NCBI GenBank assembly: GCA_031253545.1
Contig: JAIRWH010000092.1
Span: forward strand, 1-52,165
Origin: Oscillospiraceae bacterium
GTDB lineage: Bacteria; Bacillota; Clostridia; Oscillospirales; UBA929
Direction of reading: 5' to 3'
DNA length: 52,165 nucleotides
Position 1 is the stretch's first letter. Each line of letters opens with the position of its first letter. Under the pieces are notes generated by a model, which saw nothing but the letters and a program-made list of their open reading frames with translations, searched no databases and was not told where the DNA came from. The translations under genes were made by a program, and so were the position numbers. Below are positions 1 to 52,165 of the stretch, piece by piece.

Positions 1-2
1 AG

Positions 3-62
3 GTCCTGAACACGGATATAGACGAACTGGCAAAGCAAGCGAGAGACCAAGGCGGGCGATAG
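3..62 (+). CDS. 3' end of an unidentified gene (partial)
   Basis: An open frame enters from the left edge and ends at TAG 60-62. It gives about 19 residues (VLNTDIDELAKQARDQGGR) with a plausible amphipathic, charged C-terminus. Too little is present to name a family. It could be chance, because short open frames are common in GC-rich DNA. Nothing else supported is seen between 63 and 214. Confidence 0.3.
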   Translation, partial: VLNTDIDELAKQARDQGGR

Positions 63-214
63 CGGCCTGTTCGCAGGTTACGGGAAGGGGTCTCCGGCGC
101 GAATTACAGTAAATCGCCCGCAGCGGCGCTTACGCCAAGCTCTGCGCCTCGCAGCTTTTTGTGTTGCGCGTGACGGGGAATAGCCGCCGCGGGGTATGGA
201 AAAAGGGAGGCAAC

Positions 215-228
215 GCCGGGCAACCGGC
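215..228 (-). terminator. possible terminator hairpin of the Rrf2-ridA operon
   Basis: GCCGG / CCGGC form a 5-bp GC stem with a 4-nt loop just past the stop of the minus-strand metal protein gene. On that strand a T run (TTTTT) follows about 12 nt later, further than in a canonical intrinsic terminator, so support is weak. Confidence 0.3.
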
Positions 229-235
229 CTTCCGC

Positions 236-1573
236 TCATTCGGCGGCGAGCACGGTAATGCTGCCGCGAATCATGCCCATCCAGCAGGTATATATGTAAG
301 TGCCCGCCCTATCGGGCGTAAACTCGATGAGGTTTTCCCCGTATGAGAAAGTGTGCTCAACGCCGTATTCGCGGATAAACATTCTGTTGTTGCACCCGTT
401 GATACTGCCGCGCGGCGCGTCAATCGTCCATCGCACCGGGACACCCTCGCGCACGGTGATGGCGGGGTACGCGCGCGGGGAGAGCGTGCCGACGACGAGT
501 TGGGCGCCGTTTTCCAAGGTTATGCCGCCGTCCGCGTCCGGCGTTGCCGTATCCGCGCCGGGCGCGGAAAAACCGCCGAATCCAAGGTTTATGCCCTGCG
601 TGAGCATAGACAGGCCGAGCGTGAGCACCAAGACCGCGCCGACCGTGACGGCCCGGCTCATGAACTTTTTCCCGGCGGCCGCGCCGAGCGCGCCCAACCC
701 GAACATGAGCGGCAATGTGCCCGCGCCGAACAAAAACATGGAGAAAGCGCCCGCGGCGGCGCTGCTCGCGGAAAGCGCGTACAGCTGCATGGCTTGCAGC
801 GGGCCGCACGGCATGAAACCGTTCAGCAGACCCACTATCAACGGGCCGCCGCGCCTTGCCGCTCCTTTTCCGGCGAGCCGGGCAAAAAACCTCGGCATCC
901 TCGGCGTGAGCCTTCGCAGCGCGGGGAATAACCCGAGCATATTCACTCCCATGATTAGCATAAACAGACCCGCCGTTAGTTTCAGCGCGCCCTGCGCGAG
1001 GGCGGACAGGCTGAAAACCGCGCCGAGCGCGCCTGCGGCAAAACCCAGGGCGGTGTAACACAAAATCCTGCCCGCGTTATACAGCAGCGTCGGTTTGAGC
1101 GCCGCCGCGCGCGGTTTTCCCCGCGAGGCGGCACCTTGCGGCAGGCATTGGGAAAGGTTTATGCCGCCGCACATTGCCACACAATGCGCGGAAGTGAGAA
1201 GACCCACCGCGAAAACCATGCCGAACCCCATGCCGCTTTGCGCAAGGCGGCTTGGCGCGAGGAACCCGAGCAACCCGAAATATTCCGACAGCGCATACAA
1301 AGCCGCGACAGCCGCCGCGACAGCCGCGACGCGACCCGCGCCGCCGGGCCGGGCGGTATCGGAAAGCACCTTATAGCCGCTCTTTTTCACGGCGGCGATT
1401 ACCGCGTCGCGGGAAACGGCGTGAATATCGAAAGTAACGCGCGCCGTGCCCGTCACATAGCTCACGTCCGCTTTTATAACACCGCGCGTCTTTCGGAGGC
1501 GCTCTTCCACCGCGGCTTGGCAGCCCTCGCAGGTCATGCCGCCGATATTCAGCGTTACGGCGGTTTCTTTCAT
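236..1573 (-). CDS. HMA / SafE-type membrane / cupredoxin-like fusion protein (copper or heavy-metal handling)
   Basis: This 445-residue protein has three parts. Residues 1-70 are a heavy-metal-associated domain with the GMTCEGC (CxxC) metal loop. The middle is a membrane region of about six or seven helices carrying the paired motifs HCVAMCGG and MPCGPLQAMQ, typical of the SafE/DsbD_2-like family often labelled sulfite exporter TauE/SafE. The last 110 residues form a cupredoxin-like domain ending in a Cys-rich, Met-rich patch (YTCWMGM) that could bind copper. The likely role is receiving metal in the cytosol, moving it or electrons across the membrane, and passing it to an outside cupredoxin; this is inferred from the domains. 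The ATG at 1573 was chosen because GGGAGG precedes it and it overlaps the ridA stop (TAATG). It is the last gene of the Rrf2-ridA operon. Confidence 0.85.
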   Translation of the reverse strand: MKETAVTLNIGGMTCEGCQAAVEERLRKTRGVIKADVSYVTGTARVTFDIHAVSRDAVIAAVKKSGYKVLSDTARPGGAGRVAAVAAAVAALYALSEYFGLLGFLAPSRLAQSGMGFGMVFAVGLLTSAHCVAMCGGINLSQCLPQGAASRGKPRAAALKPTLLYNAGRILCYTALGFAAGALGAVFSLSALAQGALKLTAGLFMLIMGVNMLGLFPALRRLTPRMPRFFARLAGKGAARRGGPLIVGLLNGFMPCGPLQAMQLYALSASSAAAGAFSMFLFGAGTLPLMFGLGALGAAAGKKFMSRAVTVGAVLVLTLGLSMLTQGINLGFGGFSAPGADTATPDADGGITLENGAQLVVGTLSPRAYPAITVREGVPVRWTIDAPRGSINGCNNRMFIREYGVEHTFSYGENLIEFTPDRAGTYIYTCWMGMIRGSITVLAAE

Positions 1574-1959
1574 TACCCTTCCTCCCGGCAAACTTCCGCC
1601 ACGGCCTCTATCTCCACCCGCGCCCCCTTCGGCAGGGCAAGCACAGCCACGCAAGAGCGGGCGGGCTTTGCGGTGAAATACTCGGCGTAAACCTCGTTGA
1701 AAGCGGCAAAATCGCCCATATCGGTGAGGAAACAGGTCGTTTTCACCACATGGGCAAGGTCGCTGCCGGCCGCGCGCAGCACGGCGCGCAGGTTATCCAG
1801 CGCCTGCCTTGTCTGCTCTCCGATACCGCCGTCCGCAAGCGCCCCCGTGCCGGGCAAGAGCGGAATCTGCCCGGAGGTATATATCATGTCGCCCGCGCGC
1901 GCGGCGTGGGAATAGGGGCCGATGGCCTCCGGCGCCTCGGCGGCCGTTACCGTCCGCAT
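1573..1959 (-). CDS. ridA: RidA family enamine/imine deaminase
   Basis: The 128-residue product matches the compact RidA/YjgF/UK114 family in length and motifs: AIGPYSHA near the N-terminus, TSGQIPL, and the C-terminal RSCVAVLALPKGARVEIEA segment with the conserved arginine. Family members hydrolyse reactive 2-aminoacrylate and related enamines released by PLP enzymes, usually as trimers in the cytosol. The ATG at 1959 follows GGGGGAT by a short spacer. Its stop TAA shares one base with the next ATG, so translation is probably coupled to the metal-transport gene. Why a metabolite-damage enzyme sits in a metal/redox operon is not clear. A link through damaged Fe-S or PLP chemistry is only a guess. 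Confidence 0.93.
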   Translation of the reverse strand: MRTVTAAEAPEAIGPYSHAARAGDMIYTSGQIPLLPGTGALADGGIGEQTRQALDNLRAVLRAAGSDLAHVVKTTCFLTDMGDFAAFNEVYAEYFTAKPARSCVAVLALPKGARVEIEAVAEVCREEG

Positions 1960-1973
1960 ATTTATCCCCCGTT

Positions 1974-2411
1974 CTATATGGTGTAGTTGCCGGAGCCGTG
2001 TCCGCCGCGCCGGTCTAACATATCCTGCAGCGTCACCCCGTCGAGATAGTCGGCGATGACCTTGCCCAGCCCCGCCCACATAGGCAGCGTCGCGCATACG
2101 TCCGCCTTGGGGCATGGGTTTGGATTGCCCTCCAGGCAGTCCACGGGCGCGATACCGCCCTCCGTGACGCGCAGCACTTGGCCGACGGTGCAGACGGCGG
2201 GGTCTTTGGCCAGCATATAGCCGCCCTGCTTGCCGCGCTCGGCGCGGATGATGTCCGAGGTATGGAGGAGCGCCACGATTTGCTCCAAATACTGCTTGGA
2301 TATGCCCTGTTTCTCGGCGACGGTTTTCAGGGAAACAAAGCCCTCTCCCCTGCGCGAAGCCAATTCCAGCAGCATACGCAACGCATAGCGCCCCCTTGTG
2401 GAAACTTTCAC
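1974..2411 (-). CDS. Rrf2 family transcriptional regulator (probable Fe-S or redox sensor)
   Basis: The 145-residue protein opens with the signature (M)KVSTRGRYALRMLLELA and a winged helix-turn-helix with the recognition segment ISKQYLEQIVALL. Three cysteines lie in the usual sensor region (CLEGNPNPCPKADVC), spaced C-x7-C-x5-C. This resembles IscR/NsrR-type cluster ligands, though the first gap is longer than in IscR. The start is taken as GTG 2411 because the family consensus begins there and AAAGGGGG lies 10 nt upstream; an ATG at 2441 would add ten unlikely residues. It is the first gene of an operon with ridA and the HMA/SafE protein and probably controls it, because an inverted repeat overlaps its own promoter. 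Confidence 0.92.
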   Translation of the reverse strand: MKVSTRGRYALRMLLELASRRGEGFVSLKTVAEKQGISKQYLEQIVALLHTSDIIRAERGKQGGYMLAKDPAVCTVGQVLRVTEGGIAPVDCLEGNPNPCPKADVCATLPMWAGLGKVIADYLDGVTLQDMLDRRGGHGSGNYTI

Positions 2412-2439
2412 CGCGCGGCCGCCCCCTTTCCATATTCCC

Positions 2440-2469
2440 ATAATAACATATATATACTATGTTAGTCAA
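2440..2469 (-). promoter_or_regulatory. sigma-A-type promoter of the Rrf2 operon
   Basis: On the minus strand TTGACT (2469-2464) and TATTAT (2445-2440) are separated by 18 bp, just upstream of the Rrf2 start. An inverted repeat fills the spacer. Confidence 0.7.
2444..2464. promoter_or_regulatory. candidate Rrf2 operator (inverted repeat)
   Basis: TAACATA (2444-2450) and TATGTTA (2458-2464) form a perfect 7-bp inverted repeat with a 7-bp AT spacer, lying across the -35/-10 interval. Binding there would block RNA polymerase, so autorepression is the simplest reading. The size and dyad symmetry fit sites of dimeric Rrf2 proteins. Binding itself is inferred. Confidence 0.6.
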
Positions 2470-2532
2470 GGGAGGGGCGTCTGTTTTACCGCCGCAGGCG
2501 ATTCGTAATGAAAGGATTCGCGCCGCGCGGCT

Positions 2533-2970
2533 CTACGTGTACAGCTTTATGCTGCCTATACGGTTTTCCCTGTCTATGCTGCGGGTTTTGAGCGCGGCAA
2601 GGAAGTCGCCGATGTCGTCGCTTCCGAAATTGGAAACTACGGCGTGGAGCGTGAAGTACATGTCATATACCCCGGAAATTGAATAGTTTTGCCCGCCCAC
2701 AATGCTCGCGGTAACGATTTTCGGTTTCAGAAAATCTGCTGTGGCGGTATATACCAGCATCGCGTATTTCGCATCGAAATCGTCTTTGTGATAAAGCTCA
2801 AAACAGACGTGTACCAAGTCGCCCGCGTCTTCGGGTACTTCGTGTTCATAAAGTACGCGGCAGTACGAACGTATTGTCCAATACTTCGCGTGCAGCCTGT
2901 GGATATGTTTTTTCAGCTTGTCCAATTCTTTTTTGCCGTCTATTGTCCTGAAACTGATGCTGCCGTCCAT
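2533..2970 (-). CDS. hypothetical protein, 145 residues
   Basis: I do not recognise a family. The product is soluble, with no signal peptide or membrane segment. It has a basic helical stretch (KKELDKLKKHIHRLHAKY) followed by alternating hydrophobic segments that look like an alpha/beta fold. The start at ATG 2970 is preceded by GGAGGC at good spacing and lies downstream of a clear promoter (TTGACA, 17 bp, TATACT), so I believe the gene is expressed. An upstream in-frame extension to 3039 would run over the promoter and is rejected. It is monocistronic, between the Rrf2 operon and a divergent glycosyltransferase gene. Confidence 0.7.
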   Translation of the reverse strand: MDGSISFRTIDGKKELDKLKKHIHRLHAKYWTIRSYCRVLYEHEVPEDAGDLVHVCFELYHKDDFDAKYAMLVYTATADFLKPKIVTASIVGGQNYSISGVYDMYFTLHAVVSNFGSDDIGDFLAALKTRSIDRENRIGSIKLYT

Positions 2971-3029
2971 ATCCGCCTCCGAAACGCGCCGCAGGGGTCT
3001 CTCCCGCAGCCGTCCTGCCCATTTTCGAT

Positions 3030-3058
3030 AGTATAGCATATTTCGCGTCGTTTGTCAA
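3030..3058 (-). promoter_or_regulatory. promoter of the 145-residue hypothetical gene
   Basis: On the minus strand TTGACA (3058-3053) and TATACT (3035-3030) are separated by exactly 17 bp, an almost perfect sigma-A promoter. The stretch 3059-3337 holds nothing else I can support. Confidence 0.8.
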
Positions 3059-3337
3059 CCCGCGGTACCATAACCCGGATGCGGCACGGGGAAACGCGAG
3101 GGATTTACCCTGACTGCGGCGCGCGAGTGCGCTGTTATGTGGCAAATACCTTGCAGGCAAGAACGAAAGCGCTCCCCAAAGGCTGAATCTTGTCTTCCCC
3201 CTTCTCTTCTTTCCGGGGTTTTCAGCTTGTGCGGGCCGCAACGGGGTTGTATTGCGCCGTGGCTGCGAGGGTGAGTGACATGGCTTGCAACCCTGTGCGG
3301 GGTGTTTTCCCTTTTCGCCGCAAAGCGCCGCCCTCGC

Positions 3338-3365
3338 TTGCCTTTTACCTCGCGTCTGTTATAAT
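3338..3365 (+). promoter_or_regulatory. promoter of the GtrII-like gene
   Basis: TTGCCT (3338-3343) and a perfect TATAAT (3360-3365) are spaced 16 bp apart, about 50 nt upstream of the glycosyltransferase start. Confidence 0.65.
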
Positions 3366-3417
3366 GGGGTTGCCGCGTATTCGCGGAGATAACGACAAAA
3401 GGAGCCGGGTGCCGCGT

Positions 3418-5238
3418 ATGAATAAGTTGCTTGCCTTCGACCTTGAAAACGCCTTGCTCGCCCGCCTGCGCGCGTTCTCCGCCGCCGTAAAGACGGCCTT
3501 TTTCACGGCGCTTGGGGCGGGCTTGGCCACGCATATCGTGTTTTTCACCGGCACTCTTTTCAACGAGGATTCGATAAAACGCTTCCGCCACACCTCCGAG
3601 GAGGGCATATCCGGCGGCCGCTGGCTGGGCAATGCGCTGGGCGAGCTGCGCATGAATTACAGCCCGCCTTTCCTCATAGGGCTGCTGACCATATTGTTTG
3701 TGGCCGTAGCGTCCGTGATTGTCTGCCACACGCTGGGCATACGCTCGCGCGGCGGCGCCGCCGTAGCCTCGCTGCTTATTGTCACATTTCCCGTGACCGC
3801 CTACACCGCCGGCTATATATACGCCGTGGACGGCTATATGCTCTCGTTTGCCCTCGCGGCGGGGGCGGTGGCTTGCGTGAAACGGCATAAGCTCGGCTTT
3901 CTGCCGGGAGCCGTGTGCCTCGCGCTTTCGCTCGCCATCTATCAGGCGTACCTTATGGTGGCGGCCTCGCTGGCTTTGTTTTGGCTCGTTACGGAATGTG
4001 TCAGACCCGGCGGTCTCCCGCTGAAAAAAGTCGGCCTCGCCGCGTTGCGTTGCCTTGCCATGGCCGCGTCCGGCTACGCGCTCTATTACCTCTCCGTGCG
4101 CGTCTCGTTGCTTGTCACGGGCAGTGCCCTCACAAGCTATCGCGGCATAGACACAATGGGCGCCGTGGATTTTTCCTCCCTGCCCCGCAACCTGCTGCGC
4201 ATATATTACCGTGTGTTCGGCGTGCTGCGCGGCGAGGCTTACCCGCTCTCGAAATGGGGCGCGCTGCTTGCCGTAGCCGCCTTCCTCTCCGCCGCGGCCA
4301 TGCTCGCCGCCTCGTTTGTTTCCCGTCGCGGCAAGCGCTCCCCCGCTTCCTTCGCCGCCGCGCTCGGTCTTCTGGCGCTGTCTCCCGTGGCGCTGTATAC
4401 CCTGCCCATATTAACGCCGCAGCCTTGGCTGAATATGCTGGTTATGTATAGCTTCATACTGCCGTTTGTGTTCGTGTGCGCCCTTGCCGACACCCTATCC
4501 GGCGAATACCCGCCGCTGCTCCGCTCCGCCGCCTTCGCCGTGCTACTGCTGCTCTCCGCCCGCCATTTCACCGTGAGCGAGATATATTACCTGAAAATCG
4601 AAACATACAACAGGCAGGCGCACGCTTTATATAACCGCGTCATGGCGCGCGTGGAGCCGCTCTTTGAGTATTCGCCCGGCCGCGCCGTATATGTCATCGG
4701 CAGCCTGCCCAATTACTATTACGCCGCTCAGGAGAGCCTCTTCGGTGAGTTTGCCGTGGACCAAGGGCTGTGGGGACCGTTTATCGGCGTGAGCTCGATT
4801 GACGATGCCACCAACAATTCGCGTTTCGCGCGCTACGCGAGCGACCATTTGGGTATACCCGTGACAACGGCGGAGCCGGAGGACATAGACGCGCTCAGGG
4901 CCGCCTCGCCCTCGCTGCCGATATGGCCGGAGGAAGGCTCCGTGTTCTTGCGTCACGGCGTTATAATAATAAACCTCGGCCATCCGGTCATAGACCGCGA
5001 GGCGCTCGGCGGCGCGTCCGCGCGCTTCACGGCGCGCCTGCCCGCGCGCGATACTGCCGGCTACACCTTGCGTTGGCTGCTGGAAAAAGACGGCGTAATT
5101 GTGGAAGCCCGACCGCCCGGCGGCGACTTCGAGCAGGTCTTCGACTTTGCCGCGCCCGGCACATACAGGGTGTTGTGCGACTACCGCCGCGACGGCGAGA
5201 TAGGCAAAACCGCCCGCACGGATTACTTCGAGGTGTAG
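3418..5238 (+). CDS. GtrII-like membrane glycosyltransferase
   Basis: The 606-residue polytopic protein has roughly ten hydrophobic helices between residues 25 and 400. An acidic loop after the first helix (FNEDSIKRFRHTSEEGISGGRWLG) resembles the catalytic loop of the GtrII/glucosyltransferase family (Glucos_trans_II). The last 200 residues are soluble and probably extracellular, ending in a beta-rich domain resembling an Ig or PKD fold. Such enzymes use polyprenyl-phosphate sugar donors at the outer membrane face to decorate cell-wall or surface glycans. ATG 3418 lies 13 nt after GGAG; GTG 3409, three codons earlier, is nearer the ribosome site and is possible. The gene stands alone with its own promoter. 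Confidence 0.75.
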   Translation: MNKLLAFDLENALLARLRAFSAAVKTAFFTALGAGLATHIVFFTGTLFNEDSIKRFRHTSEEGISGGRWLGNALGELRMNYSPPFLIGLLTILFVAVASVIVCHTLGIRSRGGAAVASLLIVTFPVTAYTAGYIYAVDGYMLSFALAAGAVACVKRHKLGFLPGAVCLALSLAIYQAYLMVAASLALFWLVTECVRPGGLPLKKVGLAALRCLAMAASGYALYYLSVRVSLLVTGSALTSYRGIDTMGAVDFSSLPRNLLRIYYRVFGVLRGEAYPLSKWGALLAVAAFLSAAAMLAASFVSRRGKRSPASFAAALGLLALSPVALYTLPILTPQPWLNMLVMYSFILPFVFVCALADTLSGEYPPLLRSAAFAVLLLLSARHFTVSEIYYLKIETYNRQAHALYNRVMARVEPLFEYSPGRAVYVIGSLPNYYYAAQESLFGEFAVDQGLWGPFIGVSSIDDATNNSRFARYASDHLGIPVTTAEPEDIDALRAASPSLPIWPEEGSVFLRHGVIIINLGHPVIDREALGGASARFTARLPARDTAGYTLRWLLEKDGVIVEARPPGGDFEQVFDFAAPGTYRVLCDYRRDGEIGKTARTDYFEV

Positions 5239-5260
5239 GCGCGAAACGCAAAACACGCAC

Positions 5261-5289
5261 TTGCGTTACGGGCGCGGCGGTGCTACAAT
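5261..5289 (+). promoter_or_regulatory. promoter of asnS
   Basis: TTGCGT (5261-5266) and TACAAT (5284-5289) are spaced 17 bp. The leader to the GTG start is about 58 nt, too short for a T-box, so no tRNA-sensing leader is present. Confidence 0.7.
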
Positions 5290-5354
5290 GACTACACAAG
5301 GTCGGAGCGGCTTTCTGCCGGGCAAAACGTGTCGTTGACAGCAGGGGGAATACG

Positions 5355-6716
5355 GTGGAGCGTGTATCCGTCAGACAGTTGCATGAAGACCCCGCCGCGT
5401 TTGCCGGGCGCGAGGTTTATATATGCGGTTGGCTTAGGAGCGTGCGCGAATCCAAGACAGTCGCCTTTTTGGAACTTGCCGACGGCTCCGCGTTGCACAC
5501 CGCGCAACTTGTGGCCGAGGCGGACTTGCCCTGTTTTGCCGCGTTGCCGGGAGCGGGAAGCGCGGTGCGTTGCCTCGGCGCGGTGGCGCTCACACCCGAC
5601 CGCCCCCGCCCGTATGAGATTAAGTTGCGGGAGCTGACCTTGGAGGGCGAGAGCCCGCCGGATTACCCGCTGCAGAAAAAGCGCCATTCCATGGAGTTCC
5701 TGCGCGAAATCGCGCATTTGCGCCCCCGGGCGAATACTTTTCAAGCGGTGTTCCGCATACGCAGCGAGGCCGCCTTCGCCGTGCATGAGTTTTTCCGCGA
5801 GCGGCGCTTTGTGTACCTCCACTCCCCCATTATCACCGCCGGCAACGCCGAGGGCGCGGGCGAGATGTTTCGTGTGACGGTGTTGCCGCCCGGGGAAAGC
5901 GACTATTCCAAAGACTTCTTCGGCACGCGCGCGGGCCTTGCCGTCACGGGGCAGCTTGAAGCGGAGGTATTCGCGCAGGCTTTTGGCAAGGTTTACACCT
6001 TCGGCCCCACGTTTCGCGCCGAAAACAGCAACACGCCGCGCCACGCGGCGGAGTTTTGGATGATTGAGCCGGAGGTGGCGTTCGCCGACCTTGCGGACAA
6101 TATGGCTTTGGCCGAGGACATGCTCAAATATACGGTAAACCGCGTCTTGCCGCGCTGCGAGGCGGAGCTTGACTTTCTGAGCCGCCATGTGTGCGAGGGG
6201 CTGTGGGAAAAACTGCGCGCCTTTGTGTCCGCGCCGTTTGCCAAGATGACTTATGCCGATGCCATGACGGAGCTTATGAAGGCGCGGGGCGTGTTTGCCC
6301 TGCCGCCGCGCCCGGGCGGCGATATCGCCACGGAGCACGAAAAGTACCTCACGGAAAACGTGGCGGGCGGACCTGTGTTTGTGTATGACTACCCAAAAGA
6401 TATAAAGGCCTTCTATATGCGGCAAAACGACGGCGGGCAGACCGTGGCCGCCATGGACTTGCTCGTGCCGGGCGTGGGTGAGCTTGCGGGCGGCAGCCAA
6501 CGCGAAGAGCGTTACGATATGCTACTGCGCCGCATGGAGGAGCTGGGGCTGCCGCGCGCGGACTTTGAGTGGTACTTGGATTTGCGCCGTTACGGCTCCG
6601 CCACCCATTCGGGCTTCGGCGTGGGGTTTGAGCGGTTGGTGATGTATCTGACCGGCATGCAGAATATACGCGATGTGTTGCCCTTTCCCCGCACGCCGGG
6701 CAACGCGGGTTTTTGA
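5355..6716 (+). CDS. asnS: asparaginyl-tRNA synthetase
   Basis: The 453-residue class II synthetase charges tRNA-Asn in the cytosol. It has an N-terminal OB-fold anticodon-binding domain (residues 1-110), then the AsnS hallmark YPLQKKRHSMEFLREIAHLRPR. The class II motifs follow: motif 1 around YLHSPIIT, motif 2 with GPTFRAENSNTPRHAAEFWMIEPE, and motif 3 in GVGFERLVMYLTG. The wording of motif 2 and the hinge separates it from AspS. GTG 5355 is preceded by AGGGGG with a 7-nt spacer. It is followed 18 nt later by an aspartate aminotransferase-type gene, so this small unit handles aspartate-family metabolism. Confidence 0.97.
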   Translation: MERVSVRQLHEDPAAFAGREVYICGWLRSVRESKTVAFLELADGSALHTAQLVAEADLPCFAALPGAGSAVRCLGAVALTPDRPRPYEIKLRELTLEGESPPDYPLQKKRHSMEFLREIAHLRPRANTFQAVFRIRSEAAFAVHEFFRERRFVYLHSPIITAGNAEGAGEMFRVTVLPPGESDYSKDFFGTRAGLAVTGQLEAEVFAQAFGKVYTFGPTFRAENSNTPRHAAEFWMIEPEVAFADLADNMALAEDMLKYTVNRVLPRCEAELDFLSRHVCEGLWEKLRAFVSAPFAKMTYADAMTELMKARGVFALPPRPGGDIATEHEKYLTENVAGGPVFVYDYPKDIKAFYMRQNDGGQTVAAMDLLVPGVGELAGGSQREERYDMLLRRMEELGLPRADFEWYLDLRRYGSATHSGFGVGFERLVMYLTGMQNIRDVLPFPRTPGNAGF

Positions 6717-6734
6717 CCGGGAGGTGGCGTGATA

Positions 6735-8027
6735 ATGACGCTTTACGAGGATATGACAAAAGCGCAAACGCGCGAAGAGCTTGCCGCGCTGCGTGAGACG
6801 CACGGGCGGCACAAAGCCAAGGGCCTCGCGCTCAACATGACGCGTGGGGTGCCCTCGCGGGAGCAGCTGGAGCTTTCGCGCGGGTTGCTCTCGTGTCTGG
6901 GGGAAGACGACCACACCGCCGAAAACGGCACGGATTGCCGCAATTACGGGCTGCTGGACGGCATACCCGAAATGAAGCGCATATTCGCGGACATATTGGA
7001 CGTTGCCCCCGACGAGGTGATTGTGGGGGGCAATTCCTCTCTCACGCTCATGTTCGACAACGTGTCGTCCAACATGTCGCACGGGGTGCGCGACGGCGAA
7101 CCGTGGAGCCTGCAAGGCAAGGTGAAGTTTATCTGCCCCGTGCCCGGCTACGACAGGCACTTCACCATCTGCGACTATTTCCGTATAGAGATGCTCCCTG
7201 TGGATATGACACCCGAAGGCCCGGATATGGACACCGTGGAGCGCCTTGTGTCATCCGACCCGCTGATAAAGGGCATGTGGTGTGTGCCCGTATTTTCCAA
7301 CCCCACGGGCAACGTGTATTCCGACGCGGTGGTGCGGCGCATTGCCGCCATGCGCCCGGCGGCGGACGATTTCCGCCTCTACTGGGACAACGCCTACGCC
7401 ATACACCGCCTGCGCGGTTCCGAGCGCAGGATACCCAATATCATACGCGAGTGCGCCGAGGCGGGCAACGAGCATATGCCGCTCGTGTTCGCGTCGTTTT
7501 CCAAGGTCACATTTTCCGGCGCGGCCGTGACGTGCATGGCTTCCTCGCGCAGCAACTGCGAATACATCAAGCGCCGCCTCACGGCGCAGACAATCGGCCC
7601 GGATAAGCTCCGCCAGCTCATGCACGCGCGGTTTTTCAGGGACGCGGACGGTGTGCGGGAGCACATGAAGAAACACGCCGCCGTGCTGCGGCCGAAGTTT
7701 GAACTTGTGGACAGTATGCTCGCCTCGCGCCTCGGCGGGTTGGGCATAGCCTCCTGGTCCTCGCCGGAGGGCGGATACTTTGTGAGCGTGGATGTGCTTC
7801 CCGGCTGCGCCCGCCGCGTCGTGGCGCTCTGCAAGGACGCGGGGGTGGCGCTCACGCCCGCCGGCGCCACATATCCGCGCGGCGAGGATAAACGCGACGC
7901 CAATATACGTTTGGCCCCCACGTTTCCCCCCCTCGACGAATTGCGCCTTGCCATGGAAGTCTTTTGCGATTCCGTGAGGCTTGCCGCCGCGGAGACCCTG
8001 CTCGGCGAAACGGAGGGCGCGCTATGA
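6735..8027 (+). CDS. aminotransferase, type Ic aspartate aminotransferase-like (Aminotran_MocR family)
   Basis: The 430-residue fold-type I PLP enzyme has the opening LNMTRGVPSREQLELS and the core segments GGNSSLTLMFD, CPVPGYDRHF, PVFSNPTGN, YWDNAYAIH and FASFSKVTFSGAAV; the lysine of the last would form the PLP aldimine. This combination marks the Aminotran_MocR family, whose studied actinobacterial member is an aspartate aminotransferase of subgroup Ic. No DNA-binding domain is present, so it is an enzyme rather than a MocR regulator. ATG 6735 lies 10 nt after GGAGG; GTG 6729 is possible. Its stop overlaps the MoxR start (ATGA). Substrate assignment to aspartate/2-oxoglutarate rests on family and on the asnS neighbour. 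Confidence 0.88.
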   Translation: MTLYEDMTKAQTREELAALRETHGRHKAKGLALNMTRGVPSREQLELSRGLLSCLGEDDHTAENGTDCRNYGLLDGIPEMKRIFADILDVAPDEVIVGGNSSLTLMFDNVSSNMSHGVRDGEPWSLQGKVKFICPVPGYDRHFTICDYFRIEMLPVDMTPEGPDMDTVERLVSSDPLIKGMWCVPVFSNPTGNVYSDAVVRRIAAMRPAADDFRLYWDNAYAIHRLRGSERRIPNIIRECAEAGNEHMPLVFASFSKVTFSGAAVTCMASSRSNCEYIKRRLTAQTIGPDKLRQLMHARFFRDADGVREHMKKHAAVLRPKFELVDSMLASRLGGLGIASWSSPEGGYFVSVDVLPGCARRVVALCKDAGVALTPAGATYPRGEDKRDANIRLAPTFPPLDELRLAMEVFCDSVRLAAAETLLGETEGAL

Positions 8028-8971
8028 GCGGCTGCCGTGAGCTTTGTCTGTCGGTGGTAGACAATATCTCCCGCGTTATCGTGGGGAAAAAAAGGGCCGT
8101 GGAGCACACGTTGCTCGCGTTGCTGTGCGAGGGGCATTTGCTGATTGAGGATGTGCCGGGCGTGGGCAAGACCACCCTTGCCGCCGCGTTGGCAAAAAGC
8201 GTGGACTGCTCGTTTGCGCGCATACAGTTCACGCCGGATATATTGCCCTCCGACATCACGGGGTTTTCGCTGTTTAACCCCAAGAGCGGCGATTTTGAGT
8301 ATCGGCAGGGGCTTGTGATGAGTTCGTTTATACTCGCCGACGAGATTAACAGAACCTCGCCCAAGACCCAAGCCTCGCTCTTGGAGGTCATGGAGGAGAA
8401 CCAGGTGACCGTGGACGGCGTGACGCGGCAGGTGGGCAAGCCTTTCATGGTTATCGCCACGCAAAACCCCTCCGAATATGTGGGCACATACCCCCTGCCG
8501 GAAGCGCAGATGGACAGGTTTCTCATGCGCCTTTCCGTGGGGTACCCCGAACGCGACGACGAGATGGCCATACTGCGGAGGTTTAGGGTAAACGACCCCT
8601 TTGAGCAGCTTACGCCCGTGGTGAAGGCCGAGGACGTTACGAGATTGCAGGAGGCGGTGCGTGAAATACATGTGGAGGAGAGCCTGTACGCCTACATAGT
8701 GGACATTGTGCGCGGCACGCGGGCTCATCCCGACGTGGAGCTTGGGGCTTCGCCGCGCGGCGCGCTGGCGCTGTTTCGCGCCTCCCAGGCCCTCGCGCTG
8801 TATTTAGGCAGAGAGTTTGCCCTGCCCGACGACGTGAAGTATATGGCGCGCTATGTGCTGCCCCACAGGCTGCTGTTGCGGCAGGAGGCGCGACTGCGCC
8901 GCGTCAGCCGCGAGCAGGTGGTGGACGGCGTTATCGGCGGCCTGCCCGTGCCGATAATAACGGTGGGCTGA
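8024..8971 (+). CDS. MoxR family AAA+ ATPase
   Basis: The 315-residue ATPase has Walker A in EDVPGVGKTTLA, Walker B in FILADEINR, the family segment ATQNPSEYVGTYPLPEAQMDRF (sensor 1 and arginine finger region) and a C-terminal lid domain. MoxR proteins act as chaperones that load cofactors or assemble protein complexes, usually together with DUF58 or VWA partners. Here the next genes encode DUF58 and transglutaminase-like membrane proteins, the standard MoxR-DUF58-TGase module thought to act at the cell envelope. The ATG overlaps the aminotransferase stop. Confidence 0.95.
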   Translation: MSGCRELCLSVVDNISRVIVGKKRAVEHTLLALLCEGHLLIEDVPGVGKTTLAAALAKSVDCSFARIQFTPDILPSDITGFSLFNPKSGDFEYRQGLVMSSFILADEINRTSPKTQASLLEVMEENQVTVDGVTRQVGKPFMVIATQNPSEYVGTYPLPEAQMDRFLMRLSVGYPERDDEMAILRRFRVNDPFEQLTPVVKAEDVTRLQEAVREIHVEESLYAYIVDIVRGTRAHPDVELGASPRGALALFRASQALALYLGREFALPDDVKYMARYVLPHRLLLRQEARLRRVSREQVVDGVIGGLPVPIITVG

Positions 8972-8973
8972 CA

Positions 8974-10131
8974 ATGGGGCAGAGTTTTCGCGCCGCCCGC
9001 GTCACATACCTTTGTTCGCTGACGCTGGCGCTTATGCTTATCCTGTTGGTGGGCGGGCAGATGACATACGCCTACCTTTTCCTCATACTCAGCCTGCCGA
9101 TTTTTGCGTTGCTCTATCTGCTCGCCGCTTCGGCAAGCGTGGCGGTGTACCAATATGTATCCTCCCCCGCCGTCATGAAAGGCGAGGAGGTCACATATAC
9201 GTTTGCCGCGCGCAATCGCGGGGTGTTGCCGCTCGGGCATCTCGGCGCCACCGTGGAAGACAGCAGGCACCTCACGCCGCAAGGGCGGGACATGGTCTTT
9301 TCGCTCCTGCCCTTTGCGAAGCGCGCCTACTCCATACCGCTCAGGTTTGACTACCGGGGGCTGTATCGCGTGGGTGTCGGCGCGATACATGTGGCCGACC
9401 CGTTTGCCCTCTTTCGGCGCAAACTCGGCGTAACCAAGCTGCCGCAAGTGGCCGTGTACCCGAGGATATACGACATAGCCCGCTTCGCCCCGTCGCGCCT
9501 TTCGCTTTTGCAGGAGCAGAGCGTATTCATGAAAGAGTCGGAAGAGCAGGCCTCCGACACGCGCCGCTATGTGCACGGTGACCCGCTCAACCGCCTGCAC
9601 CGCAACCTCACCGCCCGCAGCGGGGAGCCCATCACCCGCCTGTTTGAGCGGGAGCGCGAGGGGCGGGTACTCCTTGTGGCGGACTTTACCCCGTTTGAGG
9701 CGGAAAACACGGCGCTGTGCGAGGACGCGGTTATCGAGCTCTGCCTTTCCGCTGCGCGGTACATAATGAACTTAGGCAGGAAAGCGGAGATTTGCTACGC
9801 CTGTGGCGGCGGGGAGGTTTGGACGGGTGAGCTTACGCAGGCGCGGTTTACAAAAGTGCTTTGGGATATGGCGGGCATGAGCTTTGACGCGCATATACCG
9901 CCGGATGTGTTGTTTTCCAAGTCGGACGCGCTGTATACCGTGGTGTTTTCCGCCCACGAGCCTTCCTCCCGCGCCCTTGACGCGGCGGCCTCGCGCCTGC
10001 CGTTAGATTATGTGTGCGTGAGGCGTTTTTCCCGGGCCGGACGCATAAACTACGATAACTCCGGCCGCCTGCGCGTATTCGAGCCGCAGGCGCACGATTC
10101 CCCCGCCGCCACGCTGGAGAGCATGCCGTGA
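8974..10131 (+). CDS. DUF58 domain membrane-anchored protein
   Basis: The 385-residue protein has two adjacent transmembrane helices near the N-terminus (residues 10-60), a beta-rich stretch, then the DUF58 core. The diagnostic segment is DTRRYVHGDPLNRLHRNLTARSGEPITRLFE, about residues 190-220, followed by a VWA-like fold. The family is a likely partner or substrate adaptor of MoxR. The gene follows moxR after 2 nt and its end overlaps the transglutaminase start (GTGA), so the three are translated together. Confidence 0.9.
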   Translation: MGQSFRAARVTYLCSLTLALMLILLVGGQMTYAYLFLILSLPIFALLYLLAASASVAVYQYVSSPAVMKGEEVTYTFAARNRGVLPLGHLGATVEDSRHLTPQGRDMVFSLLPFAKRAYSIPLRFDYRGLYRVGVGAIHVADPFALFRRKLGVTKLPQVAVYPRIYDIARFAPSRLSLLQEQSVFMKESEEQASDTRRYVHGDPLNRLHRNLTARSGEPITRLFEREREGRVLLVADFTPFEAENTALCEDAVIELCLSAARYIMNLGRKAEICYACGGGEVWTGELTQARFTKVLWDMAGMSFDAHIPPDVLFSKSDALYTVVFSAHEPSSRALDAAASRLPLDYVCVRRFSRAGRINYDNSGRLRVFEPQAHDSPAATLESMP

Positions 10132-12572
10132 CCGCCGTACCGGCGGAAAAACTCGGGCGCGCCCCGCCGGACGCGGCGGAGCTGCTGCTTTCGGCGGCGT
10201 TGACGTGTGTGTTGCTCCTCACTTTTACGGGCACGCTGATTATACGTTTCCCGCCCGTTTGGCTCTTTTTTCCCATATTCGCCTTCCATGGCGCGGCGGC
10301 TTACGCGCCCCGCAACGTGAAGATGCCGCTTGTTTTTGTGCTTGTCGGCACACCGCTGCTGTTTGCGGCAATCGCGCTGCGGCGCGGCGAATTACTCCCT
10401 ATAATAGACGGCTTCATGACATGGCTCGGCGGCGCGGACGACTACAACGCGCCGATGTACGCGGCGTACCGCGCGGTGTCGGCCGCGGCGCTGGCGTTGG
10501 CGCTGAGTGTGCCGGTTTATCTGTTGGTGCGCGTGAGGGTCAACACGGCGATACTCACCACGCTGGGCTTTTCCGTGTTCGTCGGGCGTTATCTCCTGTT
10601 GCGCGAAGACCCCTATTTCCTGTTTTATGTCTTTTTGTTCCTCGTGTTGGTATACGACGTGAAGAAGCGGCTTCCGCCCGGCAAGCCCGCCGCCGTGGCG
10701 GCGCTCTGCGCCGTGCCGCTCGCGGCCGTTATATCCGTCACCACCCTTGCCGCGCCGCACAGGGAGGAACCGCTCATTAACGACATAGCCGCCGCGTTTG
10801 CGCGGCTTACGGGCGGCATTGGCACACCTTCCGGCGACGGTATATTGGATTTGCCCATATTCTCATTTGACGGGGCGGCCGGAGAGGAAAGCGCCATAGA
10901 CACAGAACTGGGCGGCGCGATAAACCCCTCCGGCTCCGTGCGGCTGTATTTGAGCGGCACACGCGCCGCCTACCTTCGCGGGCGCACCGCCTCCGTGTAT
11001 ACGGGGCGGCGTTGGGAGACCGAAAGCCGGGCGCGCGCCTATCCGTATACAAACCCGTTCGCGTTGCCGGACGGCGGCGTATACAGCTTGGATATACTCA
11101 CGGACTTCGGTTTGACCGACGACGTGTATAACGCCGCCCTGACTTACCAAATACCGTTTATGCTCGACCTTCTGCGCGGCGGGGCGGTGAGCGATTATGT
11201 GACCACCCCGCCGTCCATTGCCGAGGACGGCGAGAGGGCGCTGTATACCCTCTCGCGCGCCACGGTATATCATTGGAATATTTCCACCTTCACGGCGTTT
11301 TTGCCGTCTTGCTTCGCGGACTTCCGGCGCGGGAGCAACGGTCTTGACAACCCGTTTTACCGCAGCGTGACGGGCGATATTACCGCGCGCGAGAAAATGG
11401 GCAAGGAATATAACTACGGTGTGGTGTTTTTGCAATATAACCTCACGCGGGAGCAATGGGACGACCTGCTCGACATGAGCTACGAGGGCTTCTCGTGGAG
11501 CATTACGCAAGACGGCGACCCGCATGACCGGGTGACCGAGAGAATGTTGAATGCCATGCGCGACGACGCGCTCGCCGCGCGGGAGAATTACCTGAACCTG
11601 CCGCGTTCGCTGCCGGGCAGGGTGGGCGAGCTCGCGCTCGCCCTGACGGAAAACGAACCCACCGATTACCGCAAGGCGCGCGCCATAGAAAAGTATCTGT
11701 CCGAGAATTTCCCGTATACCACGGAAACGCCGCTCACGCCCCAGGGCGAGGACTTTGTGGACTTTTTCCTCTTTGAGCTGCGGGAAGGCTACTGCGTGTA
11801 CTTCGCCTCCGCCATGACCGTGCTTTGCCGCGCGGCGGGCATACCGGCGCGCTACGCGGAGGGGTTTGCCGTGGGCAGCGACAGAATCGAAGGCTATTAC
11901 TACGCCACGGGCAGGGAAGCCCACGCCTGGACGGAGGTGTACCTCGACGGCTTCGGATGGGTGCAGTTTGAGCCCACGAGCGGATTTACGGCGGATTTTT
12001 ACAACAATTACAGGAACTACTACCGCCCGGGCACAAGCCCGTCGGACGCGCCGCAGGAGCCGACTGAAAGCGTTACCCCGCCCACCGGCACATATACGCC
12101 GAGTCTTTCGCCCTCTCTTCCGCCTCCGGGCGGCTCCACGCTTTCCGATTATCTGCTCGCGGCGGCGAGGTTTTGGCCTGTGCTGCCGCCCGCGCTTTGG
12201 CTGCTGTATCTGTACATACGCAGGAGGCGATATGTCGCGAGCCTGAAAAACCTCAGCTTTTCCAAAGACATCGCGTACAGATACTGCCGCCATATGCTGC
12301 GGAATCTGAGGTTCTTCGACCTGCGGCAGGTTGCCGGCGAAACGCCCCTGGAGTTTTTCATCCGCTGCGAAGGCAGGCTTTACGCTTCGCGCGGGCAAAT
12401 GCCGGCGCTGGCGGACGCGTATAACGAGCTGCGTTACGGCGAGGCGGAGCTGTCCGCCGCGCGCGCCGGGGCTGTGCGCGATGCCGTGCTGGCCGTGGAA
12501 GCGTGCTTGGAGGAAAAACTCGGCAAGACCGTGCTGCGTGTGCTGCGCAATGTGGCGGGAGTGGTGAGATGA
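10128..12572 (+). CDS. transglutaminase-like membrane protein (TgpA type)
   Basis: The 814-residue protein has five or six N-terminal transmembrane helices. A large extracytoplasmic region follows, with a transglutaminase core near residues 520-625. The catalytic triad can be read: Cys in REGYCVYFASAMTVLCRAAG, His in GREAHAWTEVYLD and the acidic residue region in GWVQFEPTSG. A Pro/Ser/Thr-rich linker (about 640-665) leads to one more membrane helix and a cytosolic tail. Related proteins are thought to remodel or crosslink envelope proteins or peptides. GTG 10128 overlaps the DUF58 stop, and its own TGA overlaps the helicase ATG. Confidence 0.9.
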   Translation: MTAVPAEKLGRAPPDAAELLLSAALTCVLLLTFTGTLIIRFPPVWLFFPIFAFHGAAAYAPRNVKMPLVFVLVGTPLLFAAIALRRGELLPIIDGFMTWLGGADDYNAPMYAAYRAVSAAALALALSVPVYLLVRVRVNTAILTTLGFSVFVGRYLLLREDPYFLFYVFLFLVLVYDVKKRLPPGKPAAVAALCAVPLAAVISVTTLAAPHREEPLINDIAAAFARLTGGIGTPSGDGILDLPIFSFDGAAGEESAIDTELGGAINPSGSVRLYLSGTRAAYLRGRTASVYTGRRWETESRARAYPYTNPFALPDGGVYSLDILTDFGLTDDVYNAALTYQIPFMLDLLRGGAVSDYVTTPPSIAEDGERALYTLSRATVYHWNISTFTAFLPSCFADFRRGSNGLDNPFYRSVTGDITAREKMGKEYNYGVVFLQYNLTREQWDDLLDMSYEGFSWSITQDGDPHDRVTERMLNAMRDDALAARENYLNLPRSLPGRVGELALALTENEPTDYRKARAIEKYLSENFPYTTETPLTPQGEDFVDFFLFELREGYCVYFASAMTVLCRAAGIPARYAEGFAVGSDRIEGYYYATGREAHAWTEVYLDGFGWVQFEPTSGFTADFYNNYRNYYRPGTSPSDAPQEPTESVTPPTGTYTPSLSPSLPPPGGSTLSDYLLAAARFWPVLPPALWLLYLYIRRRRYVASLKNLSFSKDIAYRYCRHMLRNLRFFDLRQVAGETPLEFFIRCEGRLYASRGQMPALADAYNELRYGEAELSAARAGAVRDAVLAVEACLEEKLGKTVLRVLRNVAGVVR

Positions 12573-14482
12573 ACGCGCGCGCGCCGGATTTCGATTACGG
12601 CAGCCTCAACGAAAAGCAGTTGGAGGCGGCGCGGTGCACCGAAGGGCCGTTGCTTGTGCTGGCGGGGGCGGGGAGCGGCAAGACCACCGCCTTGATTGCG
12701 CGCGTGGCGCGGATAATAGAAAACGGCGTGAACCCGCACGAGATATTGGCCATCACCTTCACCAACAAGGCGGCAAACGAACTGAAAGAGCGGCTCTCGC
12801 GCCTTTTGGGCCCGCACGGGGAGCAGGTGTGGGCTTCCACCTTTCACTCCATGTGCGTGAGGTTTCTGCGGCGGGAGATTCCGGCGCTCGGCTACGCTTC
12901 CGGTTTTTCCATATACGACGCGGACGACTCAAAGCGGCTAATCAAAAACATCATGCGCGCGCTCGGCATAGACGAAAAAGCCATGACCCCGGCGGCCGTT
13001 TTGTCCGCCATATCGCGCGCCAAGAGCGAGGCGGTTTCGCCCAAGACGTACGCGCAGAGGGCGGGCGATATGTTTGAGGAGAAGGCCGCGCTTTGCTACG
13101 AAGGTTACGAGGAGACGCTGAAGAAGGCCGGCGCGCTGGATTTTGACGATTTGTTGCTGAAAACGGCACAGCTTCTGCGCGAAAACCCGCGCGTCACGGA
13201 GCGCTGGAAGTCACGGTTTCGCTATGTGCTGGTGGACGAGTACCAAGACACCAACCGCTTGCAGTTCCTCATTGTGGCGGCGCTTTCATCCGGCTGCGGC
13301 AACCTCTGCGTGGTGGGCGATGACGACCAGAGCATATACCGTTTCCGCGGTGCCGTGGTGGAGAATATACTGCAGTTCGAGCGGCACTTTTCGGGCGCGA
13401 AGGTCATACGCTTGGAGGAAAACTACCGCAGCACCGGGGCGATTCTCGCCGCCGCCAACGCCGTGATTGCCCACAACCGTTCGCGTAAGGGCAAGACACT
13501 CTGGACGGCGAACCCGCCCGGCGAAAAGGTGGGCTTCTACCGCGCGGACAACGACGAAGACGAGGCGCGCTTTGTGGCGGATGTGATAATTGAGGAATGT
13601 GACCGGGGGCGCGCGTATGGGGACTTCTGTGTGCTGTATCGCGTCAACGCCCTGTCGGCGCGCGTGGAGCGGGCGCTGCGCCTTTCCGGCATACCGTATC
13701 GCGTGGTGGGCGGCACCCGCTTCTTCGACCGCGCCGAGGTGCGCGATATGATGGCGTATTTGCATATACTCCGCAACCCGCACGACGACCTCCGCCTCAC
13801 GCGCGTTATTAACAAGCCGCCGCGCGATATTGGCGAGAGGACGGCGGAAGCGTTGCGCGAAACCGCCGCCGCCGAAGGTCGCTCTGTGTTTGACATAATG
13901 CGCGATATACGGCGCTATAACTTTACAAAGAAGAAAACGGAGGCTATCGAAGGGTTCATGGCGCTCTACGACAGGCTTTCCCGCGCCCTTTCCACATCGG
14001 GGCTCGGCGAGTTTTACGACGGGCTGCTTGCCGAAACGGGCTACCTTGCCATGCTCGCGGAGGAGGGCGAAACCTCGCGGACGCGGGCGGAGAATGTGCT
14101 GGAGCTGAAATCTTCCTTGGTGCAATACTCGCTGAGCGCCGACGAGCCGACCTTGGCGGGGTTTCTCGATGAGGCGGCGCTGCTGACGGATATTGACAAA
14201 TACGATGAGCAGGCGGATGCCGCCGTGCTTATGACCATACACAGCGCCAAGGGTTTGGAGTTCCCCGTGGTGTTTCTGGTGGGCGCGGAGGAGAAAATCA
14301 TCCCCGGCGCGCGCAGTATCGGTATCGCGGAGGAAATCGAAGAGGAGCGGCGGCTTTGTTATGTGGCCGTGACGAGGGCGCGGGAAAAGCTGTATGTGAC
14401 ATGCGCGCGCGAACGTATGCTGTATGGGCAGACGGGTTATAACCCCGTGTCGCGCTTTGTCAAAGAAATGGAGCTGTATTGA
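12569..14482 (+). CDS. UvrD/PcrA-like superfamily 1 DNA helicase
   Basis: The 637-residue 3'-5' helicase has a full motif set: Q-motif LNEKQLEAA, Walker A LAGAGSGKTT, Ia AITFTNKAANELKERL, II VDEYQDTN, III GDDDQSIYRFRGA, IV LEENYRST, V TIHSAKGLEFPVVFLVG and VI RRLCYVAVTRARE. It ends only about 34 residues after motif VI, so it lacks the roughly 100-residue C-terminal extension with the RNA-polymerase-binding Tudor fold found in PcrA. It is therefore a PcrA/Rep-like paralogue or a short form. The ATG overlaps the transglutaminase stop (ATGA), an unexpected partner for an envelope operon. No helicase motif is missing. Confidence 0.93.
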   Translation: MNARAPDFDYGSLNEKQLEAARCTEGPLLVLAGAGSGKTTALIARVARIIENGVNPHEILAITFTNKAANELKERLSRLLGPHGEQVWASTFHSMCVRFLRREIPALGYASGFSIYDADDSKRLIKNIMRALGIDEKAMTPAAVLSAISRAKSEAVSPKTYAQRAGDMFEEKAALCYEGYEETLKKAGALDFDDLLLKTAQLLRENPRVTERWKSRFRYVLVDEYQDTNRLQFLIVAALSSGCGNLCVVGDDDQSIYRFRGAVVENILQFERHFSGAKVIRLEENYRSTGAILAAANAVIAHNRSRKGKTLWTANPPGEKVGFYRADNDEDEARFVADVIIEECDRGRAYGDFCVLYRVNALSARVERALRLSGIPYRVVGGTRFFDRAEVRDMMAYLHILRNPHDDLRLTRVINKPPRDIGERTAEALRETAAAEGRSVFDIMRDIRRYNFTKKKTEAIEGFMALYDRLSRALSTSGLGEFYDGLLAETGYLAMLAEEGETSRTRAENVLELKSSLVQYSLSADEPTLAGFLDEAALLTDIDKYDEQADAAVLMTIHSAKGLEFPVVFLVGAEEKIIPGARSIGIAEEIEEERRLCYVAVTRAREKLYVTCARERMLYGQTGYNPVSRFVKEMELY

Positions 14483-14520
14483 GGGGACGGCGGCGGGGTT
14501 TTTACGGCTACGCCGGGATG

Positions 14521-14566
14521 CCCCCCTTCGGGGGAGCGCGGGGAAGAGCCCCCGGTTGCCAACCGG
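14521..14566. terminator. paired hairpins between convergent operons
   Basis: A hairpin CCCCC-CTTC-GGGGG at 14521-14534 and a perfect CCGGTT-GCC-AACCGG at 14552-14566 lie between the helicase stop and the convergent nadE stop. Neither is followed by a T run, so they may be bidirectional barriers rather than canonical terminators. Confidence 0.4.
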
Positions 14567-14573
14567 ACGCGCC

Positions 14574-15302
14574 CTACTCCTGCGGCGGGGTTTTCGGCAA
14601 CGCGCGCTTATGCTCCGAGGCGGCGTGGTAACGCTCGATTGTGGCTTTGTCTTCTTCGGAAACTTCGTGCTGCTTATTCAGTAAAAAAGCGTCCACGGCT
14701 TTGTACGTCACGCCCATTTCGCCTTCGTCCGTCTGGCCTTCATACAGCCCGGCGGAAGGCGCTTTGTCCAACACGCACCGGGGAGCGCCCAATTCCCGCA
14801 GCAGCGCGTATATCTCCGTGACCGTCAGGTCGGCTATGGGGTTGAAGTCGCAAGCGCCGTCGCCCCATTTGGTGAAGTAACCCATGTAGCCTTCGCTTCG
14901 GTTGCCCGTGCCCGCCACAAGCCTGTTTTCGCTTGCGGCCGCGGCGTACAGCGCCGTCATGCGCAGGCGGGGGGCAATATTTGCCGCCGCGCCGTCCGTG
15001 AGCGCCGTTACCTCTCCGATTATCTGCATAAGCCTTTCGCGCGCCGGCGCCAAGTCAATAAAGCGTGTGCTTATGCCGAAATGCTTTGCCACAACCTCCG
15101 CGTCCGCCCTGTCTTGGCCGTAGCCGCGCGCGCAGGCGCAGGGCATTATCAGCCCCACGGTGTTCTCACACGCCATCTTGCAGAGCGCGCCCACGAGCGC
15201 GCTGTCTTTGCCGCCGCTGTTGCCGTAGATAATGCCGGCGGCGTTCGCGTCCGCCACGCAGCGGCGGATAAACGCGACGCGCTTGTCGAGTAAAGCCTTC
15301 AT
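14574..15302 (-). CDS. nadE: NAD+ synthetase, ammonia-dependent type
   Basis: The 242-residue enzyme amidates deamido-NAD with ATP, the last step of NAD synthesis. The PP-loop YGNSGGKDSALV is near residue 27, with GTGNRSEGYMGYFTKWGDGACD and NPIADLTVTEIYALLRELG further on, all conserved in NadE. There is no glutaminase domain, so it should use free ammonia or an unlinked glutaminase. The ATG overlaps the stop of the upstream isomerase gene (ATGA), so it is the third gene of the smpB operon. Confidence 0.95.
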   Translation of the reverse strand: MKALLDKRVAFIRRCVADANAAGIIYGNSGGKDSALVGALCKMACENTVGLIMPCACARGYGQDRADAEVVAKHFGISTRFIDLAPARERLMQIIGEVTALTDGAAANIAPRLRMTALYAAAASENRLVAGTGNRSEGYMGYFTKWGDGACDFNPIADLTVTEIYALLRELGAPRCVLDKAPSAGLYEGQTDEGEMGVTYKAVDAFLLNKQHEVSEEDKATIERYHAASEHKRALPKTPPQE

Positions 15303-15943
15303 TTGAGCACCTCCGGTTTCGGGTAATCCACGCCGAACTTCTCCACGGTGAGCCTTCTCATCACCTGGTCTTCGTGCGGCCTGACTGTGGAGCTGTCTAA
15401 CTGCGTGCCGGGTTGGCTTGCGATGGCGCGCACCGTGTCCATGCCCTCGATAACCTTGCCAAACGCCGCGTAGTTGTTGTCAAGCCAGCTCACGTTGCCG
15501 TCGCAGATGAAGAACTGGCAGCCGGCGCTGTCGTAGGCGTTGCTGCGAGCCATGGAAATCACGCCCGCTTCGTGCGAAAGGTCGTTTTGCGTGAAGTCGT
15601 TGGCGGCAAACTCACCCTTGATTTTGTAGCCGGGGTCGCCCGTGCCGTTGCCGAGGGGGCAGCCGCCCTGAATCATAAACCCTTCGCCCACGCGGTGGAA
15701 GAGCAACCCGTCGTAAAACCCGCTGCTTGCCAAATCCAAGAAATTCAGCACGGTGTTGGGCGCTTTGTCGGGGTACAGTTCCAGCACAATCTTCTCGCCG
15801 CTCATCATCTCGATGGTGACTTGCGGGTATTGCGCTCCTTCCGGCAATGTAAACACCTCCCCGCCGCTGTCTTTGCCGCTTTTGCACGAGACCGCCGCAA
15901 GCGCCGCGGCGGCGCACAGCAGCATAAGCATAATTTTCCTCAT
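15299..15943 (-). CDS. cyclophilin-type peptidyl-prolyl cis-trans isomerase, lipoprotein
   Basis: The 214-residue protein begins with a lipoprotein signal (basic MRK, hydrophobic run, Cys at residue 20 in LAAVSCKSG). A cyclophilin domain follows, carrying NTVLNFLDLASSGFYDGLLFHRV, MIQGGCPLGNGTGDPGYKIKGEF and QFFICDG. It should act outside the membrane in folding secreted proteins. The ATG at 15943 follows AAGGAGAGG and overlaps the smpB stop. A longer reading to 16099 would run into smpB in another frame and is rejected. Confidence 0.93.
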   Translation of the reverse strand: MRKIMLMLLCAAAALAAVSCKSGKDSGGEVFTLPEGAQYPQVTIEMMSGEKIVLELYPDKAPNTVLNFLDLASSGFYDGLLFHRVGEGFMIQGGCPLGNGTGDPGYKIKGEFAANDFTQNDLSHEAGVISMARSNAYDSAGCQFFICDGNVSWLDNNYAAFGKVIEGMDTVRAIASQPGTQLDSSTVRPHEDQVMRRLTVEKFGVDYPKPEVLK

Positions 15944-16401
15944 TTTGACCTCTCCTTTAACTCCCTGTCCATTTCCCTTTGCGCGTCGCGGCGAGCCTGC
16001 GTCTCCCGCTTGTCGTAACGCTTCTTGCCCTTGCAGAGCGCGAGCTCCACCTTCACATACGGCCCGGCGAGATATAGGCCGAGCGGGAGCAGCGCGCAAC
16101 CGTCTTGCGAGACCGCCGCTTGCAGCTTGCGGATTTCGCGCTTGTGCATAAGCAGGCGCTTGGGGCGCAACGGGTCGGCGTTGAAGATGTTGCCCTTGTC
16201 GTAGGGCGCGATATGCAGCCCCGCGGCAAACAGCTCGCCGCCTTTTACAACGCAGTAGCTGTCTTTCAGGGCGGCCTTGCCCGCGCGCACGGACTTGACC
16301 TCCGTGCCGCGCAGTTCCACGCCCGCTTCGTAACGCTCCAATATGAAGTAATCGTGCCGCGCCCTGCGGTTTTCCGCCAAGAGCTTCCTTTTTCGCGTCA
16401 A
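15940..16401 (-). CDS. smpB: SsrA (tmRNA)-binding protein
   Basis: The 153-residue protein matches SmpB in length and motifs: LLAENRRARHDYFILERYEAGVELRGTEVKSVRAGKAAL at the N-terminus, the central HIAPYDKGNIFNADPLRPKRLL, and a basic C-terminal tail. It works with tmRNA in trans-translation to rescue stalled ribosomes. The start is TTG at 16401, preceded by AAGGTGG. It is the first gene of the smpB / isomerase / nadE operon. No tmRNA gene was found in this window. Confidence 0.97.
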   Translation of the reverse strand: MTRKRKLLAENRRARHDYFILERYEAGVELRGTEVKSVRAGKAALKDSYCVVKGGELFAAGLHIAPYDKGNIFNADPLRPKRLLMHKREIRKLQAAVSQDGCALLPLGLYLAGPYVKVELALCKGKKRYDKRETQARRDAQREMDRELKERSK

Positions 16402-16451
16402 AGCCTCGCCACCTTGCAGCCGTGTCCGGCGGATACGAAAACTTTCACCTT

Positions 16452-16481
16452 AGTGTAACATAGAAACACGCCCGTTCGCAA
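16452..16481 (-). promoter_or_regulatory. promoter of the smpB operon
   Basis: On the minus strand TTGCGA (16481-16476) and TACACT (16457-16452) are 18 bp apart, about 50 nt upstream of the TTG start. A second TTGC lies just upstream, so the exact -35 is uncertain. Confidence 0.5.
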
Positions 16482-16571
16482 GCGCAAAACGCGGTTGTGC
16501 GGATAAAACGGGCAAACGGGTCATACATCGGCAGGCTGTTCTCGCAAAACTCGGTTGTATGGAGAAAACAC

Positions 16572-16600
16572 TTGACAGCGGGAGCAAAGTGACATAGAAT
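16572..16600 (+). promoter_or_regulatory. promoter of the nitrogen superoperon
   Basis: A perfect TTGACA (16572-16577), a 17-bp spacer and TAGAAT (16595-16600) predict a start near 16606-16608. This is the only strong promoter I see for the 16-kb run of genes that follows. Confidence 0.8.
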
Positions 16601-16607
16601 AGTCACG

Positions 16608-16687
16608 AACAAGGACGTTCATCCGTCGGCGTATCCGCCGGCCGCCTTGCGGCTTCGGGCGCGCGTTGTGTGATGAACGCCTTTGTT
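16608..16687 (+). ncRNA. structured 5' leader RNA of the nitrogen superoperon (unclassified)
   Basis: AACAAGGACGTTCATC (16608-16623) can pair with GATGAACGCCTTTGTT (16672-16687): 16 positions with one G-U pair and one A-C mismatch. The enclosed 48 nt contain two smaller hairpins, GGCG/CGCC and the perfect GCCGC-CTT-GCGGC, which would make a three-way junction. The left arm starts at the predicted transcription start. The ribosome site GGTGGAGG follows the right arm within 6 nt. I do not recognise a known riboswitch class. It could be a regulatory element for nitrogen or purine status, or a 5' stabiliser. Confidence 0.55.
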
Positions 16688-16710
16688 TATGAAGGTGGAG
16701 GTTTTGCCTT

Positions 16711-17802
16711 ATGCTACGCGAGGGAGACGCGCGAATACCGTCAGGCTGCGCCATATCGGGCATTTTCAGCAAGGCCGGCAAACGCATGAGCGGCGAGGCC
16801 ATTATCAAGTCCATCGCCGTCATGCACGAACGCTCCAACGGCCTGGGCGGGGGCTTTGCCGCCTACGGCATCTACCCCGCCTACAAAGAGCTTTACGCCC
16901 TGCATATTTTCTACGACAACACGGGCGCCAAGAAGGAATGCGAGGAGTTCTTGGAGCGCCATTTTGATATAGTCAACCTCTCGAAAATACCCACGAGGAA
17001 GGTTAAGGAGGTAACCGACGAGCCGCTTATATGGCGCTATTTCGTTGCGCCCTTGCCCACCAAACTTGCCGAGAGCCAGCTCGACGAGCGCGAGTTTACC
17101 GTGCAGTGCGTGTTTCGCATCAACACGCGAATCACCGGCGCGTATGTCTTTTCCAGCGGCAAGGACATGGGGGTGTTTAAGGCGGTCGGCTACCCCGAAG
17201 ACATCGGCCGTTTTTACCGTTTGGAGGAATACGAGGGCTACTGTTTCACGGCCCACGGCCGCTACCCCACCAACACGCCCGGCTGGTGGGGCGGGGCGCA
17301 CCCGTTTGCCCTGCTCGATTACTCCGTTATCCACAACGGCGAAATCTCCTCCTATGACGCCAACCGCCGCGCCATTGAGATGCACGGCTACAAGTGCTCG
17401 CTCCAGACCGACACGGAGGTTATCACATACATCATAGACTACCTCCACAGGAAGCACGGCCTTACCTATAAGGAAATAGCCTCCGTCATCGCCGCGCCGT
17501 TTTGGCAGACCATCGGGCGCATGGAGCCGGCCGAGCGCGCCGAGCACGAATACCTGCGCATTATGTTCGCCGCGCAGCTCATCACGGGGCCGTTCTCCAT
17601 CATCGTGGGCTTTGCCGGGGGTTTGCTCGCGCTAAACGACAGATTAAAGCTGCGTAGCATGGTGGTGGGCGAAAAGGGCGATATGTGCTATGTGGCGAGC
17701 GAGGAGGCGGCCATCCGCGTCATAGAGCCGGACTTAGACGCCGTGTGGGCGCCGAGCGGCGGCCAGCTCGTCATGTTTCGCCTGCACGGAGGTGACGAGT
17801 AA
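16711..17802 (+). CDS. split glutamate synthase, class II glutamine amidotransferase subunit
   Basis: The 363-residue protein is an Ntn-type glutaminase (GATase_2). The catalytic Cys is at residue 13 (SGCAISGIF), so a 12-residue propeptide must be removed to free it. Further conserved segments are AHGRYPTNTPGWWGGAHPF, HNGEISSYDANRR and QTDTEVITYIIDYL. It should release ammonia from glutamine for the synthase subunit encoded next, whose ATG overlaps this stop (TAATG). ATG 16711 lies 9 nt after GGTGGAGG. It corresponds to the N-terminal domain of large-subunit GltB, here a separate gene as in archaeal-type and GlxB-like systems. Confidence 0.92.
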   Translation: MLREGDARIPSGCAISGIFSKAGKRMSGEAIIKSIAVMHERSNGLGGGFAAYGIYPAYKELYALHIFYDNTGAKKECEEFLERHFDIVNLSKIPTRKVKEVTDEPLIWRYFVAPLPTKLAESQLDEREFTVQCVFRINTRITGAYVFSSGKDMGVFKAVGYPEDIGRFYRLEEYEGYCFTAHGRYPTNTPGWWGGAHPFALLDYSVIHNGEISSYDANRRAIEMHGYKCSLQTDTEVITYIIDYLHRKHGLTYKEIASVIAAPFWQTIGRMEPAERAEHEYLRIMFAAQLITGPFSIIVGFAGGLLALNDRLKLRSMVVGEKGDMCYVASEEAAIRVIEPDLDAVWAPSGGQLVMFRLHGGDE

Positions 17803-19307
17803 TGCCCGTGAACTATATACACCCCGATTACGAGGTCATACGCAACCCCGACAGGTGCGTCGCCTGCCGCGCCTGCGAGCGCCAATGCGCCAACGGCGTG
17901 CATGAGTACCTGCCCGACGCGGGCAAATTGGTGTGCGACGACGCGCTGTGCGTGAACTGCCACCGCTGCGTGACGCTCTGCCCCACCCGCGCGCTCAAAA
18001 TCGTCAGAAGCGGCAACACATACAAGGAAAACGTGAACTGGAGCGGCGAGACCATCAACGAGCTGTATCGCCAGGCGGGCAGCGGCGGTGTGCTGCTCTC
18101 CGGCATGGGCACCCCGAAGCCCTACCCCGTGTATTTTGACAAAATCCTGCTCAACGCCTCGCAGGTTACCAACCCCTCCATAGACCCGCTGCGCGAGCCC
18201 ATGGAAACCAAGGTCTTCCTCGGCGCAAAGCCGCGCACTGTGGCGCGCGGCAAAGACGGGCGGCTGCAAAACAACCTGCCGCCGCAGCTTTCGCTGTCTA
18301 TGCCCGTTATGTTTTCCGCCATGAGTTACGGCTCAATCAGCTACAACGCCCACGAAAGCCTCGCCCGCGCCGCCGAGGCGCTGGGGGTTTTATATAACAC
18401 GGGCGAGGGCGGGCTCCACGAGGATTTCTACCGCTACGGCAAGAACACCATAGTGCAGGTGGCCTCCGGGCGCTTCGGGGTGCACCCGCAGTACCTCAAC
18501 AGCGGCGCGGCCATAGAAATCAAAATGGGTCAGGGCGCGAAGCCGGGCATAGGCGGGCACTTGCCGGGCGCGAAGATTATCGGCGACATCTCCCGTACGC
18601 GCATGATACCCGAAGGCAGCGACGCCATATCCCCCGCGCCGCACCACGACATCTACTCCATAGAGGATTTGCGCCAGCTTGTGTATTCGCTCAAGGAAGC
18701 CACCGATTACCGCAAGCCCGTCATCGTCAAAATCGCCGCCGTGCACAACGTGGCCGCCATCGCCAGCGGCATCGCCCGCAGCGGCGCGGACGTTATCGCC
18801 ATAGACGGCTTTCGCGGCGGCACGGGCGCGGCCCCCACGCGCATACGCGACAACGTGGGCATACCCATCGAGCTTGCGCTCGCGGGGGTGGATAAGCGCC
18901 TGCGCGACGAAGGCATACGCGACAACGTCTCTATTGTGGCGGGCGGGAGCATACGCTCCAGCGCCGACATCATCAAGGCCGCCGCCCTCGGCGCGGACTG
19001 CGTGTATATCGGCACGGCGGCGCTCCTCGCCCTCGGCTGCCACCTCTGCCGCAGCTGCCACGCGGGCAAGTGCAACTGGGGCATCGCCACGCAGATGCCG
19101 GAGCTTGTGAAACGCCTGAACCCCGACATAGGCTATATGCGCCTTGTGAACCTGCTCACGGCGTGGCGGCACGAGATAAAGGAGATGATGGGCGGCATGG
19201 GCATAAACTCCATAGAGGCGCTCAGGGGCAACCGCCTTATGCTGCGGGGCGTGGGGCTGAACGAAAAAGAGCTGGAGATACTGGGAATAAAGCACGCGGG
19301 GGAATGA
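17802..19307 (+). CDS. split glutamate synthase, FMN-binding synthase subunit with ferredoxin domain
   Basis: The 501-residue protein starts with a two-cluster 4Fe-4S ferredoxin domain (CVACRACERQC and CVNCHRCVTLC, residues 20-60). The FMN-dependent glutamate synthase TIM barrel follows: MFSAMSYGSISYNAHESLARAA, GEGGLHEDFYRYG, KMGQGAKPGIGGHLPG and IDGFRGGTGAAPTRIRDNVG. The C-terminal cysteine group CHLCRSCHAGKCNWG supplies the 3Fe-4S cluster next to FMN. It makes glutamate from 2-oxoglutarate and ammonia channelled from the amidotransferase. The fused ferredoxin domain suggests electrons arrive from the Fe-S and FAD proteins encoded at 22722-24380. Confidence 0.95.
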   Translation: MPVNYIHPDYEVIRNPDRCVACRACERQCANGVHEYLPDAGKLVCDDALCVNCHRCVTLCPTRALKIVRSGNTYKENVNWSGETINELYRQAGSGGVLLSGMGTPKPYPVYFDKILLNASQVTNPSIDPLREPMETKVFLGAKPRTVARGKDGRLQNNLPPQLSLSMPVMFSAMSYGSISYNAHESLARAAEALGVLYNTGEGGLHEDFYRYGKNTIVQVASGRFGVHPQYLNSGAAIEIKMGQGAKPGIGGHLPGAKIIGDISRTRMIPEGSDAISPAPHHDIYSIEDLRQLVYSLKEATDYRKPVIVKIAAVHNVAAIASGIARSGADVIAIDGFRGGTGAAPTRIRDNVGIPIELALAGVDKRLRDEGIRDNVSIVAGGSIRSSADIIKAAALGADCVYIGTAALLALGCHLCRSCHAGKCNWGIATQMPELVKRLNPDIGYMRLVNLLTAWRHEIKEMMGGMGINSIEALRGNRLMLRGVGLNEKELEILGIKHAGE

Positions 19308-19311
19308 GCGT

Positions 19312-20013
19312 ATGTGCGAGGTACTGTATGAGGGAAAATCCAAGACCGTTTGCCGCGGCCCCGACGGGGGTAGCCTCATTCTGCGTTACCGCGATTCCGC
19401 CACGGCCTACAACGGCGAGAAGAAGGCTGAACTGGACGGCAAGGGCAAACTCAACGCCGCCATCAGCCATAAACTGTTTGGGTTTCTTGAAGGGCACGGC
19501 ATAAAGACGCATTTGCTCGAAGCGCAAGGCGACACCGCCGCCCTCGTGCGCAAAGCGGATATTGTGATGGTGGAGGTCATTGTCAGGAACGTGGCCGCCG
19601 GCAGCTTCTCCAAGCGTTACGGTGTGCCGGAAGGCTCGGAGCTGAAAAACACCGTGGTGGAGTTCAGCCTCAAAAGCGACGAACTGGGCGACCCGCTCAT
19701 CTGCGAATCCCACATCACGGCGCTGGGGTTGGCCACAAAGGAAGAATTGGACGAAATGACACGCCTTTCGCTGAGAATAAACGACTTGCTGTGCCCCCTT
19801 TTTGCCCGCGCGGGCATTAGGCTCGTTGACTTCAAGTTGGAGTTTGGCAGAGCCGGCGGCGAGCTCATCCTGTGCGACGAGCTCTCGCCCGATTCGTGCA
19901 GGTTTTGGGATATCGCCACCGGCGAAAAACTCGACAAAGACAGGTTTCGCCGCGACTTGGGCGATGTGCTCGCAGGTTACGCCGATGTGCTGCGCAGGCT
20001 CGCCGATGTCTGA
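19312..20013 (+). CDS. purC: phosphoribosylaminoimidazole-succinocarboxamide synthase
   Basis: The 233-residue product matches SAICAR synthetase in length and motifs: LYEGKSKTVCRGPD, NGEKKAELDGKGKLNAAISHKLFGFLE, VEVIVRNVAAGSFSKRYGV and VDFKLEFG...LCDELSPDSCRFWD. It joins aspartate to CAIR in purine synthesis. It starts 4 nt after the glutamate synthase stop and overlaps purB by 8 nt. Its placement between glutamate-synthase subunits is unusual. Confidence 0.97.
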   Translation: MCEVLYEGKSKTVCRGPDGGSLILRYRDSATAYNGEKKAELDGKGKLNAAISHKLFGFLEGHGIKTHLLEAQGDTAALVRKADIVMVEVIVRNVAAGSFSKRYGVPEGSELKNTVVEFSLKSDELGDPLICESHITALGLATKEELDEMTRLSLRINDLLCPLFARAGIRLVDFKLEFGRAGGELILCDELSPDSCRFWDIATGEKLDKDRFRRDLGDVLAGYADVLRRLADV

Positions 20014-21433
20014 CCGCTACGAAAACCCGCTGTGCAGGCGCTACGCAAGCGAGAGGATGCAGCGCCTGTTTTCCGACGACAATAAGTTTTCCACATGGCG
20101 GAAACTCTGGGTGGCGCTCGCCGAAAGCCAAATGGAACTGGGGCTCGGCGTTACGGCGGAGCAAATAGCCCAAATGAAGGCGCGCGTTACCGACATCGAC
20201 TACGGCGCGGCGGCGCGCTATGAGCGCGAAACGCGCCACGATGTGATGGCGCACATCAGGGCGTATGCCGAGCAGTGCCCGCTTGCCGGCCCCATTATCC
20301 ACCTCGGCGCCACAAGCTGCTATGTGACCGACAACACGGACATCATCATCCAGAAAACCGCCTTATCGTATATACGCGAGAAACTCACGGCGACCATTGG
20401 CGCGCTCGCCGCGTTCGCGGAGCGGCACAAAGCGCTGCCGTGCCTCGCGTACACGCATTTTCAGCCCGCCCAGCCCACCACGGCGGGCAAGCGCGCCACG
20501 CTTTGGATGCAAGACCTCTTGCTCGACCTTGAGCATTTAGACTTTTCCGCAAGCCGCCTCAAGCTCCTCGGCTGCAAGGGAGCCACGGGCACGGCGGCCG
20601 GCTTCCTCTCGCTCTTCGGCGGCAACCACGAAAAGGTGGTTTCGCTTGAGCGGAAGATATGCGAAAAGATGGGCTTCCCGGAGGTTTTCCCCGTCACAGG
20701 CCAGACTTACCCCCGCAAATTAGACTTTTTCACCCTCTCCGCGCTCTCCGGCATCGCCCAAAGCGCGTATAAGTTTTCCTCCGATGTCAGGCTTTTGCAG
20801 CACCTGCAGGAAGCGGACGAGCCGCGCGAGCCTTCGCAGGTCGGCTCCTCCGCCATGGCGTATAAGCGCAACCCCATGAGGAGCGAACGCATGGCCTCGC
20901 TCTCGCGCTTTATCATTGTTTCGGCGCAGAACACGGCCCTTACGGCAAGCGAACAATGGTTTGAGCGCACGCTCGACGACTCCGCCAACAGGCGTATTGT
21001 GCTCCCGGAAGCCTTCTTGGCCGCCGACGCCGTGCTCTCGCTCTACATCAACGTTATCGGCGGCCTCACGCCGTATCCCGGCGTTATGCGGAAGCACTTG
21101 CGCGAGGAGCTGCCGTTTCTCGCCGCCGAGAATATACTCATGCAAGGCGTGAAAAAAGGCGGCGACAGACAGGAGCTGCACGAGCGTATTAGGCGCCATT
21201 CCATGGACGCGGCCGAAAACATTAAGCTGCGCGGCAAAGACAACGACCTTTTGGAGCGTATCGCCTCAGACAGGGCCTTCGGATTGGACGCGGACGAATT
21301 GGCGGACATTCTGCGGGCCGAAGACTTCACGGGCAGGGCAAAGGAGCAGACGGAAGAGTTTCTCGCCTCTCTCGGCAACGCGCTCGGCGCTTTCGGGCAA
21401 ATGCGAAGCGAAGACATAAACATTACGGTGTAG
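20006..21433 (+). CDS. purB: adenylosuccinate lyase
   Basis: The 475-residue fumarase-superfamily lyase cleaves SAICAR and adenylosuccinate. Conserved parts are HDVMAHIRAYAEQCP, HLGATSCYVTDNTD, the substrate loop YTHFQPAQPTTAGKRA, and the signature SSAMAYKRNPMRSER with its catalytic serine. It resembles the longer (about 475-residue) eukaryote-like PurB rather than the 430-residue B. subtilis form. ATG 20006 lies inside the end of purC; a longer in-frame reading to 19802 only shadows purC. Confidence 0.96.
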   Translation: MSDRYENPLCRRYASERMQRLFSDDNKFSTWRKLWVALAESQMELGLGVTAEQIAQMKARVTDIDYGAAARYERETRHDVMAHIRAYAEQCPLAGPIIHLGATSCYVTDNTDIIIQKTALSYIREKLTATIGALAAFAERHKALPCLAYTHFQPAQPTTAGKRATLWMQDLLLDLEHLDFSASRLKLLGCKGATGTAAGFLSLFGGNHEKVVSLERKICEKMGFPEVFPVTGQTYPRKLDFFTLSALSGIAQSAYKFSSDVRLLQHLQEADEPREPSQVGSSAMAYKRNPMRSERMASLSRFIIVSAQNTALTASEQWFERTLDDSANRRIVLPEAFLAADAVLSLYINVIGGLTPYPGVMRKHLREELPFLAAENILMQGVKKGGDRQELHERIRRHSMDAAENIKLRGKDNDLLERIASDRAFGLDADELADILRAEDFTGRAKEQTEEFLASLGNALGAFGQMRSEDINITV

Positions 21434-21445
21434 GGGGGCTTCACA

Positions 21446-22717
21446 ATGCTGACGGCAATAGTGGGAGTCAACTGGGGCGACGAAGGCAAAGGGCGCATGG
21501 TGGATTTGCTCTCGGAGCGCTACGGCGTTATCTGCCGCTATCAGGGCGGCAACAACGCCGGGCACACGGTGGTCAACAGCGGCGGCAAGTTTGTGCTCAA
21601 CCTCTTGCCGTCGGGCGTGTTGCGCGAGGGCACCGTCAACGTCATGGGCGCGGGCATGGTCATAGACATCGAGCACCTGTGCGGCGAGATGGACTCGCTT
21701 GCCGCCAAGGGTGTGAAACTCACGCCCGAAAACCTCATCATCAGCCACAGGGCCTTTATATGCCTGCCGTATCACAGAACGCAGGATGTTTTGGAGGAGG
21801 AGCGGCTTGCCGACAAAAAATACGGCTCCACAAGGCGCGGCATAGCCCCCGTGTACGGCGACAAATACATGAAAAAAGGGCTGCGCATGGGCGATTTGCT
21901 CGAGCGCGATACCCTCGCGGAAAAAACGGAGCATTTGCTGGCATGGAAAAACCTCACTTTCAGCGGTTACGGCGCGCGCACGGACAGCGCCGGGGACACC
22001 CTGCGCTGGCTGGAGCGATACGCCGAGCCCATAGCGCCGTATATCGCCGACACCACGGCGTACCTTCGCTCCGCCGCGGCAAGCGGCAAAGATATACTCT
22101 TTGAGGCGCAGCTCGGCTCGCTGCGCGATATTGACTACGGCATATACCCATACACCACTTCCTCGCAAACCTTGGCCTGCTACGCCACGGCGGGCGCGGG
22201 TATTCCGGGCGCAAGGCTCGACAATGTGGTCGGCGTGATGAAGGCCTATTCCAGCTGCGTGGGCGAAGGGCCGTTTACCTCGGAACTGTTTGGCGACGAG
22301 GCTTCCGCCCTGCGGGAAGCGGGCGGCGAATACGGCGCGGCGACGGGCCGCCCCCGCAGGGTCGGCACATTCGACATACCCGCCTCCCGTTTCGGCATCG
22401 CCGTGCAAGGCGCGGACGAACTGGCGCTCACAAAGCTCGATGTGCTCTCGTATCTGCCCAAAATCCCCGTGTGTGTGGCATACGACATAGACGGCCTTCG
22501 CACGGGCGAGTTTCCTTCCGGCGACAAACTCGTGAGGGCAAAGCCCGTAATCGAGTATTTAGACGGCTTCCGGACGGATATTTCGCGTTGCCGCAGCCCC
22601 GGCGAGCTGCCGCCGGCCGCCTCCGAATATGTGCGCTACATAGAAAACGCCGTGGGTTGCCCGATAAAGTATGTGTCCGTGGGCGCGGGGCGCGAGGATT
22701 ACCTTGTGTGGAGGTGA
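21446..22717 (+). CDS. purA: adenylosuccinate synthetase
   Basis: The 423-residue GTPase makes adenylosuccinate from IMP and aspartate. The P-loop-like GVNWGDEGKGRMVDLL lies at the N-terminus, then QGGNNAGHTVV, the STRRGIAPVYGDK loop, FEAQLGSLRDIDYGIYPYTTSS, and GRPRRVGTFDIPASRF in the C-terminal half. It starts 12 nt after purB, preceded by GGGGGG. With purC and purB it completes a block that uses aspartate as nitrogen donor. Confidence 0.97.
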   Translation: MLTAIVGVNWGDEGKGRMVDLLSERYGVICRYQGGNNAGHTVVNSGGKFVLNLLPSGVLREGTVNVMGAGMVIDIEHLCGEMDSLAAKGVKLTPENLIISHRAFICLPYHRTQDVLEEERLADKKYGSTRRGIAPVYGDKYMKKGLRMGDLLERDTLAEKTEHLLAWKNLTFSGYGARTDSAGDTLRWLERYAEPIAPYIADTTAYLRSAAASGKDILFEAQLGSLRDIDYGIYPYTTSSQTLACYATAGAGIPGARLDNVVGVMKAYSSCVGEGPFTSELFGDEASALREAGGEYGAATGRPRRVGTFDIPASRFGIAVQGADELALTKLDVLSYLPKIPVCVAYDIDGLRTGEFPSGDKLVRAKPVIEYLDGFRTDISRCRSPGELPPAASEYVRYIENAVGCPIKYVSVGAGREDYLVWR

Positions 22718-22721
22718 CGGC

Positions 22722-23150
22722 GTGAAAAGGGTATATGTGAACGAAAAATGGTGCCTCGGCTGCCACCTGTGCGAATATTACTGCGCCTTCGCGGCTTCGG
22801 GGGAGAAAGACATGGCGAGGGCGCTCAAAGACATCGCCATCAATCCGCGTATTCGTATTGAGGAGCGCGACGACATCAGCTTCGCCGTGTCTTGCCGCCA
22901 TTGCCGCGAGCCGCTCTGCGTGAAAAGCTGCCTCACGGGCGCGCTCACCGCGCAAGACGGCGTTATCGCCATAGACGGCGAGCGCTGCGTCGGTTGCTAC
23001 ACCTGCATACTCGTCTGCCCATACGGCGCGGTGTCGCCCTCCGAAAACGGCGCTGTGCAAAAATGCGAGCTTTGCGTGAAAAACACCGGCTCGCCCGCCT
23101 GCGTGAAGGGCTGCCCCAACGGCGCGATTGTGTATGAGGAAAGGGGGTAA
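22722..23150 (+). CDS. polyferredoxin-type electron-transfer protein (four 4Fe-4S clusters)
   Basis: The 142-residue protein resembles HycB/HydN-like Fe-S subunits. Four Cys groups are visible: CLGCHLCEYYC, CRHCREPLCVKSC, CVGCYTCILVC and CELCVKNTGSPACVKGC, sixteen cysteines suited to four cubane clusters. It probably carries electrons between the FAD protein encoded 6 nt downstream and the ferredoxin domain of the synthase subunit. GTG 22722 follows GGAGGTGA and lies 4 nt after the purA stop. Confidence 0.9.
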   Translation: MKRVYVNEKWCLGCHLCEYYCAFAASGEKDMARALKDIAINPRIRIEERDDISFAVSCRHCREPLCVKSCLTGALTAQDGVIAIDGERCVGCYTCILVCPYGAVSPSENGAVQKCELCVKNTGSPACVKGCPNGAIVYEERG

Positions 23151-23156
23151 CGCGCG

Positions 23157-24380
23157 GTGAGATACGTTATCATCGGCAACGGCGCGGCCGGGGTCGGCGG
23201 GGCGGAGGGCATACGCTCCCGCGACAAAGACGGCGAGGTTACAATCATCTCCGCCGAGGGCGCCCGCATTTACTCCCGCCCGCTCATCTCCTACCTCGTG
23301 GCGGGGAAGGTCGCCGACTCCGGCATGGATTACAGGCCCGCGGACTTTTATGAGCGCAATAACTGCAAGGTGACGGGTGAGCGGGCCGCGGCCGTGGACG
23401 CGAAAGGGAAGGCCGTGATACTCGAAGGCGGCGCGCGCGTGCCATACGACAAACTGCTCGTGGCCGCCGGTTCCTCGCCGTTTGTGCCGCCGTTTGAGGG
23501 CTTGGACACGGTGAAGGGCAAGTATTCGTTTTCCTCGCTTGCCGACGCCCGCGCCTTGGGAGCCGCCCTCGCGCCGCACAAAAAGGCGCTGATTATCGGC
23601 GCGGGGCTTATCGGGTTGAAGTGCGCGGAGGGCATTTCGGAAAAAGTGGCGAGTATCACCGTAACGGACATAGCGCCGCGCATACTCTCAAGCATACTCG
23701 ACGAGGGCGGCGCGGCCGCGGTGGCGCGCCATATCGAGGGCAAGGGGGTGAGCTTCCGCCTCTCCTCCTCGGTAAAGCGCTTCGAGCCGGGCACGGCCTA
23801 TTTGGAAAGCGGCGAGGCAATCGCCTTTGACTTGCTCGTCACGGCCGTGGGCGTACGCCCAAACACCGCGCTGCTTAAAGGTGTCGCCGACACGGACAGG
23901 GGTATCATAATAAACGCCCGTTCGGAAACCTCCGCGCCCGATATATACGCCGCCGGCGACTGTGCGCAGGCGCTCGACGCGTCGAGCGGCGAGAGCAAGG
24001 TTATGGCGCTGCTGCCAAACGCCTATATGCAGGGCGAATGTGCCGGGGTGAATATGGCGGGGGGCGAAAAGAGCTTTGACAAAGCCGTTCCCATGAACGC
24101 CGTGGGGTTTTTCGGCCTGCATATCATCACCGCGGGCAACTATACCGGCAACGTCCGCGCCGCCGGGGAAGGCGACGGTTACAAGCGCCTGTTTTATTCG
24201 GACAACAGGCTAAACGGATATATTATGGTCGGCGACGTAGGCAAGGCCGGCATATACACAAGCCTGCTCCGCGACGGCACCCCCTTAGACACGCTGGACT
24301 TTGAGCAAATCTGCGAAAAGCCCGGCCTCATGGCGTTTACAAGCAAGGCGCGGCAGGAGAAACTTGGGGAGGCGCGGTAA
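23157..24380 (+). CDS. FAD-dependent NAD(P)H oxidoreductase, probable glutamate synthase electron-input subunit
   Basis: The 407-residue Pyr_redox_2 protein has an N-terminal FAD site (YVIIGNGAAGVGGAEGIR), a central nucleotide site (KALIIGAGLIGLKCAEGI) and the second FAD motif (SAPDIYAAGDCAQ). The C-terminal 80 residues resemble those of NirB-like and rubredoxin-reductase-like enzymes. No redox disulfide motif is present. It probably oxidises NAD(P)H and reduces the neighbouring polyferredoxin. GTG 23157 is preceded by GGGGG, and its stop abuts the next ATG (TAAATG). NADH versus NADPH cannot be decided from sequence reading. Confidence 0.88.
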   Translation: MRYVIIGNGAAGVGGAEGIRSRDKDGEVTIISAEGARIYSRPLISYLVAGKVADSGMDYRPADFYERNNCKVTGERAAAVDAKGKAVILEGGARVPYDKLLVAAGSSPFVPPFEGLDTVKGKYSFSSLADARALGAALAPHKKALIIGAGLIGLKCAEGISEKVASITVTDIAPRILSSILDEGGAAAVARHIEGKGVSFRLSSSVKRFEPGTAYLESGEAIAFDLLVTAVGVRPNTALLKGVADTDRGIIINARSETSAPDIYAAGDCAQALDASSGESKVMALLPNAYMQGECAGVNMAGGEKSFDKAVPMNAVGFFGLHIITAGNYTGNVRAAGEGDGYKRLFYSDNRLNGYIMVGDVGKAGIYTSLLRDGTPLDTLDFEQICEKPGLMAFTSKARQEKLGEAR

Positions 24381-25103
24381 ATGATTACAATCTCCGCGAA
24401 AAACTTAAACCACAAGGCTTTGGGCGAGAAAATCAAAGCGGCCGCCTCCGACGACATCACCGTGCACGACTGCGCCGGGCAAAGATTCATCGCCGGCGGC
24501 CTTCGCTGCAAAACGCTGACGCTCCGGGGCACCCCCGGCAACGCCTTGGGCGCTTACTTCGACGGCGGCGTTATATATGTGGGCGGCAACGCGCAGGATG
24601 CCGTGGGCGACACCATGAACGACGGCAAAATCGTGATAGACGGCAACGCGGGGGACGCCCTCGGCTACGCCATGCGCGGCGGCGGCATCTTCGTGCGCGG
24701 CAACAGCGGTTACAGGACGGGCATACACATGAAAGAGTATGAGGGCAAAAAGCCCTCCATAGTCATAGGCGGGCGCGCCGGCAGCTTCTTGGGCGAATAC
24801 CTTGCCGGAGGGCTTATTGTGGTGCTCGGCATGGGCTGCTCCGATGTGCCCGTGGGCAACTTTACCGGCACGGGTATGCACGGCGGGCGCATTATCATAC
24901 GTTCGCCAAAGCCCCCCGCGAACCTGCCCGCGCAGGTTACCATGCAGGCGGCCGAGCCCGGCGACATAGACGAAATCACGCCTTTGCTGAGCGAGTTCGC
25001 GGGGTACTTCGGCCTCGATTTATCGCAGCTGCTGCGCGGCGAATACTACGCGCTCAAACCAAACACGCAGAACCCCTACGAACAGCTCTACACCGCGAAC
25101 TGA
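24381..25103 (+). CDS. split glutamate synthase, GXGXG (GltB C-terminal) subunit
   Basis: The 240-residue protein is a right-handed beta-helix of GXGXG repeats. Runs such as AYFDGGVIYVGGNAQDAVG, DGKIVIDGNAGDALGYAMRGGG and IFVRGNSGYRTGIHMKEY are the GltB C-terminal structural domain, also found in formylmethanofuran dehydrogenase subunit C. It scaffolds the amidotransferase and synthase domains, here as a separate subunit. With the genes at 16711, 17802, 22722 and 23157 it makes a five-polypeptide glutamate synthase interrupted by purCBA. Confidence 0.93.
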   Translation: MITISAKNLNHKALGEKIKAAASDDITVHDCAGQRFIAGGLRCKTLTLRGTPGNALGAYFDGGVIYVGGNAQDAVGDTMNDGKIVIDGNAGDALGYAMRGGGIFVRGNSGYRTGIHMKEYEGKKPSIVIGGRAGSFLGEYLAGGLIVVLGMGCSDVPVGNFTGTGMHGGRIIIRSPKPPANLPAQVTMQAAEPGDIDEITPLLSEFAGYFGLDLSQLLRGEYYALKPNTQNPYEQLYTAN

Positions 25104-25117
25104 GGGGCCGGAAGGTT

Positions 25118-26539
25118 ATGGCGGCAAACGATAAGCCCCGCGAAGAATGCGCCGTGTTCGGCGTAAACGTCACCGTGCCGGAAGCCGCCGGCATTGCCTA
25201 CAACGGCCTTCTCGCGCTGCAGCACAGGGGGCAGGAGGGCGCGGGCATAGCCGCCGTGTGCAGCAACAGGATTGTCTGCCGCAAGGGCGTGGGCTTGGTG
25301 AGCGAGGTGTTTTCCGGCGAAAGGCTCGGAGAGTTCGCGCATTCCAATGTGGCCGTGGGACACGCGCGCTATTCCACCACGGGCGGCAACACCCCGGAAA
25401 ACGTGGGGCCCTTTGTGACGGAGTACCTTACGGGCAGGATTGTCATAGCCCACAACGGCAATGTGACAAACGCCCTGGAGCTGCGCGAGTGGCTCATGGA
25501 CAAAGGGCTCCGCTTTTACGCCACGAGCGACAGCGAGGTGGTTTCCGCCCTTTGCGCGTATATGATAACCAAAGAGCGCGGTACTGTGCGGGGCATTATC
25601 GCGGCCGCCGGCATGATGCGCGGGGCGTTTTCGCTCGTTGCCGCGAGCGGTAAGAATAAACTCATCGCCGTGCGCGACGGCACCGGTTTCCGCCCGCTCT
25701 GCATCGGGCGCAACGCGAGCGGCTACGCGGTGGCGTCCGAGAGCTGCGCCTTCGACGCCTGCGGTTTCGAGCTTGCGGGGGATGTGCTGCCCGGCGAGGT
25801 TGTGGTAATTGAAAACGGGGAGATAACGCGGCGCGAGGTGGCGCTCGCCGGAAACGAACCCGGGCACGGTTTCTGTATATTCGAGTATGTCTATTTTTCA
25901 CGCCCGGATTCGATAATCAACGGGCTTTCCGTGTATAAGGCCCGCTACAATATGGGCCTCGCCCTGGCGCGGGAATACCCCGTGCGGGCGGACGTGGTGT
26001 GCGGGGTGCCCGATTCCGGCTTGGACGCCGCTTGCGGTTACAGCGCGGAAAGCGGCATACCGCAGGCGGCGGGCTTTGTGAAGAACCGCTATATAGGCAG
26101 GAGTTTCATCTACCCCACGCAGACCGAGCGCGACAGCGCCGTGAGGCTGAAACTCAACCCGCTGCTGGAAAACATCGGCGGCAAGCGCGTTGTGCTTGTG
26201 GATGATTCCATCGTGCGCGGCACAACCATTGAGAAAATCGTGAAGAGCCTGAAAAACGCGGGGGCGGTTGAAGTGCATATGCGGGTTTCCAGCCCCCCGT
26301 TTTACCACCCTTGCCATTACGGCACGGATATAGACAGCGAGGAAAACCTCATCGCCACAAAAATGGGCATTGGCGAAATCGCCCGCGCGATAGGCGCGGA
26401 CAGCTTGGGTTATATCAGCATAGACGGCATGAGGGCGGCCTGCGCGGGCTGCTCGCTGCCGTTTTGCACGGCGTGCTTCACGGGTAACCGCGGGCTCTCG
26501 CGCCCGAGGAAAGAAGTTTTGGAGCAGGAGGCGATATGA
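25118..26539 (+). CDS. purF: amidophosphoribosyltransferase
   Basis: The 473-residue enzyme starts purine synthesis by aminating PRPP with glutamine nitrogen. The Ntn Cys is at residue 11 (EECAVFGV), so an N-terminal propeptide is cleaved as in the B. subtilis type. Other marks are LQHRGQEGAGIA, GHARYSTTGG, HNGNVTNALELR, the PRPP loop VLVDDSIVRGTT, and cysteines for a 4Fe-4S cluster in CAGCSLPFCTACF. It starts 14 nt after the GXGXG subunit and its TGA overlaps the carA ATG. Confidence 0.97.
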   Translation: MAANDKPREECAVFGVNVTVPEAAGIAYNGLLALQHRGQEGAGIAAVCSNRIVCRKGVGLVSEVFSGERLGEFAHSNVAVGHARYSTTGGNTPENVGPFVTEYLTGRIVIAHNGNVTNALELREWLMDKGLRFYATSDSEVVSALCAYMITKERGTVRGIIAAAGMMRGAFSLVAASGKNKLIAVRDGTGFRPLCIGRNASGYAVASESCAFDACGFELAGDVLPGEVVVIENGEITRREVALAGNEPGHGFCIFEYVYFSRPDSIINGLSVYKARYNMGLALAREYPVRADVVCGVPDSGLDAACGYSAESGIPQAAGFVKNRYIGRSFIYPTQTERDSAVRLKLNPLLENIGGKRVVLVDDSIVRGTTIEKIVKSLKNAGAVEVHMRVSSPPFYHPCHYGTDIDSEENLIATKMGIGEIARAIGADSLGYISIDGMRAACAGCSLPFCTACFTGNRGLSRPRKEVLEQEAI

Positions 26540-27594
26540 TGGCGGCTTACCTGACCCTGGCCGGCGGCCGCAGCTTTCGCGGGGAGTATTTCGGCGCCGA
26601 AGGCGAGGTTACCGGGGAGGTGGTGTTTTCCACCGGCATGGTCGGTTATTTGGAAACGCTCACGGACCCCAGCTATTACGGTCAGATATTGCTCCAAACA
26701 TTCCCGCTTATCGGCAATTACGGCGTTATACCCCCCGACTTCGAGAGCGCGGGGGTGGCCGCCGCCGCGTATATCGTCAAACACCCGTGTCAAACGCCCT
26801 CCAACTTCCGCAGCGAGGGCAAACTCTCCGACTTCCTGCGCGAGCGCGGCGTGGTGGGTTTGTGCGGCATAGACACCAGGGCGCTCGCGAAGACCATACG
26901 CAGCGGCGGCGTGATGAACGGCAAAATTACATATTCGCCCCCCACGCCCGCCGACATGGCCGAAATATCGGCTTATTCCGTGCGGCGCGCCGTGGCCGCC
27001 TGCTCCGTGAAACAGCTCGAAAAGCACGGCGCGCCCGGCGCCCGGCGCGTGGCGCTGATGGACTTCGGCACAAAGCGCGGCATTATCGAGGCCCTCGCGA
27101 CCCGCGGCTGTGAGGTGTGGGTTTTCCCGCACGATACGCCCGCCGCCGACATACTGCGCTGCGAGCCGCGCGGCGTTATGCTCGGCAACGGTCCGGGCGA
27201 CCCCGCCGAAGACGCGAACAGCGGCATTGTGGCCGCGCTGCGCGAGCTGCGCGGCGCGGGAATCCCTATATTCGGCATATGCCTCGGCCACCAAATGCTC
27301 GCCTTGGCAAGCGGCTACAAAACCGGAAAGCTCCCGTTTGGCCATCGCGGCACAAACCAGCCCGTGCTCGACACGCGCACAAAACGCGTGTATGTCACAA
27401 GCCAAAACCACGGATACGCCGTGCTCGCCGACGACTGCTCCTTTAAGAACATCAACGACGGCACATGCGAGGGTATGGATTACGGCTTGTCTTTTTCCGT
27501 GCAGTTTCACCCGGAGGCGCGCGGCGGCCCGCTCGACACGGCCTTCCTGTTTGACAGCTTCATCGAAAGGATGGACGCTTATGCCGCTCGATAA
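26536..27594 (+). CDS. carA: carbamoyl-phosphate synthase small (glutaminase) subunit
   Basis: The 352-residue class I amidotransferase feeds ammonia to CarB. The N-terminal half has GEVVFSTGMVGYLETLTDPSYYGQI. The C-terminal half has the nucleophile in FGICLGHQMLALA, and HGYAV and FHPEA with the catalytic His and Glu region. The ATG overlaps the purF stop. The end overlaps the carB start by 14 nt, which would couple synthesis of the two subunits. Confidence 0.97.
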   Translation: MMAAYLTLAGGRSFRGEYFGAEGEVTGEVVFSTGMVGYLETLTDPSYYGQILLQTFPLIGNYGVIPPDFESAGVAAAAYIVKHPCQTPSNFRSEGKLSDFLRERGVVGLCGIDTRALAKTIRSGGVMNGKITYSPPTPADMAEISAYSVRRAVAACSVKQLEKHGAPGARRVALMDFGTKRGIIEALATRGCEVWVFPHDTPAADILRCEPRGVMLGNGPGDPAEDANSGIVAALRELRGAGIPIFGICLGHQMLALASGYKTGKLPFGHRGTNQPVLDTRTKRVYVTSQNHGYAVLADDCSFKNINDGTCEGMDYGLSFSVQFHPEARGGPLDTAFLFDSFIERMDAYAAR

Positions 27595-30500
27595 AAGCAT
27601 AAAAAAGGTCCTGGTCATCGGCTCCGGCCCCATAGTCATCGGCCAGGCGGCGGAGTTTGACTACGCGGGCACTCAGGCCTGCCGCGTGCTGCGTAAGGAC
27701 GGCATAGAGATTGTGCTCGTCAACTCCAACCCCGCCACGATTATGACCGACGGCAATATCGCCGACAGAATCTACATCGAGCCGCTCACGCTCGCCACGG
27801 TGAAACGTATCATTGAAAAAGAAAGCCCGGACAGTATCCTCTCCGGCCTCGGCGGCCAAACGGGGCTGACGCTCTGTATGCAGCTCTCGCGCGCGGGGTT
27901 TTTGCGCGAGCGCGGCGTGAGGCTGCTCGGCTCTTCTCCCGACGCCATAGACAAAGCCGAGGACAGGCAAATCTTCAAGGAAACCATGCGCTCCTGCGGG
28001 CAGCCCGTGGTGCCCTCCGTCATCGCCACGGACGTATCCGCCGCCTTGGCGTTCGCGCAAGCCGAGGGCTACCCCGTGATAGTGCGCCCCGCCTTCACGC
28101 TGGGCGGCAGCGGCGGCGGTATTGCCAAAGACGAGGCAAGGCTGCGCGACATCGCCTCCGGCGGGCTCGCGCTCTCGCCAATCGGCCAGATACTCGTGGA
28201 AAAATCCATCGCCGGGTGGAAGGAGATAGAGTTTGAGGTCATGCGCGACCGCGCGGGCAACGCCGTGGCCATCTGTTCCATGGAAAACCTCGACCCTATG
28301 GGCATACACACGGGCGACAGCATAGTCATCGCCCCCGCCGTGACGCTCGCCGACCGCGAATACCAAATGCTCCGCACGGCGGCGCTGAATATTGTCCATT
28401 CCCTCGGCGTGGAGGGCGGCTGCAATGTGCAGCTCGCGCTGCACCCGCACAGCTTCGAGTATGCCGTCATCGAGGTCAACCCGCGTGTGTCGCGCTCATC
28501 CGCCCTCGCGAGCAAGGCCACGGGCTACCCCATTGCCAAAGTGGCCACAAAGGTGGCTGTCGGCTACACGCTCGACGAAATCGTCAACGCCGTGACCGGC
28601 ACCACCTTCGCCGCGTTTGAGCCGGCGCTGGACTATGTGGCGGTCAAGTTCCCCAAATGGCCGTTTGATAAGTTCGTATACGCCCAAAAGGACTTGGGCA
28701 CACAGATGAAGGCTACCGGCGAGGTTATGGCCATCGCGGACACGTTTGAGGAGGCGCTGCTCAAAGCCGTGCGCGGGGCGGAAATCGGCGTGAGCGACCT
28801 TGCCCTGCCGAGCCTTGCCGCCAAGACGGACGGCGAGATTCGCGCCATGCTCTCCGCCGTGACCGACGACAGGCTCTTTGTGCTGTACGCCGCCATAAAG
28901 CGAGGCTTTGACATAGACGAGATATACGAGGCCACAAAGGTGGACCGCTGGTTCCTGCACGGCATAGCCAACATCGCCCGAGGGGCTTTCGCCCCCGCCG
29001 CGCCCCTCATTTACAAGATGGTGGACACCTGCGGCGGCGAGTTTGAGGCGAAAACGCCGTATTTCTACTCCGTCAGCCGCGGCGAGGAAAACGAAGCCCT
29101 GCCGTTTGCGCAAAAGAGCGCCAAACCGCGCGTGGCGGTGCTCGGCAGCGGCCCCATACGCATAGGCCAGGGCATAGAGTTTGACTACGCCTGTGTGCAT
29201 TGCGTGTGGACGCTGAAAGAGATGGGCTATGAGGTCATCGTCATCAACAATAACCCGGAGACGGTGTCCACCGACTTCGACACGGCGGACAGGCTCTACT
29301 TCGAGCCGCTCTGTGTGGACGACGTGATGGGCGTGATAGAGGTCGAAAGGCCGCAGGGAGTCATAGTGGCCTTCGGCGGCGGCACGGCGATAAAACTCAC
29401 CAAAAAACTGAGCGAGCGCGGCGTGCCCATTATCGGCACCTCCGCCGACAGCATAGACATATGCGAAGACAGGGAGCGCTTCGACGCGCTGCTGGAACGC
29501 CTTGACATAAAGCGCCCGAAGGGCTTCGCCGTCACCACGGAGGCCCAGGCGCTGGAAGCCGCCGAAAAGCTCGGCTACCCCGTGTTAATGCGGCCGTCTT
29601 ATGTGCTCGGCGGGCAGAATATGATTATCTCGTTTTCGCGCGAGGACATACGCGAATATATGGCAATCATCCTGCGCCACAAGCAGGAGAACCCCGTGTT
29701 GATAGACAAATACCTCAGCGGGCCGGAGATAGAGGTGGACGCCATCTGCGACGGCTCGGACGTGCTCATACCCGGTATCATGGAGCACATCGAGCGCACG
29801 GGTATCCACTCCGGCGACAGCATAGCCGTCTACCCCGCCGTCAGCTTAGACGACGAGACCTTGGAGAAGATATGCGCCATTACCGGGCGGCTTTGCAGGG
29901 AACTTCGCGTGAAGGGGCTTGTGAACATACAGTATGTGCTGTACGATAACGACGTTTACGTTATCGAGGTCAACCCCAGGGCTTCGCGCACCGTGCCGTA
30001 TATCAGCAAGGTCACGGGCGTGCCCATGTGCGAGCTTGCCACAAAGGCCGCCTTGGGCCACACCCTCGCCTCGCTCGGCGTATCGCCCGGCATTGCCAAA
30101 ATCCCGCCGTATACGGCGGTGAAGGTGCCCGTGTTTTCCTTCGAGAAGCTCGCCGATGTGGACACCCACCTCGGCCCGGAGATGAAGTCTACCGGCGAGG
30201 TGCTGGGCTTGGGCAAAAACTTGCAGGAAGCGCTTTACAAGGGGCTTGTGGCCGCGGGCTACAAAATGAAAAAGAGCGGCGGGGTGCTCATAACGGTGCG
30301 CGACGGCGACAAGGCCGAAATCGCCGCCGTGGCCGAAAAGCTGCTCAAATGCGGATTTACCCTCCACGCCACGAGCGGCACGGCGCAATTCCTGACGGGC
30401 AAGGGCATAGCGGCCGAGAGTGTGCCCAAAATCCGCGAAAACCCCGCGGACAACACGGCGCGCCTCTTGGAAAGCGGCAAAATCAGCTATATTATCTCCA

Positions 30501-31522
30501 CCTCCGAAAAAGGCAGAGACCCCGCCCACGACGATGTGCAGCTCCGCAGGAAGGCCACGTCGCTGGGCATACCGTGCCTTACCTCCGTGGACACCGCCAA
30601 CGCCTTGGCGGACAGCCTGCTTTCCGACTACACGGAGACCAACACGGAACTTATTGACGTCAGCCGCCTCAGGAGCGAACGCGTGAAACTCCGCTTCACA
30701 AAAATGCACGGCTGCGGCAACGACTATATCTACATCAACTGCTTCGATATGGCGCTCAACTCCCCCGAATCGCTCTCGGTGTTCCTCTCCGACAGGCATA
30801 CGGGCGTGGGCGGCGACGGGGTGGTGCTGATATTGCGCTCGGATGTCGCCGACGCGCGTATGCGTATGTTCAACCGCGACGGCAGCGAGGGCAAGATGTG
30901 CGGCAACGCCATACGCTGCGTGGCCAAGTACCTCCACGACCACGGCATCGTGAAAAAGCGCGGTATGCGTATCGAAACCGCGAGCGGCGTGAAGAACCTC
31001 ACCCTCTCCACAAAAAACAAGCTCGTGTGGGCAGTGAAGGTGGATATGGGCCGCGCGGAGCTTTCGCCGGGAAAAATCCCCGTAAACCTGTCCGGCGAGA
31101 GCGTGGTGGCGCGGGAGGTCGGCATCGGCGGCAAGGCATACGCCATCACGTGCGTGTCCATGGGCAACCCCCACGCCGTGGTCTTCTGCTCCGGGGTGGA
31201 TAAACTCGACATCGCCGCCATAGGCCCGCTGTTTGAGAACAACCCCCTCTTCCCCGACAGGATAAACACGGAGTTTGTGGAGCTGATTGACAAAACCCAC
31301 ATAAAGATGCGCGTGTGGGAACGCGGCAGCGGCGAGACACAGGCCTGCGGCACGGGCGCTTGCGCCGCCGTTGTGGCGGCCACCCTCAACGGCCATTGCG
31401 ACAAGGGCGCGGACGTGAAGGTGCGGCTGCTCGGCGGCGAGCTGATTATTAACTATACCGACGAGGCCGTGTTTATGACGGGCGACTGCGTGGCGGTGTA
31501 TGACGGGACGGTGGAGATATGA
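27581..31522 (+). CDS. carB-dapF: carbamoyl-phosphate synthase large subunit fused in frame to diaminopimelate epimerase
   Basis: One uninterrupted frame of 1313 codons. Residues 1-1034 are a complete CarB. The first ATP-grasp half begins VLVIGSGPIVIGQAAEFDYAG and the second VAVLGSGPIRIGQGIEFDYA near residue 520. A C-terminal MGS-like regulatory domain follows (GVLITVRDGDKAEIAAVAEKL...TSEKGRDP). Residues 1035-1313 are a complete DapF beginning VKLRFTKMHGCGNDY, with both active-site cysteines (GKMCGNAIRC and TQACGTGACA). No stop codon separates them. CarB makes carbamoyl phosphate for pyrimidines and arginine; DapF makes meso-diaminopimelate for lysine and peptidoglycan. The ATG 27581 overlaps carA, and the TGA overlaps guaA. 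An internal ribosome site may also yield free DapF. Confidence 0.93.
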   Translation: MPLDKSIKKVLVIGSGPIVIGQAAEFDYAGTQACRVLRKDGIEIVLVNSNPATIMTDGNIADRIYIEPLTLATVKRIIEKESPDSILSGLGGQTGLTLCMQLSRAGFLRERGVRLLGSSPDAIDKAEDRQIFKETMRSCGQPVVPSVIATDVSAALAFAQAEGYPVIVRPAFTLGGSGGGIAKDEARLRDIASGGLALSPIGQILVEKSIAGWKEIEFEVMRDRAGNAVAICSMENLDPMGIHTGDSIVIAPAVTLADREYQMLRTAALNIVHSLGVEGGCNVQLALHPHSFEYAVIEVNPRVSRSSALASKATGYPIAKVATKVAVGYTLDEIVNAVTGTTFAAFEPALDYVAVKFPKWPFDKFVYAQKDLGTQMKATGEVMAIADTFEEALLKAVRGAEIGVSDLALPSLAAKTDGEIRAMLSAVTDDRLFVLYAAIKRGFDIDEIYEATKVDRWFLHGIANIARGAFAPAAPLIYKMVDTCGGEFEAKTPYFYSVSRGEENEALPFAQKSAKPRVAVLGSGPIRIGQGIEFDYACVHCVWTLKEMGYEVIVINNNPETVSTDFDTADRLYFEPLCVDDVMGVIEVERPQGVIVAFGGGTAIKLTKKLSERGVPIIGTSADSIDICEDRERFDALLERLDIKRPKGFAVTTEAQALEAAEKLGYPVLMRPSYVLGGQNMIISFSREDIREYMAIILRHKQENPVLIDKYLSGPEIEVDAICDGSDVLIPGIMEHIERTGIHSGDSIAVYPAVSLDDETLEKICAITGRLCRELRVKGLVNIQYVLYDNDVYVIEVNPRASRTVPYISKVTGVPMCELATKAALGHTLASLGVSPGIAKIPPYTAVKVPVFSFEKLADVDTHLGPEMKSTGEVLGLGKNLQEALYKGLVAAGYKMKKSGGVLITVRDGDKAEIAAVAEKLLKCGFTLHATSGTAQFLTGKGIAAESVPKIRENPADNTARLLESGKISYIISTSEKGRDPAHDDVQLRRKATSLGIPCLTSVDTANALADSLLSDYTETNTELIDVSRLRSERVKLRFTKMHGCGNDYIYINCFDMALNSPESLSVFLSDRHTGVGGDGVVLILRSDVADARMRMFNRDGSEGKMCGNAIRCVAKYLHDHGIVKKRGMRIETASGVKNLTLSTKNKLVWAVKVDMGRAELSPGKIPVNLSGESVVAREVGIGGKAYAITCVSMGNPHAVVFCSGVDKLDIAAIGPLFENNPLFPDRINTEFVELIDKTHIKMRVWERGSGETQACGTGACAAVVAATLNGHCDKGADVKVRLLGGELIINYTDEAVFMTGDCVAVYDGTVEI
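30671..30685 (+). promoter_or_regulatory. internal ribosome-binding site and GTG start for free DapF
   Basis: AGGAG (30671-30675), a 7-nt spacer and GTG (30683-30685) lie inside the carB-dapF frame, exactly where unfused DapF proteins begin. This looks like the ancestral dapF start kept after loss of the carB stop codon. Confidence 0.6.
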
Positions 31523-33033
31523 ACGAGCTTGTGTTGGTGCTCGACTTCGGCGGCCAATATAAAGAGCTTATCGCCCGCGCGGTCAGAAATTGCGGCGTGT
31601 ACTCGGCCATCGAGCCCGGCAGTATCTCCGCCGGGGAGATAAAGGCGCGCAACCCCATCGGCATAATAATGACGGGCGGGCCGGACAGCGTGTATCTGCC
31701 GCTCTCGCCCCGGTGCGACGGCGATGTGTGGAGCTTAGGCATACCCGTGCTCGGCATATGCTACGGCATGCAGATGATGTGCCATATGCTCGGCGGCGAG
31801 ATTACCCCCGGCGCCGCCGGCGAATACGGGCGTGTTGTGGTCAGCCCCTCCGCCCCTTCGGCGCTGCTCGGCGCCGACGCGCCGTTTCCCGCCCTCATGA
31901 GCCACGGCGACATCGTATCGCGCCTGCCGGAAGGCTTTGCCGCCACATCCTCCACGCCTTGCTGCCCCGCGGCCTCCTGCGAACACGCGGGGCGGAGGCT
32001 GTACGGCACACAGTTTCACCCCGAATCGGCGCACACGCAAAGCAAGGTTATCCGCAACTTCCTCTTCGATATATGCGGCGCGCGGGGGGACTATAAGTTA
32101 GACGACTATATCGCCACCGCCACGGAGCGTATCCGGCAAAAAGCGGGCGAAGAGCGGGTGCTGCTCGCCTTGTCCGGCGGGGTGGATTCCTCCGTGTGCG
32201 CCGCGCTGCTGGCAAAGGCGCTGCCCGGGCGGCTTACCTGCATATTCGTGGACCACGGCTTCATGCGGCAAGGCGAGGGCGACGAGATAGAGCGCGCGTT
32301 CGCCTCGCGCAAACTGCGCTTTATCCGCGTCAACGCGGCGGACAGGTTCTTGGATAGGCTCAAAGGCGTGACCGACCCGGAGGATAAGCGCAAACGTATC
32401 GGCGAGGAGTTTATCAAGGTATTCGAGGAGCAAGCCGCCGCGCTCGGCAATATACCCGTGTTCGCCCAGGGCACCATATACCCGGATATCGTGGAGTCCG
32501 GCGGCAAATACGGCGCCACCATCAAAAGCCACCACAATGTGGGCGGGCTTCCCGAAAGGCTGAACTTCAAGGAAATCATCGAGCCGCTTTCCGGCCTTTT
32601 CAAAGACGAGGTGCGCCGACTGGGCAAAAAACTCGGCCTGCCCGCCTCGCTGTATGCCAGGCAGCCGTTTCCCGGGCCGGGGCTTGCCATACGCGTAATG
32701 GGCGAGGTCACGCGCGATAAACTTGATGTGCTGCGCCGCGCCGACGCTATAATGCGTGAGGAAATTGACAAATCGGGCAAAAAACCCCACCAGTATTTCG
32801 CCGTGCTCACCGACACGCGCTCGGTGGGCGTGAAGGGCGACGGCAGGACATACGACCGCGTGGTGGCGCTGCGCGCCGTGACCACCAACGACTTCATGAC
32901 GTGCGAATACGCGCCGCTGCCGCACAAGACGCTGCGCGCCATATCCTCGCGCATTACAAGCGAGCTGCCGTCGGTGAGCCGCGTGGTATACGATATAACC
33001 TCAAAACCCCCCTCCACGGTGGAGTGGGAGTAG
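31519..33033 (+). CDS. guaA: GMP synthase (glutamine-hydrolysing)
   Basis: The 504-residue enzyme converts XMP to GMP. The N-terminal class I amidotransferase has Cys in LGICYGMQMMCHMLGG and the FHPESAHT motif. The ATP-pyrophosphatase domain has the PP-loop LLALSGGVDSSVCAALL. The C-terminal dimer domain has RQPFPGPGLAIRVMGEVT and ends IDITSKPP-like (YDITSKPPSTVEWE). The ATG overlaps the carB-dapF stop. It is the last gene of the superoperon and the fourth glutamine amidotransferase in it. Confidence 0.97.
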   Translation: MNELVLVLDFGGQYKELIARAVRNCGVYSAIEPGSISAGEIKARNPIGIIMTGGPDSVYLPLSPRCDGDVWSLGIPVLGICYGMQMMCHMLGGEITPGAAGEYGRVVVSPSAPSALLGADAPFPALMSHGDIVSRLPEGFAATSSTPCCPAASCEHAGRRLYGTQFHPESAHTQSKVIRNFLFDICGARGDYKLDDYIATATERIRQKAGEERVLLALSGGVDSSVCAALLAKALPGRLTCIFVDHGFMRQGEGDEIERAFASRKLRFIRVNAADRFLDRLKGVTDPEDKRKRIGEEFIKVFEEQAAALGNIPVFAQGTIYPDIVESGGKYGATIKSHHNVGGLPERLNFKEIIEPLSGLFKDEVRRLGKKLGLPASLYARQPFPGPGLAIRVMGEVTRDKLDVLRRADAIMREEIDKSGKKPHQYFAVLTDTRSVGVKGDGRTYDRVVALRAVTTNDFMTCEYAPLPHKTLRAISSRITSELPSVSRVVYDITSKPPSTVEWE

Positions 33034-33285
33034 ACGCTGACGTTTTCTATCGTTTCGTAAAGTTTCGCAAATCGTTGCAGCGTAAGGCTTTCGGCTATTT
33101 GTGCTTTTCGTGTCGTTTCGTAATGTGGACCACTTTTTTGCTTTGTGGCCCACAAAATGGGCTACAAAAAACCGTATGTATTCGTACCCATTGTTCCTCT
33201 GTATCAGCTTTATGTAGGTGGCCTGCACTCAGCGGATGTATTGATAGGACACATAGCCGTAACCTTGCGCCGTCTTTGCCGTAAG
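33034..33285. other. intergenic region after guaA
   Basis: About 250 bases without a convincing gene. CGTTTCGTAA occurs twice (near 33052 and 33113), and there is a near-palindrome TTTGTGGCCCACAAA near 33145. Short minus-strand open frames here have broken, unrecognised products and may be decayed sequence. No clear intrinsic terminator was found for guaA. Confidence 0.4.
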
Positions 33286-33314
33286 TTGACAATTCCCGGA
33301 AGATGTGCTATAAA
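33286..33314 (+). promoter_or_regulatory. promoter of the CA-repeat uORF and composite lipoprotein
   Basis: TTGACA (33286-33291) and TATAAA (33309-33314) are 17 bp apart, predicting a start near 33321 and a leader of about 110 nt that includes the (CA)14 tract. Confidence 0.75.
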
Positions 33315-33367
33315 TGAAAAACGGCTTCTATTTGCGACCGATATTACGTTTTGAGGAGTGGATTGTA

Positions 33368-33433
33368 ATGGAAGGACCCCGCCACACACACACACACACA
33401 CACACACACACCGCGACGGCGGTGATGTCATGA
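33368..33433 (+). CDS. short upstream ORF running through the (CA)14 tract
   Basis: ATG 33368 has an excellent ribosome site (GAGGAG 33353-33358, 9-nt spacer). The frame encodes 21 residues: MEGPR, then alternating His-Thr from the CA repeat, then a short tail. Its TGA (33431-33433) overlaps the lipoprotein ATG (33430-33432) as ATGA, the same coupling used elsewhere in the window. It may serve mainly to deliver ribosomes to the lipoprotein start. Its reading frame relative to the lipoprotein depends on the number of CA units. Confidence 0.45.
   Translation: MEGPRHTHTHTHTHTATAVMS
33383..33410 (+). repeat. (CA)14 dinucleotide microsatellite
   Basis: Fourteen perfect CA units lie between a strong ribosome site and the lipoprotein start codon. 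Tracts of this length are rare in bacteria and prone to slippage. Confidence 0.97.
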
Positions 33434-36114
33434 AAGCGCCCGCGGTGAGAATCCTTGCGCTGCTGCTCGCCTTGCCGTTGCTGCTTGCCGCGTGCGCGGG
33501 CGTTTCGCCGTCTTCGCGCCCCTCGCCTTCGCCGTCGCCCTCGTCCTCTCCCTCGCCGTCGCCGTCGCCCTCCCCGGCCGCCCCGCTTCCCATAGCGCGC
33601 GGCAACACGGCGGGCAATATAATCAACGGAGGCAATGTGGCCTTGCAGGGCGACAGGCTTTTTTTCCGCAACTATTCCGACGGCGGCAAACTCTACACAA
33701 TGAACCGCGACGGTTCGGGGCTGACCCGGCTTGCCAACGCCGAGGCGGGCTTTATCAACGTCTCCGGCGACAGGCTCTTTTTCCGCAACTATTCCGACGG
33801 CGGCAGGCTCTATTCCGCCCGCACCGACGGCACGGACGTTAAGAGGCTGACCGACGGCGCCGCCGACTATGTGAGCGTGGTGGATAATAAGGTATACTAC
33901 ATAGACAAAACCGACGGCGACAAAATACATGTTATCAACACCGACGGCACGGGCGACAAGCCCCTCGCCGACGACGCCGCCGATTACCTCAACGCGGGCG
34001 GCGACAAGCTCTGCTTTGTAAACAAAGACGACGGCGACAAAATCTACGTGATGACCGCGGACGGCGAAGACGGCCATGCCATTACCGACGAGGCCGCCGG
34101 GCCGGTTGTCGCCGACGGCGACACGGTCTACTTCATAAACAAAGATGACGGAGACAAAATCTACGTCATGGATGCCGAGGGCGAAGGCGACGCCGAGAAA
34201 CTCACCGACGAAGGCGCGTCCACGCTCAACGTGGACGGCGACACCGTATTCTTCACCGACGGTGAAAAGGTATATGCCGTGGACACCGAAGGCGAAGGCT
34301 TGCAGGTTATCAGCGACGACGGCGCGGTGAGTTTGGATATCGCCGGCGACAGGGTCTACGCTGTGGACGAAGAGGGCGAGATGCAAACCATGAAGCCCGA
34401 CGGCAGCGACAGCCAAAGCATGGACGACTTCGCCGCAGAGGGCGAAGAGCCGGGTCACGGCCGCGTGGCCGAGGTCGTTGGCATAGGCGGCAGCGCCGAG
34501 ATTACCGACGGCGAAGGCAGCGCCGCCCCGGCGCAAATAGGCTCGCGCCTGTTTTACGGCGACACGGTTGCCGCAGGCCCGGCCTCGTGGGTGGCTTTGG
34601 AACTGCCGTCGGGGCAGTATATGCTCGTCGAGGAAAACGCCACCCTGCGAGTGGGCGAGTATCTGTTTGGCGCGGGAAAGATATGGGTAAACGTAAACAA
34701 CCCCCTTGAGGCCGAGGCGCAAGGCGTGCAGCTCTACGCGCGCAATGCGGTCTTCTCCGTCGAGTACGCGGGCGAGGGTATATGCGTGGCCGTGTTTGAG
34801 GGCGCTGTGTCCGTGGGCGGCGTGGAGGCGCAAAAACAGGCGGCCGTGGTGGACGGCGAAGGCGTTGTGACCACGCGCGACCTCACCGAAAGCGACTACG
34901 CCTCAAGCGTGCCGAGCGAAGAAGCGCCGGCTTGGCTGCCCGCTCTTCCGTCGCCATCCCCCTCGCCTTCCCCTTCCCCCTCCCCGTCGCCCTCGCCGAG
35001 CGTCAGACCCAGCCCGTCGCCTTCCCCGTCGCCTTCCCCATCGTCGCCGCCTCCCCCCTCCAAACACCAAGCCGTGACCAACGCGAGCAAGACGGTGTCT
35101 GTGTCCGGTGGCAGCAGGAGCGTGACCGCCGTGCAGGTGGACCTCACCGCGTCCGACATACGCGTAATGGCAATCACGGCGGGCAGGGCCGGTCAGGTGG
35201 CCTCTTTCGCCTCGCTCATTAACAGCGTGGACAGCAACAAATACGAAGTCCTCGCCGCCGTGAACGGCACGTTCTTCGACAGCTACGAAAGGGAGCCGAT
35301 AAAGCAGATAGTGCTGGGCACGGTAATCAGCGGCGGCAACGTGGCGGTGGCTGTAAACGCGCCGATGACATACATCGGTTTCTCCCCGAACAACAACGTG
35401 CAGATGAATTACGCGAACTACGCGCCGAGGGTCTATGTGGACAAGAAATACGACTGGAGCGGCTGGTTTAACATAGACTCATGGAACAGGACATATTCCG
35501 GCGCCAATTACCAGGCTATGTTCGACAGGTATTTCGCCACCACGTCCACGAATACCAACCACGATGTGACCGTGACAATCGAAAACGGCGTGGTTACGGC
35601 AATCGGCAAGGGCAACACCGCCATACCCCAGTCCGCCGGCAGCTATGTGCTGACCATGACGAGCGGCAGCAGCCAAAACGACGGGCGCTTCAAAATTGGC
35701 TCCTCGGCGGAAATCGTAAACAGGTTCCTGAACCCAAGGAACCAAGAAGTTGACTATATTGACCAATGGCGCGACAAAACCGACGTTATCGGCTGCTGGC
35801 CGAGCCTTATACTCGAAGGCGCGGTGACGGCGAACGCCGCCAACGAGCAACGCGGGGGCGATGCCGCCGTAACGCCCACCGCCTCGCGCCCGCGCTCGTT
35901 TATCGGCTTTTCGCAAGACAAAAAGACCCTTGTGTTCGGCAACGCGCCCGACTGCACCATGACGCGCCTTGCGGAGATAGCCAAAAGCTACAATCTGCAC
36001 AACGCCATGAACTTAGACGGCGGCGCGTCCTGCGCGCTGTATTTAGACGGGCGTATGCTCACGCCTGCGGGGCGCAACCTCTCGAATATCTTAGTGGTGG
36101 TGAGGGTGAAGTAG
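33430..36114 (+). CDS. composite lipoprotein: DUF5050-like repeats, FecR-like domain and phosphodiester glycosidase (NAGPA) domain
   Basis: The 894-residue protein has, in order: a lipoprotein signal (MKAPAVRILALLLALPLLLAAC, Cys 22); a Ser-Pro linker; six or seven DUF5050/propeller-like repeats with the pattern GDRLFFxNxxDGxxLYxMxxDG (residues 55-340); a FecR-like domain (GGSAEITDGEGS...SWVALELPSGQYMLVEENATLRVG, about 355-480); a second Ser-Pro linker (about 505-545); and a C-terminal phosphodiester glycosidase domain. The last ends with the family signature HNAMNLDGGASCALYLDG and SNILVVVRVK. It should sit on the outer membrane face and bind or trim a surface glycan. The ATG 33430 is preceded by GGTGAT. 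An in-frame GTG at 33358 overlaps the ribosome site and is not a likely start. Confidence 0.88.
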   Translation: MKAPAVRILALLLALPLLLAACAGVSPSSRPSPSPSPSSSPSPSPSPSPAAPLPIARGNTAGNIINGGNVALQGDRLFFRNYSDGGKLYTMNRDGSGLTRLANAEAGFINVSGDRLFFRNYSDGGRLYSARTDGTDVKRLTDGAADYVSVVDNKVYYIDKTDGDKIHVINTDGTGDKPLADDAADYLNAGGDKLCFVNKDDGDKIYVMTADGEDGHAITDEAAGPVVADGDTVYFINKDDGDKIYVMDAEGEGDAEKLTDEGASTLNVDGDTVFFTDGEKVYAVDTEGEGLQVISDDGAVSLDIAGDRVYAVDEEGEMQTMKPDGSDSQSMDDFAAEGEEPGHGRVAEVVGIGGSAEITDGEGSAAPAQIGSRLFYGDTVAAGPASWVALELPSGQYMLVEENATLRVGEYLFGAGKIWVNVNNPLEAEAQGVQLYARNAVFSVEYAGEGICVAVFEGAVSVGGVEAQKQAAVVDGEGVVTTRDLTESDYASSVPSEEAPAWLPALPSPSPSPSPSPSPSPSPSVRPSPSPSPSPSPSSPPPPSKHQAVTNASKTVSVSGGSRSVTAVQVDLTASDIRVMAITAGRAGQVASFASLINSVDSNKYEVLAAVNGTFFDSYEREPIKQIVLGTVISGGNVAVAVNAPMTYIGFSPNNNVQMNYANYAPRVYVDKKYDWSGWFNIDSWNRTYSGANYQAMFDRYFATTSTNTNHDVTVTIENGVVTAIGKGNTAIPQSAGSYVLTMTSGSSQNDGRFKIGSSAEIVNRFLNPRNQEVDYIDQWRDKTDVIGCWPSLILEGAVTANAANEQRGGDAAVTPTASRPRSFIGFSQDKKTLVFGNAPDCTMTRLAEIAKSYNLHNAMNLDGGASCALYLDGRMLTPAGRNLSNILVVVRVK
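33515..33576 (+). repeat. Ser-Pro coding repeat, first linker
   Basis: Tandem TCGCCN/CCCTCG-type hexamers encode an alternating Ser-Pro spacer just after the lipid-anchored cysteine, likely an extended wall-spanning linker. Confidence 0.85.
34948..35061 (+). repeat. Ser-Pro coding repeat, second linker
   Basis: A second, longer Ser-Pro tract of the same hexamer type separates the FecR-like domain from the phosphodiester glycosidase domain. Confidence 0.85.
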
Positions 36115-36236
36115 CCCCGCCGCCGCGCCGCGACCACCCCGGCAGACAAGCGCGGCCCGTCCGTCTCCTCCTGCGGGAGGGGGACATCCCGGCATATCGG
36201 CCGCCGGCGCGATAATATCCGAAGGAGCGCGGGAGA

Positions 36237-36635
36237 ATGAACCTTTTTGAGTACACCCTCGACACCTCGCGGCAGGGTTTCTACAATATCACGGGGCAAG
36301 TCCGCGAAGCTGCGGCAAGCAGCGGCGTGGCGGACGGCTTTGCCGTAGTGTACTGCCCGCACACCACGGCGGGTATCACCATCAACGAAAACGCCGACCC
36401 CGATGTGGCGCGCGACCTGCAAGTCGGCTTAGACAAAGCCTTTCCCCGCCGCCCGGAGTTCCTGCACGGCGAAGGCAACAGCCACGCGCACCTGAAAGCC
36501 TCTGCGGTCGGCTCTTCCGCCACGGTCATCATAGACGGCGGCAAGCTCCTGCTCGGCACATGGCAGGGTATATTCTTCTGCGAGTTTGACCCGCCGCGCG
36601 GCAGGAAATATTATGTCAAGATAATAGGTTCATAG
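36237..36635 (+). CDS. YjbQ family protein (UPF0047)
   Basis: The 132-residue product matches the YjbQ family throughout: VVYCPHTTAGITINENADPDVARDL, FLHGEGNSHAHLKASAVGSS, and LGTWQGIFFCEFDPPRGRKYYVKI, with the conserved His/Cys/Glu cluster. Members show weak thiamine-phosphate synthase activity, but the true function is unsettled. ATG 36237 follows GGAG. It lies 122 nt downstream of the lipoprotein gene. The gap holds GC-rich inverted repeats near 36168-36183 but no clear promoter, so partial readthrough is possible. Confidence 0.93.
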   Translation: MNLFEYTLDTSRQGFYNITGQVREAAASSGVADGFAVVYCPHTTAGITINENADPDVARDLQVGLDKAFPRRPEFLHGEGNSHAHLKASAVGSSATVIIDGGKLLLGTWQGIFFCEFDPPRGRKYYVKIIGS

Positions 36636-36691
36636 CCGCAATAGGGCTAAGGTGTTCCGAATACTATCCGTTACCCCTTCGCCATACCCCC

Positions 36692-37024
36692 TCAGCAGAA
36701 TCCGGCGGATAGCTGCCGCCCGCCGAGCACATGGAAGTGCAAATGCCCCACGGTTTGCCGCCCGTTGTCGCCGCAGTTTGTCACCACGCGGAAACCCTCG
36801 GCGAGACCCCACTCTTCGTGGCGTTCCGCGATTACCGCGAATATATGCCCCACCAAGGAGACGTCGGCTTCAAGCACGGAGCCTTTGTGTTCGCGCGGGG
36901 CACAGAGCAGATGGACGGGGGCTCTGGGTTGAATGTCGGCGAACACCACCACGCGCTCGTCGCCGTATATGATGTCGCACGGTATCTCCCCCGAAGCGAT
37001 AAGGCAAAACGGACAGTCATTCAT
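36692..37024 (-). CDS. HIT family hydrolase (HinT-like)
   Basis: The 110-residue protein has the N-terminal CPFCLIASGEIPCDIIYGDERVVVFADIQPRAPVHLL and the catalytic triad motif GHLHFHVLGG. Such proteins hydrolyse adenosine phosphoramidates, including aminoacyl-AMP by-products of synthetases, which fits its position: its start overlaps the end of alaS by 8 nt. A zinc site is possible from CPFC plus a histidine. It is the last gene of the operon. Confidence 0.95.
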   Translation of the reverse strand: MNDCPFCLIASGEIPCDIIYGDERVVVFADIQPRAPVHLLCAPREHKGSVLEADVSLVGHIFAVIAERHEEWGLAEGFRVVTNCGDNGRQTVGHLHFHVLGGRQLSAGFC

Positions 37025-39617
37025 CTTTGCCGCACATCCTTTTCAATATTTTTTCCGCGCTTTCCAATATCCGCTTTGCCGCCGCGGGGTCTTTCGCGCC
37101 GCCCATGGCGCGGTCGCTCTTGCCGCCGCCGGAGCCGCCGCAGGCTTGCGCGATTTCGCGCGCGATTTTGCCCGCGTCCGCCCCGCGCGCCACAGCCTCC
37201 GCGCCGCACACGCACAAATACGTCAGCTTGCCGCCCGTTTCGGCGAGCAGCACGGCGGCGATGTCGGGGCGTTTCTGTTTAAGGTAATCGCCCGCTTCGT
37301 TCAGCGACTGCGTGTCCGCTTGCTCCATTCGCGCGGCAAGCAGAAGACATCCGCCCGCCATCGCGGCGCTTTGCAGCAGCTTTTCCGCCTCGGCCCGCGC
37401 GAGGGCGGATTTGAGCGAGGCGAACTTCTTTTGCTCTTCGCGCGTTTGCGCGAGCATACCCTCTATGCGCGCGGCAAGCTCTCCGGGAGAAGTTTTCAGC
37501 GCGGCGCACACGGCGGCGAGCCGATTATGCGCGTCTTCAAGCGCGCGGCACGCCTCCTTGCCGCAGCAGGCCTCAATACGCCTCACGCCCGATGCCACGG
37601 AGGATTCGCCCCCGAAATAAAACGCGCCCGCGAGCGAGGTGTTGGCAAGGTGGGTGCCGCCGCACAGCTCGAAGGAGTATTCGCCCATGCGCACCGTGCG
37701 CACATTTTCACCGTACTTTTCGCCGAAGAGCGCCGCCGCGCCTTGCGCCTTGGCCTGCCGCAAAGGCATTTCCGTCACGGTAACGGGCAGACCCGCCAAT
37801 ATCGCGTCGTTTACGGCGCGATTCACGGCGGTAACTTCCTGTTGCGTCAGCGCGGCGTAATGCGTGAAGTCGAAGCGCAGCGTATCCGGCTCCACGAGCG
37901 AACCCGCCTGAGTCACATGTTCGCCCAAAACCTGCCGCAGCGCCGCGTGCAGCAGGTGCGTGGCGCTGTGGGCCCGCGCGGCGGCCTCGCGCCGCGCCGC
38001 GTCCGCCTTTGCCGTCACGGTGTCGCCGCGGGCAAACTCCCCGGATTCCGCCTCGCCGAAATGCAAGACCACGCCGCCGGGTGTCTTTTGCGCGAGCGTG
38101 ACGCGAAACACCTCGCCGCGCGGGCCGGTAATTACGCCCGTGTCGGAACATTGGCCGCCGCTTTCCGCGTAAAACGGGGTTTTGTCTAACACCATCACGC
38201 CATTTTCGCAACGTAGCACCGATGCCTCGCATGTAAGGCTGTCATAGCCCGCGAATACCGTGGGCGGCAAGCCGCGCGCCAAAGCCCCGCCGTCACGCGA
38301 GGCATCGCCCCGCAGGGCCGCGCGCGCCTCGCGCGCCTTTTCGCGCTGGAGCGTGAGGGCGGCGTTATAAGCGTCTTCGTCTAATGTCAGACCGTGCCGT
38401 TCGAGCACCTCGCGCGTTAGGTCCAGCGGAAAGCCGAACGTGTCCGAGAGCGTGAACGCCGTGTCGCCGGAAAATACGCCGCCCGCCGCGCGTTTTATTT
38501 CCCCGTCGAGCATCTTCATGCCCGCGTCCACCGCCACGCCGAAGCGCTCTTCCTCCACGCGTATGGCCTTACGAATACGCTCGCCGTTTCGCGCAAGCTC
38601 AGGGTAGGCCGCGCCCGCGGTCTCCGCCACGGTGTCGGCCAAAACGTGAAGAAACGGTTCGCGCGCGCCGAGCAGCCGCCCGTGACCGGCGGCGCGCCGG
38701 AGCAGGCGGCGCAGCACATAGCCGCGCCCTTCGTTTGACGGCAACACGCCGTCGGAGACGAGCATTACGGCGGAGCGGATATGGTCGGTGATAACGCGGA
38801 GCGACACGTCGGTTTTTTCGCCGGAGCGGTAGGGCGCGCGGCAGACCTCGCTCACGGCGGCAAGCAAACGCGCCACGGTGTCCACCTCAAATACGCTGTC
38901 CACGCCCTGCGCCACACAGGCAAGCCGCTCCAAGCCCATGCCGAAGTCTATGTTTTTTTGCCTCAGCGGGGTATAATTGCCCTCGCCGTCGTTGTGGAAC
39001 TGCGTAAACACATTGTTGCCCACTTCCACAAACCTGTCGCAATCGCAGCCGGGCTTGCAATCGGGCTTGCCGCAGCCGCGGGCGGCGCCCCTGTCATAAT
39101 AAATCTCCGAGCAAGGGCCGCACGGGCCCGCGCCTATATCCCAGAAGTTGTCTTCCTTGCCGAGACGCACCATGCGCGATTCGCTCACGCCCACTTCCTT
39201 CACCCATATATCCCACGCCTCGTCGTCGTCGAGGTACACGGAGCAATAGAGGCGCGCCGGGTCAAGCCCCATCACATCGGTGAAAAACTCCCACGTCCAC
39301 CTTATCGCCTCGCGCTTGAAGTAGTCGCCGAAGGAGAAGTGGCCGAGCATCTCAAAGAAGGTACAGTGGCGGTCGGTCTTGCCCACCTTGTCTATGTCTA
39401 TGACCCTCACGCACTTCTGGCAGGTGGTGAGGCGCTTGCTCGGCGGCTCCGCGAGGCCGGAAAAATACGGCTTCAACGGCGCCATGCCGCTGTTTATCAG
39501 CAGAAGCGAGGGGTCGTCTTTGGGCACAAGCGACGAACTCGGCCACCGCAGATGGTCATGGCGCTCGAAAAACGAGAGATAGGATTCGCGGATTTCATTC
39601 AGTCCAAACGGGCGCAT
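37017..39617 (-). CDS. alaS: alanyl-tRNA synthetase
   Basis: The 866-residue class II synthetase has all its parts. The catalytic domain contains FFERHDHLRWPSSSLVPKDDPSLLLINSGMAPLKPYF and FFEMLGHFSFGDYFK. The editing domain has HSATHLLHAALRQVLG and the Cys/His metal motif CGGTHLANTS. The C-terminal DHHA1-like domain ends with GGSGGGKSDRAMGG. ATG 39617 was chosen for GGGAGGT upstream and for the conserved N-terminus; longer readings lie in the mltG spacer. It charges tRNA-Ala and clears Ser/Gly mischarging. Confidence 0.98.
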   Translation of the reverse strand: MRPFGLNEIRESYLSFFERHDHLRWPSSSLVPKDDPSLLLINSGMAPLKPYFSGLAEPPSKRLTTCQKCVRVIDIDKVGKTDRHCTFFEMLGHFSFGDYFKREAIRWTWEFFTDVMGLDPARLYCSVYLDDDEAWDIWVKEVGVSESRMVRLGKEDNFWDIGAGPCGPCSEIYYDRGAARGCGKPDCKPGCDCDRFVEVGNNVFTQFHNDGEGNYTPLRQKNIDFGMGLERLACVAQGVDSVFEVDTVARLLAAVSEVCRAPYRSGEKTDVSLRVITDHIRSAVMLVSDGVLPSNEGRGYVLRRLLRRAAGHGRLLGAREPFLHVLADTVAETAGAAYPELARNGERIRKAIRVEEERFGVAVDAGMKMLDGEIKRAAGGVFSGDTAFTLSDTFGFPLDLTREVLERHGLTLDEDAYNAALTLQREKAREARAALRGDASRDGGALARGLPPTVFAGYDSLTCEASVLRCENGVMVLDKTPFYAESGGQCSDTGVITGPRGEVFRVTLAQKTPGGVVLHFGEAESGEFARGDTVTAKADAARREAAARAHSATHLLHAALRQVLGEHVTQAGSLVEPDTLRFDFTHYAALTQQEVTAVNRAVNDAILAGLPVTVTEMPLRQAKAQGAAALFGEKYGENVRTVRMGEYSFELCGGTHLANTSLAGAFYFGGESSVASGVRRIEACCGKEACRALEDAHNRLAAVCAALKTSPGELAARIEGMLAQTREEQKKFASLKSALARAEAEKLLQSAAMAGGCLLLAARMEQADTQSLNEAGDYLKQKRPDIAAVLLAETGGKLTYLCVCGAEAVARGADAGKIAREIAQACGGSGGGKSDRAMGGAKDPAAAKRILESAEKILKRMCGKDE

Positions 39618-39661
39618 TGTGTGTACCTCCCGGCGTTGTAATGGTATCGCTTTGGCAACGG

Positions 39662-40861
39662 TTATCCGAAATATTGCTGCTTTGCCTTGTCGAAGTCGTC
39701 TTTTCGGGAAAAGAAGAGCGCGGGCTCGCCCGGCGGGTGCAGATAGTAATAATAGTTGGTGGTGTTGGAGTAGAGCGCGGCGCGTATGGCGTCTTGGGAG
39801 GGGTTGCATATCGGGCCGGGCGGCAGCCCGGGGTAGAGGTAGGTGTTGTAGGGGTTGTCCGTCTCCAAATGCTCGTAGGTGAGCGAAGGCACGCGTTCGG
39901 GCAGGAAGTATTGAATAGTGGCGTCTATTTGCAGGTATTCAAACGAGGAGCTTTTCAGACGGTTATATATGACCGACGCCACGTTTTTGCGCTCCTCGTA
40001 ATCGCCCGTGGCCTCCATTTCTATCATCGAGGCGACAATCACCACGTCGTTTATCGAGATATTCAGCGACTCGGCGCGCTTTCGCATATCGGCCGTGAAG
40101 CGCCTGTCGAACGTCTGCACCATCCATTGGAGCACATAGCGCGGGCTGTCGTTTACATGGAGAGGGTATGTGGCGGGGAAGAGGTAACCCTCCAAGCGCG
40201 AAGGCACGGCGGGCAGGTTTTTGAGGTAATCGTAGCGAAACAGCATGGTGGCGGCCGTTTCCTCAAGCTCCGCCACAGTGCAGATTTTGTTTTCTTCCAG
40301 CAGTTTGAAGGTTTGCGCCAACGTGAGCCCTTCGCGTATGGTAACCTCCACCTCGGCGCGTTGGTCGGAGTTGGAATTCATGGCGTGCACAATGGCGCGG
40401 TAGTCCGTGGTCACGAGGTTATACCTGCCTTTGGCCATCTTGCTTTCGGCGTTGGAAAAGTCCGCGTACATCCTGAAAAGCCAGTCATACTCGATAATCC
40501 CCGCCGCTTTGAGTTTTCGCGAAAGGTCGTCTATGGTCATGTCTTCCGTGTAGTCAAAGTCCTCCGCCGTAACGCGCTCCCTTGAAAGAGCCAGCACATC
40601 GTTTACGCAGTTCCAGCCGAATGTGCCCAGAGTGAAAGACACCACAAACACCACGATGAGGTAGAGTATGCCGAAAAGGCAACCGGTAAACGCGCGGGGG
40701 CGCGGGGCAAACTCTACCCGGCTAAGGTCAAACGGCTGCTTTGCGGCAGGCCTCTTGACCGTCTTCACGGCGGGTTTCTTCGGCGGCCTGCTTCGCGCCT
40801 TCCTCGGAGGCAGCTTTATTGTCGGCAGCCTTATCGCCGGCAGCTTAAAGGGCAGCTTCAT
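39662..40861 (-). CDS. mltG: endolytic murein transglycosylase
   Basis: The 399-residue protein has a basic, proline-rich cytosolic N-terminus, one transmembrane helix (ILYLIVVFVVSFTLGTFG, about residue 75-95), a LysM-like region, and the YceG/MltG catalytic domain. That domain has ASMIEMEATGDYEERKNVASVIYNRL with the catalytic Glu, then NPYNTYLYPGLPPGPICNPSQDAIRAAL. It cleaves nascent glycan strands near the synthase. The ATG 40861 overlaps the stop of the DJ-1 gene. The usual MltG neighbours (yrrK, yrrL/ruvX) are absent; alaS follows directly. Confidence 0.94.
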   Translation of the reverse strand: MKLPFKLPAIRLPTIKLPPRKARSRPPKKPAVKTVKRPAAKQPFDLSRVEFAPRPRAFTGCLFGILYLIVVFVVSFTLGTFGWNCVNDVLALSRERVTAEDFDYTEDMTIDDLSRKLKAAGIIEYDWLFRMYADFSNAESKMAKGRYNLVTTDYRAIVHAMNSNSDQRAEVEVTIREGLTLAQTFKLLEENKICTVAELEETAATMLFRYDYLKNLPAVPSRLEGYLFPATYPLHVNDSPRYVLQWMVQTFDRRFTADMRKRAESLNISINDVVIVASMIEMEATGDYEERKNVASVIYNRLKSSSFEYLQIDATIQYFLPERVPSLTYEHLETDNPYNTYLYPGLPPGPICNPSQDAIRAALYSNTTNYYYYLHPPGEPALFFSRKDDFDKAKQQYFG

Positions 40862-41412
40862 GTCGCCTTGCCCCAAAGCATGGCCTCGCGCGCCTGTTGC
40901 GCGGCGGGCAGGCCGCACAGCGCCGCAAGGCAGGCAAAACCAAACTCAAACGAACTGCCCACGGCCCGCGCCGTGATGATATTGCCGCTGAGCACCACAT
41001 GTTCGCCGCTTTGCACCAATACCCCCAGTTCGCGCAGTTCGTCTTGCACAGACGGGTGGCACACGGCGTTTTTGCCGTGCAGCAGACCCGCTCTTGCGGG
41101 CAAGAGCGGCGCGGCGCATATGGCCGCGAGCCATTTATCTTCGCTCGCGGCGCGGCGCACGGCGTTTTGCGCCTTTTCGTCCGTATACAGGTTGTTCACG
41201 CCCGCCGCCCCGCCGGGCAGCAGCAACATATCGAAATCATCGAGCCTATCCGCGGGTATGTCGGTGTTTACCGTCACGCCGTGGGAAGACGTGACATATT
41301 CCCCGGTAACGCCGCAGAGCGTCACGGCGACCCCGCCGCGTTTGAGAATATCCAACGGCACAAGGGCTTCCGCCGTCTCAAATCCGTTTGCAAGCAGCAT
41401 GGCCACGGTCAT
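40858..41412 (-). CDS. DJ-1/PfpI family protein
   Basis: The 184-residue class I glutamine amidotransferase-like fold has the DJ-1 start (MTVAMLLANGFETAEALVPLDIL, with the conserved Glu), LLPGGAAGVNNL, and the nucleophile elbow AAICAAPLLPARAGLL. Members act as redox-sensing or glyoxalase/deglycase-type enzymes; the substrate cannot be stated. The start follows GGGAGG, and its stop overlaps the mltG ATG. Confidence 0.94.
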   Translation of the reverse strand: MTVAMLLANGFETAEALVPLDILKRGGVAVTLCGVTGEYVTSSHGVTVNTDIPADRLDDFDMLLLPGGAAGVNNLYTDEKAQNAVRRAASEDKWLAAICAAPLLPARAGLLHGKNAVCHPSVQDELRELGVLVQSGEHVVLSGNIITARAVGSSFEFGFACLAALCGLPAAQQAREAMLWGKAT

Positions 41413-41430
41413 GGGAATAGCCTCCCTTTC

Positions 41431-42189
41431 TCAGTTATAGAGCAGATTCACGTATGGCGCGGTGTTGGCGAAAAACGCTTCGTCTAAGCTCGCCGCGCCG
41501 CCGGTGTCGTTCCAGGGGCAGCACTCGTCTTTCACATCCCGCGGCAATGGCGGATAACCGAGCCGCAGAGCCAAGGAGCGAATATACTCGCCTTCGATTA
41601 CCTTAAAGCAAGCCGTGGTGGTGTTGTAGCTTTCCATGAGCGTGTCTCCGTCATACACCGCATAGCCGGATGCCGTCATCTCCACGCGATACTCTTGCGT
41701 CATGGCCGCCCAGTCGGCTTCGGTGCGCCGCAGGTGTGGCCTTTGCGCCATAAGCTGCCCGTAGTAACGCGCGAGGAGCGCGGGGTCGGGGGGCAGCGTC
41801 TTTGCGGAAGGGCGCGCGAAACCGAAACGCTCGTAGAAGCGCGCGTTGGAAAGCGGCTGCGGCAACACACAGCAAAGCGGCACTTTACGCAAGTGAAGCT
41901 CAAAGAAGAGCTGTTCCATAAGGTCTGAGGCGTAGCCCCGGCCGCGGTGCTCCGGGTGGGCGCACACGCCGAGCGCGTAGGCTGCGGGTATCTCCTCGCC
42001 GCCTATGCACAGCTGCCGCGGCAGATAGTGGAGCATGGCAAGCGGCGCGCCGTCGTCGTCCTCAACGAGCAAACACCGCTCCGGCGAATAGGAATACCCG
42101 AAAAACGTCTCGCCGCTTTCGCCGAAACACAGCCGCCAGAGGGGGCGTAAATCGTCGCCCGCGCGGGCGTAGCGTATGTCGCCCCTCAC
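41431..42189 (-). CDS. GNAT family N-acetyltransferase with C-terminal extension
   Basis: The 252-residue protein has an N-terminal GNAT fold with the acetyl-CoA loop ALGVCAHPEHRGRGYASDLMEQLF and a following NARFYERFGF motif. About 100 more residues form a second domain with repeated short hydrophobic strands, as in Acetyltransf_9/Eis-like enzymes. The start is taken as GTG 42189, which overlaps the glycosyltransferase stop (GTGA); an earlier ATG at 42291 would extend it into the upstream gene. The substrate is unknown. Its cell-envelope neighbours make a sugar or wall precursor possible, but this is only a guess. Confidence 0.88.
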   Translation of the reverse strand: MRGDIRYARAGDDLRPLWRLCFGESGETFFGYSYSPERCLLVEDDDGAPLAMLHYLPRQLCIGGEEIPAAYALGVCAHPEHRGRGYASDLMEQLFFELHLRKVPLCCVLPQPLSNARFYERFGFARPSAKTLPPDPALLARYYGQLMAQRPHLRRTEADWAAMTQEYRVEMTASGYAVYDGDTLMESYNTTTACFKVIEGEYIRSLALRLGYPPLPRDVKDECCPWNDTGGAASLDEAFFANTAPYVNLLYN

Positions 42190-42911
42190 AGTCTCTCGCG
42201 CTTCTTTTGCGCGTTTACCGCGCGCGCAAACCTCGGCAACGCGCCCGCGCGGGCAAGCCGCGAGGGCTGTGTGGCAAAGCGGTAAAGCCATTCCAAGCCC
42301 GCGCCGCGAAAGAGCGCCGGCGCGCGTTTCTTGGTGCCGGCGAATATGTCAATGGCGCCGCCCAAGCCGAGCATGAGCGCCGAGCCCACATGGCGCAGGT
42401 TGCGCGCCATGAAAAGCTCCTGCAGGGGCGAACCGAGGCACACGAAGATAACGTCCGGCGCGGCGAGCCGTATTTTCTCGATAATCGGGGTGTCCTCCTT
42501 GAAGTAGCCGTGGCAATGGCCGCAGATATTCAGCCCCGCGTGGCGCTTCGCCAGCTCCCCGGCCGCCTTCTCCGCCACAAGCGGCTTGCCGCCCAGCAAA
42601 AACAGGCGTTTACCCTCCGCGGCAATATAGGCGAGCAACCCTTGGGCAAGCTCCACCCCCGGTACGCGCGAGGGCAACGGACGGCCGAGTTTTTTTGCCG
42701 CCCTCACCACGCCTATGCCGTCCGCCACAGATAGGTCCGCGCCGTTCAGGCTTTGGCGCAGCTGCGGGTCGGCGGTGGCGGCGTGGATTATTTCGGGGTT
42801 GGGCGTGACGACATAGCGCGGGCTGCCGCTGCGCATAAGGCGGCAAGCCACATCAAGCGCCTCGGAAGGCGTGACCGCGTCTATTTGCACCCCCAACACA
42901 TCCACTTTCAA
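42186..42911 (-). CDS. WecG/TagA/CpsF family glycosyltransferase
   Basis: The 241-residue GT26 enzyme has the family motifs TPNPEIIHAA, GADLSVADGIGVVRAAKKLG, RVPGVEL, FLLGGKP and VCLGSPLQELFMARN, and ends with a basic membrane-binding tail. Members add N-acetylmannosamine or similar sugars to undecaprenyl-linked GlcNAc during teichoic acid or surface polysaccharide synthesis. The TTG start at 42911 is preceded by AAAGGGGG with 9 nt spacing and fits the conserved N-terminus (KVDVLGVQIDAVT). It is the first gene of a six-gene operon that ends at the HIT gene. Confidence 0.93.
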   Translation of the reverse strand: MKVDVLGVQIDAVTPSEALDVACRLMRSGSPRYVVTPNPEIIHAATADPQLRQSLNGADLSVADGIGVVRAAKKLGRPLPSRVPGVELAQGLLAYIAAEGKRLFLLGGKPLVAEKAAGELAKRHAGLNICGHCHGYFKEDTPIIEKIRLAAPDVIFVCLGSPLQELFMARNLRHVGSALMLGLGGAIDIFAGTKKRAPALFRGAGLEWLYRFATQPSRLARAGALPRFARAVNAQKKRERL

Positions 42912-42972
42912 GCAACCGCGCCCCCTTTTCGCCCGCAATGAATGTTGAGCTCCCGGATTACCCGGCATCATC

Positions 42973-43001
42973 ATTATAATACAAGAGCGGCGATATATCA
43001 A
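42973..43001 (-). promoter_or_regulatory. promoter of the TagA-GNAT-DJ1-mltG-alaS-HIT operon
   Basis: On the minus strand TTGATA (43001-42996) and a perfect TATAAT (42978-42973) are separated by 17 bp, about 60 nt before the TTG start. Confidence 0.8.
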
Positions 43002-43136
43002 TCACGCCCGGCATCCGCAGAATGTAGAATGTTACCGCGGATACCGACGACAGCGGCGTATATACGTTCTTACCGCGAGTGTTTATCGCGGGAGCGTTAG
43101 CCCGCCCCGCGCACACGCGGTAAAAAGCGGCGGTTG

Positions 43137-44018
43137 TTATTTGTCTCTGTATGCCAGTGTTTCGGCCAAATAAACGAGAAAGTCTTTGTCGTCAAACACA
43201 CCGAGGTGTTCTGCGGCTTTGCCTGTCAGGGCGCGGCAGTATTCCTCGCACCGCCCGACACCGAGCAGTTTCACCAGTGTCAGCTTTGACCCGTCGCTGC
43301 CGGAATCCTTGCCCGTTTGGACGGATTGCCCTTCGGCGTTCAATATGTCGTCGCGTATCTGGAAGGCCAACCCTATGTTGTGCGCGTATGACGCCGCGTG
43401 TTTCCGCCGGGTTTTGGGAGCGCCCGCCAACACACAACCGGCTTCGGCCGCTCCGCGCAGCAACGCGCCCGTTTTCAGTATGCCTATTTGTTCGGCGTTT
43501 TCCCTTGTCTGCGCCAAGGCTTCGCTTTGCATATCGAGCTGCTGCCCGCCCGCCATGCCGTGAATACCCGCGCTCGCGGCCACGATGTGTATCGCCTCCA
43601 ATACGTTTGCGGCTTCCAAGCCTTTCGCGTTTTCCGGGCAGGACATCGCCTCGAAAGCCGCCGTGAGCAATGTGTCGCCTGCAAGCAACGCCGTCGCCTC
43701 GCCAAATACCTTATGGCAGCAGGGCTTGCCGCGCCTTGTGAGGGCATCGTCCATGACGGGGAGGTCGTCGTGTATGAGCGAGTATGTGTGCAGCATCTCC
43801 AAGCCGCACGCAAACGGCAGCGCGCGCTCGCCCCGCCCGCCGCACACGCGGTAAAACTCCATAAGCAGCGCGGGGCGCAGGCGCTTGCCTCCGGCAAAAA
43901 GGCTGTGGCGCATGGCATCGCACAGCGTTTGCTGCGCGAGCGGCTCGGCGGGCAAGCAGCGCCGCAAGCCTTCGTCTGTCATTTGCGCGTATCGCGCGAG
44001 CCTTTCCTCGTGGCGCAT
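43137..44018 (-). CDS. ispA: short-chain polyprenyl diphosphate synthase (farnesyl diphosphate synthase type)
   Basis: The 293-residue enzyme condenses isopentenyl diphosphate with allylic diphosphates. The first aspartate-rich motif is HDDLPVMDD, and GGKRLRP lies upstream. The second motif is QIRDDILN, with Asn in place of the usual final Asp. The bulky residues before the first motif (MLHTYSLIHDD) fit a C15 product. ATG 44018 lies 5 nt after the xseB stop with almost no ribosome site, so translation is probably coupled. With ispD and ispF in the same operon this links the MEP pathway to undecaprenol supply. Confidence 0.94.
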   Translation of the reverse strand: MRHEERLARYAQMTDEGLRRCLPAEPLAQQTLCDAMRHSLFAGGKRLRPALLMEFYRVCGGRGERALPFACGLEMLHTYSLIHDDLPVMDDALTRRGKPCCHKVFGEATALLAGDTLLTAAFEAMSCPENAKGLEAANVLEAIHIVAASAGIHGMAGGQQLDMQSEALAQTRENAEQIGILKTGALLRGAAEAGCVLAGAPKTRRKHAASYAHNIGLAFQIRDDILNAEGQSVQTGKDSGSDGSKLTLVKLLGVGRCEEYCRALTGKAAEHLGVFDDKDFLVYLAETLAYRDK

Positions 44019-44023
44019 ATACG

Positions 44024-44260
44024 CTACTGCGACTCGACAGCGAACGGGGTTTCCTCCACAACGCCATCCGCGTTCGTAGCCAACAAAGCCACATGTTGCC
44101 GCGCGTCGGCGAGGATTTTCTCGCACTCAACCGCCAACGCGGAGCCTTCCTCATACAGTTTGACGCTTTCCTCAAGCGGCGCGTCCCCGCGTTCGAGCTT
44201 CGCCGTAATCTCCTCTAATCTCGCAAGTGACTGCTCAAATGTGGCCGCCAATACGCCCAC
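44024..44260 (-). CDS. xseB: exodeoxyribonuclease VII small subunit
   Basis: The 78-residue protein has the XseB pattern TFEQSLARLEEITAKLERGDAPLEESVKLYEEGSALAVECEKIL, a helical hairpin that binds the XseA C-terminus. GTG 44260 is preceded by AAAGG. A 68-nt gap separates it from xseA. The acidic C-terminal tail is slightly longer than usual. Confidence 0.95.
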   Translation of the reverse strand: MGVLAATFEQSLARLEEITAKLERGDAPLEESVKLYEEGSALAVECEKILADARQHVALLATNADGVVEETPFAVESQ

Positions 44261-44328
44261 CCTTTCTTTTATGAGATATCAGACAATCAAAACCGGAGGC
44301 CGCTCCCCGCGCCCGCGCGATGAGGCGG

Positions 44329-45447
44329 TCAGTTTACGCTCTCCACCACGCACACGGCCGCGCCGCGTTCTGGGCGCACGGTTACCCGACAGCCGGCTTT
44401 CAGGCTTTGCGCGTCTTTCACGGCGACACCGCTCTCGTCGGTCACTATGGCGTATCCGCGCGAGAGTACCCTCAGCGGGTCTAACGCCCGCAAACGCCCG
44501 GCGCTCACGGCCAAAGCCTGCGCGCACGAGAGTGTTTGCCGCTCAAAAGCGCGCAACAGGCGGTCGGTAAGCCGCCGCACATTCTGAGAGGCTCTTTCTG
44601 TAAACGGCGCGCGCAGCAGGCGTTCCCGCAGAGATGCCACGCGCATTGTGAGCTCGTCTTTGTCCGGCGACACAAGCTCCGCCGCGTGGGACGGGGTGGA
44701 TGCGCGCAAATCGGCCACATGGTCGGCTATCGTCACGTCCGGCTCGTGGCCTACGGCGGAGACCACGGGTATGCGGGAGGCGAATATGGCTCTCGCCACC
44801 CGCTCGTCGTTAAACGCCCATAAGTCCTCCGCGCTACCCCCGCCCCTGCCCACGATGATAACATCGGCAAGCGCGTTATTGTTGACATACCGCAGGCACG
44901 ACACAATTTCGCCGGGCGCTTCCTGCCCCTGCACACGGCACGGCGCCACGATGAGCTTGCACAGCGGCCAACGCTTGCGGAATATGCGCACCATATCCAT
45001 AACCACGGCGCCGGAAGGGCTCGTGACAAGGGCTACGCGCATGGGGTAGCGCGGGAGCGGCTTCTTGTGCGCGCGGTCAAACAAGCCTTCCTCGGCTAAT
45101 TTGGCTTTCAGCGCCTCGAACGCGGCGGTCAGGTCGCCCTCGCCCGCTTGCATGAGGCTTGCGCAATAAAGCTGATACTGCCCGTCACGTTGATATACGG
45201 ACAGGTGCCCCGCCGCGAGCACGGTCATGCCGTCCGCGGGAGTAAAGCGCAGCCTGGCTGCATCGTTCATGAACATCACGCAGCGCAGCGAACAATCCGC
45301 GTCTTTGAGCGTAAAGTAGTGATGGCCGGAGGTATACCTCTTGTAATTGGATATTTCCCCGCGCACGAGCAGGCTTTGCAAGGTCTCATCCTTCTCTAAC
45401 AGCCCCTTGACCAATCGGTTGACCTGCGACACGGTCAAAGCGTCCAT
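44329..45447 (-). CDS. xseA: exodeoxyribonuclease VII large subunit
   Basis: The 372-residue nuclease subunit has an N-terminal OB fold (VSQVNRLVKGLLEKDETLQSLLVRGEISNYKRYTSGHHYFTLKD). The catalytic domain has VALVTSPSGAVVMDMV, DVIIVGRGGGSAEDLWAFNDE, SAVGHEPDVTIADHVADLRASTPSHAAEL, and a coiled-coil tail. It is shorter than the E. coli protein (456) because the coiled coil is reduced, as in many Bacillota. ATG 45447 follows GGAGAG and overlaps the TsaD-like gene by 13 nt. Confidence 0.96.
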   Translation of the reverse strand: MDALTVSQVNRLVKGLLEKDETLQSLLVRGEISNYKRYTSGHHYFTLKDADCSLRCVMFMNDAARLRFTPADGMTVLAAGHLSVYQRDGQYQLYCASLMQAGEGDLTAAFEALKAKLAEEGLFDRAHKKPLPRYPMRVALVTSPSGAVVMDMVRIFRKRWPLCKLIVAPCRVQGQEAPGEIVSCLRYVNNNALADVIIVGRGGGSAEDLWAFNDERVARAIFASRIPVVSAVGHEPDVTIADHVADLRASTPSHAAELVSPDKDELTMRVASLRERLLRAPFTERASQNVRRLTDRLLRAFERQTLSCAQALAVSAGRLRALDPLRVLSRGYAIVTDESGVAVKDAQSLKAGCRVTVRPERGAAVCVVESVN

Positions 45448-46361
45448 GCGGCACTCTCCTTCCCGATTTTCGACATGAGCAGATACCCCAAGTAAGCGCA
45501 ACCCGCCGCGTTATCCGCCGAAGCCTCCCTGCCGGCGAATACGGCACCGGACATAACCTCGCGCACAATCGAGTTTGCCGCCACCCCTCCGCAGCAGACG
45601 AGCGGCAAGGCGGGATACTCGCCCCGCGCCGACGCGCCCGCCACTTGCAGCGCGCCGGCTATGGAGCGCAGCACGTAGTACGCCACGTCTTCCGGCCTTT
45701 CACCGTCGCGCAGGTAACTTTCCGCTCGGTTTTCGAGCCCCGAAAGGGAAAACTCCCGCTCACGCACGGTGATATGGCCCTTGAGGTTGCCGCTCTTTTG
45801 CAGCGCGAGACGCTCCAAGCCCGGCCCGCACGGGAACTCCAAACCCATCTTCATGCCCACTCGGTCAATTATCTGCCCCGCACTGATGTCGGTGGTGCCG
45901 CCGATACGTTCCGCCCGGAAAGACGGTTTCACGAAAAGCAGTTCGGTGGTGCCGCCTGAGATGTGCCAGGCGTAAAACGGCTCTTTGCAAAGCTCGTGCC
46001 TGCCCGAAGACAACACGGCGGCGGCAAGGTGGTTCTGCTGGTGGGATACCTGAAAGAGCGGTACGCCCGCCGCCCGCGCCATGGCTTTGCCAATTTGGAG
46101 CCCGGCCAGGAAGCACGGCATATACGACCCATACACGGCGCGGGGGCGGGAGCTGACGCACACGGCGGAGAGCGCGCCCGGCAACCAAATGTCGTCGAGT
46201 ACCTTCGGCAACTCCAAGATATGCTGAAAGAGCGCGTCGGACTGCCGCAAGCCGCGTTTGCCCTCCGGCACGCGCAGCTGCCGCCGTTTTTCCGACATGA
46301 GCCTGCCGTCGTAGAGAGCGGCGGAGGTGGTGTAACAGCTGGTGTCTAATCCGAGTATCAT
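45435..46361 (-). CDS. TsaD/Kae1 family paralogue (peptidase M22-like)
   Basis: The 308-residue ASKHA-fold protein resembles TsaD: ILGLDTSCYTTSAALYDG at the start, the metal-binding HxxxH motif in VSHQQNHLAAAV, ISGGTTELL, and a C-terminal GGVAANSIVRE and DNAAGCAYLGYL. It is shorter and more divergent than genuine TsaD (about 340) and occurs, as is common in Clostridia, between nusB and xseA. A tRNA t6A role is not assured and a separate function is likely. Its ATG overlaps the nusB stop. Confidence 0.82.
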   Translation of the reverse strand: MILGLDTSCYTTSAALYDGRLMSEKRRQLRVPEGKRGLRQSDALFQHILELPKVLDDIWLPGALSAVCVSSRPRAVYGSYMPCFLAGLQIGKAMARAAGVPLFQVSHQQNHLAAAVLSSGRHELCKEPFYAWHISGGTTELLFVKPSFRAERIGGTTDISAGQIIDRVGMKMGLEFPCGPGLERLALQKSGNLKGHITVREREFSLSGLENRAESYLRDGERPEDVAYYVLRSIAGALQVAGASARGEYPALPLVCCGGVAANSIVREVMSGAVFAGREASADNAAGCAYLGYLLMSKIGKESAAWTL

Positions 46362-46807
46362 ACGCCGGTCTCTTTCCGTGAAAACGCGCCGAGTATGCCG
46401 TTGGTAAAACCCGTGACTTCGGCGCTTTCGTACTGCTTCGATATGTCAATGGCGGCGTTGATTGCGGCCGCCGCAGGCACTTCGTCGCGCATATACAGCA
46501 CCTCAAACATACACACGCGCAGTATGGCCACCGTCATGCGCGGCAGCCGCGCGAAGCCCCAGTTTATGGCGTATTTTTCGATGTACGAGTCCAATTCCGC
46601 CAAATGGGCGGCCACCCCCAGCGTCACGCGCCTGATATACGCGCTCTGCTCCGCGTCCGGCGGCGGTCCGGCGCGCTCTTTGAGCGAGGCGTAACGCTCG
46701 AAAAACTCCGACCCTAAGCGCTCTTCCAACAGCAACTCGGCATCCGGGTTGCAGTCGAGACCGTATACGGTAATCACGGCGTATTCGCGCGCGGCTACCC
46801 GTGTCAT
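46358..46807 (-). CDS. nusB: transcription antitermination factor NusB (divergent)
   Basis: The 149-residue helical protein has the NusB pattern: an N-terminal ARREYAVxxLY-like segment (AAREYAVITVYGLD), a central hydrophobic helix pair, and the signature RMTVAILRVCMFEVLYMRDEVPAAAAINAAIDISKQY, with FTNGILGAF near the end. It helps antitermination at rRNA operons with NusE. The ATG 46807 overlaps the ispF stop, and its own stop overlaps the TsaD-like ATG. Confidence 0.93.
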   Translation of the reverse strand: MTRVAAREYAVITVYGLDCNPDAELLLEERLGSEFFERYASLKERAGPPPDAEQSAYIRRVTLGVAAHLAELDSYIEKYAINWGFARLPRMTVAILRVCMFEVLYMRDEVPAAAAINAAIDISKQYESAEVTGFTNGILGAFSRKETGV

Positions 46808-47274
46808 AGGCGCTCCCTGAGCAAGGCGACCGCCGAGGCGGCTATGCCGAGACCGGCACCCGTGAAACCCAGCCCCTCCTCCGTGGTAAACTTCACGTTG
46901 ACTTGCGAGGCGCGCACACCCAGCGATGAAGCAATGTTTTCGCACATTTCCCGCCCGTAGGGGGCGAGTTTCGGCTCTTGCGCCGTCACGGTGGAGTCTA
47001 TGTTGAGAACCTCGTAGCCGCCGAGCAGGGCGCTCACCAAGGAAAGGAGGCGCAAACTGCAAACATCTTTGTATCGCGCGTCGGTGTCGGGGAAAAGGCG
47101 GCCTATGTCTCCAAGGGCGGCGGCACCGAGCAGCGCGTCTATAACGGCGTGGGTGAGCACATCGGCATCCGAATGGCCGAGCAGGCCGCTATGCCAAGGT
47201 ATATTCACCCCGCCCAATATGAGAGGCAGCCCGCCGGACAGCGCGTGCGCGTCGTAACCCTGACCGATTCTCAT
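46804..47274 (-). CDS. ispF: 2-C-methyl-D-erythritol 2,4-cyclodiphosphate synthase
   Basis: The 156-residue MEP pathway enzyme starts MRIGQGYDAHAL with the metal-binding Asp and His. It continues GGVNIPWHSGLLGHSDADVLTHAVIDALLGAAALGDIGRLFPDTD and ends with FTTEEGLGFTGAGLGIAASAV. ATG 47274 follows GGAGG and lies 2 nt after the ispD stop. It forms a trimer that cyclises CDP-ME 2-phosphate. Confidence 0.97.
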   Translation of the reverse strand: MRIGQGYDAHALSGGLPLILGGVNIPWHSGLLGHSDADVLTHAVIDALLGAAALGDIGRLFPDTDARYKDVCSLRLLSLVSALLGGYEVLNIDSTVTAQEPKLAPYGREMCENIASSLGVRASQVNVKFTTEEGLGFTGAGLGIAASAVALLRERL

Positions 47275-47276
47275 TG

Positions 47277-47993
47277 TCAACCCGCCTCCACGAGCGCGCG
47301 AAACCACGCGAGGTCGGCGGGCGTGGTGATTTTGATGTTGCCCTCGTCGCCGGGCGTGAGGTAGACCGTAACGCCGAGGCGCTCCACGGCGGAGCTGCAG
47401 TCGGTGGGGGACTCGCCGTCTTTCAGAGCCGCGGCGAGCGCCGCTTTGAGCAGCGGCATATCGAAACACTGCGGCGTTTGGGCAAGCATATACCGCCGCC
47501 GCTCCGGGGTGGCGCTCACCGTAAGGCCGTCTTCGGTGGTCTTGAGCGTGTCGCGCAGCGGCACGGCGGGGCAGGACGCGCCCTTTTCCAAGGCCATATC
47601 CACCGCATGGCGTATCACGCGCGCGGTAACGCACGGGCGCGCGCCGTCGTGCACGGCCGCGATGCGCGCCGAGGGGTCGGCGGCCGAGAGTGCCAACATC
47701 ACGGATTCCGCCCTGGTCCGCCCTCCGCGCACAATGCCGCGCAGTTTGGTAAAACCAAGATTGCCGCATAATTCCGTGAGCGCGGGTATGTCCTCCTCGC
47801 GGGAGGCCACAATAATTTCGCTGATATGCCCGCTCTCTTCAAGCGCCCTAAGCGTGTGGACGATAACGGGCAGTCCGCCCGCCTTGGCCAGTATCTTCGA
47901 TTCGCCGCCCATACGCGCCGAAAACCCGGCGGCGGGCACAAGCGCCGTGACGAACGCGCCCCCGGCAGGCGCGGACTCCGCCGCCCGCCTCAC
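47277..47993 (-). CDS. ispD: 2-C-methyl-D-erythritol 4-phosphate cytidylyltransferase
   Basis: The 238-residue nucleotidyltransferase has the CTP-binding loop LVPAAGFSARMGGESKILAKAGG, then VRGGRTRAESVMLAL, VHDGARPCV, the AQTPQCFDM motif and EGNIKITTPADL near the C-terminus. GTG 47993 lies 6 nt after the carD stop. The family consensus begins about 12 residues later, so the first residues may be an extension. Confidence 0.96.
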   Translation of the reverse strand: MRRAAESAPAGGAFVTALVPAAGFSARMGGESKILAKAGGLPVIVHTLRALEESGHISEIIVASREEDIPALTELCGNLGFTKLRGIVRGGRTRAESVMLALSAADPSARIAAVHDGARPCVTARVIRHAVDMALEKGASCPAVPLRDTLKTTEDGLTVSATPERRRYMLAQTPQCFDMPLLKAALAAALKDGESPTDCSSAVERLGVTVYLTPGDEGNIKITTPADLAWFRALVEAG

Positions 47994-47999
47994 GGCCGC

Positions 48000-48476
48000 T
48001 CAGGCGAGCAACGCCGTGATACGCTGCTCCACGTCTTCATACGTTGCGCTCTGAGCAAGGACTATTTCGGATATGACAATCTGCTTGGCGGAAACGAGCA
48101 TTTTACGTTCGCCCGTGGAAAGTCCGCGTTCCCGGTCGCGGGCGATTAAGCCCTTGATGACCTTGCACACTTCGAGCAAATCGCCGCTCTTAATGCGCAG
48201 CATATTCTCCCTGTAACGCCTGTTCCAATTTTGGGTCATGTCAATCTCTATGCCGGAAAGGGAGTCCATAAGCTCCCCGGCGCGCTCGTTGTCTATTATC
48301 GCCCGCATGCCTATCTCGTCGGAGGAGAGCACGGGTATCATGACCAACATACCGCCGGCAGGCACCCTCAGCACATAGTAATCTCGGGTCTCGCCCTCGA
48401 TTCTGCGCGACACGATGCTTTCAATGACACCCGCCCCGTGCATGGGGTGCACGACTTTATCTCCCACAAAGAACAT
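48000..48476 (-). CDS. CarD/CdnL family RNA-polymerase-binding regulator
   Basis: The 158-residue protein has an N-terminal Tudor-like RNA polymerase interaction domain (MFFVGDKVVHPMHGAGVIESI...YYVLRVPAGGMLVMIPV) and a helical C-terminal DNA-interaction domain. CarD-type proteins stabilise open promoter complexes, often for rRNA and housekeeping genes. It heads the operon with ispD, ispF, nusB, TsaD-like, xseA, xseB and ispA, placing two transcription factors (CarD, NusB) with isoprenoid genes. ATG 48476 is preceded by GGGAGGTGG. Confidence 0.95.
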   Translation of the reverse strand: MFFVGDKVVHPMHGAGVIESIVSRRIEGETRDYYVLRVPAGGMLVMIPVLSSDEIGMRAIIDNERAGELMDSLSGIEIDMTQNWNRRYRENMLRIKSGDLLEVCKVIKGLIARDRERGLSTGERKMLVSAKQIVISEIVLAQSATYEDVEQRITALLA

Positions 48477-48506
48477 TCGCCAGCCACCTCCCGGATACTA
48501 CGCCCC

Positions 48507-48535
48507 ATTATACACCGAAGCCGGAAAAAGCGCAA
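48507..48535 (-). promoter_or_regulatory. promoter of the carD operon
   Basis: On the minus strand TTGCGC (48535-48530) and a perfect TATAAT (48512-48507) have a 17-bp spacer. This is the last core-genome signal before the accessory region. From 48536 to 48806 I see no gene. Confidence 0.8.
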
Positions 48536-48806
48536 GAAATATTTCGTGTACGGCGTAAGGTATCGGTATGGCGGAAGCGTTGAACGATACGTGCCGCACG
48601 GTTTTCTCCCGCGCGAAAAGGAAATCGGGCGACCGCGGCCGGGAGCAATTTTCCGATTGCGTTTTGCGGCAAACGGGTATTTCCCGACGGTAAAGACCGA
48701 CGTCTATACATTTCAAGCGATGGCGACACCGCTGTCGAGACGGAGGGACAAAAAGCGTTGACAGCGTATCCGAAAGAGCGCTTCAACAACGGCATGAAAA
48801 CTTTTA

Positions 48807-48830
48807 GGTAACTATATACAACATTACACA
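48807..48830 (+). repeat. left terminal inverted repeat
   Basis: GGTAACTATATACAACATTA followed by CACA. It matches the complement of 51120-51143 at 22 of 24 positions and points inward. Weak similarity (TTGAC at a comparable distance) continues past the 24 nt. Confidence 0.7.
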
Positions 48831-49162
48831 GTACTCATTGACAACGTCGGATGAGCATTACTGTTAAGGCGAAGCCTCATGAAACCGCCGAGTAGGATGA
48901 ATTTGCCTTCTCGTTCTTTCATTTCCGACAATTCGAGAAGCAGTTTTCTCTACAATCTTATCAACGGTTCATGTATTTCGATTCGCTTCGATAAACCCTT
49001 TGATTGCACGAGTAGCAAACTAACCCAAATTGCAAGCGGAGCCGTGTAACGCACGGCAAAGAGGTTGTCGTATCAATGAAGCTCTTCCCGTTAATCACCG
49101 ACCGACTGCGAGCCTGCATGGACAAAGGGCTTTCGGAATAACCGCAGAGTGTATCACGCCCC
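48831..49162. other. AT-rich stretch without an assignable gene
   Basis: No intact gene is evident. A plus-strand frame ending at 49141 (TAA) reads THGKEVVVSMKLFPLITDRL and a few more residues, which could be the tail of a decayed protein I cannot name. An overlapping minus-strand frame is equally unrecognised. Confidence 0.3.
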
Positions 49163-49226
49163 GGAACAAGGGCGCTCCTTTGCGCCCTTGTTCCGCCCAC
49201 TTCCCACCCCTTCCGCCTTCGGGCGG
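49163..49226 (-). terminator. strong hairpins downstream of the DUF6273 gene
   Basis: A perfect 13-bp stem with a 6-nt loop (GGAACAAGGGCGC at 49163-49175 with GCGCCCTTGTTCC at 49182-49194) and a CCGCC-TTCG-GGCGG hairpin (49213-49226, UUCG tetraloop on the plus strand) lie past the stop. No T run follows, so the termination role is uncertain. Confidence 0.45.
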
Positions 49227-49270
49227 GGCTGATTGCACCGCTGCGCGGCGCTGATGCGGAAGATTACGGA

Positions 49271-50506
49271 TTACGGATTCAGCCACAAAGCGGGGCGGAG
49301 GCCATTGTCGGAGTAGTCCACGATGCCGCCGTTGACGTTCACGTAGCCGTCGTAGTCGACAAAGGCGGCGTCGTCCGAGCCGTCGCCGGGGGAACGCAGC
49401 CACCAGTACCAAGCCGCGCTGTAGCCACTATTATCCGCAATCCTCGCGTTGTTGTATTGGTCGTCTATCATGTAGTATGAGTTGTCGTCCGGATTGCCGT
49501 TTGCAAGCTGCCCGCTGTCGCCGAAGTATTTGACCACTTCCTCTAACGAGAGCAGGAAGATTTTGTCCGTGGTGTCCGCCCCGCCGGAAGTACCGTACCA
49601 TTGATTATCTTTGTTCACGTTATGTGTGTCGGCAATCTTCGTCCTGTCTGTTGCGGAAAAGCCGTTATAAAACTCGCCGTTGAGGTAGGCGCGTATGGTG
49701 CAGTCAGCCCAGGTAATGCTTGTCGTGTTGTGGTATGACCTGAAATCAATAATTTTGTCGGTTATGACGAGCGCCTTGCCACCCTCAACCGCAAGCATGC
49801 GCCATTCGTACGCGCCGAAAGTAACAATATCCCCGACTTTGGATGCCGCAGAAGGTGCGGGATAGCTGCTTGGTGACGGACTTTGTGACGGTGATGGTGA
49901 TGGCGATGGAGACGGGCTTGGCGAGGGTGACAGGCTGGGTGATGGGCTTGGACTTGGTGAGGGGGAAGGACTGGGTGACGGACTTGGCGAAGGAGAAGGA
50001 GAAAGTGAAGGGCTTGGACTTGGCGAGGGTGAGGGTGATGGGTTGCGAGAAGAACTTGGGCTTGGTGACGGTGACGGATTTGGAGACGGTGATGCCGGCC
50101 TTTGTTCAGACGGGCTTGGTGAAGGTGAATCCTGCGGAGACGGCGAGGGTTCCTCGCTCTGCGTGGGGTCGGGTTCGCTTGGCGTGGGTTGCTCCGAGGG
50201 TTGCTCCGAGGGTGAGGGTGATGGGCTTGGTGAAGGCGAAGCCATGCTCACGCCGGAGGTTACTTCCTCCAACTTTTCCTCTATATCGCCATTCCCCGGC
50301 AAAGCGACAAGACCCTGCCGCAATGTGGCGGCGGCTTTGTCGGTCTGCCCCAGGGCGACGTATGCGTCCGCCAACCCCGTATAGCCTCTGGGGTTCTTGG
50401 GTTCTACTTCTATTAAGCGTGTGAAATAGATTACCGCTTCCTCGTAGTTTAGCTCAAGCAGGTACTTCTCGCCGAGGTCGAGCAGTTCTTTTGCCGTATC
50501 CTTGAC
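49271..50506 (-). pseudogene. TPR / Ser-Pro linker / DUF6273 protein, 5'-truncated
   Basis: An open frame of 411 codons runs from just after a TAG (50509-50507) to TAA 49271. It encodes tetratricopeptide helices (AKELLDLGEKYLLELNYEEA, then GYTGLADAYVALGQTDKAA), a very long Ser-Pro-rich linker, and a C-terminal domain (GDIVTFGAYEWRMLAVEGGKA ... WYWWLRSPG ... GLRPALWLNP) typical of DUF6273. No credible start codon or ribosome site precedes the TPR. The first usable codon, TTG 50374, splits a TPR helix. Related proteins normally start with a lipoprotein signal, so the true 5' end has probably been replaced by the transposase remnant. It could still be translated from the transposase transcript. 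The function of DUF6273 is unknown; display outside the cell is likely. Confidence 0.65.
49868..50239 (-). repeat. long Ser-Pro coding repeat
   Basis: About 120 residues of Ser-Pro, interspersed with Glu, Gln and Asn, encoded by near-repeats of AGCCCNTCNCCN-type hexamers on the minus strand. It is the longest low-complexity tract in the window. Confidence 0.85.
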
Positions 50507-50509
50507 CTA

Positions 50510-51049
50510 ACGCGCGTTCAGTTTTCCGTTTATCTCGACTAACCCGACTACGGGTGTTTTATCCTTCGCGCTCCTCCCTTGGGAGCCCATCACTCTTTTT
50601 ATCCGCGTGGCGATTCTTGTTCTTCCCGCCGATAAAGGTCTCGTCGGCCTCAACGTCATTGTCAAGCTCATTGCAGTTCTCAATCTTGAAGCAGTTGCGA
50701 ATTCTTTGCAGCATGAACCACGCCGTCCTCTAGGTAACGCCTATGTCTCTCGAAAGTTGCAAGGACGATATACCTTTCTTGTGAGAGGTCACGAGCCAGA
50801 TTGCCAAAAACCATTTCCGAAGACTGATTTTCGTGTTATCGAACATCGTATGTGTTTTGACATTGAAATACTTTCTTGTGTTTTTACAGCGGTATCTGTT
50901 GTCCTTGCATTTATACACAACGAGTTCCCATCGAACGAGCTGACTACTCTGCCACCTCAACGGAGTTCTTCCAGATGGCAGACGCGAGCCTGCTCGTCCG
51001 GGAACGCTTGGAGCAGTTCGGGTATGGAGTTGAAGTCTGTGTTAATCAT
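50510..51049 (-). pseudogene. IS1595 family transposase, broken
   Basis: Starting at ATG 51049 (AGGAG upstream), three frames read in turn give recognisable IS1595/ISXO2-like sequence: INTDFNSIPELLQAFPDEQA, then after a frameshift YRCKNTRKYFNVKTHTMFDN and KWFLAIWLVTSHKKGISSLQ. An in-frame TAG replaces the usual Gln in IGVTQKTAWF; then come TAWFMLQRIRN, DNDVEADETFIGGKNKNRHA, a second frameshift and TPVVGLVEINGKLNAR. The zinc-ribbon cysteines are partly lost and the C-terminal catalytic part is missing, cut at the junction with the TPR gene. It is clearly non-functional. Confidence 0.85.
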
Positions 51050-51082
51050 GGCGTATCTCCTCTCGTCTTGAATTATGCCATG

Positions 51083-51110
51083 ACTGTACCATACTATTTA
51101 CATTCGTCAA
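51083..51110 (-). promoter_or_regulatory. possible transposase promoter
   Basis: On the minus strand TTGACG (51110-51105) and TACAGT (51088-51083) are 16 bp apart, just inside the right inverted repeat. Confidence 0.45.
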
Positions 51111-51119
51111 GGGGGTAGT

Positions 51120-51143
51120 TGTGTAATGTGGTATATAGTTATC
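51120..51143 (-). repeat. right terminal inverted repeat
   Basis: The complement reads GATAACTATATACCACATTA followed by CACA, matching the left repeat at 22 of 24 positions. It lies 71 nt upstream of the transposase start, as expected for an IS end. Confidence 0.7.
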
Positions 51144-51272
51144 GCTTGGATCTTTCCGTTTGCCCTCGGGGTCGAGCCATGAAATATCGCTGCTGATTAA
51201 CATCTCGCGTGTTTCCATGCGGCCGCGCGACTTTTCCGTTGTTTTGACCCCTTGGGTGAGCCTGCCGCCCTC
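51144..51272 (-). pseudogene. fragment resembling an ISAs1 family transposase
   Basis: A minus-strand frame reads RLTQGVKTTEKSRGRMETRE followed by MLISSDISWLDPEGKRK and stops being recognisable exactly at the right inverted repeat. The pattern GRxETRxxxISxDISWL is like the middle of ISAs1-type transposases. This suggests the IS1595-type unit inserted into, or recombined next to, an older element. It rests on motif memory alone and is tentative. Confidence 0.4.
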
Positions 51273-51278
51273 TGTTTG

Positions 51279-51678
51279 GAAATAAAGATGCCAGATTCCA
51301 TTTCCACAAGACCTGTAACATTCTCAAACACAACCCAGTTAGGTTTCCAAATCCGAAGGATTCGTATGAATTCCTTATATAACCAATTTTCCGCATTGCC
51401 CCGATTGTTTGTCTGTCGATTGGATGTAGAAAAACCCTGACATGGCGCTCCCCAAACAATACAGTGACACTATCTTTTATATCATTGGGAATAGAGACGA
51501 TTTCTCGAATATCAGAATTGAGCATAATTGTATTGGGATGGTTGAGTTGATAGGTTTGGGCAGCATAGATATCCTTCTCTACTGCATATTGAGCAGATAC
51601 ACCTGCCAATTCAGCACCTAACGACATTCCTCCGGCTCCTGAGAAAAGATCAATCCCAACAAAACACTGTTTTCCCAT
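51279..51678 (-). pseudogene. cytosine-5 DNA methyltransferase, frameshifted and 3'-truncated
   Basis: ATG 51678 (AAGGAGGCG upstream) begins with motif I, IDLFSGAGGMSLGAELAG, and continues YAVEKDIYAAQTYQLNHPNT. Around 51466 the frame is lost by one base just before the catalytic loop. In the next frame GAPCQGFSTSNRQTNNRGNA (motif IV, catalytic Cys) and WVVFENVTGLVEME (motif VI) are intact. Homology ends near 51279, at the ISAs1-like fragment, so the target-recognition domain and motifs VIII-X are gone. It was probably the modification part of a restriction-modification system. No nuclease is seen. Confidence 0.8.
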
Positions 51679-51733
51679 TCAAGCGCCTCCTTGCCCAGAG
51701 TTTGTACCGTTACAGATTATCAGTAATTAGTTT

Positions 51734-51966
51734 TTATCCAAACAAATCGAGCTTTTCCATCAGATTGTTTGACTCTTTATACCTCTCGAAGATACAAACC
51801 ATCGCCAAATACATGCTCCATGTGAGCGGATTTTTTCATCTTCAATAACCACAATCGTTTGCCTGCTAACGCCCAACTTGGTTCCAAGTTGTTCCTGTGT
51901 AAAGCCTATAGACGCGCGTAGCACGGGCAGATTCTTTATCATACAGCTTATATACTCAGCCTGCAT
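51734..51966 (-). pseudogene. small XRE family helix-turn-helix regulator, frameshifted
   Basis: ATG 51966 (AAGAAGGGATG upstream) encodes MIKNLPVLRASIGFTQEQLG followed by TKLGVSRQTIVVIED, a clear helix-turn-helix. A run of six A follows. In the present frame the protein ends in unrelated sequence at 51760, but adding one A restores a family-like tail, KNPLTWSMYLAMVCIFERYK through KLDLFG, ending at TAA 51734. The gene sits 55 nt upstream of the methyltransferase on the same strand and may have controlled it. The change could be decay, slippage or a sequencing error. Confidence 0.7.
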
Positions 51967-52070
51967 TACGACATCCCTTCTTTAAGTCGATACACATATA
52001 GAACTATGATACCATTTGCAGGGACAGAGTTTAAGACTTAATGAAAAACGGCAGCGACCAATCGCATTGA

Positions 52071-52165
52071 TTACAAATAATCCGCCAACCCAAACGGTAC
52101 CTCCCCCGTCTTCCCGCCTTGCCTGTATCCGTACTTCGCCTCCCCAAACTTGTTATACGCTTCCG
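52071..52165 (-). CDS. 3' end of an unidentified gene (partial)
   Basis: A minus-strand frame enters from the right edge and ends at TAA 52073-52071. It reads EAYNKFGEAKYGYRQGGKTG followed by EVPFGLADYL. GC-rich codon use returns here, like the core genome. The family cannot be named from about 30 residues. The stretch 51967-52070 is AT-rich leader with no clear feature. Confidence 0.4.
   Translation of the reverse strand, partial: EAYNKFGEAKYGYRQGGKTGEVPFGLADYL

Follow-up and report, generated by a model that had tools for sequence, protein, structure and literature searches.

Leader RNAs controlled by ANTAR proteins are the closest described systems. In the dual-hexaloop leaders of EutV/EutW (Ramesh 2012 PMC3369931; Walshe 2022 PMC8934654), a second hairpin, P2, presents a hexaloop with A at position 1 and G at position 4 (A1/G4), has the AC...GU closing pairs needed by EutV, and overlaps the 5' arm of an intrinsic terminator (PMC3369931). 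EutV also requires the first hairpin, P1, in vivo (PMC3369931). The EutV dimer engages a single hexaloop at a time. Walshe 2022 (PMC8934654) reduced the definition of the minimal ANTAR site to one hexaloop and proposed P1 as a recruitment hairpin needed during transcription, leaving the use of single-hexaloop sites open and calling for a search for them. Two-stem ANTAR RNAs also precede genes for glutamate synthase, ammonium transporter and glutamine synthetase in Desulfotomaculum and others (PMC3369931); the search model behind them had two hairpins and would pass over leaders with a single hexaloop. In Clostridium saccharobutylicum, the ANTAR-family regulator NitR is described as inducing GS/GOGAT genes by antitermination on nitrogen limitation (PMC6316151, citing Stutz et al. 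2007); the account also gives antisense RNA a part in that system, and NitR control of GS-GOGAT is mentioned again in PMC4676874. AmiR, which acts on the amiE leader, and NasT-type proteins are pseudo-receiver-like ANTAR proteins under the control of a partner protein.

The window, the whole 52,165-nt stretch of Oscillospiraceae DNA analysed here, contains a superoperon whose 85-nt leader most likely belongs to a NitR/ANTAR nitrogen regulon, because its hairpin loop carries A1 and G4, a relative has a dual-hexaloop leader at the same place, and an ANTAR gene is present in 28 of the 29 genomes with the gene for the glutamate synthase glutaminase (GATase) subunit, against 8 of the 28 without it (p = 4.5e-8). 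Behind the GATase gene, the superoperon encodes glutamate synthase alpha2, purC, purB, purA, a ferredoxin, an oxidoreductase, a GXGXG subunit, purF, carA, carB, dapF and guaA, the Glu_synthase and GXGXG assignments coming from Pfam and the other names from reading the translations. The features of the locus are summarized in Table 1.

Table 1. Features of the leader and superoperon, in window positions
Feature	Position	Strand	Basis or remark
-35 hexamer TTGACA	16572..16577	+	Sole promoter-like site in 16300-17000, 11/12 matches; position homologous in relatives
-10 hexamer TAGAAT	16595..16600	+	17-nt spacer from -35; start predicted at about 16605-16608
Candidate antiterminator hairpin, P2-like ANTAR target	16607..16620	+	Stem GAAC 16607-16610 / GUUC 16617-16620, loop AAGGAC 16611-16616
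Terminator-like helix, 5' arm	16608..16623	+	Overlaps antiterminator hairpin; compensatory changes
Variable apical part of terminator	16624..16671	+	Transient GC hairpins at about 16625-16642 and 16641-16653
Terminator-like helix, 3' arm	16672..16687	+	Fold and compensatory changes
U-rich terminator end UUUGUUU	16682..16688	+	Weaker than in many relatives
Ribosome-binding sequence AAGGTGGAGG	16692..16701	+	9 nt before ATG at 16711
GATase subunit gene, first of superoperon	16711..17802	+	Pfam GATase_2/6/7
Rest of tightly packed superoperon	17802..33033	+	One-strand ORFs, overlaps or short gaps

The leader offers two mutually exclusive helices. A small hairpin at the predicted 5' end has a six-base loop with A1 and G4, as ANTAR targets do, and its closing pairs match the AC...GU pairs of EutV targets. 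The loop and 3' arm of this hairpin double as the 5' arm of the terminator-like helix, reproducing the overlap of hairpin and intrinsic terminator seen in ANTAR leaders, here with a weak U-tract. The leader folds to -43.9 kcal/mol, compared with -29.8 +/- 3.2 in shuffles (z -4.36, 0/200 shuffles), and both the minimum-energy and the centroid structures are a single long arm. Folding of the growing transcript, a prediction for free RNA, has GAAC[AAGGAC]GUUC form first (-3.3 kcal/mol at 16 nt), the GC hairpins join at transcript lengths of 40-50 nt, and the long helix prevail after about 70 nt. A perfect 5-bp inverted repeat, GTGAC-ATAGAATA-GTCAC, lies across the -10 box (16589-16606); it was not noticed in other leaders and is possibly an operator or chance.

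Part of the sequence-only reading of the leader holds. It had described a 16-position stem with one G-U pair and one A-C mismatch that opens the predicted transcript and ends close to the ribosome site, and the pairing of the two arms, the position of the promoter and the short distance to the ribosome-binding sequence all agree. The stem had also been thought to close a three-way junction, which was rejected since the best fold is one arm; the two GC hairpins placed on that junction occur as folding intermediates, beside a 5' hairpin that had been missed, and are gone from the final fold. The A-C mismatch, formerly read as a mark of selection, is simply hexaloop position 5 (A in the window, G in most relatives) opposite an unchanged C. 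The label "unclassified" was right insofar as strict and permissive Rfam searches gave no family above the gathering threshold at the window leader or the tested leaders of relatives, but the kind of element is already known.

Following the GATase gene in 57 genomes and 80 named loci revealed the same arrangement upstream of it in 71 distinct leaders: a -10 box, GAAC-AANGGC-GUUC, a variable spacer, a complementary arm and a U-tract. The first base of the hairpin lies 5-17 nt from the -10 box (mode 7), and the apical part ranges from about 2 to 66 nt with neither length nor sequence kept. This layout is present in termite-gut Oscillospiraceae MAGs, Herbinix, Defluviitalea and Thermoclostridium; a Thermoclostridium locus (L205) and locus L215 have U-tracts like that of the window, and Dielma has a similar leader below the cut-off of the strict scan. 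That scan found the element at 54 of 77 named loci, which include contigs labelled Treponema and other phyla that are possibly misbinned, and about a third of distant orthologues are without it. A covariance model of the element, R1, also catches ordinary bidirectional terminators and gives the window leader only a low score (18.7 bits, E 0.9); each match therefore had to pass a filter for promoter and hairpin. A clostridial-type GATase gene is also present on contigs with the labels Treponema, Fibrimonadales or archaea (L171, L175, L177, L178, L185, L188 and others), several with the same leader, which may reflect transfer or misbinning in termite-gut MAGs.

Compensatory change between the two arms had been named as the check on the 16-position stem, and the terminator helix does covary across relatives. 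The 41 elements compared here, drawn from several gene classes, were picked by a scan that demands pairing, which inflates the pair counts of both helices. For the hexaloop hairpin, both sides have changed in 58 cells compared with 27.7 in shuffles (covariation 0.548 versus at most 0.162 when slid); for the terminator helix, the count is 92 compared with 25.7 (covariation 0.621 versus at most 0.180). A search for promoter and loop with no pairing rule gave 22 paired cases of 28, five of the six failures being register errors in AAAGGCAAAGGC-like repeats. Among the GATase leaders alone (set A2), the terminator helix covaries (34 cells versus 8.8), while the inner hairpin pairs are nearly invariant and give no covariation signal. 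Across gene classes, stems vary from GAAC/GUUC to AGGC/GUCU and CAGC/GCUG around the constant loop AANGGC, and A1/G4 occurs in 53 of 55 terminator-overlapping hairpins that were found with no loop rule. The invariant GAAC arm of the GATase leaders lies outside the terminator helix, so the alternative hairpin, or recognition, best accounts for its conservation.

Despite their likeness to EutV/EutW targets, these leaders differ from them in lacking P1. No first hairpin (stem of at least 4 bp, G-C closing pair) was found in any of the 71 GATase leaders within 45 nt upstream and the spacer, and a relaxed search (at least 3 bp) gave 6 cases versus 6.6 in shuffles. The idea of a P1 hidden upstream or in the apical loop was rejected, as these counts are not above chance. 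A single hairpin at the predicted 5' end of the transcript leaves no room for P1. The absence of P1 is what seems new about these leaders. The only dual-hexaloop leader among the GATase orthologues is that of a relative (L183, about 7850-7990), where GUGAAC[AAAGAU]GUUCAU-CCAGAA-GUUGAAC[AAAGGC]GUUCAUC follows directly after the -10 box, a canonical ANTAR target at the same place.

The genes that carry the element make up a putative nitrogen regulon. It lies upstream of type III glutamine synthetase (GSIII), amtB, asnA, an asparagine-synthase-like gene and classical gltB, as well as purB, dapF, gatC, an argD-like aminotransferase gene and CP-ATP-grasp genes; purB and gatC were named from translations, and the purB fragment has no Pfam match at the cut-off used. 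GSIII and amtB are often preceded by two complete tandem attenuators, each with its own hexaloop and terminator (L019, L021, L023 and L025 for GSIII; L079, L096, L131, L144 and L165 for amtB). Since purB and dapF, both members of the window superoperon, have elements of their own in other genomes, the superoperon is supported as a coherent target. A second canonical element in this genome (L064, G000:C96:50539-50578, - strand) consists of TTGACA-17-TATAAT, GAGC[AAAGGC]GCUU and a terminator, and it precedes a run of CP-ATP-grasp, alpha-E-like, transglutaminase-like and desuccinylase-like genes. It alone was singled out as canonical among the 100 matches that a loose pattern of -10 box plus loop gave in this genome, compared with 60 in the control, the others being judged by eye. 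In two related genomes (L072 and L129), the element stands before the gene for a protein with the sequence MAAFERVKSGIPEMDAALDNIRLGDNVVW....

The candidate regulator is the one ANTAR protein of this genome (G000:C45:31450-31611, Pfam PF03861, 52.3 bits versus a cut-off of 27.3), which can be aligned along most of its sequence to EutV, AmiR and 1s8n, a putative antiterminator. Its gene lies 13 bp after glnA in a glmS-glnA-ANTAR-hisH-hisF run; no leader was seen in the glmS-glnA gap or the upstream region of glmS. The linkage recurs among relatives, with glnA (GSI) at most 1.4 kb upstream of 24 of 30 ANTAR genes and the ANTAR gene on the same contig as the GATase gene, 4-11 kb away, in 18 of the 28 genomes that have both. 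This tie of an ANTAR gene to glnA and GOGAT genes is that of a NitR-type regulon. The canonical element occurs in 29 of 36 ANTAR genomes versus 3 of 21 others (p = 1e-6), an own tally from a partial sample of fetched loci that is indicative only. Two largely complete genomes have canonical elements, before purB (G021:C40:10495-10571) and before asnA (G032:C12:73802-73846), and no ANTAR gene was detected in either.

Unlike EutV/EutW, this ANTAR protein and most of its relatives have a receiver without the phospho-acceptor aspartate. Asn replaces Asp in the protein of this genome and in 24 of the 30 ANTAR proteins, so the signal is probably not phosphorylation; the Response_reg match of the protein is also below the Pfam cut-off. 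Control by a partner protein, as AmiC controls AmiR, is plausible by analogy. Adjacency to glnA suggests glutamine synthetase as a candidate for that partner. At the position of Tyr164, the EutV residue that stacks on G4, most of these proteins have His, as does AmiR.

Together these features argue for a model, in our judgement very probably correct, in which the leader is a NitR/ANTAR-type transcription attenuator that terminates when nitrogen is plentiful and lets the superoperon be read when it is short. RNA polymerase would start at about 16607 and immediately produce the small hairpin. With plentiful nitrogen, the hairpin would be unprotected and the 3' arm would pair with its loop and 3' strand, forming the terminator-like helix with its U-rich end, so that transcription would stop ahead of the superoperon. 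Under nitrogen shortage, the ANTAR protein whose gene directly follows glnA would bind the hexaloop and hold the hairpin; with the terminator unable to form, the genes that make glutamate, purines, carbamoyl phosphate and diaminopimelate would be read. The direction of the signal is taken by analogy from what the cited accounts say of NitR. More speculatively, contact with glutamine synthetase, and not phosphorylation, would control the degenerate receiver. Counting against this mechanism are the missing P1, the invariant inner pairs of the GATase leaders, the interrupted U-tract, the two element-bearing genomes without a detected ANTAR gene, the absence of the element from part of the distant orthologues and His in place of Tyr164.

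The window U-tract is interrupted and the hairpin stem has only 4 bp, so termination may be weak here. The end of the long stem, 4-5 nt before the ribosome-binding sequence, would also suit an ANTAR target that acts in this genome on translation or mRNA stability, and in actinobacteria some ANTAR RNAs can work at the ribosome site (PMC8164766). This is unlikely, however, as the ribosome-binding sequence takes no part in the pairing of the stem and close as well as distant relatives retain terminator-like U-tracts at the same place. Less probable still is a structured 5' end that merely stabilises the mRNA, one of the roles suggested earlier, or a plain constitutive attenuator without a regulator: the helix is very stable and lies at the predicted 5' end, and the weak U-tract could mean that termination has been largely lost in this lineage, but the conserved A1/G4 loop, the invariant GAAC arm, the second helix and the fact that the element keeps to nitrogen genes, in genomes most of which have ANTAR, would all be left unexplained. 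A riboswitch that senses glutamine, PRPP or a purine by direct binding and controls the terminator with no protein involved, also among the earlier suggestions, would fit a conditional terminator before glutamine, purine and pyrimidine genes, but it is very improbable given the lack of an Rfam match, strong conservation beyond complementarity only in a hairpin of 14 nt, less than a typical aptamer needs, an apical part free in length and sequence, a loop that fits ANTAR targets and a dual-hexaloop homologue. The remaining earlier suggestion, a protein-binding antiterminator of the ANTAR kind, is strongly supported by the A1/G4 hexaloop over a terminator, the nitrogen regulon, the linked ANTAR gene and the dual-hexaloop relative.

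If the leader is such an ANTAR attenuator, the roughly 70 leaders that naturally lack P1, and the one close relative that has it, turn the need for P1 into a question that can be addressed by swaps. The signature, absent from Rfam, makes the nitrogen regulon of gut and thermophilic Clostridia searchable, and the element links nitrogen control to the synthesis of purines, carbamoyl phosphate and diaminopimelate within one superoperon. A bolder proposal, which we hold only tentatively, is that these leaders represent a large natural class of 5'-terminal single-hexaloop ANTAR attenuators of clostridial nitrogen transcripts, in which the 5' position or a tandem attenuator would replace P1 and a glnA-linked ANTAR protein with a dead receiver would sense nitrogen through glutamine synthetase.

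Other elements were seen near these genes. A glmS ribozyme lies about 2 kb upstream of the GATase gene in Dielma fastidiosa (L246, 5896-6041). Just after the superoperon, window positions 33358-36114 encode a long repetitive protein of secreted type with NYSDGGKLYTMNRDGSG-like repeats, and a similar repetitive protein is encoded near glmS (L033, 9354-11201).
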